Shown here piece after piece: positions 1 through 41,627 of a stretch of DNA of 41,627 nucleotides. The stretch is from Phycisphaerales bacterium (GTDB taxonomy: Bacteria > Planctomycetota > Phycisphaerae > Phycisphaerales > UBA1924). Below the pieces are notes generated by a model. That model saw nothing but the letters and a program-made list of their open reading frames with translations. It was not told the DNA's origin and did not search any database. The DNA lies in the NCBI GenBank assembly GCA_016764895.1, contig JAESRA010000139.1, forward strand, positions 1 through 41,627, in the 5' to 3' direction. Position numbers and translations under genes: made by a program. Every line of letters starts with the position of its first letter. The stretch's first letter is position 1.

Positions 1-1
1 T

Positions 2-400
2 GATATTCCATGGATCCGATCGCTGGCGTATGAAGTCCTCACCAAGGAATATGAGACCGATGAGGAAGCGATGGCCGGGATTGCCAAGCTCCCTGAGTTG
101 TACCGTGAACGACATGCTGAGTCATGGGATGCACACGCCGACGAGTTCGACGAGATCGTGACGATTCTTCAAGGGCTTCACGAGCTGTATATTTATCCCG
201 AGATGAAGATTAAATGGAACACCTACCCATCTCGCATCGGGCACCCCACCGCTCATACCTCGGCGTGTTTCCGCTGCCACGGCGGGCTGCTTGTTGATGT
301 GGAGGGGAAACAGATAACCAATGATTGCAGTGCGTGCCATTATGTACTGGCCGAGGACGAAAAAGACCCGATGATTCTCCGGATGCTGGAGGACCAATGA
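2..400 (+). CDS. NapC/NirT-like multiheme cytochrome c, C-terminal part
   Basis: This is the 3' end of a gene that enters the window from the left; the frame is open from base 2, so the M at base 71 is internal and not the start. The visible part is 132 residues. It ends with two heme-binding motifs, CFRCH and CSACH, after a helical stretch and the sequence W-x-TYP-x-x-IGH. That arrangement is typical of the C-terminus of NapC/NirT-type membrane cytochromes, which pass electrons from quinol to periplasmic partners. The stop overlaps the start of the next cytochrome gene in an ATGATG string, so the two are translationally coupled and probably work in the same electron chain. The N-terminal anchor and other hemes lie outside the window, so subfamily and total heme number cannot be given. 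Confidence 0.8.
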   Translation, partial: DIPWIRSLAYEVLTKEYETDEEAMAGIAKLPELYRERHAESWDAHADEFDEIVTILQGLHELYIYPEMKIKWNTYPSRIGHPTAHTSACFRCHGGLLVDVEGKQITNDCSACHYVLAEDEKDPMILRMLEDQ

Positions 401-1857
401 TGATTTCTAAACGGAGCATACTGATCTCTCGGTTCGCTGGTGTTGTGCTCCTTTTTAGCGTGACCGCGGCTTGGCTGATGGGAATATCCCAGAGCTTAAA
501 CGATCAGACCACGCCAACTCTTGTACCTGATCCGCTTGATCGGGTTCCTCCCAGCACCTTGTTGGAACTTTCGGGTTGCATGGCCTCGGAGTGTCATCCG
601 GATAAGAAAGAAACCCCGTTTTTGCACGGGCCAATGTTTGTTAACGCGTGTGATGCGTGTCATGTGCTTGCTGATCCAGAGACACATCGCTACGAGCTGG
701 CCAGAGAGCCGGAGCAGTTGTGTGTGTTTTGTCATGAGACGGCGTTCCCAATGGATTCGAGTTTTCAAACGATTCATGAGCCGTACCAGAGCGGGAGTTG
801 CTTGCCTTGTCACAACCCACACGGGGGTGAGGGGCCGAGTTTGTTGAAATCTGAGAACCATGGCGATTTGTGTATGAGCTGCCATGAAGATTTTATTGGG
901 ACACGGGATGTTGTCCACAGCCCGGTCTGGTCTGGTGCATGCAATACATGCCACCAGCCCCATGTTTCTGATGGCCCAATGCTGCTTCAATTTGATGGCC
1001 GAGACATGTGCCTGCGTTGTCATGAATCGCTTGAGACCGAGATCGCCTCTGCACGGGTTGTTCACGAGCCGGTTCTCAATGATTGCCAGATCTGCCACGA
1101 CCCACATGCCAGCGACAATGTTTCGATGCTCCTCGACAAGCCCATGGGGTTGTGCGTGGGATGCCACCAGGACATCCATGACACCATCGAGAACTCCACG
1201 ACTGCACACGGCAGCATCTTTACAGAGCGGTCGTGCCTGAACTGCCATTCACCCCACGCCAGTGATCACAGCTGGCTACTCAAAGACAATATCGACGCCT
1301 TGTGCTTCCAATGCCACAATACAGAAATCGAGCTCGATGATGGAACCCGAATCGCCAATATCAAGGAAACCATCGAGTCCGGGGCGAGCTTGCACAGCCC
1401 GGTCACCGATGGCAACTGCACCGCCTGCCATGATGTCCATGGGGGCAAAAATCCTCGGCTTCTGGTCCGCAACTACACCGACGAACTCTACGCACCGTTT
1501 GATCTAGAACTTTACGCATTGTGCTTTGGATGTCATGATCAATCCCTGGTCACCAACAAGCAATCAACGACTGTCACCCAGTTCAGAAACGGTGACACCA
1601 ACCTGCACTTTGTGCATGTCAACCGAGCAGAGAAGGGACGGTCATGCTCGGTGTGCCATGACTCGCACGCCGGAGAAGGGGATCGGCATCTCCACGACAC
1701 CGTTGCGTTTGGCCCGGGGGGCTGGAGCTTGCCGATCCGCTTTGAGCGAATCGGCGATGGCGGGAGCTGCGCTTCGGGGTGCCATGAAAGACTTCGATAT
1801 GACCGGAGCATCCCGGTCATTTATCCGCCGAAGATCAATATCGACAACGACGATTAA
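397..1857 (+). CDS. 15-heme cytochrome c with doubled CXXCH motifs
   Basis: The protein has 486 residues from the ATG at 397; the ATG at 400 is equally possible. The longer ORF from 325 starts inside the upstream gene and is unlikely. An N-terminal hydrophobic segment (about residues 8-30) is a signal peptide or membrane anchor. The rest is a chain of heme sites: an opening CX4CH (CMASECH), thirteen CXXCH motifs, and a closing CX3CH (CASGCH). Many are followed by xPH and spaced as in the doubled-CXXCH family. It should be a periplasmic or extracellular electron carrier. The start overlaps the NapC-like gene and a thioredoxin/TPR gene follows 24 bases later, so it lies in one operon with cytochrome-assembly genes. 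A paralogue with the same 15-site layout is encoded at 5411-6808 on the other strand. The family is clear; the redox partner is unknown. Confidence 0.9.
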   Translation: MMISKRSILISRFAGVVLLFSVTAAWLMGISQSLNDQTTPTLVPDPLDRVPPSTLLELSGCMASECHPDKKETPFLHGPMFVNACDACHVLADPETHRYELAREPEQLCVFCHETAFPMDSSFQTIHEPYQSGSCLPCHNPHGGEGPSLLKSENHGDLCMSCHEDFIGTRDVVHSPVWSGACNTCHQPHVSDGPMLLQFDGRDMCLRCHESLETEIASARVVHEPVLNDCQICHDPHASDNVSMLLDKPMGLCVGCHQDIHDTIENSTTAHGSIFTERSCLNCHSPHASDHSWLLKDNIDALCFQCHNTEIELDDGTRIANIKETIESGASLHSPVTDGNCTACHDVHGGKNPRLLVRNYTDELYAPFDLELYALCFGCHDQSLVTNKQSTTVTQFRNGDTNLHFVHVNRAEKGRSCSVCHDSHAGEGDRHLHDTVAFGPGGWSLPIRFERIGDGGSCASGCHERLRYDRSIPVIYPPKINIDNDD

Positions 1858-1881
1858 GGACAGAACCGAAGGAGATCACAC

Positions 1882-2889
1882 ATGAACCGGCAATCTAATT
1901 TTTCATGGCGTTTGGCTTGTATTTTGCTTCCGTTTGCGATCGGCTCGGCTCTGGCTGAGCCCGGCGACAAGATTGTCGCCGGGGATATGTTCCCGCCTTA
2001 TCAGCTCGGGACCATGGCCGGGCCCATCGTCGAGAGTTCGAATCGGAAGAGCAAGGTGACTGTTCTCATCTATGTTGTTGCAAATCAGCACTGGCCCGAG
2101 CGGGCGATCGCCGATGCGAGCAAAACTATTCAGGATTTGGACGACCAATCCGTTGAGTTGCTGTTTGTCACTGCTGATGCGGATCAATCAGAGTACTTCT
2201 TGGACTTCTGGAAAGAGAAGGGCATCAAGGGGACGCTCGCCTATGACCCGGACCGAAAGTTGTATGCCGATCTCGGACTGATTGCGTTCCCGTCCACAAT
2301 GATCATCGGCCACGAGGGACGGCTTGCCCATGTGCTTACGACCCACAGCCCAAGCTATCCCTACACGCTCAATGCATACATCCGCCACGCGCTGGGGACT
2401 CTTGATGATGCTGGGTTGAAGGAAACTCTGAAGGCACGAAGTTCATCGACCAGTTCGCCCAAGAATAACGCTTCACGCCACCGGGCCGTCGCGCGGATGA
2501 TGCTTGGCAAGGGGCTTTATGAGGCGGCCGAGAAAGAGCTGCTCAAAGCACTCGAACTGAATCCCGATGCCGTTGACGCCCGGCTTGATCTGGCCGAGTT
2601 ATACCTTCGACTTGATCGCGATCTCGAGGCCAGCGATCTTGTCGAACAGGTACAGAAGATCAATGCGGAGAATCGTCGCTCGATGCTCTTGAAGGGCATC
2701 CTGTATTTTCACAAAGGAAACACCGCAGAAGCAGAACAATGGCTTTCCAAGTCGTTGCTCCACAACCCCGACCCCGCCCGCTCGCATTATTATCTCGGAC
2801 GGGTAAATGAGTCGATCGGAAATAAGGATGAAGCACTTGAGCACTACCGGCGGGCACTCGTTGGATTCCTTGATGAGCCGATCGATTAG
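1882..2889 (+). CDS. Thioredoxin-fold protein with C-terminal TPR repeats, no active cysteines
   Basis: 335 residues, preceded by a good ribosome binding site (AAGGAG, 7 bases before ATG). A Sec signal peptide covers about residues 1-25. Residues about 30-170 look like a TlpA/AhpC-type thioredoxin fold (strand-helix pattern, FPSTMIIGHEGR with the usual cis-proline region). The place where CXXC should sit reads NQHWPE, and the mature protein has no cysteine, so it cannot be a disulfide reductase. Residues about 195-330 hold three to four tetratricopeptide repeats (YEAAEKELLKALELNPDAVD and similar), which normally bind other proteins. Placed between a 15-heme cytochrome and ResB/CcsA genes, it may act as a scaffold or apocytochrome chaperone, in the way CcmH/CcmI-type TPR domains do. 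That role is inference. Confidence 0.75.
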   Translation: MNRQSNFSWRLACILLPFAIGSALAEPGDKIVAGDMFPPYQLGTMAGPIVESSNRKSKVTVLIYVVANQHWPERAIADASKTIQDLDDQSVELLFVTADADQSEYFLDFWKEKGIKGTLAYDPDRKLYADLGLIAFPSTMIIGHEGRLAHVLTTHSPSYPYTLNAYIRHALGTLDDAGLKETLKARSSSTSSPKNNASRHRAVARMMLGKGLYEAAEKELLKALELNPDAVDARLDLAELYLRLDRDLEASDLVEQVQKINAENRRSMLLKGILYFHKGNTAEAEQWLSKSLLHNPDPARSHYYLGRVNESIGNKDEALEHYRRALVGFLDEPID

Positions 2890-2969
2890 GCCTGGCTCAG
2901 GTTTGGCTCAGATTTGAATGATGTGTTTTTCGTGTGCCAAGGCGGCATGGTTGGTTGCTGGAGAGTTGC

Positions 2970-3722
2970 ATGATACGGCCAACGGCAAAAAACAGCACAC
3001 GGATCAGATTGGCACTGACCTATTTGGGCTCGGTCCGATTCGCGACTCCGATCCTGGCGGCAACCGCAGTGGCGTTGATGTACGGCACATTTGTCGAATC
3101 GAGTTCCGGGCCATCGGCCGCAAGATCAGCGGTCTACGGGGCGTGGTGGTTTATCGCCTTGATGGTGGGCGTCTGCATCAGTCTTGTTCTCTCGGTTGCG
3201 ATGCGGTACCCCTGGCGCCGAGAACACACCGGATTCATTGTTGTCCATGGCTCGCTTGTTGTGATCATTGTTTCTGGATTTATTTCATACTCGATGCGAA
3301 TTGAAGACAGCATAACACTCTCATCTGGAATGCAAGCCCAGACCCCGGCGGGGCTTGGATCGCCATTTCGTATTGAGCTTGTCGAATATCGCCGCAAGAA
3401 CTATCCCGGAACAACCATGCCAATGGCTCATGAAGCCGATGTGATCGTGAGCGATGCCAGCGGGCGTTTGGTCATGGAAACTATTTCGATGAACAACCCG
3501 CTGAGATTCAAGGGTTCAAGGGTGTACCTCACCGGATTTTTGAGCCATGAAACCGCTGTTCTTCGGATCACCAGTGATCCGGGCTTGCTCCCGATGTACG
3601 CGGGGTGCATGTCGCTGTGTCTTGGCATCCTGATCATGAACTACTCAAGGCGATATTGTAAAATCACTGTTCCAGGCACAGAGCATAGAAGCGACAACGA
3701 GGACCCACTATGCGCTGGCTGA
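2970..3722 (+). CDS. ResB-like cytochrome c biogenesis membrane protein (short form)
   Basis: I chose the start at MIRPTAKNS because GGAGAG lies just upstream; the ORF track start at 2934 has no such signal. It gives 250 residues. Three hydrophobic segments sit in the first half (about residues 20-45, 58-78 and 88-108), followed by a periplasmic beta-rich domain with F-R-I-E-L-V-E-Y and N-N-P-L-R-F-K-G-S-R-V-Y, and a last membrane helix near residues 213-232. This is the ResB/Ccs1 pattern, whose periplasmic domain helps present apocytochrome to heme. It is shorter than the 389-residue ResB at 24818-25987. It overlaps the next gene, a CcsA, by 13 bases, and ResB plus CcsA form the System II heme lyase. 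Sequence similarity visible by eye is moderate; the CcsA partner is the strongest argument. Confidence 0.7.
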   Translation: MIRPTAKNSTRIRLALTYLGSVRFATPILAATAVALMYGTFVESSSGPSAARSAVYGAWWFIALMVGVCISLVLSVAMRYPWRREHTGFIVVHGSLVVIIVSGFISYSMRIEDSITLSSGMQAQTPAGLGSPFRIELVEYRRKNYPGTTMPMAHEADVIVSDASGRLVMETISMNNPLRFKGSRVYLTGFLSHETAVLRITSDPGLLPMYAGCMSLCLGILIMNYSRRYCKITVPGTEHRSDNEDPLCAG

Positions 3723-5407
3723 GTACCTTCATCGTTATTTTATTGAGCGTCCATTGCCCATCGTCGTCGGCCGCAGAAGGGGACCGATTGGATCTAAAGG
3801 ATTCGCGGTGGAAAGAAGTTTTTGCGGAGATCCCAGTCCTAAGCGGTGGACGCATCATGCCGATGGATACCTTGGCTCGGAACTTGGCCGCCGAGATCAC
3901 CGGGCGAATCCGGTGGGCCGATGGGCGAGGACCGGCGGGCATGAGCGATAGAGACCATCTTGATCTACTTGCAAACCTGCTGTTTAGGCCCAACGAGATG
4001 CTCAAAGAAGAGTTGATACCGATCAGAAATTCGTCGCTCAAAGCCCGGCTCGGGCTGGAACCCGATGCTCGGTATTTCACTCCGATGGAGTTGATGCTCA
4101 GCGACTCGCTGTATGTCATGTCGAATGCTCTGCAAACCAAAATGCTGCAAGAGCCGGCTTATCGACCGTCCGCAGATGAGCGGGCGATGATGGACATACA
4201 GCAACGATTGATCGCTGTTTCGTATTTTGTTGACAACAAGGGTCTGGCGATTGTCCTCACCGAGGACCCCAACACCATCGTCGGTGTTGGGATTCTGAGT
4301 TCTGATCAATCTGCCGCGCAGATTCAGAGGGCCATCTTCTCTTTGCAAGACGCCTACCTCAATCATGGCGATATGCGTGCCGCTGCTCAAACCCTGCTCG
4401 CTGCGATTGCTTTGGATGCTCCACATTCCAAAGTCCCTTGGCCCAATACCCGGCTTGAACTTTTCTACAACACACATCAACCCTGGAAATTGGCGGCCTT
4501 GGCCACTGCGCTGGCGATGCTGTTCTGTGGAACCCGCCGATTCATGAGGTCCAAGTTCGGGGCCACGCTCAGCACGGTGCTTCTTGTGCTGTCCATCGCA
4601 TGGGCGGGTGGGGAACTGATCCTTGGGCTCTGGCTCCGCACGATGATCCTCGGCAGGGTGCCTGTTTCCAATACCTACGAGGTGCTGCTCTGGATGAGTG
4701 CAGTTGCACTGGCCATCGGCATCATCGCCCAGATCGGTTCGCCCAAGAGTGGAATGCTCTTGGCGGGTCTTGTGGCTTCACTGCTTGCGAATCTCTTTGC
4801 GATGCTTGTGCCGTTTGACAGCCGGACCAACCCGCTGCCGGCGGTGCTTCGGACGGACTACTGGCTGGTGTTCCATGTTCTGACGATTGTTGCGGGCTAC
4901 GGAGTGCTACTTTTGACCGCGATCATGGCCCATGTCTATCTCATCAAACATGCTCTTCTCAGGCGGCCTTGTGAGGTTGGGGATCGGTCGATTGTCCGGA
5001 TGTACCGGGTTATGCAGATCGGTGTTTTTCTTTTGACTGGCGGGACTGTTCTTGGCGGCGTTTGGGCCGCCGAGTCATGGGGAAGGTTCTGGGGATGGGA
5101 TCCCAAAGAAACCTGGTCGCTGATTTCGATCATTCTCTACTTCACGCTGCTCCATGCCTGGCACGCGGGATGGATTCGGAGTATCGGGTTTGCAATCTCG
5201 ACGATCGTCGGGTTCATCGCCATTGTGTGGACTTTTTATGGCGTCAACTATGTGCTGGCATCGGGGCTTCATTCCTATGGATTCGGCACGGGCGGCGGGT
5301 TGTGGCTTGCCGTTTGGTTGATCGCTGAGATTGTTTTTATACAAGTCTGTTTGCTCTGCGCGCCTAGAACGCTGGCCGGTTCTGCAAGGGGATCTCGCTG
5401 CGCGTAG
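3710..5407 (+). CDS. ccsA: CcsA/ResC-type cytochrome c heme lyase subunit
   Basis: 565 residues. A signal-like N-terminus leads into a periplasmic domain (to about residue 255) that carries the RIMPMDTLARN motif seen in long CcsA proteins. The membrane half has about eight helices and the tryptophan-rich heme-handling motif WGRFWGWDPKETW near residue 460, with histidines before and after it (WLVFHVLT, LHAWHAGW, GLHSYGF) that fit heme ligands. The protein brings heme to the outer face of the membrane and attaches it to CXXCH cysteines together with ResB, encoded just upstream with a 13-base overlap. Given the cytochromes in the same operon, it may be dedicated to them. The stop lies 3 bases from the stop of the convergent 15-heme cytochrome gene, so no terminator fits between them. 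Confidence 0.9.
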   Translation: MRWLSTFIVILLSVHCPSSSAAEGDRLDLKDSRWKEVFAEIPVLSGGRIMPMDTLARNLAAEITGRIRWADGRGPAGMSDRDHLDLLANLLFRPNEMLKEELIPIRNSSLKARLGLEPDARYFTPMELMLSDSLYVMSNALQTKMLQEPAYRPSADERAMMDIQQRLIAVSYFVDNKGLAIVLTEDPNTIVGVGILSSDQSAAQIQRAIFSLQDAYLNHGDMRAAAQTLLAAIALDAPHSKVPWPNTRLELFYNTHQPWKLAALATALAMLFCGTRRFMRSKFGATLSTVLLVLSIAWAGGELILGLWLRTMILGRVPVSNTYEVLLWMSAVALAIGIIAQIGSPKSGMLLAGLVASLLANLFAMLVPFDSRTNPLPAVLRTDYWLVFHVLTIVAGYGVLLLTAIMAHVYLIKHALLRRPCEVGDRSIVRMYRVMQIGVFLLTGGTVLGGVWAAESWGRFWGWDPKETWSLISIILYFTLLHAWHAGWIRSIGFAISTIVGFIAIVWTFYGVNYVLASGLHSYGFGTGGGLWLAVWLIAEIVFIQVCLLCAPRTLAGSARGSRCA

Positions 5408-5410
5408 AGT

Positions 5411-6808
5411 TTAAGGTGCGGGTTTTTCTGGTGCTGTTATTCCTGTACGGTCGTAGGTTCGTTCTTTGTGGCATGCCGGGGCGCAGAAGCCGCCGTTGGT
5501 TCGTTCTTCGAAGTTGATGTCGAGCAGCCATCCGATGGACCCGAACGGAACCGATTCACGGATATGCGCGGGTCGGTTGGAGGCGTGAACCTCGTGACAT
5601 GCACGGCAGGTGCGTCCCTTCTCTTGATTGACATGGAGCCAATGAAGATTTTGATCGCCCTGACGGAACCGTGTCAATCCCGTCCCGCTTTCTTCCATAA
5701 CGAGATCCGATTGGTGGCATGTGAAGCACAACTGGTATTGTTTGATACCAAAGGGAGCGTAGAACTCCTTGGGGTAGGCCTGGATCAGTAGGTTCTGCTC
5801 TTGGCTGGCGTGTGGGTGGTGGCACATCGTGCATGATCCATCACGGATCGGGCCGTGGTGGTTGGTGTTTTCTTCGAGGAATGTTTTCATGTCGATGAGC
5901 GTTCTCCCGTCAGAGGTTATCATCGGTTTATCGTGGCAGCTCAGGCAGAGGTCGGGCTGTGTTTGTTTTTGGAGTTTAGGAAGAACCGAGAAATGCGGAT
6001 TGTGGCAATCGGTGCACCCGCCCTTGGCTTGGGCCGGGGCATGAATAACCGGAGATTCCTGGAACATCTCGTCGAACCAATCGTGGCACTCGATGCATAG
6101 GTTTGGTACGGATTCGTTGAGTTGAAACTTTTCGTCGGATGCGTGCGGATTGTGGCAGGAGATGCACCCGTCCTCCATCGGCTTGTGAAGATTCCGTGCT
6201 TCCATGGGCGAGGGTTTGAGTTCATCATGGCAATTGAAACAGAGTTGGTCTGGGCGATCAATCAATAGAGCCGGGAAGGAACTCGAATGCGAATCATGAC
6301 ACACAATACAGGCCCCCACCGCGACCGGACCGTGGACGAACTCATGTTTTGAATAGTCATCATCGTGACAATCCATGCAGAGGTCCTTTGCCGGGTCCTT
6401 CCGCAGCATGGTTATATGCTCTGAGCCGTGCGGGTCGTGACAACTCAGGCACTGGCCTTCTGCTACGGGTTGATGAATCACTCGATCGAGGTGCGACGGT
6501 TTGTGACATTCGATGCAAAGCTGCTTGTCCGGTTTGTTGAGAACAAAAAGATGCTCCTCAGGGACGGCGTACTCGTGGCACTCGAGACATTTCGCTTCGG
6601 CGGTCGGGGCATGCATCACAGGTTGATTGATGATGTTGGTGTGGCATCCACTGGTGATGCACGAGTTTACAATGCCGGTCGGCTTGCCATCTTGTAACTG
6701 AGCGACCGAGGTTGAACTCATCAGACAGAGCACAAGGGGAACAACACCCTGTCCAAAGGCGGTCCAATTCGTGTTTCTCATAGAACGATACGATGATGTG
6801 ATGCGCAT
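5411..6808 (-). CDS. 15-heme cytochrome c, paralogue of 397-1857
   Basis: I place the start at MRITSSYRS (465 residues) because AGGA lies 6 bases upstream; the ORF track start at 6859 lacks a signal and makes a poor N-terminus. A signal peptide ends near SSTSVAQ. Heme sites are CX4CH (CITSGCH), thirteen CXXCH and a terminal CX3CH (CAPACH), the same order and number as in the + strand cytochrome. Shared text includes N-x-x-HH-x-P-I-x-DG-x-C, YAPF and the ending C-x-x-x-CH-x-x-x-x-YDR. It should be a periplasmic or exported multiheme electron carrier. It converges on ccsA with a 3-base gap and appears to be a single-gene unit between ccsA and the histidine kinase genes. Whether the two paralogues form a pair or replace each other under different conditions cannot be read from the sequence. 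Confidence 0.9.
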   Translation of the reverse strand: MRITSSYRSMRNTNWTAFGQGVVPLVLCLMSSTSVAQLQDGKPTGIVNSCITSGCHTNIINQPVMHAPTAEAKCLECHEYAVPEEHLFVLNKPDKQLCIECHKPSHLDRVIHQPVAEGQCLSCHDPHGSEHITMLRKDPAKDLCMDCHDDDYSKHEFVHGPVAVGACIVCHDSHSSSFPALLIDRPDQLCFNCHDELKPSPMEARNLHKPMEDGCISCHNPHASDEKFQLNESVPNLCIECHDWFDEMFQESPVIHAPAQAKGGCTDCHNPHFSVLPKLQKQTQPDLCLSCHDKPMITSDGRTLIDMKTFLEENTNHHGPIRDGSCTMCHHPHASQEQNLLIQAYPKEFYAPFGIKQYQLCFTCHQSDLVMEESGTGLTRFRQGDQNLHWLHVNQEKGRTCRACHEVHASNRPAHIRESVPFGSIGWLLDINFEERTNGGFCAPACHKERTYDRTGITAPEKPAP

Positions 6809-6902
6809 ACATGATCCTGACTTTATCGAGAGATCTGTAATCCGATGACACATTGTCAAACTGTCGTCCCGGAGTACCGATACAACTCAGGTTTATTCAT
6901 AT

Positions 6903-6918
6903 CGCAAAGCAGTCGCCT
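6903..6918 (-). promoter_or_regulatory. Weak candidate sigma-54 promoter for the 15-heme gene
   Basis: On the - strand the sequence AGGCGACTGCTTTGCG has the GG-N10-GC spacing and a full TTGC -12 box, but the -24 box matches TGGCAC at only three of six positions. It would give a leader of about 80 bases before the start at 6808. It is much weaker than the three other sigma-54 sites in the window and may be chance. Confidence 0.25.
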
Positions 6919-6931
6919 GGGCAACTACCGT

Positions 6932-8590
6932 CTAGCACGAACAATCAGCAACCGGAAGGATAATAGAGATTGTTGTTCCTTCCCCGAGCTTGCTTTGAAC
7001 TTCCATCCACCCGCCGTTTCTTTGGGTCAGGTTATCGCTGATCGAGAGTCCAAGCCCCGTCCCTTTGCCAAGCGGCTTGGTTGTGAAGAATGGCTCAAAG
7101 ATGAGTTGTTGATGTTCCTTTGAAATTCCGATGCCGTTATCATGAACACTGATCGAGCAGAATCCATCATCGAGACACTTTGAACTGATGCTCACTTGGT
7201 GGTTGTCTACATCCTCGACCGCATCAAGAGCGTTGAGGAGGAGATTGACGAGCACCTGCTGGATTTCCTGACGGGATGTGTGGAGATTGCAGCAGGGATT
7301 ATCAGATTTTTTATCCACCACGACTTGCCGATGTCGATGATCAAAACGAATCATGTCAATCGCGGACTGCACCAACTCGTCCACCGACAGAACCCTCCGA
7401 TCCGGTTCTTCAGGGTGGGCGTAGTCATTGAGTTGCCTGACAATCTGGGTGATCCGCGACACCTGTTCTCTGAGCTGGGATGAAGTCTTTGGGCCGATCC
7501 TTGACGGGTTCCGTTCGACCAGCTGGATCAGGCCATCAATATTGGCCAATGGATTGGCGATTTCGTGGGCGACACCAGCGGCCATCCGTCCAACAGCGAT
7601 CAACTTCTCGTTGTGGATCAACTGCCTTTGATGCCTTTCGAGTTCCTGATTCAGTTCTTTGAGCTTGACCTCGTTCAGTTCACGAACAGAGATGTCACGA
7701 ACAACAACGGTATACGCCTCGTTGGCACCGAGATTCATCTTGCTGATCGAAACCTCAACTGGAAAGGTTGTCCCATCACGGCGGAGCCCGTACCTGCCAA
7801 GGGTATTGATTGGATACGACCCCGACGGAACCGACTCCAAGGCGGGCGTATCGTGATTCGAGTTGCTCTGGATACACGCATTTGGGAACAAGAGACTGAC
7901 CGGCTCACCGATGAACTTCGCCGATGTGTAGCCGAACATATCCATCGCGGCGGGGTTGGCCAGTTCGACGCGTCCCTGGTAATCAATGGTCAGGAGCCCG
8001 TCTGCTGCGGCCTCGAGCACGGCACGGGTTCGATCATGATTGGCCCGTACATTCTTTGTGATGTGGGTCGTAAAAAAAACCGTCATCAACAATGTACTGG
8101 ACCATCCCGCCCCAATCAAAGACGCCTGGGTTGTCTCAGGCCATTGCCCGGTTATCCGGAGCGCCGCCGACCCCAGAAGCACGGCCATCGCCCACGCGAT
8201 GTATGGCGTGAACTTTGTTGACTGGAGCAAAATACTCGCAAAAATCATGTGCAGTACAAAAAATCCGATCACTGGGCTGTAGATACCATTGGTCAGGGCG
8301 ACAAGTGATGCAAGGAAAATAAGATCGACAAATATCTGTGACCAAGCCACCCATCTTTGGACACCCAGGCGTTCGAGCCATTGCGGGAATCGTGCAAAGA
8401 GTATCGAGAAGATTAGATTGCAAAATAGTATTGCGATCCCGATTGCGAATATTTTGTATTCGTTTCCTGTCCAGCCAGTCCAGAGTGCGCTCAGCAAACC
8501 CCCCAGGGTCACGATCAATCCCGCGAGCCATCGCTGACGGATAAACCATCGCAGTTCACTTAAGAGAGGCGCGTTGGGATCCTGAATCAT
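6932..8590 (-). CDS. PAS-domain sensor histidine kinase
   Basis: 552 residues. About six membrane helices fill residues 20-180. They are followed by a PAS domain (RAVLEAAADGLLTIDYQGRV, ending with the VVVRDIS strand), a HisKA dimerisation helix with the phospho-acceptor histidine in GVAHEIANPLANI, and a complete HATPase_c domain with the N box NLLLNALDAV, DNGIGI and GKGTGLGLSI. It is built like the NtrB-type kinases that pair with NtrC activators. Its ATG overlaps the stop of the upstream HAMP protein by four bases, and the NtrC-type gene lies just beyond. It very likely phosphorylates that activator and so controls the sigma-54 promoters here. The signal is unknown; the membrane domain has no cysteine-rich or heme motif that I can see. 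Confidence 0.9.
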   Translation of the reverse strand: MIQDPNAPLLSELRWFIRQRWLAGLIVTLGGLLSALWTGWTGNEYKIFAIGIAILFCNLIFSILFARFPQWLERLGVQRWVAWSQIFVDLIFLASLVALTNGIYSPVIGFFVLHMIFASILLQSTKFTPYIAWAMAVLLGSAALRITGQWPETTQASLIGAGWSSTLLMTVFFTTHITKNVRANHDRTRAVLEAAADGLLTIDYQGRVELANPAAMDMFGYTSAKFIGEPVSLLFPNACIQSNSNHDTPALESVPSGSYPINTLGRYGLRRDGTTFPVEVSISKMNLGANEAYTVVVRDISVRELNEVKLKELNQELERHQRQLIHNEKLIAVGRMAAGVAHEIANPLANIDGLIQLVERNPSRIGPKTSSQLREQVSRITQIVRQLNDYAHPEEPDRRVLSVDELVQSAIDMIRFDHRHRQVVVDKKSDNPCCNLHTSRQEIQQVLVNLLLNALDAVEDVDNHQVSISSKCLDDGFCSISVHDNGIGISKEHQQLIFEPFFTTKPLGKGTGLGLSISDNLTQRNGGWMEVQSKLGEGTTISIILPVADCSC

Positions 8591-9651
8591 GGCTTCTTCA
8601 CCGGGCTTGCGGCGTCTGACACACTGGCGTCGGGCGAGATAACCTGGGTTGAGAGTTTGAGATCAAGCATCTTCACGCCTTTGATATAATCTGTCAGCAC
8701 GACCCGACGGACTTGTGTGAGTGAGGTGACCGTCTCGTTCATCTGTTGCAGCGCTTGATGGATCAACTCGAGCTGCCTGCTGCTTGCATGATCATAGCTG
8801 GGTGATTTGGTAACCATGCGAAGTTGGAGTTCGATGATCGCGATGGCGGTATTGAGCTCATGATTCAGCGTCCTGGCGACTTGATGGAGTGTTTCAACCT
8901 TCCGCTGCTCATTGGATTGGAGTTGCTGGGCCAGGGTGTTGAAGCCGGTTGCGAGTTCGGCAAACTCGTCGTTGTTCCCGATATCGACACGGTAGTCGTA
9001 TTCTTCCATCGCCAGGCGACGGCTTGCTTCGAGCAGTTGATCGACGGGTTTGAGAACCATTGAGGCCGCGCGAATGAGCAGAATGATGGAGATGTTGATC
9101 AACACAACAAAAACCACCGCAAGACCGATCGCCATTGCCCGGAATCTTGATGTCACCTGGAGTTGTTCTTCTTTCATTCGATCAAACACGAAATCCGAGT
9201 GTCCGAGGATCGCTTGACGCATCTTGTTTGTTGAATCGAGCACTTCTCGCAACTGATCCGTGTCGGTGCCGGATGCAGATTCGACAAACCTGTCAACGCT
9301 CTGTTTCAGATTAATCTGGGCGGTCTTGACGCTGGCGAAATGTTCTTCCCCCCCCGGCTCGCCCGAATAATAGTGACTCAAACGATCGATTTCACTTATG
9401 ACAAAGTGTGTCGATTTCAGGAGCCGATCATCATTGCTTTGTGAATGGAGAGATTGTTCTAGAATCGTAGTTTCGATCGTTGTGATCGTAACTCCCAGCG
9501 TCTTTGATGCCGCCGTACCGATCACTGAGGTTTCGTTGATGTGCTCTAGATCCCTGAGGACACCCTGCATCAAGAACACTGATAACAGCGCTGTGGCGAG
9601 CATCAATGCGGTGAGCATCGCGAGCATGATGAGTAGTTTTCGTCTGAGCAT
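8587..9651 (-). CDS. HAMP sensor protein with DHp helices but no ATPase domain
   Basis: 354 residues. A membrane helix (about 8-30), a periplasmic helical sensor region (about 31-170), a second membrane helix (about 172-196) and a HAMP domain (to about 250, with VLKPVDQLLEASRRLA) lead into one HisKA-like helical hairpin with LNHELNTAI near residue 264 and the second helix LIHQALQQMNETV. The protein then ends about 90 residues later with no N, G1, F or G2 box, so it has no kinase catalytic domain. The stop overlaps the start of the full histidine kinase. It could be a substrate, a dimer partner or a sensor arm for that kinase. There is no sign of a frameshift joining the two; the next gene begins with its own membrane domain. 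A strong sigma-54 promoter lies immediately upstream. Confidence 0.8.
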   Translation of the reverse strand: MLRRKLLIMLAMLTALMLATALLSVFLMQGVLRDLEHINETSVIGTAASKTLGVTITTIETTILEQSLHSQSNDDRLLKSTHFVISEIDRLSHYYSGEPGGEEHFASVKTAQINLKQSVDRFVESASGTDTDQLREVLDSTNKMRQAILGHSDFVFDRMKEEQLQVTSRFRAMAIGLAVVFVVLINISIILLIRAASMVLKPVDQLLEASRRLAMEEYDYRVDIGNNDEFAELATGFNTLAQQLQSNEQRKVETLHQVARTLNHELNTAIAIIELQLRMVTKSPSYDHASSRQLELIHQALQQMNETVTSLTQVRRVVLTDYIKGVKMLDLKLSTQVISPDASVSDAASPVKKP

Positions 9652-9677
9652 CGACCGGCAATCCTTTATTCAACTCA

Positions 9678-9693
9678 AGCAAATCCCGTACCA
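9678..9693 (-). promoter_or_regulatory. Sigma-54 promoter of the sensor operon
   Basis: The - strand reads TGGTACGGGATTTGCT, matching the TGGCAC-N5-TTGC consensus at all but one position and with exact GG-N10-GC spacing. The expected start of transcription is near 9667, leaving a leader of about 16 bases that still contains AAAGGA before the ATG at 9651. The first 15 bases are identical to the promoter at 18812-18827. It lies just downstream of the NtrC-type activator gene, so the sensor genes may be under feedback control. Confidence 0.75.
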
Positions 9694-9824
9694 CTCCTCC
9701 GCTTCTTGGATCGACGCTCATCTGCCGCACTTACGGTTCGTAGAAAGGTATCCCACTGTCGTGCCCTGCGTATATCGCTCGGATCAGTTCCTATTTTTGA
9801 GAATCCGCGCGTGGGTTCGTTTCT

Positions 9825-11177
9825 TTACTCAAGGTTTTTGGGAATACCCAGTTCTTCACATTTCCGGTAGAGACTGGATATTCCGATCCCGAGACTCTTG
9901 GCGACCTCGGCTTTATCGTGGTGGTGTCTTCGGAGGCAGTGGATGATGTGTTGTCGTTCAAATTGTCGGATCGAATCGCGGAGATCTTCGCCGGAGTCAT
10001 CGTCTTGAAAGTCCACAGCGAATGGCATGTCTTCCAGGCATATCTCGCGTCCCTCAGCAAAAATGATTGCCCGCTCGATGACATTCTCCAATTCTCGGAT
10101 ATTTCCACGCCACGGATGGGTCAGTAGAGCGCGGATCGCGCCGTTGGTGATCCCAGTCACGCTTTTGTTCATTTGAGCAGAATATTTTTCCATAAAGTGA
10201 TGGACGAGAATTGGAATGTCTGATACTCGAGCCGCCAAGCTCGGTATTTGGAGTTTGACAACATCGAGCCGGTACAAAAGGTCTTCGCGGAACTTCCCGT
10301 CTTGGACCATTTTCTCAAGGTCCTGGTTTGATGCGGCGATCACGCGCACATCAATGGGACGCGGCCGAGTATTCCCGACGGGCACGACTACGCGTTCTTC
10401 GAGCACACGCAGCAGCGTGCTTTGGGCACTCATCGGGAGTGATGAAATCTCATCAAGGAACACCGTTCCCCCATTGGCGCTTTCAAAGAATCCGATACGG
10501 TCCTTGACCGCGCCGGTAAAGGCGCCCTTGCTGTGCCCGAACAACTCCGATTCGATCAGGCCTTCAGGGATTCCGCCGCAGTTGACGGCCACGAATGGTT
10601 TGGCACCCGTGATTCCGTTGTAATGGATCGCTTTGGCAAAAAGCTCCTTGCCTGTCCCTGATGCCCCAATGATGAGTACATTGCTTTTGACCGTCGAGAG
10701 CTTGCGGGCCAGCTCAAAGAGTTTGAGCATGTTGGGCGATTCGCTGACCAGGTGATGGAAGTCACTGTCGACCCCGAGCTGTTCTGCCATGATCCGGCGG
10801 TCACGCAAAATATCACTGAACTCGATCGCACGCTGAATCTTAAGCAGGAGATCATCAAACTGCACAGGCTTGAGTAGATAATCCCAAGCCCCGATCCGAA
10901 TCGCAGAAACCGCGTCTTCGACTGTGCCATAGGCGGTCATCATAATGATCGGCGTCTGAGGCGCTAGTTTTTTGAGATGGGCCAGCAGGTTCATCCCATC
11001 CATTTCAGGCATGCGTACATCCGAGAGTACCACATCGACCTCGCGTTCCAGAAGGATCTCGTGGGCAACCCGGCCGTTCTCTGCTTGAAGCGACTCGTAC
11101 CCTTCGTCCTCAAGAAGATTGGCCATCGACTCACGCAAAATAGTTTCATCGTCAACGATGAGTATGACTTTACTCAT
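9825..11177 (-). CDS. NtrC-family sigma-54-dependent response regulator
   Basis: The start at MSKVILIVDDE gives 450 residues and has AAAGGAA 8 bases upstream; the ORF track adds 17 residues that belong to the gene before it. Domains in order: receiver (VLSDVRMPEMDG with the phospho-acceptor aspartate near residue 53, K in YLLKP); AAA+ domain with Walker A GASGTGKE, the sigma-54 contact loop GAFTGA and the RRLDVVKLQIPSL-type region; C-terminal Fis-type helix-turn-helix ending in ISSLYRKCEELGI. It activates transcription by sigma-54 RNA polymerase. It is the last gene of the conduit operon (ATGA overlap with the 12-heme cytochrome). Two nearly identical sigma-54 promoters, one for the sensor genes and one upstream of the 4-heme gene, are its most likely targets, and the kinase at 6932-8590 is the most likely partner. 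Confidence 0.95.
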   Translation of the reverse strand: MSKVILIVDDETILRESMANLLEDEGYESLQAENGRVAHEILLEREVDVVLSDVRMPEMDGMNLLAHLKKLAPQTPIIMMTAYGTVEDAVSAIRIGAWDYLLKPVQFDDLLLKIQRAIEFSDILRDRRIMAEQLGVDSDFHHLVSESPNMLKLFELARKLSTVKSNVLIIGASGTGKELFAKAIHYNGITGAKPFVAVNCGGIPEGLIESELFGHSKGAFTGAVKDRIGFFESANGGTVFLDEISSLPMSAQSTLLRVLEERVVVPVGNTRPRPIDVRVIAASNQDLEKMVQDGKFREDLLYRLDVVKLQIPSLAARVSDIPILVHHFMEKYSAQMNKSVTGITNGAIRALLTHPWRGNIRELENVIERAIIFAEGREICLEDMPFAVDFQDDDSGEDLRDSIRQFERQHIIHCLRRHHHDKAEVAKSLGIGISSLYRKCEELGIPKNLE

Positions 11178-12808
11178 TGGGCGTATTCCTTTGCTGAGTG
11201 GTTCTCTCCATGGCAGCTCATGTAGCATTGCCCCGAAAATATGCCGAGGGATTCATACTTGAGGAAGCCGGTGATCTGATCTGGGAAGACGATCGATGTG
11301 TCAAAGTTAATTAGATGGCTGTTGTTGATGAGGTTGCCTTGTGAGGACGATATACCGTGAGAATCATGGCAAGCCGCACACGAGATATTTTGTTTGAGGT
11401 GGCTGCTGTGCGGGAAGGATCTGTCCGAGAGGATTCCATCATTTCCATCTCTCCAGTGGCAGGTGTAGCAGAGCGCGTAGGCCAAGGCGCTCTCTGGTGT
11501 GTTGTCCGCTGTTTCATAACGGGCAATCAGCAGCGGTTCCTCGTTGGATCCATGCACGCCATTGGGACCAGAGCCCCCGGCCAATTTGCTGGTATCAGAA
11601 CCATGACAATCACTGCAGTGCATCACGCTGCTTTCGGTCCATCCAGGCTTGAGACTCGGCACATTGGAATTATACCCTGGACCCACGATTGGATGGGATG
11701 AAACCGCCGAAGATGCGAACTCTAACCGGGTATTGGATTGCGTTATTTGCCTTGAAACATAGGGTGGAATTCCCGCTGGCTGATCGCCGTGGCATTTGAA
11801 GCAGACCTCATACTCGGCACTGGCTTTGGTGATCCATGCGCCCGAGGCGTTGATCCCGCTCACCTGACCCAGACTCGGATGGATCACCGGAGCCTCGGCC
11901 GTGCCTGGCATCATTGAGTGGGGATCATGGCAATCCGTGCACGACACCTGCCCGCCTGAGGGACCAGAGGAAAGAGTGTCCAACACCGAACCCGTGATAT
12001 TGTGGGTGCTGAACTTCTGGATATCGGCCTGGATGTTGCTTTCGCTGAGGAGAAAATTGTGGCATGTGAGGCAAGTGGCGGTGATGCCATCGGCGGTAAG
12101 AAGATACGGCCCGCTGGGTGAAGTATGGGGCTGATGGCAACTGCTGCATTCGTTGTGGGCGGCGACCGAGGTGATGGGCATCTGGTGGCATGTATAACAC
12201 AAGGCCGAGTCGGTGTTGTCCATCACCAAGAAATCGCCGAACGAGTTGTCGTGGACATCATGGCAGGTGGTGCATTGGAGTTCGCTGTTGGCGTCGAGTT
12301 TGACCTCAGGAGGCAACAAGTTTGGATCAATCAGATGCGGGTTGTTGGGAAGCAGCAGAGTGTCGTAGGGGAATGAGATGGGATGATCGTCGGAAAGATC
12401 GGTTCCTAGATTCGAAGAACCTGGGGGAAGCGTGGTAATCCCGGCTGACATTTGAATGTTCTGATCTCGTGAGATCACACTGCCCACCGCAATCGTTCCG
12501 TCGTGGCAGGACAGGCACATCTTGGACGAACCCGTGGGCTGGCCCGGATTGGCATCGAGAGAACTGCTTGTGTATACCGAATATGCGGAGACGGGGAGGT
12601 AGCGGTTCCAAAGGGGCTGAATCAACGACGCGTTGTGCGAGGTGTGACAGAAAATACAAACCTGCGCTTCGGTTGCTGCGCGGACAGGGCCTGATCCCCC
12701 GGCCGAGAGATTGTGCGGCGTATCGAGAATGCTCTGCCCCTGCCCCATCGCCATGGCGCTGGAGAAACACACAACAAACAGAACACCGAGTTGATGGATT
12801 GATTTCAC
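11174..12808 (-). CDS. 12-heme cytochrome c
   Basis: 544 residues with a GTG start that overlaps the stop of the NHL gene (GTGA); GGAGG lies 7 bases upstream. A signal peptide ends near AMAMGQ. Heme sites: eleven CXXCH (CIFCH, CLSCH, CTTCH, CYTCH, CSSCH, CLTCH, CTDCH, CFKCH, CSDCH, CYTCH, CAACH) and a final CX3CH (CYMSCH). The first 200 residues repeat the plan of the 4-heme protein at 18071-18718: CHTxHNA, LWN, CLSCHDGTIA and GTDLxDDHPI. In the same operon as an outer-membrane barrel and two NHL proteins, it could be the cell-surface or pore-embedded cytochrome of an electron conduit. Whether it crosses the membrane or is secreted cannot be decided here; I see no lipobox. Confidence 0.9.
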   Translation of the reverse strand: MKSIHQLGVLFVVCFSSAMAMGQGQSILDTPHNLSAGGSGPVRAATEAQVCIFCHTSHNASLIQPLWNRYLPVSAYSVYTSSSLDANPGQPTGSSKMCLSCHDGTIAVGSVISRDQNIQMSAGITTLPPGSSNLGTDLSDDHPISFPYDTLLLPNNPHLIDPNLLPPEVKLDANSELQCTTCHDVHDNSFGDFLVMDNTDSALCYTCHQMPITSVAAHNECSSCHQPHTSPSGPYLLTADGITATCLTCHNFLLSESNIQADIQKFSTHNITGSVLDTLSSGPSGGQVSCTDCHDPHSMMPGTAEAPVIHPSLGQVSGINASGAWITKASAEYEVCFKCHGDQPAGIPPYVSRQITQSNTRLEFASSAVSSHPIVGPGYNSNVPSLKPGWTESSVMHCSDCHGSDTSKLAGGSGPNGVHGSNEEPLLIARYETADNTPESALAYALCYTCHWRDGNDGILSDRSFPHSSHLKQNISCAACHDSHGISSSQGNLINNSHLINFDTSIVFPDQITGFLKYESLGIFSGQCYMSCHGENHSAKEYAQ

Positions 12809-13908
12809 TGCTGATCCTCCGGAAGATAACGGAATACCTGAAGTCTCTGATTATAGGAGTCGGCGACCCAGATGAGATTGTTCCGATCAATATGAATCCC
12901 GGTCGGGAGCCAGAACTGACCGGGCCCGTGCCCCTCTTGACCAAAGGAAAGCAGCAAGCTGCCCTGGGTATCAAAGATTTGCACTGATTCGAAATGCGAA
13001 TCAATTACATAGAGATGCCCATCTTGATCGAATGCAATGCCCTTTGGGTGTGAGAAAAAACCAGGCACATCGCCTTTTTCGCCTATTTGCCGTATGGGAT
13101 TGAGATCGGGATCAAAGACCTGCACACGGAAATTGAGTGAATCGCTCACATACAACGAGCCATCGTCGGTCATCGCGACATTGGTCGGAAAGTTAAACTC
13201 GCCCAGCGATGTCCCGCGTTTCCCGATTCTTTGAAGCAACTCACCATCAAATGAAAGCACGGCGATCTGATGGGCTCCGGTATCGGCAACAAATATCCGA
13301 TGAGTAGCCGGGTCCATCACGATCCCGCTGGGCTTGTTGAGTTGGCCGTCTCCGATCGTCCCTTGATACTCGCCGACCGAACTAAAAACATGAATAATCC
13401 CCGCAGCGGCATCTGATACAAGAAGGCGTCCGAGTGAATCAAAGAAAATTCCGACCGGCTGTGCAAATGAACCCTCAAGAGGGTCTGGCTTCCATTGCTC
13501 ATAGGACCTGGATTCAAGATCAAAGACATGCACGAGCTGCGCGTTGGAATCGCACACAAAGACACGACCGGCCCCGTCGCTGCAAACCGCAAAAGGAGTG
13601 AGCATGGCCTTGGTTGATTCTTGGCCGAACAGCGTCTCGGCGAGCGATTTGAACATTGATTTGCCAGGCTTGAGATCCTCCTCGCCCATAAGTGAACCCA
13701 CATACTCGATCCGTCCTACTTCAGGCGGCGAGGGCCAAACCAACGGCGTCTCCAACGGTTCAAAGATCACCCCCTTGGGCTGAGAACACCCTGCGATGGG
13801 CAAGGCCAGAAACAACACCACAACCAAGAACCGCCAACTGTAAAAAATGCGTGCCGGGTCTGGAATAAATGCTGTGGGGAACATGGAAATGTTGGTGTTT
13901 GTGCTCAT
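12805..13908 (-). CDS. NHL-repeat beta-propeller lipoprotein
   Basis: 367 residues. A hydrophobic N-terminus ends in the lipobox LPIAGC, so it should be a lipid-anchored envelope protein. From about residue 100 to the end there are six NHL-type repeats (LTPFAVCSDGAGRVFVCDS, FAQPVGIFFDSLGRLLVSD, LNKPSGIVMDPATHRIFVAD and three more), making a six-bladed propeller with no catalytic motif. Propellers of this type serve as protein-protein or ligand platforms. The ribosome binding site is AGGA 8 bases before ATG. It sits between the beta-barrel gene and the 12-heme gene with a four-base overlap to the latter, and a second NHL lipoprotein starts the operon. The two may dock the cytochromes at the outer membrane; this is inference from context. 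Confidence 0.85.
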   Translation of the reverse strand: MSTNTNISMFPTAFIPDPARIFYSWRFLVVVLFLALPIAGCSQPKGVIFEPLETPLVWPSPPEVGRIEYVGSLMGEEDLKPGKSMFKSLAETLFGQESTKAMLTPFAVCSDGAGRVFVCDSNAQLVHVFDLESRSYEQWKPDPLEGSFAQPVGIFFDSLGRLLVSDAAAGIIHVFSSVGEYQGTIGDGQLNKPSGIVMDPATHRIFVADTGAHQIAVLSFDGELLQRIGKRGTSLGEFNFPTNVAMTDDGSLYVSDSLNFRVQVFDPDLNPIRQIGEKGDVPGFFSHPKGIAFDQDGHLYVIDSHFESVQIFDTQGSLLLSFGQEGHGPGQFWLPTGIHIDRNNLIWVADSYNQRLQVFRYLPEDQQ

Positions 13909-13932
13909 GTGTATATTCCTGAGTTCTCGGGA

Positions 13933-15966
13933 TCAGAACTCTCTGCGTGCCCCAAAGGTCAGTGTTTGAGATGTGGCGTCCCGTGTATTGCTTGTGATCC
14001 ACGAGCCCCGCAAGGAGCCATAGAGCACCGTCTGGCGGTGCCTCCAGTTGATATCCATGGATACTTCGTAGGCATCCGAATTTGAGCCCATGCTGTCATT
14101 CTCGGTTCTCCAGGTCCCCGATATAGAACTCCTCAACCGCTCACGATGCTTGGTGGCCCATCGGGATGTGATATTGGTGACCGTAGTCCGAAGATCGTCA
14201 TCAACCCGGTCGGTTTCTTGGAAATAGGCATTGATTGATATTGAATTTTTATTGTTGATCCGATTGTTGTACCGCCCTTCAAAGCGAATCGTGTTAAACG
14301 GCGAAAGCGTGCTGTCATGGATCTGATACTCGGCGGTCAAAGAAACATGACCAAGATCATAATCGACACCAACAATCAGATCGTCAAACTCATTCTCCTG
14401 GAACGCGACAAGCCCGATGACGGATCGGTTTTGAGTTTGATTGCGGTACCGGACATACGGGCTCAATCCACGGAGTGGTCCATCGACAAACCTGTAGCGG
14501 ACGGTTGTCCCGAAGCCCAGTGTATCGGTGGTGTTCTCGGGCTCGGGGCCGATTTGGTAGGTAATGAGCACCGATTGCCCCCCAGCGATCGCCCCGCCGA
14601 GTACGCGGGTAATTTCGATACTGTCGCCCAACACACGGACCGTGTAGTCGGCGCCTTCTAGATAAATGATCAGCCCGGGGAGATCGGTGATCACAATTGA
14701 TGCGGAAACGATGTTGCGCCGGGCCAGAGTGATGATCCCTGATGGACCAAAGGAGTACGGCTCATCGGTGATGAAGATCGAAGCACCCCGTTCGCCATCG
14801 CTCTGATGGTTGTAGTTCACATTGGCCGAGGCGTGGATAACGCCTTTGGGTACTTTTTTCTGGTACTTCAACGCAAGATTCCCGAAGTATTGCGTACTCT
14901 CAAAGTTGCCCTCAGAAATACTGAGCATACTGGCGCCGATTTCTCCGGATGTTGTCAAACTGTCGAATAGATCATGGCGAAAACTCGCAACTCCGCGATG
15001 CGTTGTCTGATCGCTCAACCTTCGTTTTTGCTGATCGAACAGGTAGACATACTTGGTCTCGAAGGTTTTTGAATGTGCGAGCCGCAGCGTTTCGTCTAGC
15101 CGGTATCGGTCAACGGGGAACAGCCCCGATTCTTGGTATATTCTGAAAGCCGAGCGAATGCTGTGCTGTGAGTCGGCCCCGAAGTCATAGGTGTGGTTGA
15201 TGAATGCGTCGTGTTTTGTAAACGAGTTTGGGGCAAGAATCTGTCCGGCCTCGTCAACAATTGAGAGCGTGTAGTCCCACCAGAATCGGTGACCGTTGGT
15301 CGCCCTGATCCGGCCTTGCCATGCGAATGAATCTTGAATAATCTCAGAATCGGTTCCGCTGAATCGGCCTGTCTGTATCTGCTCGCGATGGAAGTATTGG
15401 AACTGTTGTGGCAAGAAGTCGGAGTTCAGCAAGAGCCGAACCCCGTGTTCGGTGCTGATACTATCGAGCGAATCGGCGAACTGACGATCAAGAAGAACCT
15501 GGGATCGCCTCGAATAAATGGTCAGCGGTGTTTTACTCCGGCCAAGAATAAGAGCACTCACATCATACTCGCTGACCGATTCGGAGGTCCTGGTTTCATT
15601 GCTCAGTGTATCAGAGTCAATGCTTTCTTGTGAGAGCCGGAAGTTGACATTCAGATCAAGACTGATGAGGTTCGGGTCTCCGATGAACGCCTCGGTGGTG
15701 ATACCGAGTGATTCTCGGAACAGGTTCTCGACCGTCTTGGTCGTCACCCCGGCGCTGTTGGTGCTCTCATCAAGGCGGTATCTCCAGTAGCCCTCTATTG
15801 AAATTTCCAAGCGGACAACCTCGAAATACTTCAAGTCATCTCGTTGCCCGATGATAATCGGTCCGCCGTCCTGTGCCCATCCGACCGATGACACCAAAAT
15901 CATGCAGGTAGCCATCGCCCTGAGCAGCAGCCGTAAACCAACAAATTCGGTACGCTCAAGAGCCAT
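13933..15966 (-). CDS. Outer-membrane beta-barrel (porin-like) protein
   Basis: The start at MALERTEFV gives 677 residues. It overlaps the upstream 5-heme gene by 11 bases and has AAGGGG upstream; the ORF track start lies deep inside that gene. A signal peptide ends near SVGWAQ. The rest is dominated by alternating hydrophobic/polar strands separated by polar turns, and the protein ends in the aromatic strand LTFGARREF, the usual signature for outer-membrane insertion. A stretch near the middle (YTVRVLGDSIEITR, then VLITYQI) looks like an added beta-sandwich segment. No heme motif and no TonB box are seen. Lying between a 5-heme and a 12-heme cytochrome, it is a good candidate for the pore of a porin-cytochrome conduit (role comparable to MtrB or OmbB, without visible sequence identity to either). 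Confidence 0.75.
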   Translation of the reverse strand: MALERTEFVGLRLLLRAMATCMILVSSVGWAQDGGPIIIGQRDDLKYFEVVRLEISIEGYWRYRLDESTNSAGVTTKTVENLFRESLGITTEAFIGDPNLISLDLNVNFRLSQESIDSDTLSNETRTSESVSEYDVSALILGRSKTPLTIYSRRSQVLLDRQFADSLDSISTEHGVRLLLNSDFLPQQFQYFHREQIQTGRFSGTDSEIIQDSFAWQGRIRATNGHRFWWDYTLSIVDEAGQILAPNSFTKHDAFINHTYDFGADSQHSIRSAFRIYQESGLFPVDRYRLDETLRLAHSKTFETKYVYLFDQQKRRLSDQTTHRGVASFRHDLFDSLTTSGEIGASMLSISEGNFESTQYFGNLALKYQKKVPKGVIHASANVNYNHQSDGERGASIFITDEPYSFGPSGIITLARRNIVSASIVITDLPGLIIYLEGADYTVRVLGDSIEITRVLGGAIAGGQSVLITYQIGPEPENTTDTLGFGTTVRYRFVDGPLRGLSPYVRYRNQTQNRSVIGLVAFQENEFDDLIVGVDYDLGHVSLTAEYQIHDSTLSPFNTIRFEGRYNNRINNKNSISINAYFQETDRVDDDLRTTVTNITSRWATKHRERLRSSISGTWRTENDSMGSNSDAYEVSMDINWRHRQTVLYGSLRGSWITSNTRDATSQTLTFGARREF

Positions 15967-16645
15967 GGTCCCCTTCCGGCTGGAGTATTGATGAACCCGA
16001 CTGCCCGGACTCTTGAAGATCGCTTTGCTCAGTTCCCGATTTATCAGTGGGATCCGAATCAAGTTTCGATACACTGAGAAGGAAGAATGGGGAATCCCCG
16101 CCGTGTCCGGCGTGACAGTCGATGCAGTTTCTCTCAAGGTCTGAATGGGACAGATTCAGCCCATCATCTTTGACTTCATGGCATTGGGTACACATGCCCG
16201 GGCCATCATCTCTGAGAAGATTCGCAAGTGCCGAGTAATGCGGGTTATGACACATCAAACAAGCCTCGCCAAGGACCGCGCCATGCATGTAGGAATACTC
16301 ATAGGCAACACCAACATGACATTTAGAACACATGCTTGAATCGTTCTTGGCGAGCGTCATGTCCGAAGGATCTGCGTGGCACTCTAAACACGCTTCTTGG
16401 GTGAACGGCTGGTGCTCAGAATAAGTTGGACTCTGGGCCACTGCCAACCCGCCGAACCGATCCGGGGCATTAGGATCGGGCACACCATCAAAAAAGAAAC
16501 TGAGCATCTTGTAGTTTTTTTCGACACTGCATCCACCCCACCACAGCAACAGCGTGCCCGCAGCAAGAGCAACCAGTATAAACGGCTGAATCTTCCGCAG
16601 GAACTTATCCACCTCTTTCCGTATGGCTGATTTGCCCTTGGACAT
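15956..16645 (-). CDS. Membrane-anchored 5-heme cytochrome c
   Basis: 229 residues, with AGGAG 8 bases before ATG. One N-terminal membrane segment (about residues 20-38, ending LLWWGGC) anchors it; the WGGC could be a poor lipobox. It continues with the YKMLSFFFDGVPDP segment and five CXXCH motifs (CLECH, CSKCH, CLMCH, CTQCH, CIDCH), then a low-complexity acidic/serine tail of about 40 residues. The small size and anchor suggest a periplasm-facing cytochrome that feeds electrons to the barrel complex. The gene follows the NHL lipoprotein gene by 11 bases and overlaps the barrel gene. The tail has no heme site and could be a spacer or a docking segment. Confidence 0.85.
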   Translation of the reverse strand: MSKGKSAIRKEVDKFLRKIQPFILVALAAGTLLLWWGGCSVEKNYKMLSFFFDGVPDPNAPDRFGGLAVAQSPTYSEHQPFTQEACLECHADPSDMTLAKNDSSMCSKCHVGVAYEYSYMHGAVLGEACLMCHNPHYSALANLLRDDGPGMCTQCHEVKDDGLNLSHSDLERNCIDCHAGHGGDSPFFLLSVSKLDSDPTDKSGTEQSDLQESGQSGSSILQPEGDHGS

Positions 16646-16656
16646 CAGGCAATCTC

Positions 16657-17934
16657 CTACGGGGAGTTCGGTTCTACGGATTCTTCTTCTGCACTTTCAT
16701 TGATACCCTGCACCTCAGGAATATCGTTGGTCAGTGCGTTGGTCTCACCATCCTCTTGGACACCCGATGGCACACCAGAGCTTTGCCCGGCAATGTCGTC
16801 GGTGGTCATTCCTTCCCGGAGTTGGCCAAAGGCAAATACACTGATCTTATTTGGACCGAACTGATTGGTCACAATCACAATCTGCTCGGCCTTGAACGCG
16901 GGATGGATGTACTCTTGGAAATACTCCATATCTTGATCGGTTGTGCATACGCCCGCCGGGAGATTCATGGCCCCTGGATGACCGCCGCCAGACCCAAAGA
17001 ACATCAGTACCTGCCCATCGCTATTAAACATCTGAACATTGTCAAACGCGGCGTCGGCGACATACACAATGCCACCACTATCGACAGACAGGTGCTTGGG
17101 CCTGACAAATAAACCCGCAGAGTCCCCGATCGTCCCCACCGCTTTGATAAAATTACCATCGTTATCAAATTTTTGCAGACGGCACTTAATGACATCGCTG
17201 ACATAGACGAACCCTTCGTCATCCACATCAATGCCAAGCGGGCGTACAAAAAACCCGTCTTCTCCGCCAGGGCCTCCGATGGTACGGAGTTGAGCCCCAT
17301 CATGCCGGCTCAAAACCAAAACACTCTGGGTCCCAAAGTCCGAGACATAGAGCTCGTCTCCATGGATCGCAATCCCCACAGGTTTGAATCCTGAGTGCCC
17401 AAAAGACTTGACATGGCGTTCGTTTGCATCAAATACAAAGATGACACCACGGACCGCGTCTGCGACATACTTCATCCCGTCCGGGGAGATCGCGACATCG
17501 GTGGGCTGGGCCATTCCGCCAAGGCCACTGGTGGTCAGAATCCGGGTCTGACGCTTTTTGAGATCGAGAACAACAAGGCCCGGGTTACGGATATCACAGA
17601 TGTAAATTTTCCCGTCCCACATCTCGACCCCATAGGGCTTATTGATGGGGAGGACACTCGAATCTTTCCCATAGATCAGATCGTCGAGCTTGCTCCGTTT
17701 GAGTTCAATGTCCGAACTGTATCGGTAAGAAACAAGAAACTGCACACGGGGCTCGGCGGGGAACAAGGGCCAGAATGAGTACTGACGATCTTCTTTCGCC
17801 ACGACCCGGCTCGGTGTTGAGGCGCATCCGATGACAAGCATGCTTGCCATAAAGAGACATGAGAACAATAAAAAATGGCGTACAACGGTAGAAGCGATCA
17901 TCGGAGCCCAGGCGGCTTGTTCGGCGGTTCTCAT
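16657..17934 (-). CDS. NHL-repeat beta-propeller lipoprotein, first gene of conduit operon
   Basis: I choose MRTAEQAAW as the start (425 residues), with GAGG 9 bases upstream; the ORF track start 20 codons earlier lacks such a site. A hydrophobic segment ends in the lipobox VIGC. Residues about 60-370 form NHL-type blades (INKPYGVEMWDGKIYICD, MAQPTDVAISPDGMKYVAD, FVRPLGIDVDDEGFVYVSD, FVRPKHLSVDSGGIVYVAD). The C-terminal 60 residues are acidic and low complexity. It is distantly similar in plan to the other NHL protein of the operon but longer. It may hold the electron-conduit components together or bind a surface ligand. It lies 136 bases after the 4-heme gene, so it could be read from the sigma-54 promoter upstream of that gene. 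Confidence 0.85.
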   Translation of the reverse strand: MRTAEQAAWAPMIASTVVRHFLLFSCLFMASMLVIGCASTPSRVVAKEDRQYSFWPLFPAEPRVQFLVSYRYSSDIELKRSKLDDLIYGKDSSVLPINKPYGVEMWDGKIYICDIRNPGLVVLDLKKRQTRILTTSGLGGMAQPTDVAISPDGMKYVADAVRGVIFVFDANERHVKSFGHSGFKPVGIAIHGDELYVSDFGTQSVLVLSRHDGAQLRTIGGPGGEDGFFVRPLGIDVDDEGFVYVSDVIKCRLQKFDNDGNFIKAVGTIGDSAGLFVRPKHLSVDSGGIVYVADAAFDNVQMFNSDGQVLMFFGSGGGHPGAMNLPAGVCTTDQDMEYFQEYIHPAFKAEQIVIVTNQFGPNKISVFAFGQLREGMTTDDIAGQSSGVPSGVQEDGETNALTNDIPEVQGINESAEEESVEPNSP

Positions 17935-18017
17935 TTTCGGATACCTCAATGTATGCCGAACGCCTAGCCGTTTGACCAGGCGTCGGGGCTTCAAGTGAAC
18001 ATATTGTAGCAGAACTT

Positions 18018-18059
18018 AAATGCCATCACCGAAACATCTATTGCCCGGCGGTGGCATTT
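18018..18059 (-). terminator. Hairpin after the 4-heme cytochrome gene
   Basis: AAATGCCA and TGGCATTT form an 8-base inverted repeat, with further pairing of CCG/CGG inside, 12 bases past the stop of the 4-heme gene. There is no long T run, so it may be an attenuator or a transcript-stabilising hairpin between the 4-heme gene and the conduit operon, not a full terminator. Confidence 0.4.
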
Positions 18060-18070
18060 AGAGATGGTGC

Positions 18071-18718
18071 TTACTTGATGTGGCAGCTCAAGCACAGGGC
18101 ACTTGAGTTGTTTGTCATCCGAAGTTGATGGTCATATCCCTTGTAGTGAGGGGTGTGGCATGTCATGCAACCAACGACATAATCGAGGGTTCCATCAACA
18201 TTCATTTCACGGAGCTTCAACTCGCCATTGGGGCCGAGTTTGTGGTTTGCATCGGCGGGTTGCCATCTGCTTGAGCCTTCTTCTAGATAGACTGCATCAC
18301 GACCGATTGGATGATCGTCAGCCAGATCGGTGCCGATTTTTTCATCACCGTTGATGAAGATGGACCCAACCGAACCGCCGTATGCATCAAGAGCAATTGT
18401 CCCGTCATGGCAGCTCATGCAAAGACGGCTAAGCTTGTCAAACGCAGCGTCTCCATCATCTGGACCAGCATCATAAGTATTGCCATCATACATGGTGTAC
18501 ACGGCTGTGGTTAATGTATGATTCCACAACCATCCGACTGGTTCGCCGGATTCATCGACAACGGCATTGTGGGGGGTATGGCATGGCTTACAGATTTCTC
18601 CACCAGCCCATCCTGTCCCACTAAAGTCGTGCGCTTCACCAACCATGGATTGACCCAAAGCAGGTGATGCAAGAAGTGCCGCAAATGTCCCCGAAAAGAG
18701 CAGTGTGCGGAGTTTCAT
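18071..18718 (-). CDS. 4-heme cytochrome c
   Basis: 215 residues with a clear signal peptide (ending ASPALGQ) and a strong AGGAG ribosome binding site. Four heme motifs: CKPCH, CMSCH, CMTCH, CLSCH. The text CHTPHNA, LWNH, CMSCHDGTIALDAYGG and IGTDLADDHPI matches the start of the 12-heme protein closely, so the two share an ancestral module. It should be a soluble periplasmic electron shuttle. It has a sigma-54 promoter about 95 bases upstream and lies head-to-head with the 6-heme gene. It may be the first gene of a transcript that continues into the conduit operon past the hairpin at 18018-18059. Confidence 0.9.
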   Translation of the reverse strand: MKLRTLLFSGTFAALLASPALGQSMVGEAHDFSGTGWAGGEICKPCHTPHNAVVDESGEPVGWLWNHTLTTAVYTMYDGNTYDAGPDDGDAAFDKLSRLCMSCHDGTIALDAYGGSVGSIFINGDEKIGTDLADDHPIGRDAVYLEEGSSRWQPADANHKLGPNGELKLREMNVDGTLDYVVGCMTCHTPHYKGYDHQLRMTNNSSALCLSCHIK

Positions 18719-18811
18719 GATTAATCTCCTATTCCTTATTTGTTGTATGGCAAATTAAGGTGAGGAGACCATCTCCGATCCGCATTTGCCCGGATTGAAC
18801 ACTTAAGGATG

Positions 18812-18827
18812 TGCAAATCCCGTACCA
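18812..18827 (-). promoter_or_regulatory. Sigma-54 promoter of the 4-heme cytochrome gene
   Basis: The - strand reads TGGTACGGGATTTGCA: one mismatch to TGGCAC-N5-TTGCA, GG-N10-GC spacing exact, 15-base core identical to the site at 9678-9693. The start of transcription should be near 18801, about 80 bases before the ATG at 18718. It is flanked by GGATGTG and CACATCC, which form an inverted repeat around it. The 339-base divergent gap holds no other gene. Confidence 0.8.
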
Positions 18828-18938
18828 CATCCGCAACACCTAAAACCAGCGATTACAAGCTGATACGAGGGTTTTTTGTTTATGAGCGAACACCAATTCC
18901 GTAATCTAAGAACTGACCCCCGATAAAGTTCCCATGGT

Positions 18939-18951
18939 TCGGATGATCCGA
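18939..18951. promoter_or_regulatory. Palindrome TCGGATGATCCGA, candidate activator site
   Basis: A perfect 13-base palindrome about 110 bases upstream of the sigma-54 promoter at 18812-18827. That is the usual distance for NtrC-type enhancer sites. I found no second good copy near the other sigma-54 promoters, so the assignment is weak. Confidence 0.25.
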
Positions 18952-19057
18952 CTGTACGGATACCAGACACCAAAACTTCAAATTGCGACGAGGTCTTCCC
19001 AAACCCGGGCAACTCATGGCCGATGGGGCTCCAAAGTGGAGGGAGAACGCCTTGGGC

Positions 19058-19915
19058 ATGCCAAAAATACCAATTCTCAATACCGATAAAAACGGAACTT
19101 TCAGCGTCTACGGAGGGCTCGTTCTCGCATTCATTGGGCTTGCGGGAGCTGGAACTCTTGTTGAATCCGAATCGGCATCCGCTCAAGTCCCAGAGTTTGT
19201 CCACGATCGGTATTCTTTAGAGAGCATGTCCGGGCGGGGCAGCAGCCCATGCCTGGATTGCCATACCTTTGACCCGCTGTTTTCTCACCCTGTCGAGGTT
19301 GTGCCCCCGCCATCGATGGCCGTGCCTGCGGGCCTCCCGCTGATCAACGGGATGGTGACCTGCGTCACATGTCATTCCAACGCCGATGGCAGCCACCTCT
19401 CCACCACTCCCGGCCAAGGCGGCGATGAACATCTGAGCTACACCATTACAGGCGCCGGGCTTTGTATCCAGTGCCATGATTCCAATAACTACACGGCACA
19501 GGACATGCATGCCAGATCAACCCAATTTGCTCACCTACCACATTCAACAGGCGGGCAAGGCCGACGAACCGCCTCGTCGGGGGCGATTCCTGATTGGCTC
19601 GACTCCGAAAGCGACTCCTGCATGACCTGTCATGATGGAGCGATGGCCAGCGGGTCGGGAACTTTCAGTGGTTTGTCAGGGAGTTCGGTGTATAACCTCT
19701 CCGACTCTGAGCATCCCCTCGGGGCGTACCGGCTCTCCAATCCATCGGACGCCGACGGCCCGCTCAAGCCGATTTCAATGCTCGATCATCGGATTCGCCT
19801 ATTCGACAACCAGGTCGGATGCGGATCATGCCACAGCGTCTACTCTGGACAGAGCGATCTGCTGGTCATGTCCAACGAGGGAAGCCAGTTGTGTCTTGGA
19901 TGCCACGAATACTGA
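19058..19915 (+). CDS. 6-heme cytochrome c
   Basis: The start at MPKIPILNT (285 residues) gives a proper signal peptide ending near ASAQVPE; GGAGGGAG lies 12 bases upstream, a little far. The ORF track start at 18983 would put 25 polar residues before it. Heme motifs: CLDCH, CVTCH, CIQCH, CMTCH, CGSCH, CLGCH. The second half (SCMTCHDGAMASG, SDSEHPLG, CGSCHSVYSGQSDLLVMSNEGSQLCLGCH) follows the plan of the 4-heme protein across the divergent promoter region. It is probably a periplasmic electron carrier. It may have its own promoter in the 18719-19057 gap; I saw no clear one on the + strand. A weak inverted repeat only follows the stop, so its terminator is not identified. Confidence 0.85.
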   Translation: MPKIPILNTDKNGTFSVYGGLVLAFIGLAGAGTLVESESASAQVPEFVHDRYSLESMSGRGSSPCLDCHTFDPLFSHPVEVVPPPSMAVPAGLPLINGMVTCVTCHSNADGSHLSTTPGQGGDEHLSYTITGAGLCIQCHDSNNYTAQDMHARSTQFAHLPHSTGGQGRRTASSGAIPDWLDSESDSCMTCHDGAMASGSGTFSGLSGSSVYNLSDSEHPLGAYRLSNPSDADGPLKPISMLDHRIRLFDNQVGCGSCHSVYSGQSDLLVMSNEGSQLCLGCHEY

Positions 19916-20107
19916 TCCACGCTCATTCTGTTGGTTCCCGCGCATAAGAGCCCATATCTGGTCAAAATCTCAGATTTAGGACGAGCCGGGGTATCGAAGC
20001 CCGCTTGAGTCAAGAAGGGTTGCCACCATCGGCCTCTCTCGGCGACCAGCCCACCATATTCACAGCCCACCGCCCCTCCAATTTCATCTTGTTGATCAAG
20101 AATACAC

Positions 20108-20124
20108 TGGCACAGTTCTTGCAT
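20108..20124 (+). promoter_or_regulatory. Sigma-54 promoter upstream of the ccmC operon
   Basis: TGGCACAGTTCTTGCAT is a perfect match to TGGCAC-N5-TTGCAT with GG-N10-GC spacing. Transcription should start near 20133, 86 bases before the ATG at 20219. It lies in the 303-base gap 19916-20218, which holds no gene that I can see; a repeated GTTCTGTAGA element follows the promoter at about 20144-20165. Confidence 0.8.
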
Positions 20125-20218
20125 ACCAGTGTGGTGCTGGTGTTCTGTAGAGTTGTTCTGTAGAATTATCGCATAAGCAAACGAGTCCGGATCAATGAGG
20201 CGTACCGGGAGGCACCCA

Positions 20219-21358
20219 ATGAATGGCAGGCAACTGGCTTTGATTACTGGATTCTTTGGGGCCCTACTCGCTGGCGGCTCATTGGCGTCCATTCTGCCCC
20301 AAGCAACCTCAGCAATCAATGCACCTTCCAACAATGCGTCTTCCAACGATGCGCCTTCGGACAATGCACCTTCTGAATCAACACGCGGGTCGCTGGTCAT
20401 CCGGGCCATTCAGGGCACTCCGGGCGGGCCAGCGATCAAAAACATCGGTGTCGAAATCAGTCTCGTTTTCAAGAAGGCCGCCCCGCAGACGATTCATGCC
20501 CAACTCGATGAACACGGGATCGTGTATTTAAATGACATTCCGATCGACGCCGATGTGCGTCCAGTGATCCAGATCGACTACGCGGGTGTCACCTACCAAG
20601 AGGCCGGCGAGATTATGAGCCGGGCCAATCGTGAGCAATCCATCGAGGTGAAATGCTACGAGGTCACCAGTGACATTCCCCTGTGGACCATGCCCGTGCG
20701 GCAAGTGATGCTCTCACATGCACCGCAGGGTATCAAGGTGACCGAGATACTGGTAATCAAGAATCCAAGCGAACGAACCTGGCTGGGAACACCGAATCAT
20801 TCGAATCATTCGAATCATTCGAATCATTCGGATCATTCGGATCAGCCGGTCACGATGTCGGTGCGTTTGCCTCAAGGGGCCGAGCAGATCAAACTGGGAA
20901 CGGGTTTCCACGAATGGTGCTGCACAAGTATCGAGTCCGGCACGCTGATCAATCATCTGCCCATGATGCCCGACATCACGGAAATGAACTTCAGCTACAT
21001 CATCAACACAACAGACGGGACCTTCGATCTCAATATCATTGCACCTGCCGATATTGAGCAGATGGTTGTAATGGTCCCTGATGACATGCACGCCCACAGC
21101 ACCGATGGGCTCACCCTTGGCAAGACCGAACTGATCGCCGACACCACCGTACGATACTACACGGTTTCGGATGCCTCCAAGGGTGATACCGCCCGGTTGG
21201 AACTCAGCGGACTTTCCAGGATCAGGGCCGTCGCTGACAGTGCAAACACACCGGTGACCATCAATCCAAAGATGCTCTTCATAGTCGCCTGCGGAGTGAT
21301 TGTTCTCTTGGCTGGGAGCGTGATGGTGTATCAGATAAAAAGGAAAGCAAAGGCGTAA
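20219..21358 (+). CDS. Membrane-anchored protein of unknown function, His/Asn/Ser repeat, ccmC-linked
   Basis: I place the start at MNGRQLALI (379 residues), 6 bases after GGGAGG. It has a signal sequence, an Ala/Pro/Ser/Asn-rich linker made of 12-base imperfect repeats, a beta-sandwich-like region (residues about 60-145, similar in style to carboxypeptidase regulatory domains) and a second beta-rich domain (LVIKNPSERTWLG, MSVRLPQGAEQIKLGTGFHEWCC). One C-terminal membrane helix (about 350-370) ends in basic residues. Between them is an (NHS)4-DHS tract. I do not recognise the family. It is the first gene after a perfect sigma-54 promoter and directly precedes ccmC, so a role in heme or cytochrome handling at the outer face of the inner membrane is possible. 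The His tract could bind metal or heme; that is a guess. Confidence 0.7.
   Translation: MNGRQLALITGFFGALLAGGSLASILPQATSAINAPSNNASSNDAPSDNAPSESTRGSLVIRAIQGTPGGPAIKNIGVEISLVFKKAAPQTIHAQLDEHGIVYLNDIPIDADVRPVIQIDYAGVTYQEAGEIMSRANREQSIEVKCYEVTSDIPLWTMPVRQVMLSHAPQGIKVTEILVIKNPSERTWLGTPNHSNHSNHSNHSDHSDQPVTMSVRLPQGAEQIKLGTGFHEWCCTSIESGTLINHLPMMPDITEMNFSYIINTTDGTFDLNIIAPADIEQMVVMVPDDMHAHSTDGLTLGKTELIADTTVRYYTVSDASKGDTARLELSGLSRIRAVADSANTPVTINPKMLFIVACGVIVLLAGSVMVYQIKRKAKA
20794..20844 (+). repeat. 9-base tandem repeat GAATCATTC inside the ccmC-linked gene
   Basis: Four perfect GAATCATTC units, one GGATCATTC and a partial sixth unit. It is in frame and encodes Asn-His-Ser repeats. Unit number can change by slippage without breaking the reading frame. 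Confidence 0.9.
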
Positions 21359-21473
21359 GCGAATGCATTTATGGCATCATTCATACAAGGAACACACCGG
21401 GGACAGACCGCGATGGCTTGTTTTTATAAAGAATGTAGCTGGCGAGCTGAGGCGCCGGATCGGTGAAGGGGAC

Positions 21474-22187
21474 ATGCTCACTGCACATCGGACATTTCTG
21501 ACGACAGGATACTGGATTCTGACTGGCCTGCTGTTCGTGTGCGGGCTTGCGATGCTGGCGATCACGCCTTCATCTCAAGAAGCTTTCGGCCCTGCACAAA
21601 AAATCTTCTTTATCCATCTCCCCACCGCGATCTGCACTTTTATCGCCGCGTCAACATTGTTTATTGCCAGCGTTGGCTACCTCTGGTCACGCACCATGAA
21701 ATGGGACGACCTGGCCAACGCATCGGGCAAAGTGACCGTGCTGCTCTGCACGATCGTGCTTTTGACAGGCATCATCTGGGGCAAGAGTGAATGGGGGTCT
21801 TGGTGGACATGGAGCCCGCGTCTGACATTCAGCTTGGTGCTATGGGTCCTCTACATTGTCTACCTGATCATCCGTCCAATGATTCATTCTCCGACAAGGA
21901 GGGCCACCATCAGTGCCGTGTACGGGCTGGCAGCCTTCATCGATGTCCCACTTGTGTATATGTCGGTCAAGCTCATACCCGACATCCATCCATCATCTGT
22001 GGAACTCGATCCAACCATGCAGATCACACTGTTGATCTGGTTCTTGGCGATCCCACTGATGACGGCGGGGCTTATTGCCGCTGGCTGCTCGCTCAACACA
22101 CGAGAACGGGCGATGCTGGAAACATCGGCAACCAACACCCAAAGCCAACAAGAACCAATCAATACAAACACAGGGAGCCCGTCATGA
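21474..22187 (+). CDS. ccmC: CcmC-like heme handling protein
   Basis: The start at MLTAHRTFL gives 237 residues, near the usual CcmC size, with AAGGGG upstream; the ATG at 21363 (274 residues) is also possible and would follow the previous stop by 4 bases. Six membrane helices are visible. The heme-binding tryptophan-rich segment is WGSWWTWSPRLT, where CcmC normally has W-D; here the aspartate is replaced by serine. The two histidine regions expected as heme ligands are present (IFFIHLPTA and DIHPSS). CcmC passes heme to the chaperone CcmE in System I, yet no ccmE, ccmA, ccmB or ccmF is in the window. It overlaps the ccmD-like gene by four bases. It may supply heme alongside the two CcsA systems here, or the other ccm genes may lie elsewhere. 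Confidence 0.85.
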   Translation: MLTAHRTFLTTGYWILTGLLFVCGLAMLAITPSSQEAFGPAQKIFFIHLPTAICTFIAASTLFIASVGYLWSRTMKWDDLANASGKVTVLLCTIVLLTGIIWGKSEWGSWWTWSPRLTFSLVLWVLYIVYLIIRPMIHSPTRRATISAVYGLAAFIDVPLVYMSVKLIPDIHPSSVELDPTMQITLLIWFLAIPLMTAGLIAAGCSLNTRERAMLETSATNTQSQQEPINTNTGSPS

Positions 22188-22291
22188 ATGGCTATCTCCT
22201 CCTTGGATACGCCGTAAGTCTTGTGCTGATGTGGGGCTACGCCATGCAGTTATACCGAAAATCACGCAACCTCCGTTTGCAGAAGCGATAG
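22184..22291 (+). CDS. ccmD: CcmD-like small membrane protein
   Basis: 35 residues (MNGYLLLGYAVSLVLMWGY...), too short for the ORF track. The ATG overlaps the ccmC stop (ATGA) and GGGAG lies 7 bases upstream. One membrane helix is followed by a basic tail (YRKSRNLRLQKR), the standard layout of CcmD, which stabilises CcmC and the heme-CcmE complex. Position and topology are the evidence; sequence conservation in this family is low. Confidence 0.75.
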   Translation: MNGYLLLGYAVSLVLMWGYAMQLYRKSRNLRLQKR

Positions 22292-22353
22292 ATTTGATCA
22301 CTTTGTGGGTATCTTCTTTATAGAGAGATACGACACAGAAAGGAAAGAACTCG

Positions 22354-22965
22354 ATGACCCGAACTCTTACACGAACAGCACTAGTCGTAATAGCAGGAGC
22401 GACGACATTTATGATCGCTGCGACCTCAGGGCAACCCGAACTCCCGGCCGGACACCCAAAAGTCAGCACGCCAAAACAAGCGGCCGCCGAATCAAACGCC
22501 GATCCTGCCGATGTTCAATCAACTGATGCGGTCATCGATGCGTACTACGCATCGATCTCAGGCGGCATCGACGAGCCGCGGGACTGGGATCGGTTCTTAT
22601 CCTTGTTCATGCCCGATGCACAGTTCATCGTCTCAAGGATGGTCAACGGAGAATCGATCCCTCTTGCGTTGAGTGCCCAAGAGTTTGTGGATTCGAACCG
22701 GACCTATTTCGAGCGAGGCGGGTATTTCGAAAAAGATATTCACCGGAAAACCAACACCTTTGGGAACATCTCGCAGGTCTTTAGCACCTACGCATCAAGG
22801 CGATCCTTGGACGACCCCAAACCCTACTCTCGCGGCATCAACAGCGTGCAACTGATGAAGACCGGGGGTCGGTGGTGGATCGCCACCATCATGTGGGAAT
22901 CCGAACGGGCCGATTCAAACCCGATCCCCGCCAGATACCTCCCCGCGGTGACCATGGACGATTGA
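22354..22965 (+). CDS. Exported NTF2/SnoaL-like protein
   Basis: 203 residues with a signal peptide (ending near IAATSGQ) and AAAGGAAAG upstream of the ATG. After a 35-residue linker, the text STDAVIDAYYASISGGIDEPRDWDRFLSLFMPDAQFIV and the later GGRWWIATIMWESE are characteristic of the NTF2/SnoaL/DUF4440 cone fold, which can bind small ligands or act as a simple enzyme. No catalytic residues can be assigned by eye. It is the last gene of the + strand operon, 62 bases after ccmD and just before the bidirectional terminator. Its link to heme maturation rests on position only. Confidence 0.65.
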   Translation: MTRTLTRTALVVIAGATTFMIAATSGQPELPAGHPKVSTPKQAAAESNADPADVQSTDAVIDAYYASISGGIDEPRDWDRFLSLFMPDAQFIVSRMVNGESIPLALSAQEFVDSNRTYFERGGYFEKDIHRKTNTFGNISQVFSTYASRRSLDDPKPYSRGINSVQLMKTGGRWWIATIMWESERADSNPIPARYLPAVTMDD

Positions 22966-23025
22966 AGGTAGCCCATCACCCGGCATCATGATCTTGAACC
23001 ACGCAACCAAAGAAAGACTCGCGAA

Positions 23026-23065
23026 AAAGACCCGCGACAAGCAAATGTACTTGTCGCGGGTCTTT
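23026..23065. terminator. Bidirectional terminator between convergent operons
   Basis: AAAGACCCGCGACAAG pairs perfectly with CTTGTCGCGGGTCTTT: 16 base pairs around an 8-base loop. The A-rich run before and the TTT after make it work in both directions, closing the ccmC operon and the lipoprotein-resB-ccsA operon. Confidence 0.9.
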
Positions 23066-23102
23066 GTAGATTCATCATATCAAAAGGCCCAAAGCCCGCG
23101 AA

Positions 23103-24818
23103 CTATTCAACCGACTCGGGGGCGGGTTTGGGCGCAACTGTCGGTTTGGAAAACTTGCTTCTCCAGAGAGCCATGGGGATCATGCCAATGGACATCATCG
23201 CCAGTTGGCTGATCACAAACACGGACAACCAAAAGATTGCCGAGTTGGTGAAGCCGTAGGAGTGAAGCCCTACACCGAGCATGTTGGTTCCAAACCATGA
23301 CCATGCGGTGACGATGTTGCCAAAAATTGCGAGTTGGACCAATCCGCGGTCGCGGATCATTCCGCCCCAGCGTGCGTGGAGGATCAGCAGGTTCCAGAGG
23401 ACGATCAGAGCGGCGCCGTTTTCTTTGGCGTCCCAGCCCCAGAAGCGTCCCCAAGACTGATCGGCCCAGATGCCTCCAAGGACGGTACCCACGAAGCTGG
23501 TCACTGTTGCAAAGCAGATCACGCCATAGATCATTTTGGCCATTGACTTTCCGTGTTCACGATCAAGCATTTTGGTGAAAACACCCAGAAGCACATAAGC
23601 AATGCCCATGAACCCAGCAAAGAAGGTGGCGGAGTATCCAATGGTGATGACAACCACATGGGTGGTGAGCCAGAAGTTTGAATCCAGCACGGCCTGCATC
23701 ATTTCCATGGTGTCGCCGGAACTGCCGAGGTTGTGGGCCACAATCAGCGTACTGAATCCGATGACCGAAGCCATGATCCCACCGAGGCCGAGTTTCATTT
23801 GACGATCTATGATGAGCCCGATGAGGATACTGCCCCATCCAGTGAAGACGGCCGAAGAATAGAGGTTGGTAATCGGTGGACGACCCTGGAGATACACCCG
23901 ACTTGCAAGGCCGATGGTCATCACCACAAAGGCAACCCAGATCATCGCCGTCATTGAGCCGAGCAACGACCTAGACCAATCCGGCTTGGTGAGCTGCGTG
24001 CTGAGCATTCCAAAGCACCCAAAGAGGAATGCCAGCAGCAAGAGTGTCGAGGCAATTATGAACGGCTGAACCTGGTTGAATATGACCTCGTAACGAGATT
24101 TGCGAGCGTCGTAGGAAATGTGGCTATCGACCAATTCCTTGAACTCACCAAGGCGAGCATTGAATGTCTCGGGTTCGTTGTTTCTGAAGGCCTGGAGCAC
24201 GCTGAGCAAGGCGCGTGCATCGGCATCACTCGGATTCTCGTTGAGAACCGAGACAAATGATCGCCAGTCATCGCCGGTTGTCAACGGCGGCACAAGATAC
24301 GGCCTGACGAGCTGTGAGAGTTCACTGAAGATCATCATCCGTTGGTTGAGCACCAGTATGGCGCGTTGGAACGGGTCCCTTGCCTTGGCCTTCACTTTGC
24401 TTGCGAGCATCGCTTGCTCGTTAATTTCGTTTCCGGCGGCGCGGAGTTCGTCAAATGAGAAGCGTATGCGTTGCTCATTTTCAAGCCCGATCACAACGAG
24501 TACATCGGGATGGTCTATCCGAAAGACTTCTCGTTTGACCGATCTTTCGGGATTGGTGATGAGTTCAATGTACCATTCGATCGCAGTAATATTGCCGTCG
24601 TCGGTTTGGATGCTTTGGCGGCCGCTGATGTTCATCAGACTGTTGCGAGCAACGGTGTCGAGGGGCTTGGTGCGTCCGTGAGCCGAGACTGGTATCTGGC
24701 GGAAGGTATTGAAATCATACGGGCTGTCGATTTTCTCTGGGCGAGCGAGCTTCTGCCCGGCGTAGACAATCGACAAGACCAATACGATCCATGGGAGTAG
24801 TTGTTGTAGCTTTTTCAT
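23103..24818 (-). CDS. ccsA: CcsA/ResC-type cytochrome c heme lyase subunit (second copy)
   Basis: The start at MKKLQQLLP (571 residues) shares a base with the resB stop (TAATG); the ORF track extension runs into resB. After an N-terminal helix there is a periplasmic domain with HGRTKPLDTVARN, the same motif type as in the other CcsA (RIMPMDTLARN), up to about residue 255. The membrane part carries WGRFWGWDAKENGA near residue 470 and histidines in LTTHVVVI, LHARWGG and GLHSYGF. It ends in a Pro/Ala-rich tail. Function: heme export and attachment to CXXCH sites together with ResB. With ccsA at 3710-5407 it makes two full-length CcsA proteins in one cluster, clearly diverged from each other, so they may serve different cytochromes. 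Confidence 0.92.
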   Translation of the reverse strand: MKKLQQLLPWIVLVLSIVYAGQKLARPEKIDSPYDFNTFRQIPVSAHGRTKPLDTVARNSLMNISGRQSIQTDDGNITAIEWYIELITNPERSVKREVFRIDHPDVLVVIGLENEQRIRFSFDELRAAGNEINEQAMLASKVKAKARDPFQRAILVLNQRMMIFSELSQLVRPYLVPPLTTGDDWRSFVSVLNENPSDADARALLSVLQAFRNNEPETFNARLGEFKELVDSHISYDARKSRYEVIFNQVQPFIIASTLLLLAFLFGCFGMLSTQLTKPDWSRSLLGSMTAMIWVAFVVMTIGLASRVYLQGRPPITNLYSSAVFTGWGSILIGLIIDRQMKLGLGGIMASVIGFSTLIVAHNLGSSGDTMEMMQAVLDSNFWLTTHVVVITIGYSATFFAGFMGIAYVLLGVFTKMLDREHGKSMAKMIYGVICFATVTSFVGTVLGGIWADQSWGRFWGWDAKENGAALIVLWNLLILHARWGGMIRDRGLVQLAIFGNIVTAWSWFGTNMLGVGLHSYGFTNSAIFWLSVFVISQLAMMSIGMIPMALWRSKFSKPTVAPKPAPESVE

Positions 24819-25987
24819 TATGATCGCCTTCTCAGGGTTGGGACAAGCCGGATACCGAAGTGGATCAGCATACCGAGTGTTGCAACCGTGCATGAGATGT
24901 ATGGGATCATCCATCCCGGGTTCTGAACAACCTGCAACACGGTGCCCGCGTCATCACGCAGGAATGATGCTTGGTAGAAAGTTTCACCCGCATGACGCAG
25001 CGGGTGGTTCATATAGATCAACACATCACGGTCAACATTCCGCCCCTCATCAACCAATCGGACATCGCTTGAGTAGTTGCGGGCCATCTGTGTCCCTGTA
25101 AACAAGTCGTGTTTAAAATCCACCAAGTGGAGCGAATACGGCTTGTAAGTCCGCGCAAAGCGGAGAGCAATCCAGTATGTACGACCATCGACAACAACCA
25201 TCTGTGGCTGGTCCACATAGACCGAAAGCAAATAAGACCCGATCCGCTGCTCCCCATTCATGAGAGTGACATACGCCGACGGGGCATCAACTGTTGCCCC
25301 GTCGACCCCGTTGGCCCTAGGAAGTGGCAACGCGGCGAGTTCTCGGGCGATCCCGGTGTCGGCAAGGCCTTTGCGAGACTCGGGTGCCTGCATCGGGCCG
25401 AGCATCTGCGAGTTGGGCATCCACTCAGTCACTTGAATCGTAAACGGAATGAGCTCGTTGGAAATCGTGGTGTCCGTTTCGATAAGCTGCTCAGGAACAA
25501 TAACGACAAGGTCATCAACCGGGTCCGACTGATCGACGATCGCGATCTCCGATGACCGGATATCCTCGATAAAGTTGATCGTTTCGCCCTCGCGAATAGT
25601 CATGTTGCCTTCTTTGGCAGCAAACCCGGTGACAAATTCGCCAACAAGCAGAAGGATGACGCCAAGGTGTGTGAGGATAATCCCAATCCGTTTCTTGCGA
25701 AACTTAAAGCGGACGGCATGGGCGGCGAGGAGATTAATAAACATCGCTATGCCCAAAGTGAGACCGCCCGGAAACCAGATGGCCCCGGGGATGGTGGCCA
25801 GTTCTTTGGGCACAAATATTTGGAGTTCAATCAAGACCACAAGAGATCGGAAATACTGATCAACAACGGTCCAAATCCCGGTGTGGACCTGCACCAGTGT
25901 GCCCGCAAAGACCAGGAAGATCGAGAGCGCAAAGATCACGACGGTCAGTCGGAGCGAAGCCAACGGCTTAAGTATTTTGCGAAACAT
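24818..25987 (-). CDS. resB: ResB/Ccs1 cytochrome c biogenesis protein
   Basis: 389 residues. Membrane helices near residues 12-35, 75-95 and 100-120, then a large periplasmic domain (to about 350) with PFTIQVTEW, the IRSSEIAIVD strand and MNHPLRHAGETFYQASF, and a last helix near 358-378. The L-x-G-V-I-L-L-L-V-G-E helix and the H-P-L-R-H-x-G-x-x-F-Y-Q segment are family hallmarks. ResB forms the System II heme-ligation complex with CcsA. The start shares a base with the stop of the lipoprotein gene and the stop shares a base with the ccsA start (TAATG at both joints), a sign of tight translational coupling of all three. Confidence 0.9.
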   Translation of the reverse strand: MFRKILKPLASLRLTVVIFALSIFLVFAGTLVQVHTGIWTVVDQYFRSLVVLIELQIFVPKELATIPGAIWFPGGLTLGIAMFINLLAAHAVRFKFRKKRIGIILTHLGVILLLVGEFVTGFAAKEGNMTIREGETINFIEDIRSSEIAIVDQSDPVDDLVVIVPEQLIETDTTISNELIPFTIQVTEWMPNSQMLGPMQAPESRKGLADTGIARELAALPLPRANGVDGATVDAPSAYVTLMNGEQRIGSYLLSVYVDQPQMVVVDGRTYWIALRFARTYKPYSLHLVDFKHDLFTGTQMARNYSSDVRLVDEGRNVDRDVLIYMNHPLRHAGETFYQASFLRDDAGTVLQVVQNPGWMIPYISCTVATLGMLIHFGIRLVPTLRRRS

Positions 25988-27087
25988 TATGGTGTCCCTG
26001 CCTTCCCGAGGCCTTGTGCATTGATAAAGGCCTCAAACCGCTGAAGCTCGGCCTCTACAGCAGCCACCGAACCCGTCAGCTTGAAAAATAAAGTTTGACC
26101 ACCAACGGGAACAATGCCCGCCGCCATTCGGCCCGAATCATCCGGGGCGGTAAGATCAACAAGTACCCCACCATTGCCTAAATCTTTTACGCCTTGAGGA
26201 TCAATCGATTCCACAGGAGGCAAGCCCAGTTGACCCCGCCACCGATTGATGTTGCCCAGCGGGCCTCCGCCATCACCAGACAGTGATGTCAGCGTAATCC
26301 TGGCCCCGCTCTGGGAAAGATAAGAAGCCATCAGGATGGTCGAAGCGTTCTCCTCGGCCACCCATTGGGCGGGAACTTCCCACGAACTCGTTGACGCAGC
26401 ACTTTCCACCGGCTCAGAAGCGGGTTCTGGAGTGGATAAAGATTCGCCATGATCATGATCAGCATCATGATCGTGATCGTCCGCTTGGTCATGGATGTGG
26501 AGACTAGCGGAGAATGCAATCAGATCGGCCTTCACTTGCTCAACCACATCGGCAGGCCCCATTGCCTTGGCAAACCAGGTTTGCCCGTCACCCACATTGA
26601 TAATCGAGCCGATCAAACGGATGGTTTCCCCGGCGAGATCCACGATGATCACATCAACACCTTCGATATGCGAAATATCCTCGTTCAAACCCTGCTCATC
26701 AACCGGATCGAGACCAATCTGCCCTCTCCAGCGATTGACATTGGCGATGAGCCCGCCGACATCCCCAGGAAATGCGGTGATCGCGATCTCTTGGCCATTG
26801 GAGGCCCTGAAAGTGGTGATGCGCATCGAACTGGTTGTTTCAACCTCTGTCCAGGAAAGCGGCACCTTCCAGATCACCCCAAGGGATTCTGTCTGGGCTG
26901 GCTGCTTCTGCTCGACTATCGGCACAGAAGAACCGTCGAACTCACGATCCACCCGATATGAGTGGATCTCGGCACGATCGCAACCCGCAAGAAACGCCAA
27001 CTGTCCAAGCCCCCCCATTACAACGCCACATGCGAGCATGCTTGACTTGAGATCGCCTGGCAACCGCAACATCATTCGCTGATTCAT
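25987..27087 (-). CDS. Lipoprotein with tandem NRWRGQ domain and His-rich linker
   Basis: I choose MNQRMMLRL (366 residues), AAAGG 9 bases upstream. A lipobox (FLAGC) marks it as a lipoprotein. Two copies of the same domain follow: the first contains ITAFPGDVGG and NVNRWRGQIGLDPV, the second LTSLSGDGGG and NINRWRGQLGLPPV, each starting with W-x-V-P-x-x-W. Between them lies HIHDQADDHDHDADHDHGE, a likely metal-binding stretch. I know the single domain as an uncharacterised protein often found near cytochrome biogenesis genes in the Planctomycetes-Verrucomicrobia group; the function is not known to me. First gene of the operon with resB and ccsA. A role in metal or heme delivery on the periplasmic side is possible, not shown. 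Confidence 0.75.
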   Translation of the reverse strand: MNQRMMLRLPGDLKSSMLACGVVMGGLGQLAFLAGCDRAEIHSYRVDREFDGSSVPIVEQKQPAQTESLGVIWKVPLSWTEVETTSSMRITTFRASNGQEIAITAFPGDVGGLIANVNRWRGQIGLDPVDEQGLNEDISHIEGVDVIIVDLAGETIRLIGSIINVGDGQTWFAKAMGPADVVEQVKADLIAFSASLHIHDQADDHDHDADHDHGESLSTPEPASEPVESAASTSSWEVPAQWVAEENASTILMASYLSQSGARITLTSLSGDGGGPLGNINRWRGQLGLPPVESIDPQGVKDLGNGGVLVDLTAPDDSGRMAAGIVPVGGQTLFFKLTGSVAAVEAELQRFEAFINAQGLGKAGTP

Positions 27088-27284
27088 GGAAAGAACCTTT
27101 CCTGTATCAACCTCTTTGCGCAACGGTCAAAATTGTCCAAAGAAATTGAACTCAATCCTATCAATTATCATCTGCGATTTCCACGAATTACGACAAGAAC
27201 TGACACAATCGCAAATCAAACTTGCTCAGAAAGGGCCTATGCCAATGCGTCGAAAATACCGCTCGCGTTTCAATGCTAAAGAAG

Positions 27285-28521
27285 GGAATCTCTGAATAAT
27301 CGCACAACTCCCACCGATTTTATCCGTACCGTCTCATGACCCAAGTTTTCATCTTGACTCAGGAGATTGACCATGCCAATACGAAAGAATGCACCGATGG
27401 GGTTTGCTGATATCGTTCTCGAAGACCTGGGCTCTTCGCGCACCTCCAAACTCCTGTCCAGGCTCGACGCCGCGACGCCTTGGGACACACTCGCCCATCC
27501 GATCAAACAACTCCCCGAGTACAAATCACACGGCGCAGGCAGGCCGCCTTTGGGGGGTGGGAGCCGGTGATGATGCTCAAGCCAAGTGGTTCAATCTCTC
27601 AGACCCAGGGCTCGAAGAAGCACTCCTGGATCGCATCAGCTTCGGCAAGTTCGTCGGCTTATCCTTCACCGATTCCACACCCGACGAGATCGCCTTCGTC
27701 AAGTTTCGCAAGCGGTTCCGCGAATCCAGGCTCGACGACTACCTCTTCCAATCCGTCGTCAAACACCTTGATTCTAAGGGTTTTCTCGTGCGCGAAGGCA
27801 CGATGGTCGATGCGACAATCATCGAGCAATCGACTGGCGCAAAGAACGACGACAGCGAAAACACCCGCGATCAAGACGCAAGCTTCACCAAAAAGCACGG
27901 CAAGACGCATCACGGCTACAAAGCACACATCGCCTGCGATCTCTCGGGTGTGATCACCGAGTACAAAGTGACGACGGCCAAGGTGCATGATTCAAAGTGC
28001 ATCGACGAACTCGTTGAAGACGAAGAAGAAATCGTCTACGCCGACAGCGCGTACTCGTCGAAGGATCGACGCGCGTCGTTGCGCGAGCGTGGCGTGATCG
28101 ATGCGATTGTCTATAAAAGGACACGCGGGCAGAAGGATATCTACGATTGGCAGGACCGGTGGAATGTGCTTGTTTCGAAGGCTCGATCGAAGGTGGAGCA
28201 TCCGTTTGCGATGATGAAGCACCAGCTCGGATATCGCAAGGTGCGCTACCGCGGCCTGGAAAGAAACGCATTCGATGTGTGCTTGATGTTGATGGCGTGC
28301 AACTTGAAACGAAGCGTATGGCTTGGGCAGAAATGTGTGGAACCTGTACCAAGGAAGGTGTGATGTGCGCGGTGGCTGCGCGCTGATCGAGGCCAGAAAG
28401 CTTGAATCAAGCGGATTCGGTTCTCGAAAGCGTGACTTTAAGAGATCAAGCGTGGAACTCTTGCAACGATACTCGATTTCGAGTAGAATTAGGCGAGAGC
28501 CTTTGATTGGTCAGAGACTCC
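27285..28521 (+). mobile_element. IS5-family insertion sequence, decayed
   Basis: Candidate ends are GGAATCTCTGAATAATC (27285-27301) and, inverted, GGAGTCTCTGACCAATC (28505-28521), which agree at 14 of 17 positions. The span of 1237 bases is typical for the IS5 group, and it encloses a transposase of that group. I see no target duplication next to these ends, so the exact borders are uncertain. Its transposase reading frame is broken. It separates the cytochrome region from the accessory region and abuts a truncated NTPase gene. Confidence 0.65.
27367..28363 (+). pseudogene. IS5-family transposase, two frameshifts
   Basis: The N-terminal part (MPIRKNAPMGF... to GRPP) is in the frame of 27367. 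The next piece (FGGWEPVMML) is in another frame, and from AKWFNLSDPGLEEALLDRISF to the end the frame of 27389-28363 continues. So two frame changes are needed: one at the run of six G near 27552-27557, the other near 27579 where a few residues expected between MMLK and AKWF are missing. The rest is intact: DDE-type residues in TMVDATIIEQ, YADSAY and KARSKVEHPFAMMK-type E, plus the HHGYKAHIACD region. The first shift could be a programmed frameshift site; the second, with missing sequence, points to decay. Confidence 0.8.
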
Positions 28522-28776
28522 AATAGCTTCTATTTGAACAGATCCCCCACGATTCCAACAAGCATCATAAAGTGATGCCAAAAACACTGTCTTCCCCGCT
28601 TGAGTTCGCCCAAGGATAACTATGCGATCTCGCTTGACCTGTTTATTCAATACGGGAGACGAAACGATTTCGCTGGCAACTGGACTTTCAGTATCAGTTG
28701 GCAAATCTGTCCCCGCCATGCTATCTTCCATCTCAACTCCCTCATGGCCATGAAAATCCATTCGCTCGATTGCCAT
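28489..28776 (-). pseudogene. Truncated P-loop NTPase, N-terminal fragment
   Basis: The piece starts at MAIERMDFHG (a TTG at 28809 is also possible) and has 95 residues. After an acidic, low-complexity head it contains RIVILGRTQAGKTVFLASLY, a good Walker A of the GTPase-like type, and then stops after about 30 residues. The stop lies just past the proposed right end of the IS5 element, so the last residues (GVSDQSKALA) are probably encoded by the IS and the rest of the gene is lost. I see no continuation left of the IS. It resembles NTPases of defence or prophage regions but is too short to place. Confidence 0.55.
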
Positions 28777-28944
28777 ATGTACATATTGTATCAAGGCCTG
28801 CCCTAGCAATTAATGCCACAACCTCATTTCTCTTCAAATTAGCAGAGGCTTTAGACTTTCCGTATCCACATCATTTGCAGAGCAACCGCAAATATTGAGA
28901 AATTTATTCTTTGCGTATCTGATCCCATTCGCCCGTTTCCACCC

Positions 28945-29035
28945 TCTAGCGGGTCAAAATACGGGTCAGAGCGGGTCAAGCCCAATTCCTTCTATACCGA
29001 GTATCCATCAAAAAACGCCACTGGTGCATTACCAA
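28945..29035. repeat. Direct repeat copy A, left of the helicase gene
   Basis: TCTAGCGGGTCAAAATACGG and the following bases match copy B (35017-35108): 36 of 39 bases in the first block, a diverged middle of equal length, then a perfect 21-base block starting CCATCAAAAAACGCC. It contains three RCGGGTCA octamers with starts spaced 12 and 10 bases. The 21-base block is the T-run arm of the tRNA-type terminator seen intact in copy B. This repeat fills most of the 305-base gap 28777-29081; nothing else is visible there. Confidence 0.8.
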
Positions 29036-29081
29036 GGGTATATTTTTGTTGAGAACGGTTGCAGATATACTTCCTGGAAAT

Positions 29082-32000
29082 TCACTTTGATTTTTTGAAC
29101 GTGTCAATGCATCTTTCGAAATAACCCCGAGTATCCTCTGCCAGTCCCCCTAACCCAATCAAGCGAGCTATTTCTCGTGCCGGATCTTCGCTTGTAACCA
29201 ATCCGGGATTGTCAGAAATCAAACCTAAAATTTCTGCTTGAGGTATATCTCGTGGCCCCCTATCTGGATTAGATCGATACGGGATTACTGATTGATAAGA
29301 AACAGCAGCCCAAATAAAGATGCTTCCGTTTTCCTTATGACGTTCATTTTTACCAAGGCATTGAATTACTCGTTCTTGGATACGACGACCAGCACGCTGC
29401 CAACCATGCCGACGGGCAATGGCTCTATAGAGAAGAGTATCACGAATAGGGCCTTGCTCCTGAACAACCTCAGTCACAAGAGCCTTGAGTGTCTGTGTAT
29501 ATCCCCATTCAAAGAATTGATCTGGATCAAGATCTAGTTCACTTGATTGAGTTAACTCTTCACCATCTGCAATGGGCTCAACACTATGGCCAGATCCGAA
29601 CTGCTCCGAAACTTGCCCTGGCAAACTCGATGTTTCGATATCCGCCGTAATACCACTGGAATCCTGCTCAGCAGCATCTTCAGGATTATCGTCAGCAGAA
29701 GTTACTTCAGAATCTGAGGCTGGTTCTTCACATTCGACTTTGACTCGGCTCTCCTCAAGAAGAGTCTTCAGATTGTCATCAATCCGTTCCATTGCCTGAT
29801 CAGGTCGCATGAACCAATCTGTTGACCATATGCGAAGAATTTCCCACCCTAGATTTCTCAGAACACCTTCTCTGATTTCATCCCGATCACGAGCAGTCGC
29901 CGAACTATGGTATGTTGCCCCATCACACTCAATACCAGCAAGGAATGCACCCGCATGATCTGGATGAACCACAGCTAGGTCAATCCGATACCCAGACACG
30001 CCGATTTGAGTTCGAACCTCCCAACCCAAAGAACGAAGAGATTCAGCAACAGATTCTTCGAACGGACTCTCTGCAGGACCAAGAGATCCTTCATCCATAG
30101 CAGGGAGTGCGATGGAACCTCGCTGTGCATAATCAAGATAGTTCTTCAGATGTAAAACCCCCAAGCCCTTGCCACGGTTGGTGTCAATATCTTCTGCCAA
30201 AATGGATGAAAACACATGAAACTCAGACTTGGCACGAGTAACAGCAACATTGAGCCGCTTCTCTCCGCCGTCTCTATTGATGGCCCCAAAATCCATCTTG
30301 AGTTTTCCAGCGATATCGCGTCCAAATGTTATTGAAAAGATCATGACATCACGCTCGTCACCTTGAATATTCTCAAGGTTCTTCACAATGACAGGCTCTT
30401 CCCGTTCATCATCAAAGAACCATTCCAACTCTGGCGATTTTCTGCGTACCGTATCGAGAAGGTCAAGTATCAACTCTTGCTGAGGTGCATTGAAAGTGAT
30501 TACCCCAAGTGTTTTCCGGATCGCCTCATCAAGTTTTATCCAATCCTTGAGTCTCTTTGTGATGAACTCGACAATAGCTTTAGCCTCAATTTCATTCGTT
30601 CGGCCTGACCCTCGTGCATAGATGCCTGAAACCTTATGGAACTGGACGGCGTCTGATGCTGTCCTCGGGGAAGGAAAGGTAACGAGTCGCTCACCGTAAT
30701 AGTGGTGATTCGAGAATACAATCAGAGCCTCGTCACGACTTCTGTAATGCCAATTGAGTTGATGCAGTGGAAGCCCTGCGGCTGTCGCCTCATCCAGAAT
30801 ACTGGACAAATCCCGCTCATGGAACGCTGTTTCATTATCTTCTTCATCATCTGTTCGCCCAAAGAAATTAGTAGGTGGCAACTGCTTCGGATCTCCAACA
30901 ATGATTGATTGCTTGCTTCGTGCAATTGCACCAACAGCATCCCAAGTCGTGATCTGTGATGCTTCATCGAAAATCACCATATCAAATATCGCATGATCTG
31001 CCGGAAGATACTGTGCTACAGACAATGGAGACATGAGAACGCATGGGGTTAGTTGGGTGAATGTAGTAGGCATACCCTCAATGAGCTCTCGAATGGATGT
31101 GCGTGGCCGTTGCAGCCCGAGTTGATGACGAAGCATTCCCAACTCTGATTTCCTTGGGACGCCATCACGAGTCGGCAATCCATGTGAAATCGCATGGCGA
31201 ACCTGGCTTGCTGCAAGCTTTTGCACGGAGCAAATCAATTCCCTGAATCGTTCAATCTGATCTTCTTGCTCCCAATGCACGAAGCTGCGAAGTCGAGGTT
31301 TCTCGTCAATAGCTAAGGGGAGCCACCAGCTAAAGTAGGAAGCACTGAACTCCTTACCTGAATCCTGAACAAGCCCGGCAGTAAGAGCCTCTGTAAGTGA
31401 ATCCAAGCCACGAGCTTTCGCTTCTTTTTTTACTTCCGACCACTTTACCCAGTCCTGAAGCCGGTTTGAGTTTGTTTTTATATCTGAAAGAAGTTGAATG
31501 ACTCTCTGAAGAGAAGACGCTTGAATCGGCCCGCCTGATTTTGCGACAAAAGATTTCCCAGCCTGATCAAAGCTTGCCTTAGCCAATCGAAGATCTGTTG
31601 CCGATTTTGCTAGTTCAGATGAATCCCCGCCCAACATTGCCACAGTTTCAAAGTCTACAAGATGATCACTGGTGACTTTGGCAAGTCTTTCGATTTCTGC
31701 TATCGACTTTCTCAAGTCCAATGCTTTATCCAAATATTCACGCATGTCTTTAAAATTGCTTTGCACTCCCTCAAAATTCGGAAGACATGACAGCGGACTG
31801 GCTGAAATAGTACCATAAGTTTCTTGCAAGTCCCTCAATAAAGGTATCTCACTATCAGGATCAACCGAACCGTCAGCAGCATAACTCTGGAGTAGTTTTT
31901 TTACTCGCATTTTTCCCAACAATGAAAATGGCCATAGCTTCGCATTCTGCTGCCGCCAGTCTCGATCGATTTCATCGAGTGGGATCCGTGAAAACTCTTT

Positions 32001-34910
32001 TTCTTTATAGCTTGCTGTAAGTTGGGAGTGCAACTTGCGGAATGTGCCGACTGATTGCTCAAGATCATCAATCCCTGAAACAACAGCTTCAAACTCCCCC
32101 CTCAGTGCAACACGATAATCATTTTTAGCTATACCGCCAACTGATTTGGCGAAATGCATGAGAGCTGTAAGACGAGAATTTGAAATCAGCTCATCTGGTG
32201 TCAGCCCTATCGATTTCTCAAGCGCATGACACGCACTCACTAAGTTCTTGGTTTCTACATCAAATGACTCCGCACATTCAAGAAGTTCCGCTTGCCATGC
32301 AAAAGACCACTCTGTTTTATCTACGCCATCAAGAGCGGTGCAATCGGAAATCGACGAGTGTGTCAATCCCATGCGTTCTGCTAACGCTACCAAAGAAGAG
32401 AAACTCTTCTCATCATGAGCATTCACGCCTGCAAACGATAACTCGAAAACTGCTTCTGATCCTGACAAAGACCCAATTGCGTCGAAGACACTGTACCCGT
32501 GACTGCCCTTCTCGTGCAGTTCATGTACATACTCGTTCAACTTGTCACGCTTTATTTTCAAATCTTCAGTCAGTCGAATCCATTCCTCGTCTGTATTCTC
32601 TGCCGCACGATCCCATGCTTGACCTAGCTGGGCAATTACCGATTTTCGATCTGTTTTGTTTGAATGAAGTTCAAGGCAAGCGTCAGCCAGGCCATAGGCT
32701 TTGAGCCTTCGATACACAACATCGAGTGCGGCCGATTTTTCAGCGACAAATAGAACTGTTTTTCCATGAGCCAAACAATGAGCGATCATATTGGCAATGG
32801 TCTGACTCTTGCCCGTACCTGGAGGGCCGATGATAACAAAATCCTTGCCCGCTTGAGCCGCAACAACTGCAGCAAGCTGTGAGCTATCCGCTGGTAGTGG
32901 CGTGTAAACACTGCTCGGACTGATTCTTTCGTCGATATCACGGGGCTCAGGAAAATCATCCCCACCATTTTGAAATCGCTCAGTTGGATTCTCAAGTAAA
33001 TGCCTGACTAATCGATTCGTTTTCAAGCTATCGGTGCGATCTACAAGGTCTTTCCACATCAAATATTTTGCGAATGAGAATGTGGAAATTGAAATATCTT
33101 GAACGACTTCAAACCCCGGAACCTCCCGCACAGCTTGCTGCATGATTTCGAAAATCAGTTTGATGTCTAGACCAGATTGATCCGTTGAAAGATCCCCACG
33201 AAGAGCAGGTATCATCAGCCCAAAATCTCGTTCAAGCATCTCAAGAAGCGTTTGATTAAAACGAACTTCATCTTCGTGATGCGAAATGTAGTAGCTCGAT
33301 TGAGCTGATCTACGACTCAGCTTTATTGGCAAAAGAAGTAGTGGAGCCCGATAGACTCGCTCCTCCTTATCTGATTTCTTCCATCGCAAAAAACCTACTG
33401 CCATAAACAGAGTGTTTGTCCCGCCTTCTGACATGTCGCTCTTTGCTTTTCGATACAGCGTAGTCAATCTTGACTTCGTTTCTTTCCCTGTTTGAATAGC
33501 ACACAACTGCCCTTTTTCAAACGCACTTGCAGCGAAGTCGCTCTGTATATCACGCCCCGTTTGTTGTCGATAAAGTTTGGGATCACGATTCCCAACAGGG
33601 TTTTCATCTTTGAGTGATATCACACGAAATCTCTTTCCGTCCGCTAGGGCATCTTCAAGAGATGGGACATCTGCACAGACAAAGCCGAGGGTTTGACGAG
33701 TATCAGAAAAATTCAGTAGCCGATTTCTCAGAGACAGATCAAGCAATTTCTTTTGCCATCGTTCCAAACGACCAGATGGATCAGTAGGGAGTTCTTCAGC
33801 AATGTCTGCTGGCAACATGTCAAAACTTGGGAGCTTTGGTAATGAGGCAGGAGTGACAGTGTCATCAACGGAATCCTTTGTAGCTGTGTTTGCTTGATGG
33901 CTTGCGAGCGGCCTAATTCCAGCAGAACGAGCACGCGCGATATCAATAGCCATCCGAAAATCATGCTCTCTATCTTCAGATAACTGAGCTTTTCCACTCG
34001 CTTTAGCCTGTTCAAATCCCACCACAGGACGCTGAGTTAAAAGCGTCGTCTCTAATGTCAAAAACTCTCTCGAATTGATCGCCTTTCGAATTTCAGTAAC
34101 ATCTGACTCAACGGTCATCGGGAATGTTTTTTCTACAAGCCAAACTCCTACAAACGCATGATCCTTTGTAAAAACAATAGCTGGATTGAGTTTTACTGCT
34201 TCGAATGCTGCCGCCAAGAATAATGCTGAATCTAAACAGGTAGCGAGCCCTGTGTCAGCGATAAGACCTGGGTCACGAATCTTCTGGCCTTGCTTTTCAA
34301 ATGAGCGAGGCGGCTGGGCGTATGAAAGCCCCATCCCACTTACAGCAGACCAAATCGCTGCTGCGAGCATGTATGCTCTACGAGGGTCGCCGGATTGGTA
34401 TCCGTTCAATGCACCGCTATGGCCATCTCGCTCAAGCAATCTTGATGCTTCTTTCAATATGAGAGCCGTTTGCACATGATTAGGCGATACAAATGCAGCC
34501 AAAATCTGTGACATCTCAGCAGAGCCGCCCCATTCATCACGAGCCAATAGTTCAATCGGAACTACTCGTTCATTGAGCAACTCGTCTTCAGAATACAAAC
34601 AAAAAGTAAGCTGACCATGCTCTGCCTCATTGAGCCCATCAAGTACACTGAAGTCTAGTGTTACTTGGAGATCACCAAGTTGAATATCCTCGCCAGCCGG
34701 TATCCGATCAATTGTCCATTCTTTCGATTTACAGAAAGCGGGCTGAGGCTTCATCGTCAGCTTCAGTTTCTTGAACTCTTGCTCAGTCTCATTGAGGATT
34801 GAAATCCGCTTGATGATCGGGACCGCATTCTGAGCGGCTGCGAATGTCGTCCTCGATACCGCATTGATATCGAGCTTTGGAAACTTTGGTGTTTCAAGGT
34901 CTTCAGTCAT
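29082..34910 (-). CDS. DUF4011-SF1 helicase-Vsr-like nuclease-DUF3320 protein
   Basis: 1942 residues. Order of domains: beta-rich head; transglutaminase-like segment (TCLDSALFLAAAFEAV near 223, TKDHAF); DUF4011 (RLERWQKKLLDLSLRNRLLN near 378); split SF1 helicase with Walker A GPPGTGKS near 694, a long coiled-coil insertion (about 820-1180), Walker B IFDEAS near 1313, GDPKQLPP and VAVTRAK near 1553; an MTES_1575/Vsr-like nuclease with D and E-C-D-G near 1640-1660 (YRIDLAV, GIECDGATYH, RIWSTDWF); DUF3320 (about 1797-1900). All motifs look intact. Proteins of this composition occur in defence islands; I recall one being named Hhe in a large defence screen. It probably unwinds and cuts foreign DNA. 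It stands alone between two direct repeats. The ribosome binding site is weak (GGGATAGGC). Confidence 0.9.
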   Translation of the reverse strand: MTEDLETPKFPKLDINAVSRTTFAAAQNAVPIIKRISILNETEQEFKKLKLTMKPQPAFCKSKEWTIDRIPAGEDIQLGDLQVTLDFSVLDGLNEAEHGQLTFCLYSEDELLNERVVPIELLARDEWGGSAEMSQILAAFVSPNHVQTALILKEASRLLERDGHSGALNGYQSGDPRRAYMLAAAIWSAVSGMGLSYAQPPRSFEKQGQKIRDPGLIADTGLATCLDSALFLAAAFEAVKLNPAIVFTKDHAFVGVWLVEKTFPMTVESDVTEIRKAINSREFLTLETTLLTQRPVVGFEQAKASGKAQLSEDREHDFRMAIDIARARSAGIRPLASHQANTATKDSVDDTVTPASLPKLPSFDMLPADIAEELPTDPSGRLERWQKKLLDLSLRNRLLNFSDTRQTLGFVCADVPSLEDALADGKRFRVISLKDENPVGNRDPKLYRQQTGRDIQSDFAASAFEKGQLCAIQTGKETKSRLTTLYRKAKSDMSEGGTNTLFMAVGFLRWKKSDKEERVYRAPLLLLPIKLSRRSAQSSYYISHHEDEVRFNQTLLEMLERDFGLMIPALRGDLSTDQSGLDIKLIFEIMQQAVREVPGFEVVQDISISTFSFAKYLMWKDLVDRTDSLKTNRLVRHLLENPTERFQNGGDDFPEPRDIDERISPSSVYTPLPADSSQLAAVVAAQAGKDFVIIGPPGTGKSQTIANMIAHCLAHGKTVLFVAEKSAALDVVYRRLKAYGLADACLELHSNKTDRKSVIAQLGQAWDRAAENTDEEWIRLTEDLKIKRDKLNEYVHELHEKGSHGYSVFDAIGSLSGSEAVFELSFAGVNAHDEKSFSSLVALAERMGLTHSSISDCTALDGVDKTEWSFAWQAELLECAESFDVETKNLVSACHALEKSIGLTPDELISNSRLTALMHFAKSVGGIAKNDYRVALRGEFEAVVSGIDDLEQSVGTFRKLHSQLTASYKEKEFSRIPLDEIDRDWRQQNAKLWPFSLLGKMRVKKLLQSYAADGSVDPDSEIPLLRDLQETYGTISASPLSCLPNFEGVQSNFKDMREYLDKALDLRKSIAEIERLAKVTSDHLVDFETVAMLGGDSSELAKSATDLRLAKASFDQAGKSFVAKSGGPIQASSLQRVIQLLSDIKTNSNRLQDWVKWSEVKKEAKARGLDSLTEALTAGLVQDSGKEFSASYFSWWLPLAIDEKPRLRSFVHWEQEDQIERFRELICSVQKLAASQVRHAISHGLPTRDGVPRKSELGMLRHQLGLQRPRTSIRELIEGMPTTFTQLTPCVLMSPLSVAQYLPADHAIFDMVIFDEASQITTWDAVGAIARSKQSIIVGDPKQLPPTNFFGRTDDEEDNETAFHERDLSSILDEATAAGLPLHQLNWHYRSRDEALIVFSNHHYYGERLVTFPSPRTASDAVQFHKVSGIYARGSGRTNEIEAKAIVEFITKRLKDWIKLDEAIRKTLGVITFNAPQQELILDLLDTVRRKSPELEWFFDDEREEPVIVKNLENIQGDERDVMIFSITFGRDIAGKLKMDFGAINRDGGEKRLNVAVTRAKSEFHVFSSILAEDIDTNRGKGLGVLHLKNYLDYAQRGSIALPAMDEGSLGPAESPFEESVAESLRSLGWEVRTQIGVSGYRIDLAVVHPDHAGAFLAGIECDGATYHSSATARDRDEIREGVLRNLGWEILRIWSTDWFMRPDQAMERIDDNLKTLLEESRVKVECEEPASDSEVTSADDNPEDAAEQDSSGITADIETSSLPGQVSEQFGSGHSVEPIADGEELTQSSELDLDPDQFFEWGYTQTLKALVTEVVQEQGPIRDTLLYRAIARRHGWQRAGRRIQERVIQCLGKNERHKENGSIFIWAAVSYQSVIPYRSNPDRGPRDIPQAEILGLISDNPGLVTSEDPAREIARLIGLGGLAEDTRGYFERCIDTFKKSK

Positions 34911-35016
34911 GCCTATCCCATCTAGGAACCACAGACATTACCCTGGATCCCTGAAATGATTATATACAATCCGACATTGATTCCCAAACACATCCCCAAT
35001 TGCATCAATCATCGCA

Positions 35017-35108
35017 TCTAGCGGGTCAACAAACGGGTCAGAGCGGGTCAACCCCAAAATCACCAACTCCCTCGCTCCATCAAAAAACGCCACTGGTTCA
35101 ATACCAGC
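35017..35108. repeat. Direct repeat copy B, right of the helicase gene
   Basis: TCTAGCGGGTCAACAAACGG onward; colinear with copy A, with the same spacing of its two conserved blocks and three RCGGGTCA octamers at 35021, 35033 and 35043. Both copies have the same orientation, so the 6.07 kb helicase segment between them could be lost or gained by recombination. Confidence 0.8.
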
Positions 35109-35116
35109 AGCGTTTT
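35082..35116 (-). terminator. Terminator downstream of the tRNA-Ala fragment
   Basis: On the - strand AAAACGCTGCTGGT pairs with ACCAGTGGCGTTTTTT around ATTGA: an 11-base-pair stem with two G-U pairs and a T6 run. It sits 8 bases after the end of the tRNA fragment, as expected for the terminator of the original tRNA gene. Confidence 0.7.
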
Positions 35117-35123
35117 CTGTAAA

Positions 35124-35168
35124 TGGAGACGAACGGGATCGAACCGACGACCTCTTGCATGCCATGCA
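35124..35168 (-). other. 3' half of tRNA-Ala(GGC), attachment-site remnant
   Basis: On the - strand the 45 bases begin TGCATGGCATGCAAGAGGTC and end with CCGTTCGTCTCCA. They contain the anticodon loop (AT-GGC-AT), the anticodon stem 3' strand GCAAG, variable loop AGGTC, T-loop GGTTCGATCCC and the acceptor 3' strand. The 5' half is missing: the sequence before it does not contain a D-arm or matching acceptor strand. Such a fragment is what an element leaves when it integrates in a tRNA gene at the anticodon arm. No working tRNA gene is in the window. Confidence 0.75.
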
Positions 35169-35248
35169 GTGCACATGCCTTCCTATCAGCCATTGAAGGC
35201 TGTTATTGAGGTTTCGGAGGGGCTGTGGGGGACTCGTTTGGACCCAAA

Positions 35249-35268
35249 GCGGGTCAGGGAGCGGGTCA
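35249..35268. repeat. Pair of GCGGGTCA octamers, right arm
   Basis: GCGGGTCA starts at 35249 and 35261, 12 bases apart, the same spacing as the first two octamers in copies A and B. Lying on the other side of the tRNA fragment, it could be an arm-type binding site of an integrase. The remaining bases of the 384-base gap 34911-35294 hold no gene that I can see. Confidence 0.6.
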
Positions 35269-35294
35269 GAATGAGATGAGACTTCGAACCGATA

Positions 35295-37124
35295 TCACTC
35301 AACCTCTCGGGTTAAATTGCCAGGACTCCACACACATTCTGCGAGATGTTTATACAGATCCTGGCGTGCATCTAGATCGACTTTCTTGAACTCTGCATGA
35401 GGCTTGAAATCGAGCCCTGAGTCATTGATGAATCGCTTGAAGCCAGGGTCATTCTCATATGCACGATCATGAAGGCTCTGAGCGAGCAGATTCTGTTTCA
35501 GATAGTGCTCCTGTTTGTGACTATAAGATTTGTCGCCATAGCTCGCATTGAAGCTCTTTGGGAGAAGAAGAAGCCCTCCAATCCTATTTCTATACTCAGC
35601 GAAATCTGCTGGATGACTGAACTCATCAGTGTGACGCTCTGCATGATCTGCCCAGATATGCTCAACCTCATATCCATTCTTGCCTTTACGGCTCATGTAC
35701 TCCATGTATCTTGATGCTCGGCCCGATGATGTCTCGGAAAAGTCTGTCATCCGTGCGAGCAAGCGATGGATATGCTTGCGATTCATTCCTGTTAGATGGA
35801 AGCGATCGTTCGATGCGAACTTGAACTCATCATCTTCGAGACGGTCAGTCAGTATCCTTGCAAGATTTTCTGGTGACTGGCCTCGGATATCTTTGATGAT
35901 TACAAACATGTTGTACTGCATGTTTGAATACGAAGTCATTTTCCAGTTCCAGAGACGGCGTGCAATCACGATGTCAAGGTACCCCGCCACGATGCGAATC
36001 TTTCGCAAGATGTCCTGCTCTGAATCTCCTCGTTTGATGGCGGCGAGCAACACGGGGTACTGCAAGGTGAAGTTGTTCTGGGCATTGTAGTAGACAGCCT
36101 CCATCCCCTCCGTGAGGGTTTCTGCGGCGTGACGAAGCTTTGAGTACCACTTCGTATAGAAGGCAAAGTCTTCCTCTATGAATCGAGCAAAGTCTGTCGA
36201 ACCTGATAGACCAAGAGTTTCTTCATGATCACGTACCCACCGATGAAACTCCGTTCCTATTAGATCAAAGTCCTTAGGCATGGCTCCCTTCTTCCGCTCC
36301 CGGGTACTCTGCGCATGCTGACTTCGAAGCCAAGCCTTGATTGCGTCGGCATCCTCCTCTTTCCCGATATCTTGGAGTTTCGAGATGTGCTCACGCCAGA
36401 TCTTGCTCGCCTGAACTCGTTTCTCCCCATCGGTGATGTTTGCTAGTAGATACCCCTTCAACATGTCTGTTGGAGTGAGTGAGAGCCCTCGATCATTCAT
36501 GGTCTCGAAAATTGTGTATGCATCAGAATCTGAGTATGCCGTAATCTCGACAAGATGGACATTCTCAATAAACCAATCTGCGAAGAATGGGAGTGCTTCC
36601 CCAGTTAGGCTTTCTGGAAAGAACTCCTCGATATCGTGGAACCGATGCAGGATGTTTGTAACGGACTCAGACTGATCCTCCTCATCAAAAGGCTCGCCTT
36701 TGAAGAGGGCTTCCATGCATGGTGTGCGTTCAGGAACATCGAGATTGAAGGAACGCTCGCCTCGCTTGAGAGAGTAAATAAGCTTTGCAAGCTGGCCCTT
36801 CTGCTCCTCATCCTCAAGATTCCGATACACATGAATGAGAATAAGCGTCAGAGAAGTGAGTCGCTGCTGTCCATCAATAATGTACTTGTGCCCGTCTTTG
36901 TCGCTGATGATAATTGAGCCTAGAAAGTAGTGCCCGTATGTTTCGACGGCTGATCGCTCATTGCCTGCTTCATGACTCTCTTCAAATTTTTCAGTGAGGT
37001 CGTTGAGAAGTTCTACGATCTGCTTACGCTCCCAACGATATTCTCGCTGATAGTAATCAATTGCGTAGCGAGCATTACTCAATAACGTATCGATATTTTT
37101 GGCATCACCACGAATCTCTTTCAT
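35295..37124 (-). CDS. DUF262/DUF1524 (GmrSD-like) nuclease
   Basis: The start at MKEIRGDAK (609 residues) has AGGAG 8 bases upstream. The N-terminal DUF262 domain shows the hallmark YIIDGQQRLTSL near residue 83 and FETMNDRGLSLTPTDMLKGY, the ParB-like nucleotide-binding part. The C-terminal DUF1524 domain contains the HNH-type motif YEVEHIWADH near residue 482 and RIGGLLLLPKSFNASYGDKSY (N and K of the motif). Together they make the single-chain form of the type IV restriction family GmrSD, which cuts modified phage DNA using nucleotides. Both motifs are complete. It lies next to the tRNA fragment and divergent from the RecQ-PRTase gene. Related DUF262 proteins also occur in other defence systems, so the exact target is open. 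Confidence 0.85.
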   Translation of the reverse strand: MKEIRGDAKNIDTLLSNARYAIDYYQREYRWERKQIVELLNDLTEKFEESHEAGNERSAVETYGHYFLGSIIISDKDGHKYIIDGQQRLTSLTLILIHVYRNLEDEEQKGQLAKLIYSLKRGERSFNLDVPERTPCMEALFKGEPFDEEDQSESVTNILHRFHDIEEFFPESLTGEALPFFADWFIENVHLVEITAYSDSDAYTIFETMNDRGLSLTPTDMLKGYLLANITDGEKRVQASKIWREHISKLQDIGKEEDADAIKAWLRSQHAQSTRERKKGAMPKDFDLIGTEFHRWVRDHEETLGLSGSTDFARFIEEDFAFYTKWYSKLRHAAETLTEGMEAVYYNAQNNFTLQYPVLLAAIKRGDSEQDILRKIRIVAGYLDIVIARRLWNWKMTSYSNMQYNMFVIIKDIRGQSPENLARILTDRLEDDEFKFASNDRFHLTGMNRKHIHRLLARMTDFSETSSGRASRYMEYMSRKGKNGYEVEHIWADHAERHTDEFSHPADFAEYRNRIGGLLLLPKSFNASYGDKSYSHKQEHYLKQNLLAQSLHDRAYENDPGFKRFINDSGLDFKPHAEFKKVDLDARQDLYKHLAECVWSPGNLTREVE

Positions 37125-37166
37125 CGATCTAACTCCTGACCTACACAAATGTTTGCAATACTCCCT

Positions 37167-37194
37167 ATTCTAGGGCAACCTGACGCTTTGTCCC
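37167..37194 (-). promoter_or_regulatory. Candidate sigma-70 promoter of the DUF262 gene
   Basis: On the - strand GGGACA and TAGAAT (five of six matches to TATAAT) are 16 bases apart, with the start codon about 40 bases further. A reasonable but unproven promoter. Confidence 0.4.
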
Positions 37195-37252
37195 ACCAAA
37201 GGACTAAGGGGCGTTCCCCAAATTTCCAGCATCGACCTGTTTGTACTCAGAG

Positions 37253-37281
37253 TTGGTCAGAATTTCTGGTACAAGTGTAAC
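37253..37281 (+). promoter_or_regulatory. Weak candidate sigma-70 promoter of the RecQ-PRTase gene
   Basis: TTGGTC and TGTAAC with a 17-base spacer, about 68 bases before the ATG at 37349. The match to consensus is modest. Confidence 0.3.
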
Positions 37282-37348
37282 CCACTTCAGCAAGAACTCG
37301 CCAACTCAACCATACAATCCTTCATCATACGAATAGATTGGAGACTGG

Positions 37349-39421
37349 ATGGACTACCCGCAAGATAGAGCTTTAGAACTGCTACGCATAGGTACAGGCG
37401 ACAGTGACTCCAACTTCCGAGATGATCAAGAAGAGGCCATTCGTCACATAGTCGAAGGCGATGGACGCCTGCTTGTTGTTCAACGAACTGGATGGGGGAA
37501 AAGCTTTGTATACTTTATTTCCACCAAAATCCTTCGTGAAAATGGTATGGGGCCCTCTCTTCTTGTTTCCCCACTCTTGTCATTGATACGAAATCAACTA
37601 GATGCTGCTGAAAGAATGGGGCTCAATGCTGTCACTATTCATTCTGAGAATAAAGACGAATGGGCAGCGATTGAAGAGCAGGTTCGATCTGGCGATGTTG
37701 ATATTCTACTAATCTCACCAGAAAGATTTTCAAACCAACGGTTCCAAGACAATGTGCTATCACATATCGCAGGACAAATTTCAATGCTCGTTGTTGATGA
37801 AGCCCATTGCATTTCCGATTGGGGCCATGATTTTCGCCCCAACTATCGGATGATTGCACGCATCGTCTCCTCGTTACCAGCAAACACCCGATTGCTTGCA
37901 ACAACAGCAACGGCAAATAACCGAGTCATGGAAGACCTAGAGGAACAAATTGGACCTGATCTTACAGTCCTTCGTGGCCCTCTTCATAGACCGTCATTGT
38001 TGCTTCAAACCATCTGTATCGATGACAAGGCAGAAAGACTTGCTTGGCTTGCGGAACACATCCCCACTATCCATGGCAGCGGTATCATTTATACACTAAC
38101 AATCCGTGATGCAAAACAGGTTGCCGATTGGCTGAAGTTGCAGGGCCTGAATGTTGAAACGTACACCGGGCAAAGCGGCGACGTTCGCCCTGCACTCGAA
38201 TCAGCCCTCCTCAACAACGATGTCAAAGCACTTGTCGCCACTACTGCGCTAGGCATGGGGTTTGACAAGCCGGATCTGGCGTTTGTGGTTCATTATCAAA
38301 CACCAGGTTCGGTTGTCGCATATTACCAACAGGTTGGCCGTGCAGGACGAGGGATTCCTGAATCCCATGGCATCCTCTTGAGCGGTAGTGAGGATCAAGA
38401 GATCAATGATTTCTTTATCAACTCGGCCTTCCCCACACAGATCGAAGTTTCAGAGATTCTCAATGCTCTCGAAAATGCACCCAACGGGCTCACGCTTCCA
38501 AACCTCCTCGCAGAGATCAACCTCAGCAAAGGAAGAGTAGAAAAAACACTCCAGCGGCTCAGCTTGGAATCACCAGCACCACTCGTAAAAGATGGCAGCA
38601 AATGGATGCGTACAACATCAGAACTCAGCGATGATTTCTGGGATCGAGCGGAACGACTCACTGCCCGCCGAAAAATTGAGCAAAGCCAAATGCAAGAATA
38701 TGTTTCCCTTGATGCTGACCATATGAAGTTTCTTGTTTCCGCCCTCGACGGGGATACTAATGGGATTGAAACGCCAGAAATAGCATCTATCCCAGAAACA
38801 GTTGATTCGGAACTGACATTGAGTGCTATTGAGTTTCTACGCCGAACATCTCTCCCAATTGATCCACGGCGACAGTGGCCTGCTGGAGGACTACCCAAAC
38901 TCAATGTAAAAGGTCGCATACCTGCTGGACTCCAGTTGCAACCAGGCAAAGCCCTCTGTGTTTGGAGAGATGCCGGATGGGGTAAATTGGTCTACAGCGG
39001 GAAATACGAGGACGACTGTTTTTCGGATGATCTTGTTGCAACGTGCCATGATTTGGTTCAAAACTGGAGCCCTGAGCCACGGCCTGAATGGATCACATGC
39101 ATTCCATCACATCGCCGGCCCGAACTCGTCCCCAACTTTGCTAAACGACTCGCCGAGAGCCTGTCACTGCCATACCATGATTCTCTTCTACGAGTAGATG
39201 AACACCCAGAACAAAAGGAAATGCAAAACAGCTCCATGCAAGCGAGAAATGTTGACGGAGCATTTGTCGTGATTAATGGTGACTTACCAAATGGCCCAGT
39301 TTTGCTGATTGATGACATGGTTGACTCAAAGTGGACTCTTACAATTGCTGGATGGCTACTTCAATCTCGTGGTGTTGAGACAGTGCATCCCCTTGTACTT
39401 GCAGATGCAGGCAAAGGATAA
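37349..39421 (+). CDS. RecQ-family helicase fused to a phosphoribosyltransferase domain
   Basis: 690 residues; GGAG 5 bases before ATG. N-terminal RecQ core: FRDDQEEAI (Q motif region), Walker A variant QRTGWGKS near 49, DEAHCISDWGHDFRPNYR near 149, TATAN, ALGMGFDKPDL and QQVGRAGR. The usual RecQ zinc-binding cysteines and HRDC domain are not seen. Residues about 520-690 contain CVWRDAGWG and the phosphoribosyl-pyrophosphate-loop-like GPVLLIDDMVDSKWTLT near 651, as in ComF-type phosphoribosyltransferases. Here the last residues of the loop are SKWT, where active enzymes have TGxT, so catalysis is doubtful. The DprA-like gene starts 6 bases after the stop. In the ShosTA defence system a phosphoribosyltransferase is paired with a DprA protein; this would be a helicase-fused version. 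Confidence 0.88.
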   Translation: MDYPQDRALELLRIGTGDSDSNFRDDQEEAIRHIVEGDGRLLVVQRTGWGKSFVYFISTKILRENGMGPSLLVSPLLSLIRNQLDAAERMGLNAVTIHSENKDEWAAIEEQVRSGDVDILLISPERFSNQRFQDNVLSHIAGQISMLVVDEAHCISDWGHDFRPNYRMIARIVSSLPANTRLLATTATANNRVMEDLEEQIGPDLTVLRGPLHRPSLLLQTICIDDKAERLAWLAEHIPTIHGSGIIYTLTIRDAKQVADWLKLQGLNVETYTGQSGDVRPALESALLNNDVKALVATTALGMGFDKPDLAFVVHYQTPGSVVAYYQQVGRAGRGIPESHGILLSGSEDQEINDFFINSAFPTQIEVSEILNALENAPNGLTLPNLLAEINLSKGRVEKTLQRLSLESPAPLVKDGSKWMRTTSELSDDFWDRAERLTARRKIEQSQMQEYVSLDADHMKFLVSALDGDTNGIETPEIASIPETVDSELTLSAIEFLRRTSLPIDPRRQWPAGGLPKLNVKGRIPAGLQLQPGKALCVWRDAGWGKLVYSGKYEDDCFSDDLVATCHDLVQNWSPEPRPEWITCIPSHRRPELVPNFAKRLAESLSLPYHDSLLRVDEHPEQKEMQNSSMQARNVDGAFVVINGDLPNGPVLLIDDMVDSKWTLTIAGWLLQSRGVETVHPLVLADAGKG

Positions 39422-39426
39422 GAGTC

Positions 39427-40683
39427 ATGAGCATCTCATCAAATACACAAGCAATCCTACTCTTGACTGCACCACTGATTAATGGGCATCGAGGCAAGGA
39501 CGCACCCAAAACTCTTTCACAGGGCCAATATCGAAAGGTTGCAAAATTTCTACATGAGCGAGCTTTATCCCCATCCGATTTTTTACTTCAAGATGCAAGC
39601 CCACTAATTGACGAGTGCCAATCCTCACTTGAAATTCCACCACTCGTTCCTCTACTTGGGCGTGGTTTCCAACTGAGTCAGGCTCTTGAACGATGGTCAC
39701 AGAGATCTATATGGGTACTCAGCAGAGCTGATGCCGACTACCCACAGCGTTTGAGAAAACGCCTTGGGGATCTTGCACCACCAGTACTGTATGGCTGCGG
39801 CAACCCCGCTCTGCTGAATCGTGGCGGACTGGCGGTAGTCGGTAGTAGAAATATCTCCGACGAGATTATCCGATTCACAAATGATGTTGGCCGTCTTGCT
39901 GCAAATGCAAACTTTGTACTCATTTCTGGTGGAGCACGAGGTGTTGATCAAGCAGCAATGCAAGGGGCTGGTGAAACTGGCGGATATGTAGTTGGCATAC
40001 TTGCAGACAGCCTAGAACGAGCATCTCTCAAGCATGAACATCGAGAAGCATTGCAGAATGGATCAATGGTTCTCTGTTCGCCATACGATCCAAAGGCCGG
40101 TTTTATAGCTGGGCATGCGATGCAACGCAACAAGTTTATTTACGCACTGTCCGATGCCGCACTCGTCGTAAACTCTGACTACAAAAAAGGGGGCACCTGG
40201 ACAGGTGCTGTTGAGCAATTAGACAAACTCAAGCTAGTGCCCATCTTTGTACGCACAGGCTCACAACCAAACCAAGCCATGGGATCACTTCTCAATAAGG
40301 GGGCGTCACAATGGCCGTGCCCTCGAAATGTGAAGGAGTTGATTTCGGTCATTGATACTTCGAAGATCACAATGCCAAACACGCCCCAAAGCAACTTGTT
40401 TGATAGCCCAAACCATCCCTCAATAAATGAACACGACAGACCCACGTCAAATGACAAGCCGAGTAAGCCGCCGAAGCCATCTACAATTGATCCAGCCGAA
40501 TCCTTGTTCATGCTTGTGCAGAATTTAATTCTTGATATGGAAATGCCAATCAATGAGGAGACAGTTTCAAAGAAGCTTGATGTATCAAAAACTCAAGCTA
40601 GAAAATGGATCATCAGCCTTTGCGAATCCGAGAAACTCCAAAAGAAAACACGGCCCGTTCGCTACACACGAATTGATTCATAA
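39427..40683 (+). CDS. DprA-like protein with C-terminal winged helix
   Basis: 418 residues; AAAGGA overlaps the stop region of the upstream gene. After a helical N-terminus comes the DprA Rossmann-like domain: YPQRLRKRLGDLAPPVLYGCG, LAVVGSRNISD, LISGGARGVDQAAMQGA, RNKFIYALSDAALVV and GGTWTGAVEQL. A Pro/Ser linker then leads to a winged-helix domain (PINEETVSKKLDVSKTQARKWI). Classical DprA loads RecA on incoming single-stranded DNA; in ShosTA-type pairs the DprA member controls a phosphoribosyltransferase partner. Six bases from the RecQ-PRTase gene, it is more likely part of that system than a housekeeping DprA, which is usually beside topA or smf-related genes. No terminator with a T run is seen between it and the convergent small ORF. 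Confidence 0.88.
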   Translation: MSISSNTQAILLLTAPLINGHRGKDAPKTLSQGQYRKVAKFLHERALSPSDFLLQDASPLIDECQSSLEIPPLVPLLGRGFQLSQALERWSQRSIWVLSRADADYPQRLRKRLGDLAPPVLYGCGNPALLNRGGLAVVGSRNISDEIIRFTNDVGRLAANANFVLISGGARGVDQAAMQGAGETGGYVVGILADSLERASLKHEHREALQNGSMVLCSPYDPKAGFIAGHAMQRNKFIYALSDAALVVNSDYKKGGTWTGAVEQLDKLKLVPIFVRTGSQPNQAMGSLLNKGASQWPCPRNVKELISVIDTSKITMPNTPQSNLFDSPNHPSINEHDRPTSNDKPSKPPKPSTIDPAESLFMLVQNLILDMEMPINEETVSKKLDVSKTQARKWIISLCESEKLQKKTRPVRYTRIDS

Positions 40684-40753
40684 GGGCTTGTCCGCCTTGC
40701 CTCAATTGTTTGCATCAATACCGATATCGGGCCAACGGTGTTCTTGAATCCCA

Positions 40754-40969
40754 TCAACTCATCTTGGCCGCAAATACCCACAACGATGACTGAATCTCAA
40801 TCACACGAACAATTTCTTCAATGGACAAGCCGCTGTTCGCCAGAAAGTAGATGATTGAAACTCTGAAATTTCCTATGGCAAACGCCACTCTGTACTCGAT
40901 TGATTCCGGCGAATTGGAAATACGATGACTTGCTCCATTACCAGAGTCAGCTACATTTTCATTTCGCAT
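40754..40969 (-). CDS. Small protein of unknown function linked to DUF5131 gene
   Basis: 71 residues. It starts 12 bases after the DUF5131 stop and has AAGGGGG 6 bases before ATG, so it is very likely translated from the same transcript. The middle (SIIYFLANSGLSIEEIVRVIEIQ) looks like two helices; no known family is recognised and no membrane segment or cysteine is present. It could be a partner or regulator of the gene above. Confidence 0.5.
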   Translation of the reverse strand: MRNENVADSGNGASHRISNSPESIEYRVAFAIGNFRVSIIYFLANSGLSIEEIVRVIEIQSSLWVFAAKMS

Positions 40970-40981
40970 GAAACGCCCCCT

Positions 40982-41627
40982 TCATTCCTTGAGTATTTCC
41001 ATCTCAGGCATCTGATCCCAGACTTGGCCATCTAAGACTCGCCCTGCTGCCTTCTTGTTCACGCCGCCCCACTGCTTGAAGAAAAACGCAACGCCCGCAG
41101 TCACGCACTGGTCTCTGAGTTCACGCACCCAAACTTGATCCATCGGGCGTGACTTTGGACCCGATTCGCCTCCGACAATCACCCAATGGATACCACTGAG
41201 ATCGAGACTCGGCAGAGGCCCGATCAGCGGTTCCAATGACAAGAAACGCACCTTTGCGGGAATCTCTCTCAAAGGTTCCACACGGCTGCATACATTATCA
41301 TTCTCAATGCTCGCCCCCATGAGAATGTTGTCTGTCCAATGAAGTTCCGCTGCAAGTTCTAGGGATCTCTCAGGCCGCTTCGTCAGAATTTGAAAGCGAT
41401 GTTGAGGACATTCATTCATAACTGCGAAGACTTGCTGGATGAACTCTACAGGGACATCTCGATGAAACAGATCGCTCATCGAATTGACGAAGATCCAACG
41501 GGACTTTCGCCAACGCCTTGGAATCGCAAGCGTGTCTGGATGACATCGAACGACTCCATTGAAGTGACGCTTGCCCTTGTCGTTGAGAACTGTGAGGCCT
41601 TCGTATTTGGGCTGGCCCATGTTCCCA
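40982..41627 (-). CDS. DUF5131 (phage Gp37/Gp68-like) protein, 5' end outside window
   Basis: The frame is open to the right edge (N before the M at 41620), so that M is internal. The visible 215 residues hold the family text RWRKSRWIFVNSMSDLFHRDVPVEFI, HRFQILTKRPER, WTDNILMGASIEN, RFLSLEPLIGPLP and WVIVGGESGPKSRPM, ending with FFKQWGG. The usual N-terminal cysteine motif (radical-SAM-like, G-C-x-x-CYA) should lie beyond the edge. The biochemical role of the family is not settled; members are found in phages and genomic islands, often beside a three-Cys-motif partner protein. Here a 71-residue ORF follows in the same transcript. Confidence 0.85.
   Translation of the reverse strand, partial: GNMGQPKYEGLTVLNDKGKRHFNGVVRCHPDTLAIPRRWRKSRWIFVNSMSDLFHRDVPVEFIQQVFAVMNECPQHRFQILTKRPERSLELAAELHWTDNILMGASIENDNVCSRVEPLREIPAKVRFLSLEPLIGPLPSLDLSGIHWVIVGGESGPKSRPMDQVWVRELRDQCVTAGVAFFFKQWGGVNKKAAGRVLDGQVWDQMPEMEILKE

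Follow-up and report, generated by a model that had tools for sequence, protein, structure and literature searches.

Tandem integrative elements carrying defence genes at tRNA-Ala(GGC) in an uncultured planctomycete, and their probable trans-mobilisation by a sibling element

A lambda-type attP has a core placed between a P and a P' side, both of which carry arm sites. CIMEs possess att sites, have no recombination genes of their own, and move with the aid of a related element; these elements, and the tandem accretion of ICESt1-related elements, are reportedly the subject of work by Pavlovic et al. in 2004, cited in PMC3146451. In Dehalococcoides, several ssrA islands lie in tandem downstream of one RNA gene and are bounded by short repeats of its 3' end, for which accretion has been proposed; some of them have no integration module, and the module of others comprises the serine integrase DsiB, targeting the tmRNA (PMC3146451). 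In Methylophilaceae, fGI-2, an additive island at tRNA-Lys, and the tycheposons are flanked by a tRNA gene, and the 3' fragment of the tRNA recurs to mark each successive unit (PMC10872708, which credits the first tycheposons to Prochlorococcus). A literature search that mostly excluded subscription journals returned no description of a planctomycete system of this kind.

The window analysed here is a 41,627-nucleotide stretch from a Phycisphaerales bacterium, corresponding to the entire contig C90 of a 2.6 Mb assembly in 268 contigs. From the letters alone, the first-pass annotation had described, at 35017-35268, a 45-base 3' half of tRNA-Ala(GGC) with its terminator, placed between arrays of the octamer RCGGGTCA, and had read it as the attachment site of an element extending to the right. 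An octamer search, a hairpin fold, and a 30-mer match locate all of these components where they had been reported. On the left, a P arm (35017-35051, plus strand) contains octamers at 35021, 35033, and 35043, in steps of 12 and 10 bp, with 80% of its columns identical over four sites. It is followed by the Rho-independent terminator of the tRNA-Ala (35070-35126, minus strand; -27.4 kcal/mol, z = -6.6), which travels with the P arm, and by the tRNA half itself (35124-35168, minus strand), sharing an exact 30-mer with the intact tRNA-Ala on contig C44. The tRNA half ends in the anticodon stem-loop, CTTGC-ATGCCAT-GC(A), beyond which intact tRNA loci are no longer homologous; ARAGORN detects no whole tRNA gene anywhere in the window. 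On the right, a P' arm (35197-35269, plus strand; nhmmer P' model, E about 1e-36; 64-74% of columns identical) consists of a conserved segment and two octamers 12 bp apart (35249 and 35261). The repeat-like words GGACTC (35230) and GGACCC (35240) precede these octamers, in register with GGGTCA at 35251 and 35263, so that the steps are 10, 11, and 12 bp, that is, about one helical turn. Such phased repeats match the layout expected for arm-type sites, and the octamers are putative arm-type binding sites.

The octamer occurs 9 times in the window, for 2.66 matches expected, and none of 100 shuffles reaches 9; a Poisson estimate gives a probability of about 1e-11 for five octamers within 252 bp. 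All five octamers of the site are on the plus strand. The third array noticed by the first-pass annotation, copy A, does repeat the left pattern with its 12/10 spacing (octamers at 28949, 28961, and 28971), and it now proves to be a P arm with the left half of the terminator (28943-29047, plus strand; nhmmer P-arm model, E about 1e-26). As it has neither a tRNA half nor a P' arm, it is a decayed site. A DDE (DUF772) transposase gene (27389-28363) is found close to it, at the left boundary of the island.

Six octamer pairs are present in the same genome, distributed over contigs C44, C90, and C215 and always at such sites; the reversed control pattern does not occur at all. The 30-base tRNA piece is found on exactly the same three contigs. 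These are unjoined contigs, the draft assemblies break near these repeats, and most of the genomes compared are fragmented draft MAGs. On C215, the composite site is repeated in full (8685-8959). C44 carries the intact tRNA-Ala(GGC) that the first-pass annotation had proposed to look for (4657-4731), adjoined by a P arm of two octamers, as well as a decayed site (1918-2025); a type II restriction-modification pair lies between the two, identified by PADLOC as a restriction enzyme and a methyltransferase. Octamer starts at 0, +12, +22, +228, and +240 are conserved to the base at four sites in three genomes (the window, C215, G142, and G141), where identical columns amount to 80% for the P octamers, 69% for the terminator, 80% for the tRNA half, 64% for the P' segment, and 74% for the P' octamers, against 7% and 10% just outside the site. 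At all four sites, direct repeats in a set order and phase flank the core on either side at a fixed distance, as in a lambda-like attP. Being short, and found in isolation at window position 19270 and at C215:10360 and 11475, the octamers could instead be binding sites of a transcription or chromosome-organisation protein, standing by chance beside a tRNA pseudogene. This is hardly credible for paired arrays that keep a fixed distance from tRNA-Ala or tRNA-Val cores and lie at element ends, no such arrays having been found away from tRNA halves.

The exact octamer pair is present in 10 of 163 genomes of the family, eight from the same genus and two from genus g9. In a sample of 397 genomes of the class, two others have one match each, which does not exceed the reversed control pattern; a scan of viral contigs with the octamer pattern matched 39 stretches. 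The intact tRNA-Ala(GGC) is also accompanied by a P arm in G128, G132, G136, G142, G019, and L109, and it is intact without arms, as an empty site, in eight congeners; the DNA downstream of this tRNA gene varies widely between congeners. Sites with one arm are found at window position 28943, at C44:1925, and several times in G142 and G141. Since some sites have lost one arm, many copies may be immobile. Several further features were observed in these islands. About nine complete or decayed sites occur within 27 kb of G142 (C11, 136-163 kb; L192 and L193), and one element there runs from an Ala core to a Val core, which suggests recombination between site types. A segment of about 310 bp is repeated in several island units, with 81-86% identity to one copy in G128 (C33); its repeats in G142 lie at 38254-38569, 42189-42499, and 66054-66371 (oriented coordinates).

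The relative G132 allows the two arms to be assigned to their owners. There, the DUF4011 gene and a P arm directly abut an intact tRNA-Ala. The window and G132 share this DUF4011 cassette (71.6% identity over 2.9 kb plus 74.0% over 1.5 kb), and their homology runs to the core, beyond which the window continues with the P' arm and G132 with the 5' half of the tRNA. This divergence at the core assigns the three left octamers to the left, DUF4011-bearing element and the two right octamers to the right one. By this comparison, the composite site is the junction of two tandem elements, rather than the end of one. The first-pass annotation was right to extend an element to the right over the DUF262, RecQ-PRTase, DprA, and DUF5131 genes; the three left octamers that it had included belong to another element, and the far right end lies off the contig. 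The cassette also occupies different positions in the two species. Further left, the stretch on one side of the G143 tRNA-Ala locus gives no match to the left flank of the window. The protein encoded at 25987-27123 is found, in the relatives that have it, on different contigs from tRNA-Ala; two more copies of it exist in the assembly, on C174 (84% identity) and C101 (62%).

The T-arm of tRNA-Ala(GGC) exists in several variants among congeners (G000, G128, and G136 versus the others) and among the copies in G141, and the variants are possibly exchanged together with the 3' half at insertion. The three copies within G000 agree. A fixed tRNA half per cassette was considered and is not borne out, as the T-arm at the DUF4011 cassette differs between G000 and G132.

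The ends of single elements can be delimited by joining their flanks in silico. In G019, from another genus, one clean element (61205-66418) has a tRNA half and P' arm without a P arm at 66.3 kb, and a P arm with an intact tRNA-Ala at 61.2 kb; joining the flanks at the core restores a complete tRNA-Ala(GGC) and releases an element of 5,099 bp. Like a CIME, this 5.1-kb element has att sites at both ends, here around two candidate genes, and no recombinase match was found within it. A protein judged from its sequence to be an NAD-dependent epimerase-like enzyme adjoins the far ends of both the G019 element and the G141 array, with 73% identity, and this common neighbour supports a chromosomal boundary at that position. 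A second tRNA gene is used in the same way. On contig C210 of the source genome, a composite site with the 3' half of tRNA-Val(CAC) (13459-13712) and an intact tRNA-Val(CAC) with a P arm (42728-42902) bound an element of 29,271 bp, whose arms are the same as those of the Ala sites and whose joined flanks give a complete tRNA-Val(CAC). Likewise, excision of an 11,632-bp element in G143 restores an intact tRNA-Val(CAC). Both cores are anticodon stem-loops, CTTGC-ATGCCAT-GCAAG for Ala and CTGCC-ATGTGAC-GGCAG for Val. The G019, C210, and G143 elements all have the ends typical of tRNA islands, namely a regenerated tRNA at one end and a displaced 3' fragment at the other. An integrase lies inside the Val element of C210 and in the island of G142; the G019 element has none, nor do the window elements as far as they are visible.

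The cargo of the window elements is related to defence. The left element carries a protein with DUF4011, AAA_11-AAA_12 helicase, MTES_1575 nuclease, and DUF3320 domains (29082-34910, minus strand; Pfam), which scores 1186 bits against PADLOC PDC-S37 and is also Hhe-like. The right element carries a GmrSD/DUF262-type nuclease (35295-37148, minus strand; Pfam), matched by HEC-06 and also by SspE and type IV restriction-enzyme models in PADLOC. It is followed by PsyrT, a RecQ-like helicase with a phosphoribosyltransferase (37349-39421, plus strand; 887 bits over residues 3-687 of 690), and by PsyrA, which is DprA-like (39427-40683, plus strand; 428 bits); the two genes are adjacent, as in a PsyrTA system. 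A DUF5131 protein (40982-41620, minus strand; PADLOC PDC-M41B / PDC-M30B) covers Pfam profile positions 48-243 only, and its N-terminal part probably lies off the contig end. The C210 element brings a type III restriction endonuclease, methylases, and a helicase. In G143, a unit between two sites made of a tRNA half and a P' arm encodes a phosphate-selective porin, a phosphoesterase, a PhoU-like protein, and a PHO4 transporter, and units in G141 encode an HD-domain protein and an alpha/beta hydrolase. The units found in relatives are mainly composed of phage-defence or nutrient genes, often without an integrase of their own.

The integrase that the first-pass annotation expected to the right has candidates elsewhere in the genome, in the sibling element of C210 at tRNA-Val(CAC), and none linked to the site in the window. 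Eight genomes of the family encode the first of them, IntA (about 291 residues), beside a RuvB-like ATPase and a 166-residue protein that has no Pfam match and is read as AlpA-like; in most copies, an amidoligase-family gene accompanies them. This module (amidoligase, RuvB-like ATPase, AlpA-like protein, and XerC-like recombinase IntA) occupies C210:19552-23398 and was also observed in G143, G128, G084, G019, G056, and G058; a literature search of the same coverage as above found no description of a RuvB-recombinase-amidoligase module. In G142, some 0.3 kb separate IntA from a P' arm, and in the source genome IntA lies inside the C210 element; RCGGGTCA arms are not nearby in most copies of the module, and octamer-like clusters beside the IntA copies outside arrays (G084, G128, G143, G019, G056, and G058) form no clear arm set. 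Its catalytic set is complete (R146, K173, H237/R240, H264, and Y273, that is, R-K-HxxR-H-Y). No domain stands ahead of its core-binding helices, and the nearest folds are XerA and other two-domain recombinases. Relatives of IntA in viral contigs are distant (26-29% identity), and the best plasmid matches among those listed are about 29-33% identical.

The second candidate, IntB (about 380 residues), is located inside the C210 element (C210:30384-31523, equivalent to L245:385-1524) and also within the island of G142 and the element of G136. At its N-terminus, the model of IntB shows a beta-hairpin and a helix; full-length lambda Int is the best match, at a TM of only 0.37. By eye, the G of 'NCGFG' seems to take the place of the first catalytic arginine. 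The IntB family, matched in 51 of the 397 class genomes, displays an LNCGFG motif with an apparent G in place of this first arginine, and keeps the later R, H, and mostly Y. IntA is placed first as the probable catalyst on the basis of its full catalytic set, in view of the apparent loss of the first arginine in IntB. The genomes G132, G136, and G141, which carry sites and are more than 90% complete, have no IntA, and G132 and G141 have no IntB either. The elements in these three genomes may be stranded relics, and the sites of G132 and G141 fit trans-mobilised or stranded units.

Many small tandem cassettes of one to few genes, whose sites share one orientation and contain a strong hairpin, call to mind an integron-like array, in which the tRNA-half sites would be folded single-stranded recombination sites; IntA even gives a weak match to integron-integrase models. 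This match, nevertheless, reaches 69 bits for a cut-off of 265, and IntA scores better as XerC (170 bits, also below its cut-off of 335), which leaves it outside the IntI type. Besides, the hairpin is the tRNA terminator, the crossover falls in the anticodon loop and not in an attC-like stem, and the single G019 element has two-ended arms and tRNA restoration, so this reading is highly improbable. A broader scheme, which we regard as rather unlikely, would have IntA, the RuvB-like helicase, the AlpA-like protein, and IntB together distributing small integrase-less cassettes to two tRNA genes, as a tRNA-anchored analogue of an integron array. In such a scheme, IntB, having apparently lost its first catalytic arginine, may be an arm-binding architect, and the shared octamer arms would let one machinery use two tRNA cores.

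The explanation preferred here, with good confidence, is that two integrative elements stand in tandem in one tRNA-Ala(GGC) gene and most likely owe their mobility to a tyrosine recombinase that a sibling element supplies in trans. Each element would have a P' arm (two octamers and two related repeats) just inside one end and, just inside the other, a P arm (three octamers), the terminator, and a replacement tRNA 3' half. With the crossover in the anticodon stem-loop, insertion would rebuild an intact tRNA at the P end and leave the tRNA 3' half followed by the P' arm at the other. A string of islands would then arise as further elements insert into the rebuilt tRNA, with a P - terminator - 3' half - P' site, like that of 35017-35268, between neighbours. 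In the window, the left element brings the DUF4011 defence helicase and the right one HEC-06/GmrSD, PsyrTA, and DUF5131. The sibling would share these arms, as does the 29-kb C210 element at tRNA-Val(CAC), and the recombinase would be IntA, aided by an arm-binding partner, either the AlpA-like protein or IntB. Sequence comparison reveals the arms, the core, the tandem order, the intact tRNA, and the restoration of a tRNA when flanks are joined; we infer the role of the octamers as arm-type sites, the trans-action, the choice of recombinase, and present activity. The islands are most likely CIME-like.

These sites could also be dead remnants, that is, old island ends strung at tRNA-Ala, now immobile, whose arms are fossils. 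This possible but less probable reading differs from trans-mobilisation only in present activity, and the confidences placed in the two overlap. It draws on the decayed sites (28943-29047, C44:1925, and those of G142 at 140.4, 141.8, and 162.9 kb), on the window having no linked integrase, and on the sites of G132 and G141, whose genomes encode neither recombinase. Against it speak arms and spacing kept far better than the flanking DNA, an IntA retaining its full catalytic set in the source genome, and one cassette standing at different positions in different species. The attachment-site reading of the first-pass annotation holds in its amended form: neither the joint absence of an integrase and an intact tRNA-Ala, nor octamers frequent genome-wide without relation to islands, was found.

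Defence genes can, thus, gather unit by unit at one tRNA gene in an uncultured planctomycete, as can phosphate-uptake and signalling genes in its relatives. The signature of an octamer pair with a tRNA half offers precise bounds for single units. If common arms allow a single recombinase to act on both tRNA genes, these elements would constitute a natural test of how arms and core divide the choice of target.

Compared with the Dehalococcoides ssrA islands, those described here are similarly in tandem, bounded by repeats, and partly without integration genes; they differ by their targets, tRNA-Ala and tRNA-Val, by their tyrosine recombinases, and by the octamer arms kept at junctions. They resemble Methylophilaceae fGI-2 and the tycheposons in being tRNA-flanked cargo islands with 3' fragments for each unit. 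The passages on the 20-bp tRNA-Lys repeats of Methylophilaceae mention no arm arrays (PMC10872708), and in the present islands the 3' half extends as far as the anticodon loop, with a single arm set common to two tRNA genes. The tRNA-integrated islands catalogued by Islander (PMC4383910) likewise end in a regenerated tRNA and a displaced fragment, whereas the present ones are tandem, small, often integrase-less, and equipped with common arms. With CIMEs and ICESt1, they share att sites without recombination genes and the help, predicted here, of a related element; the helper is, however, probably located in a different tRNA gene, and no conjugation genes were found among the helper genes examined. 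As in a lambda-type attP, phased direct-repeat arrays extend about 100 bp on each side of the core, but the P and P' arms of one junction come from two neighbouring elements, and the candidate IntA has no arm domain. The kind of system is already known; a variant with arm arrays kept at its junctions and one arm set used with two tRNA genes did not appear in the literature searched.
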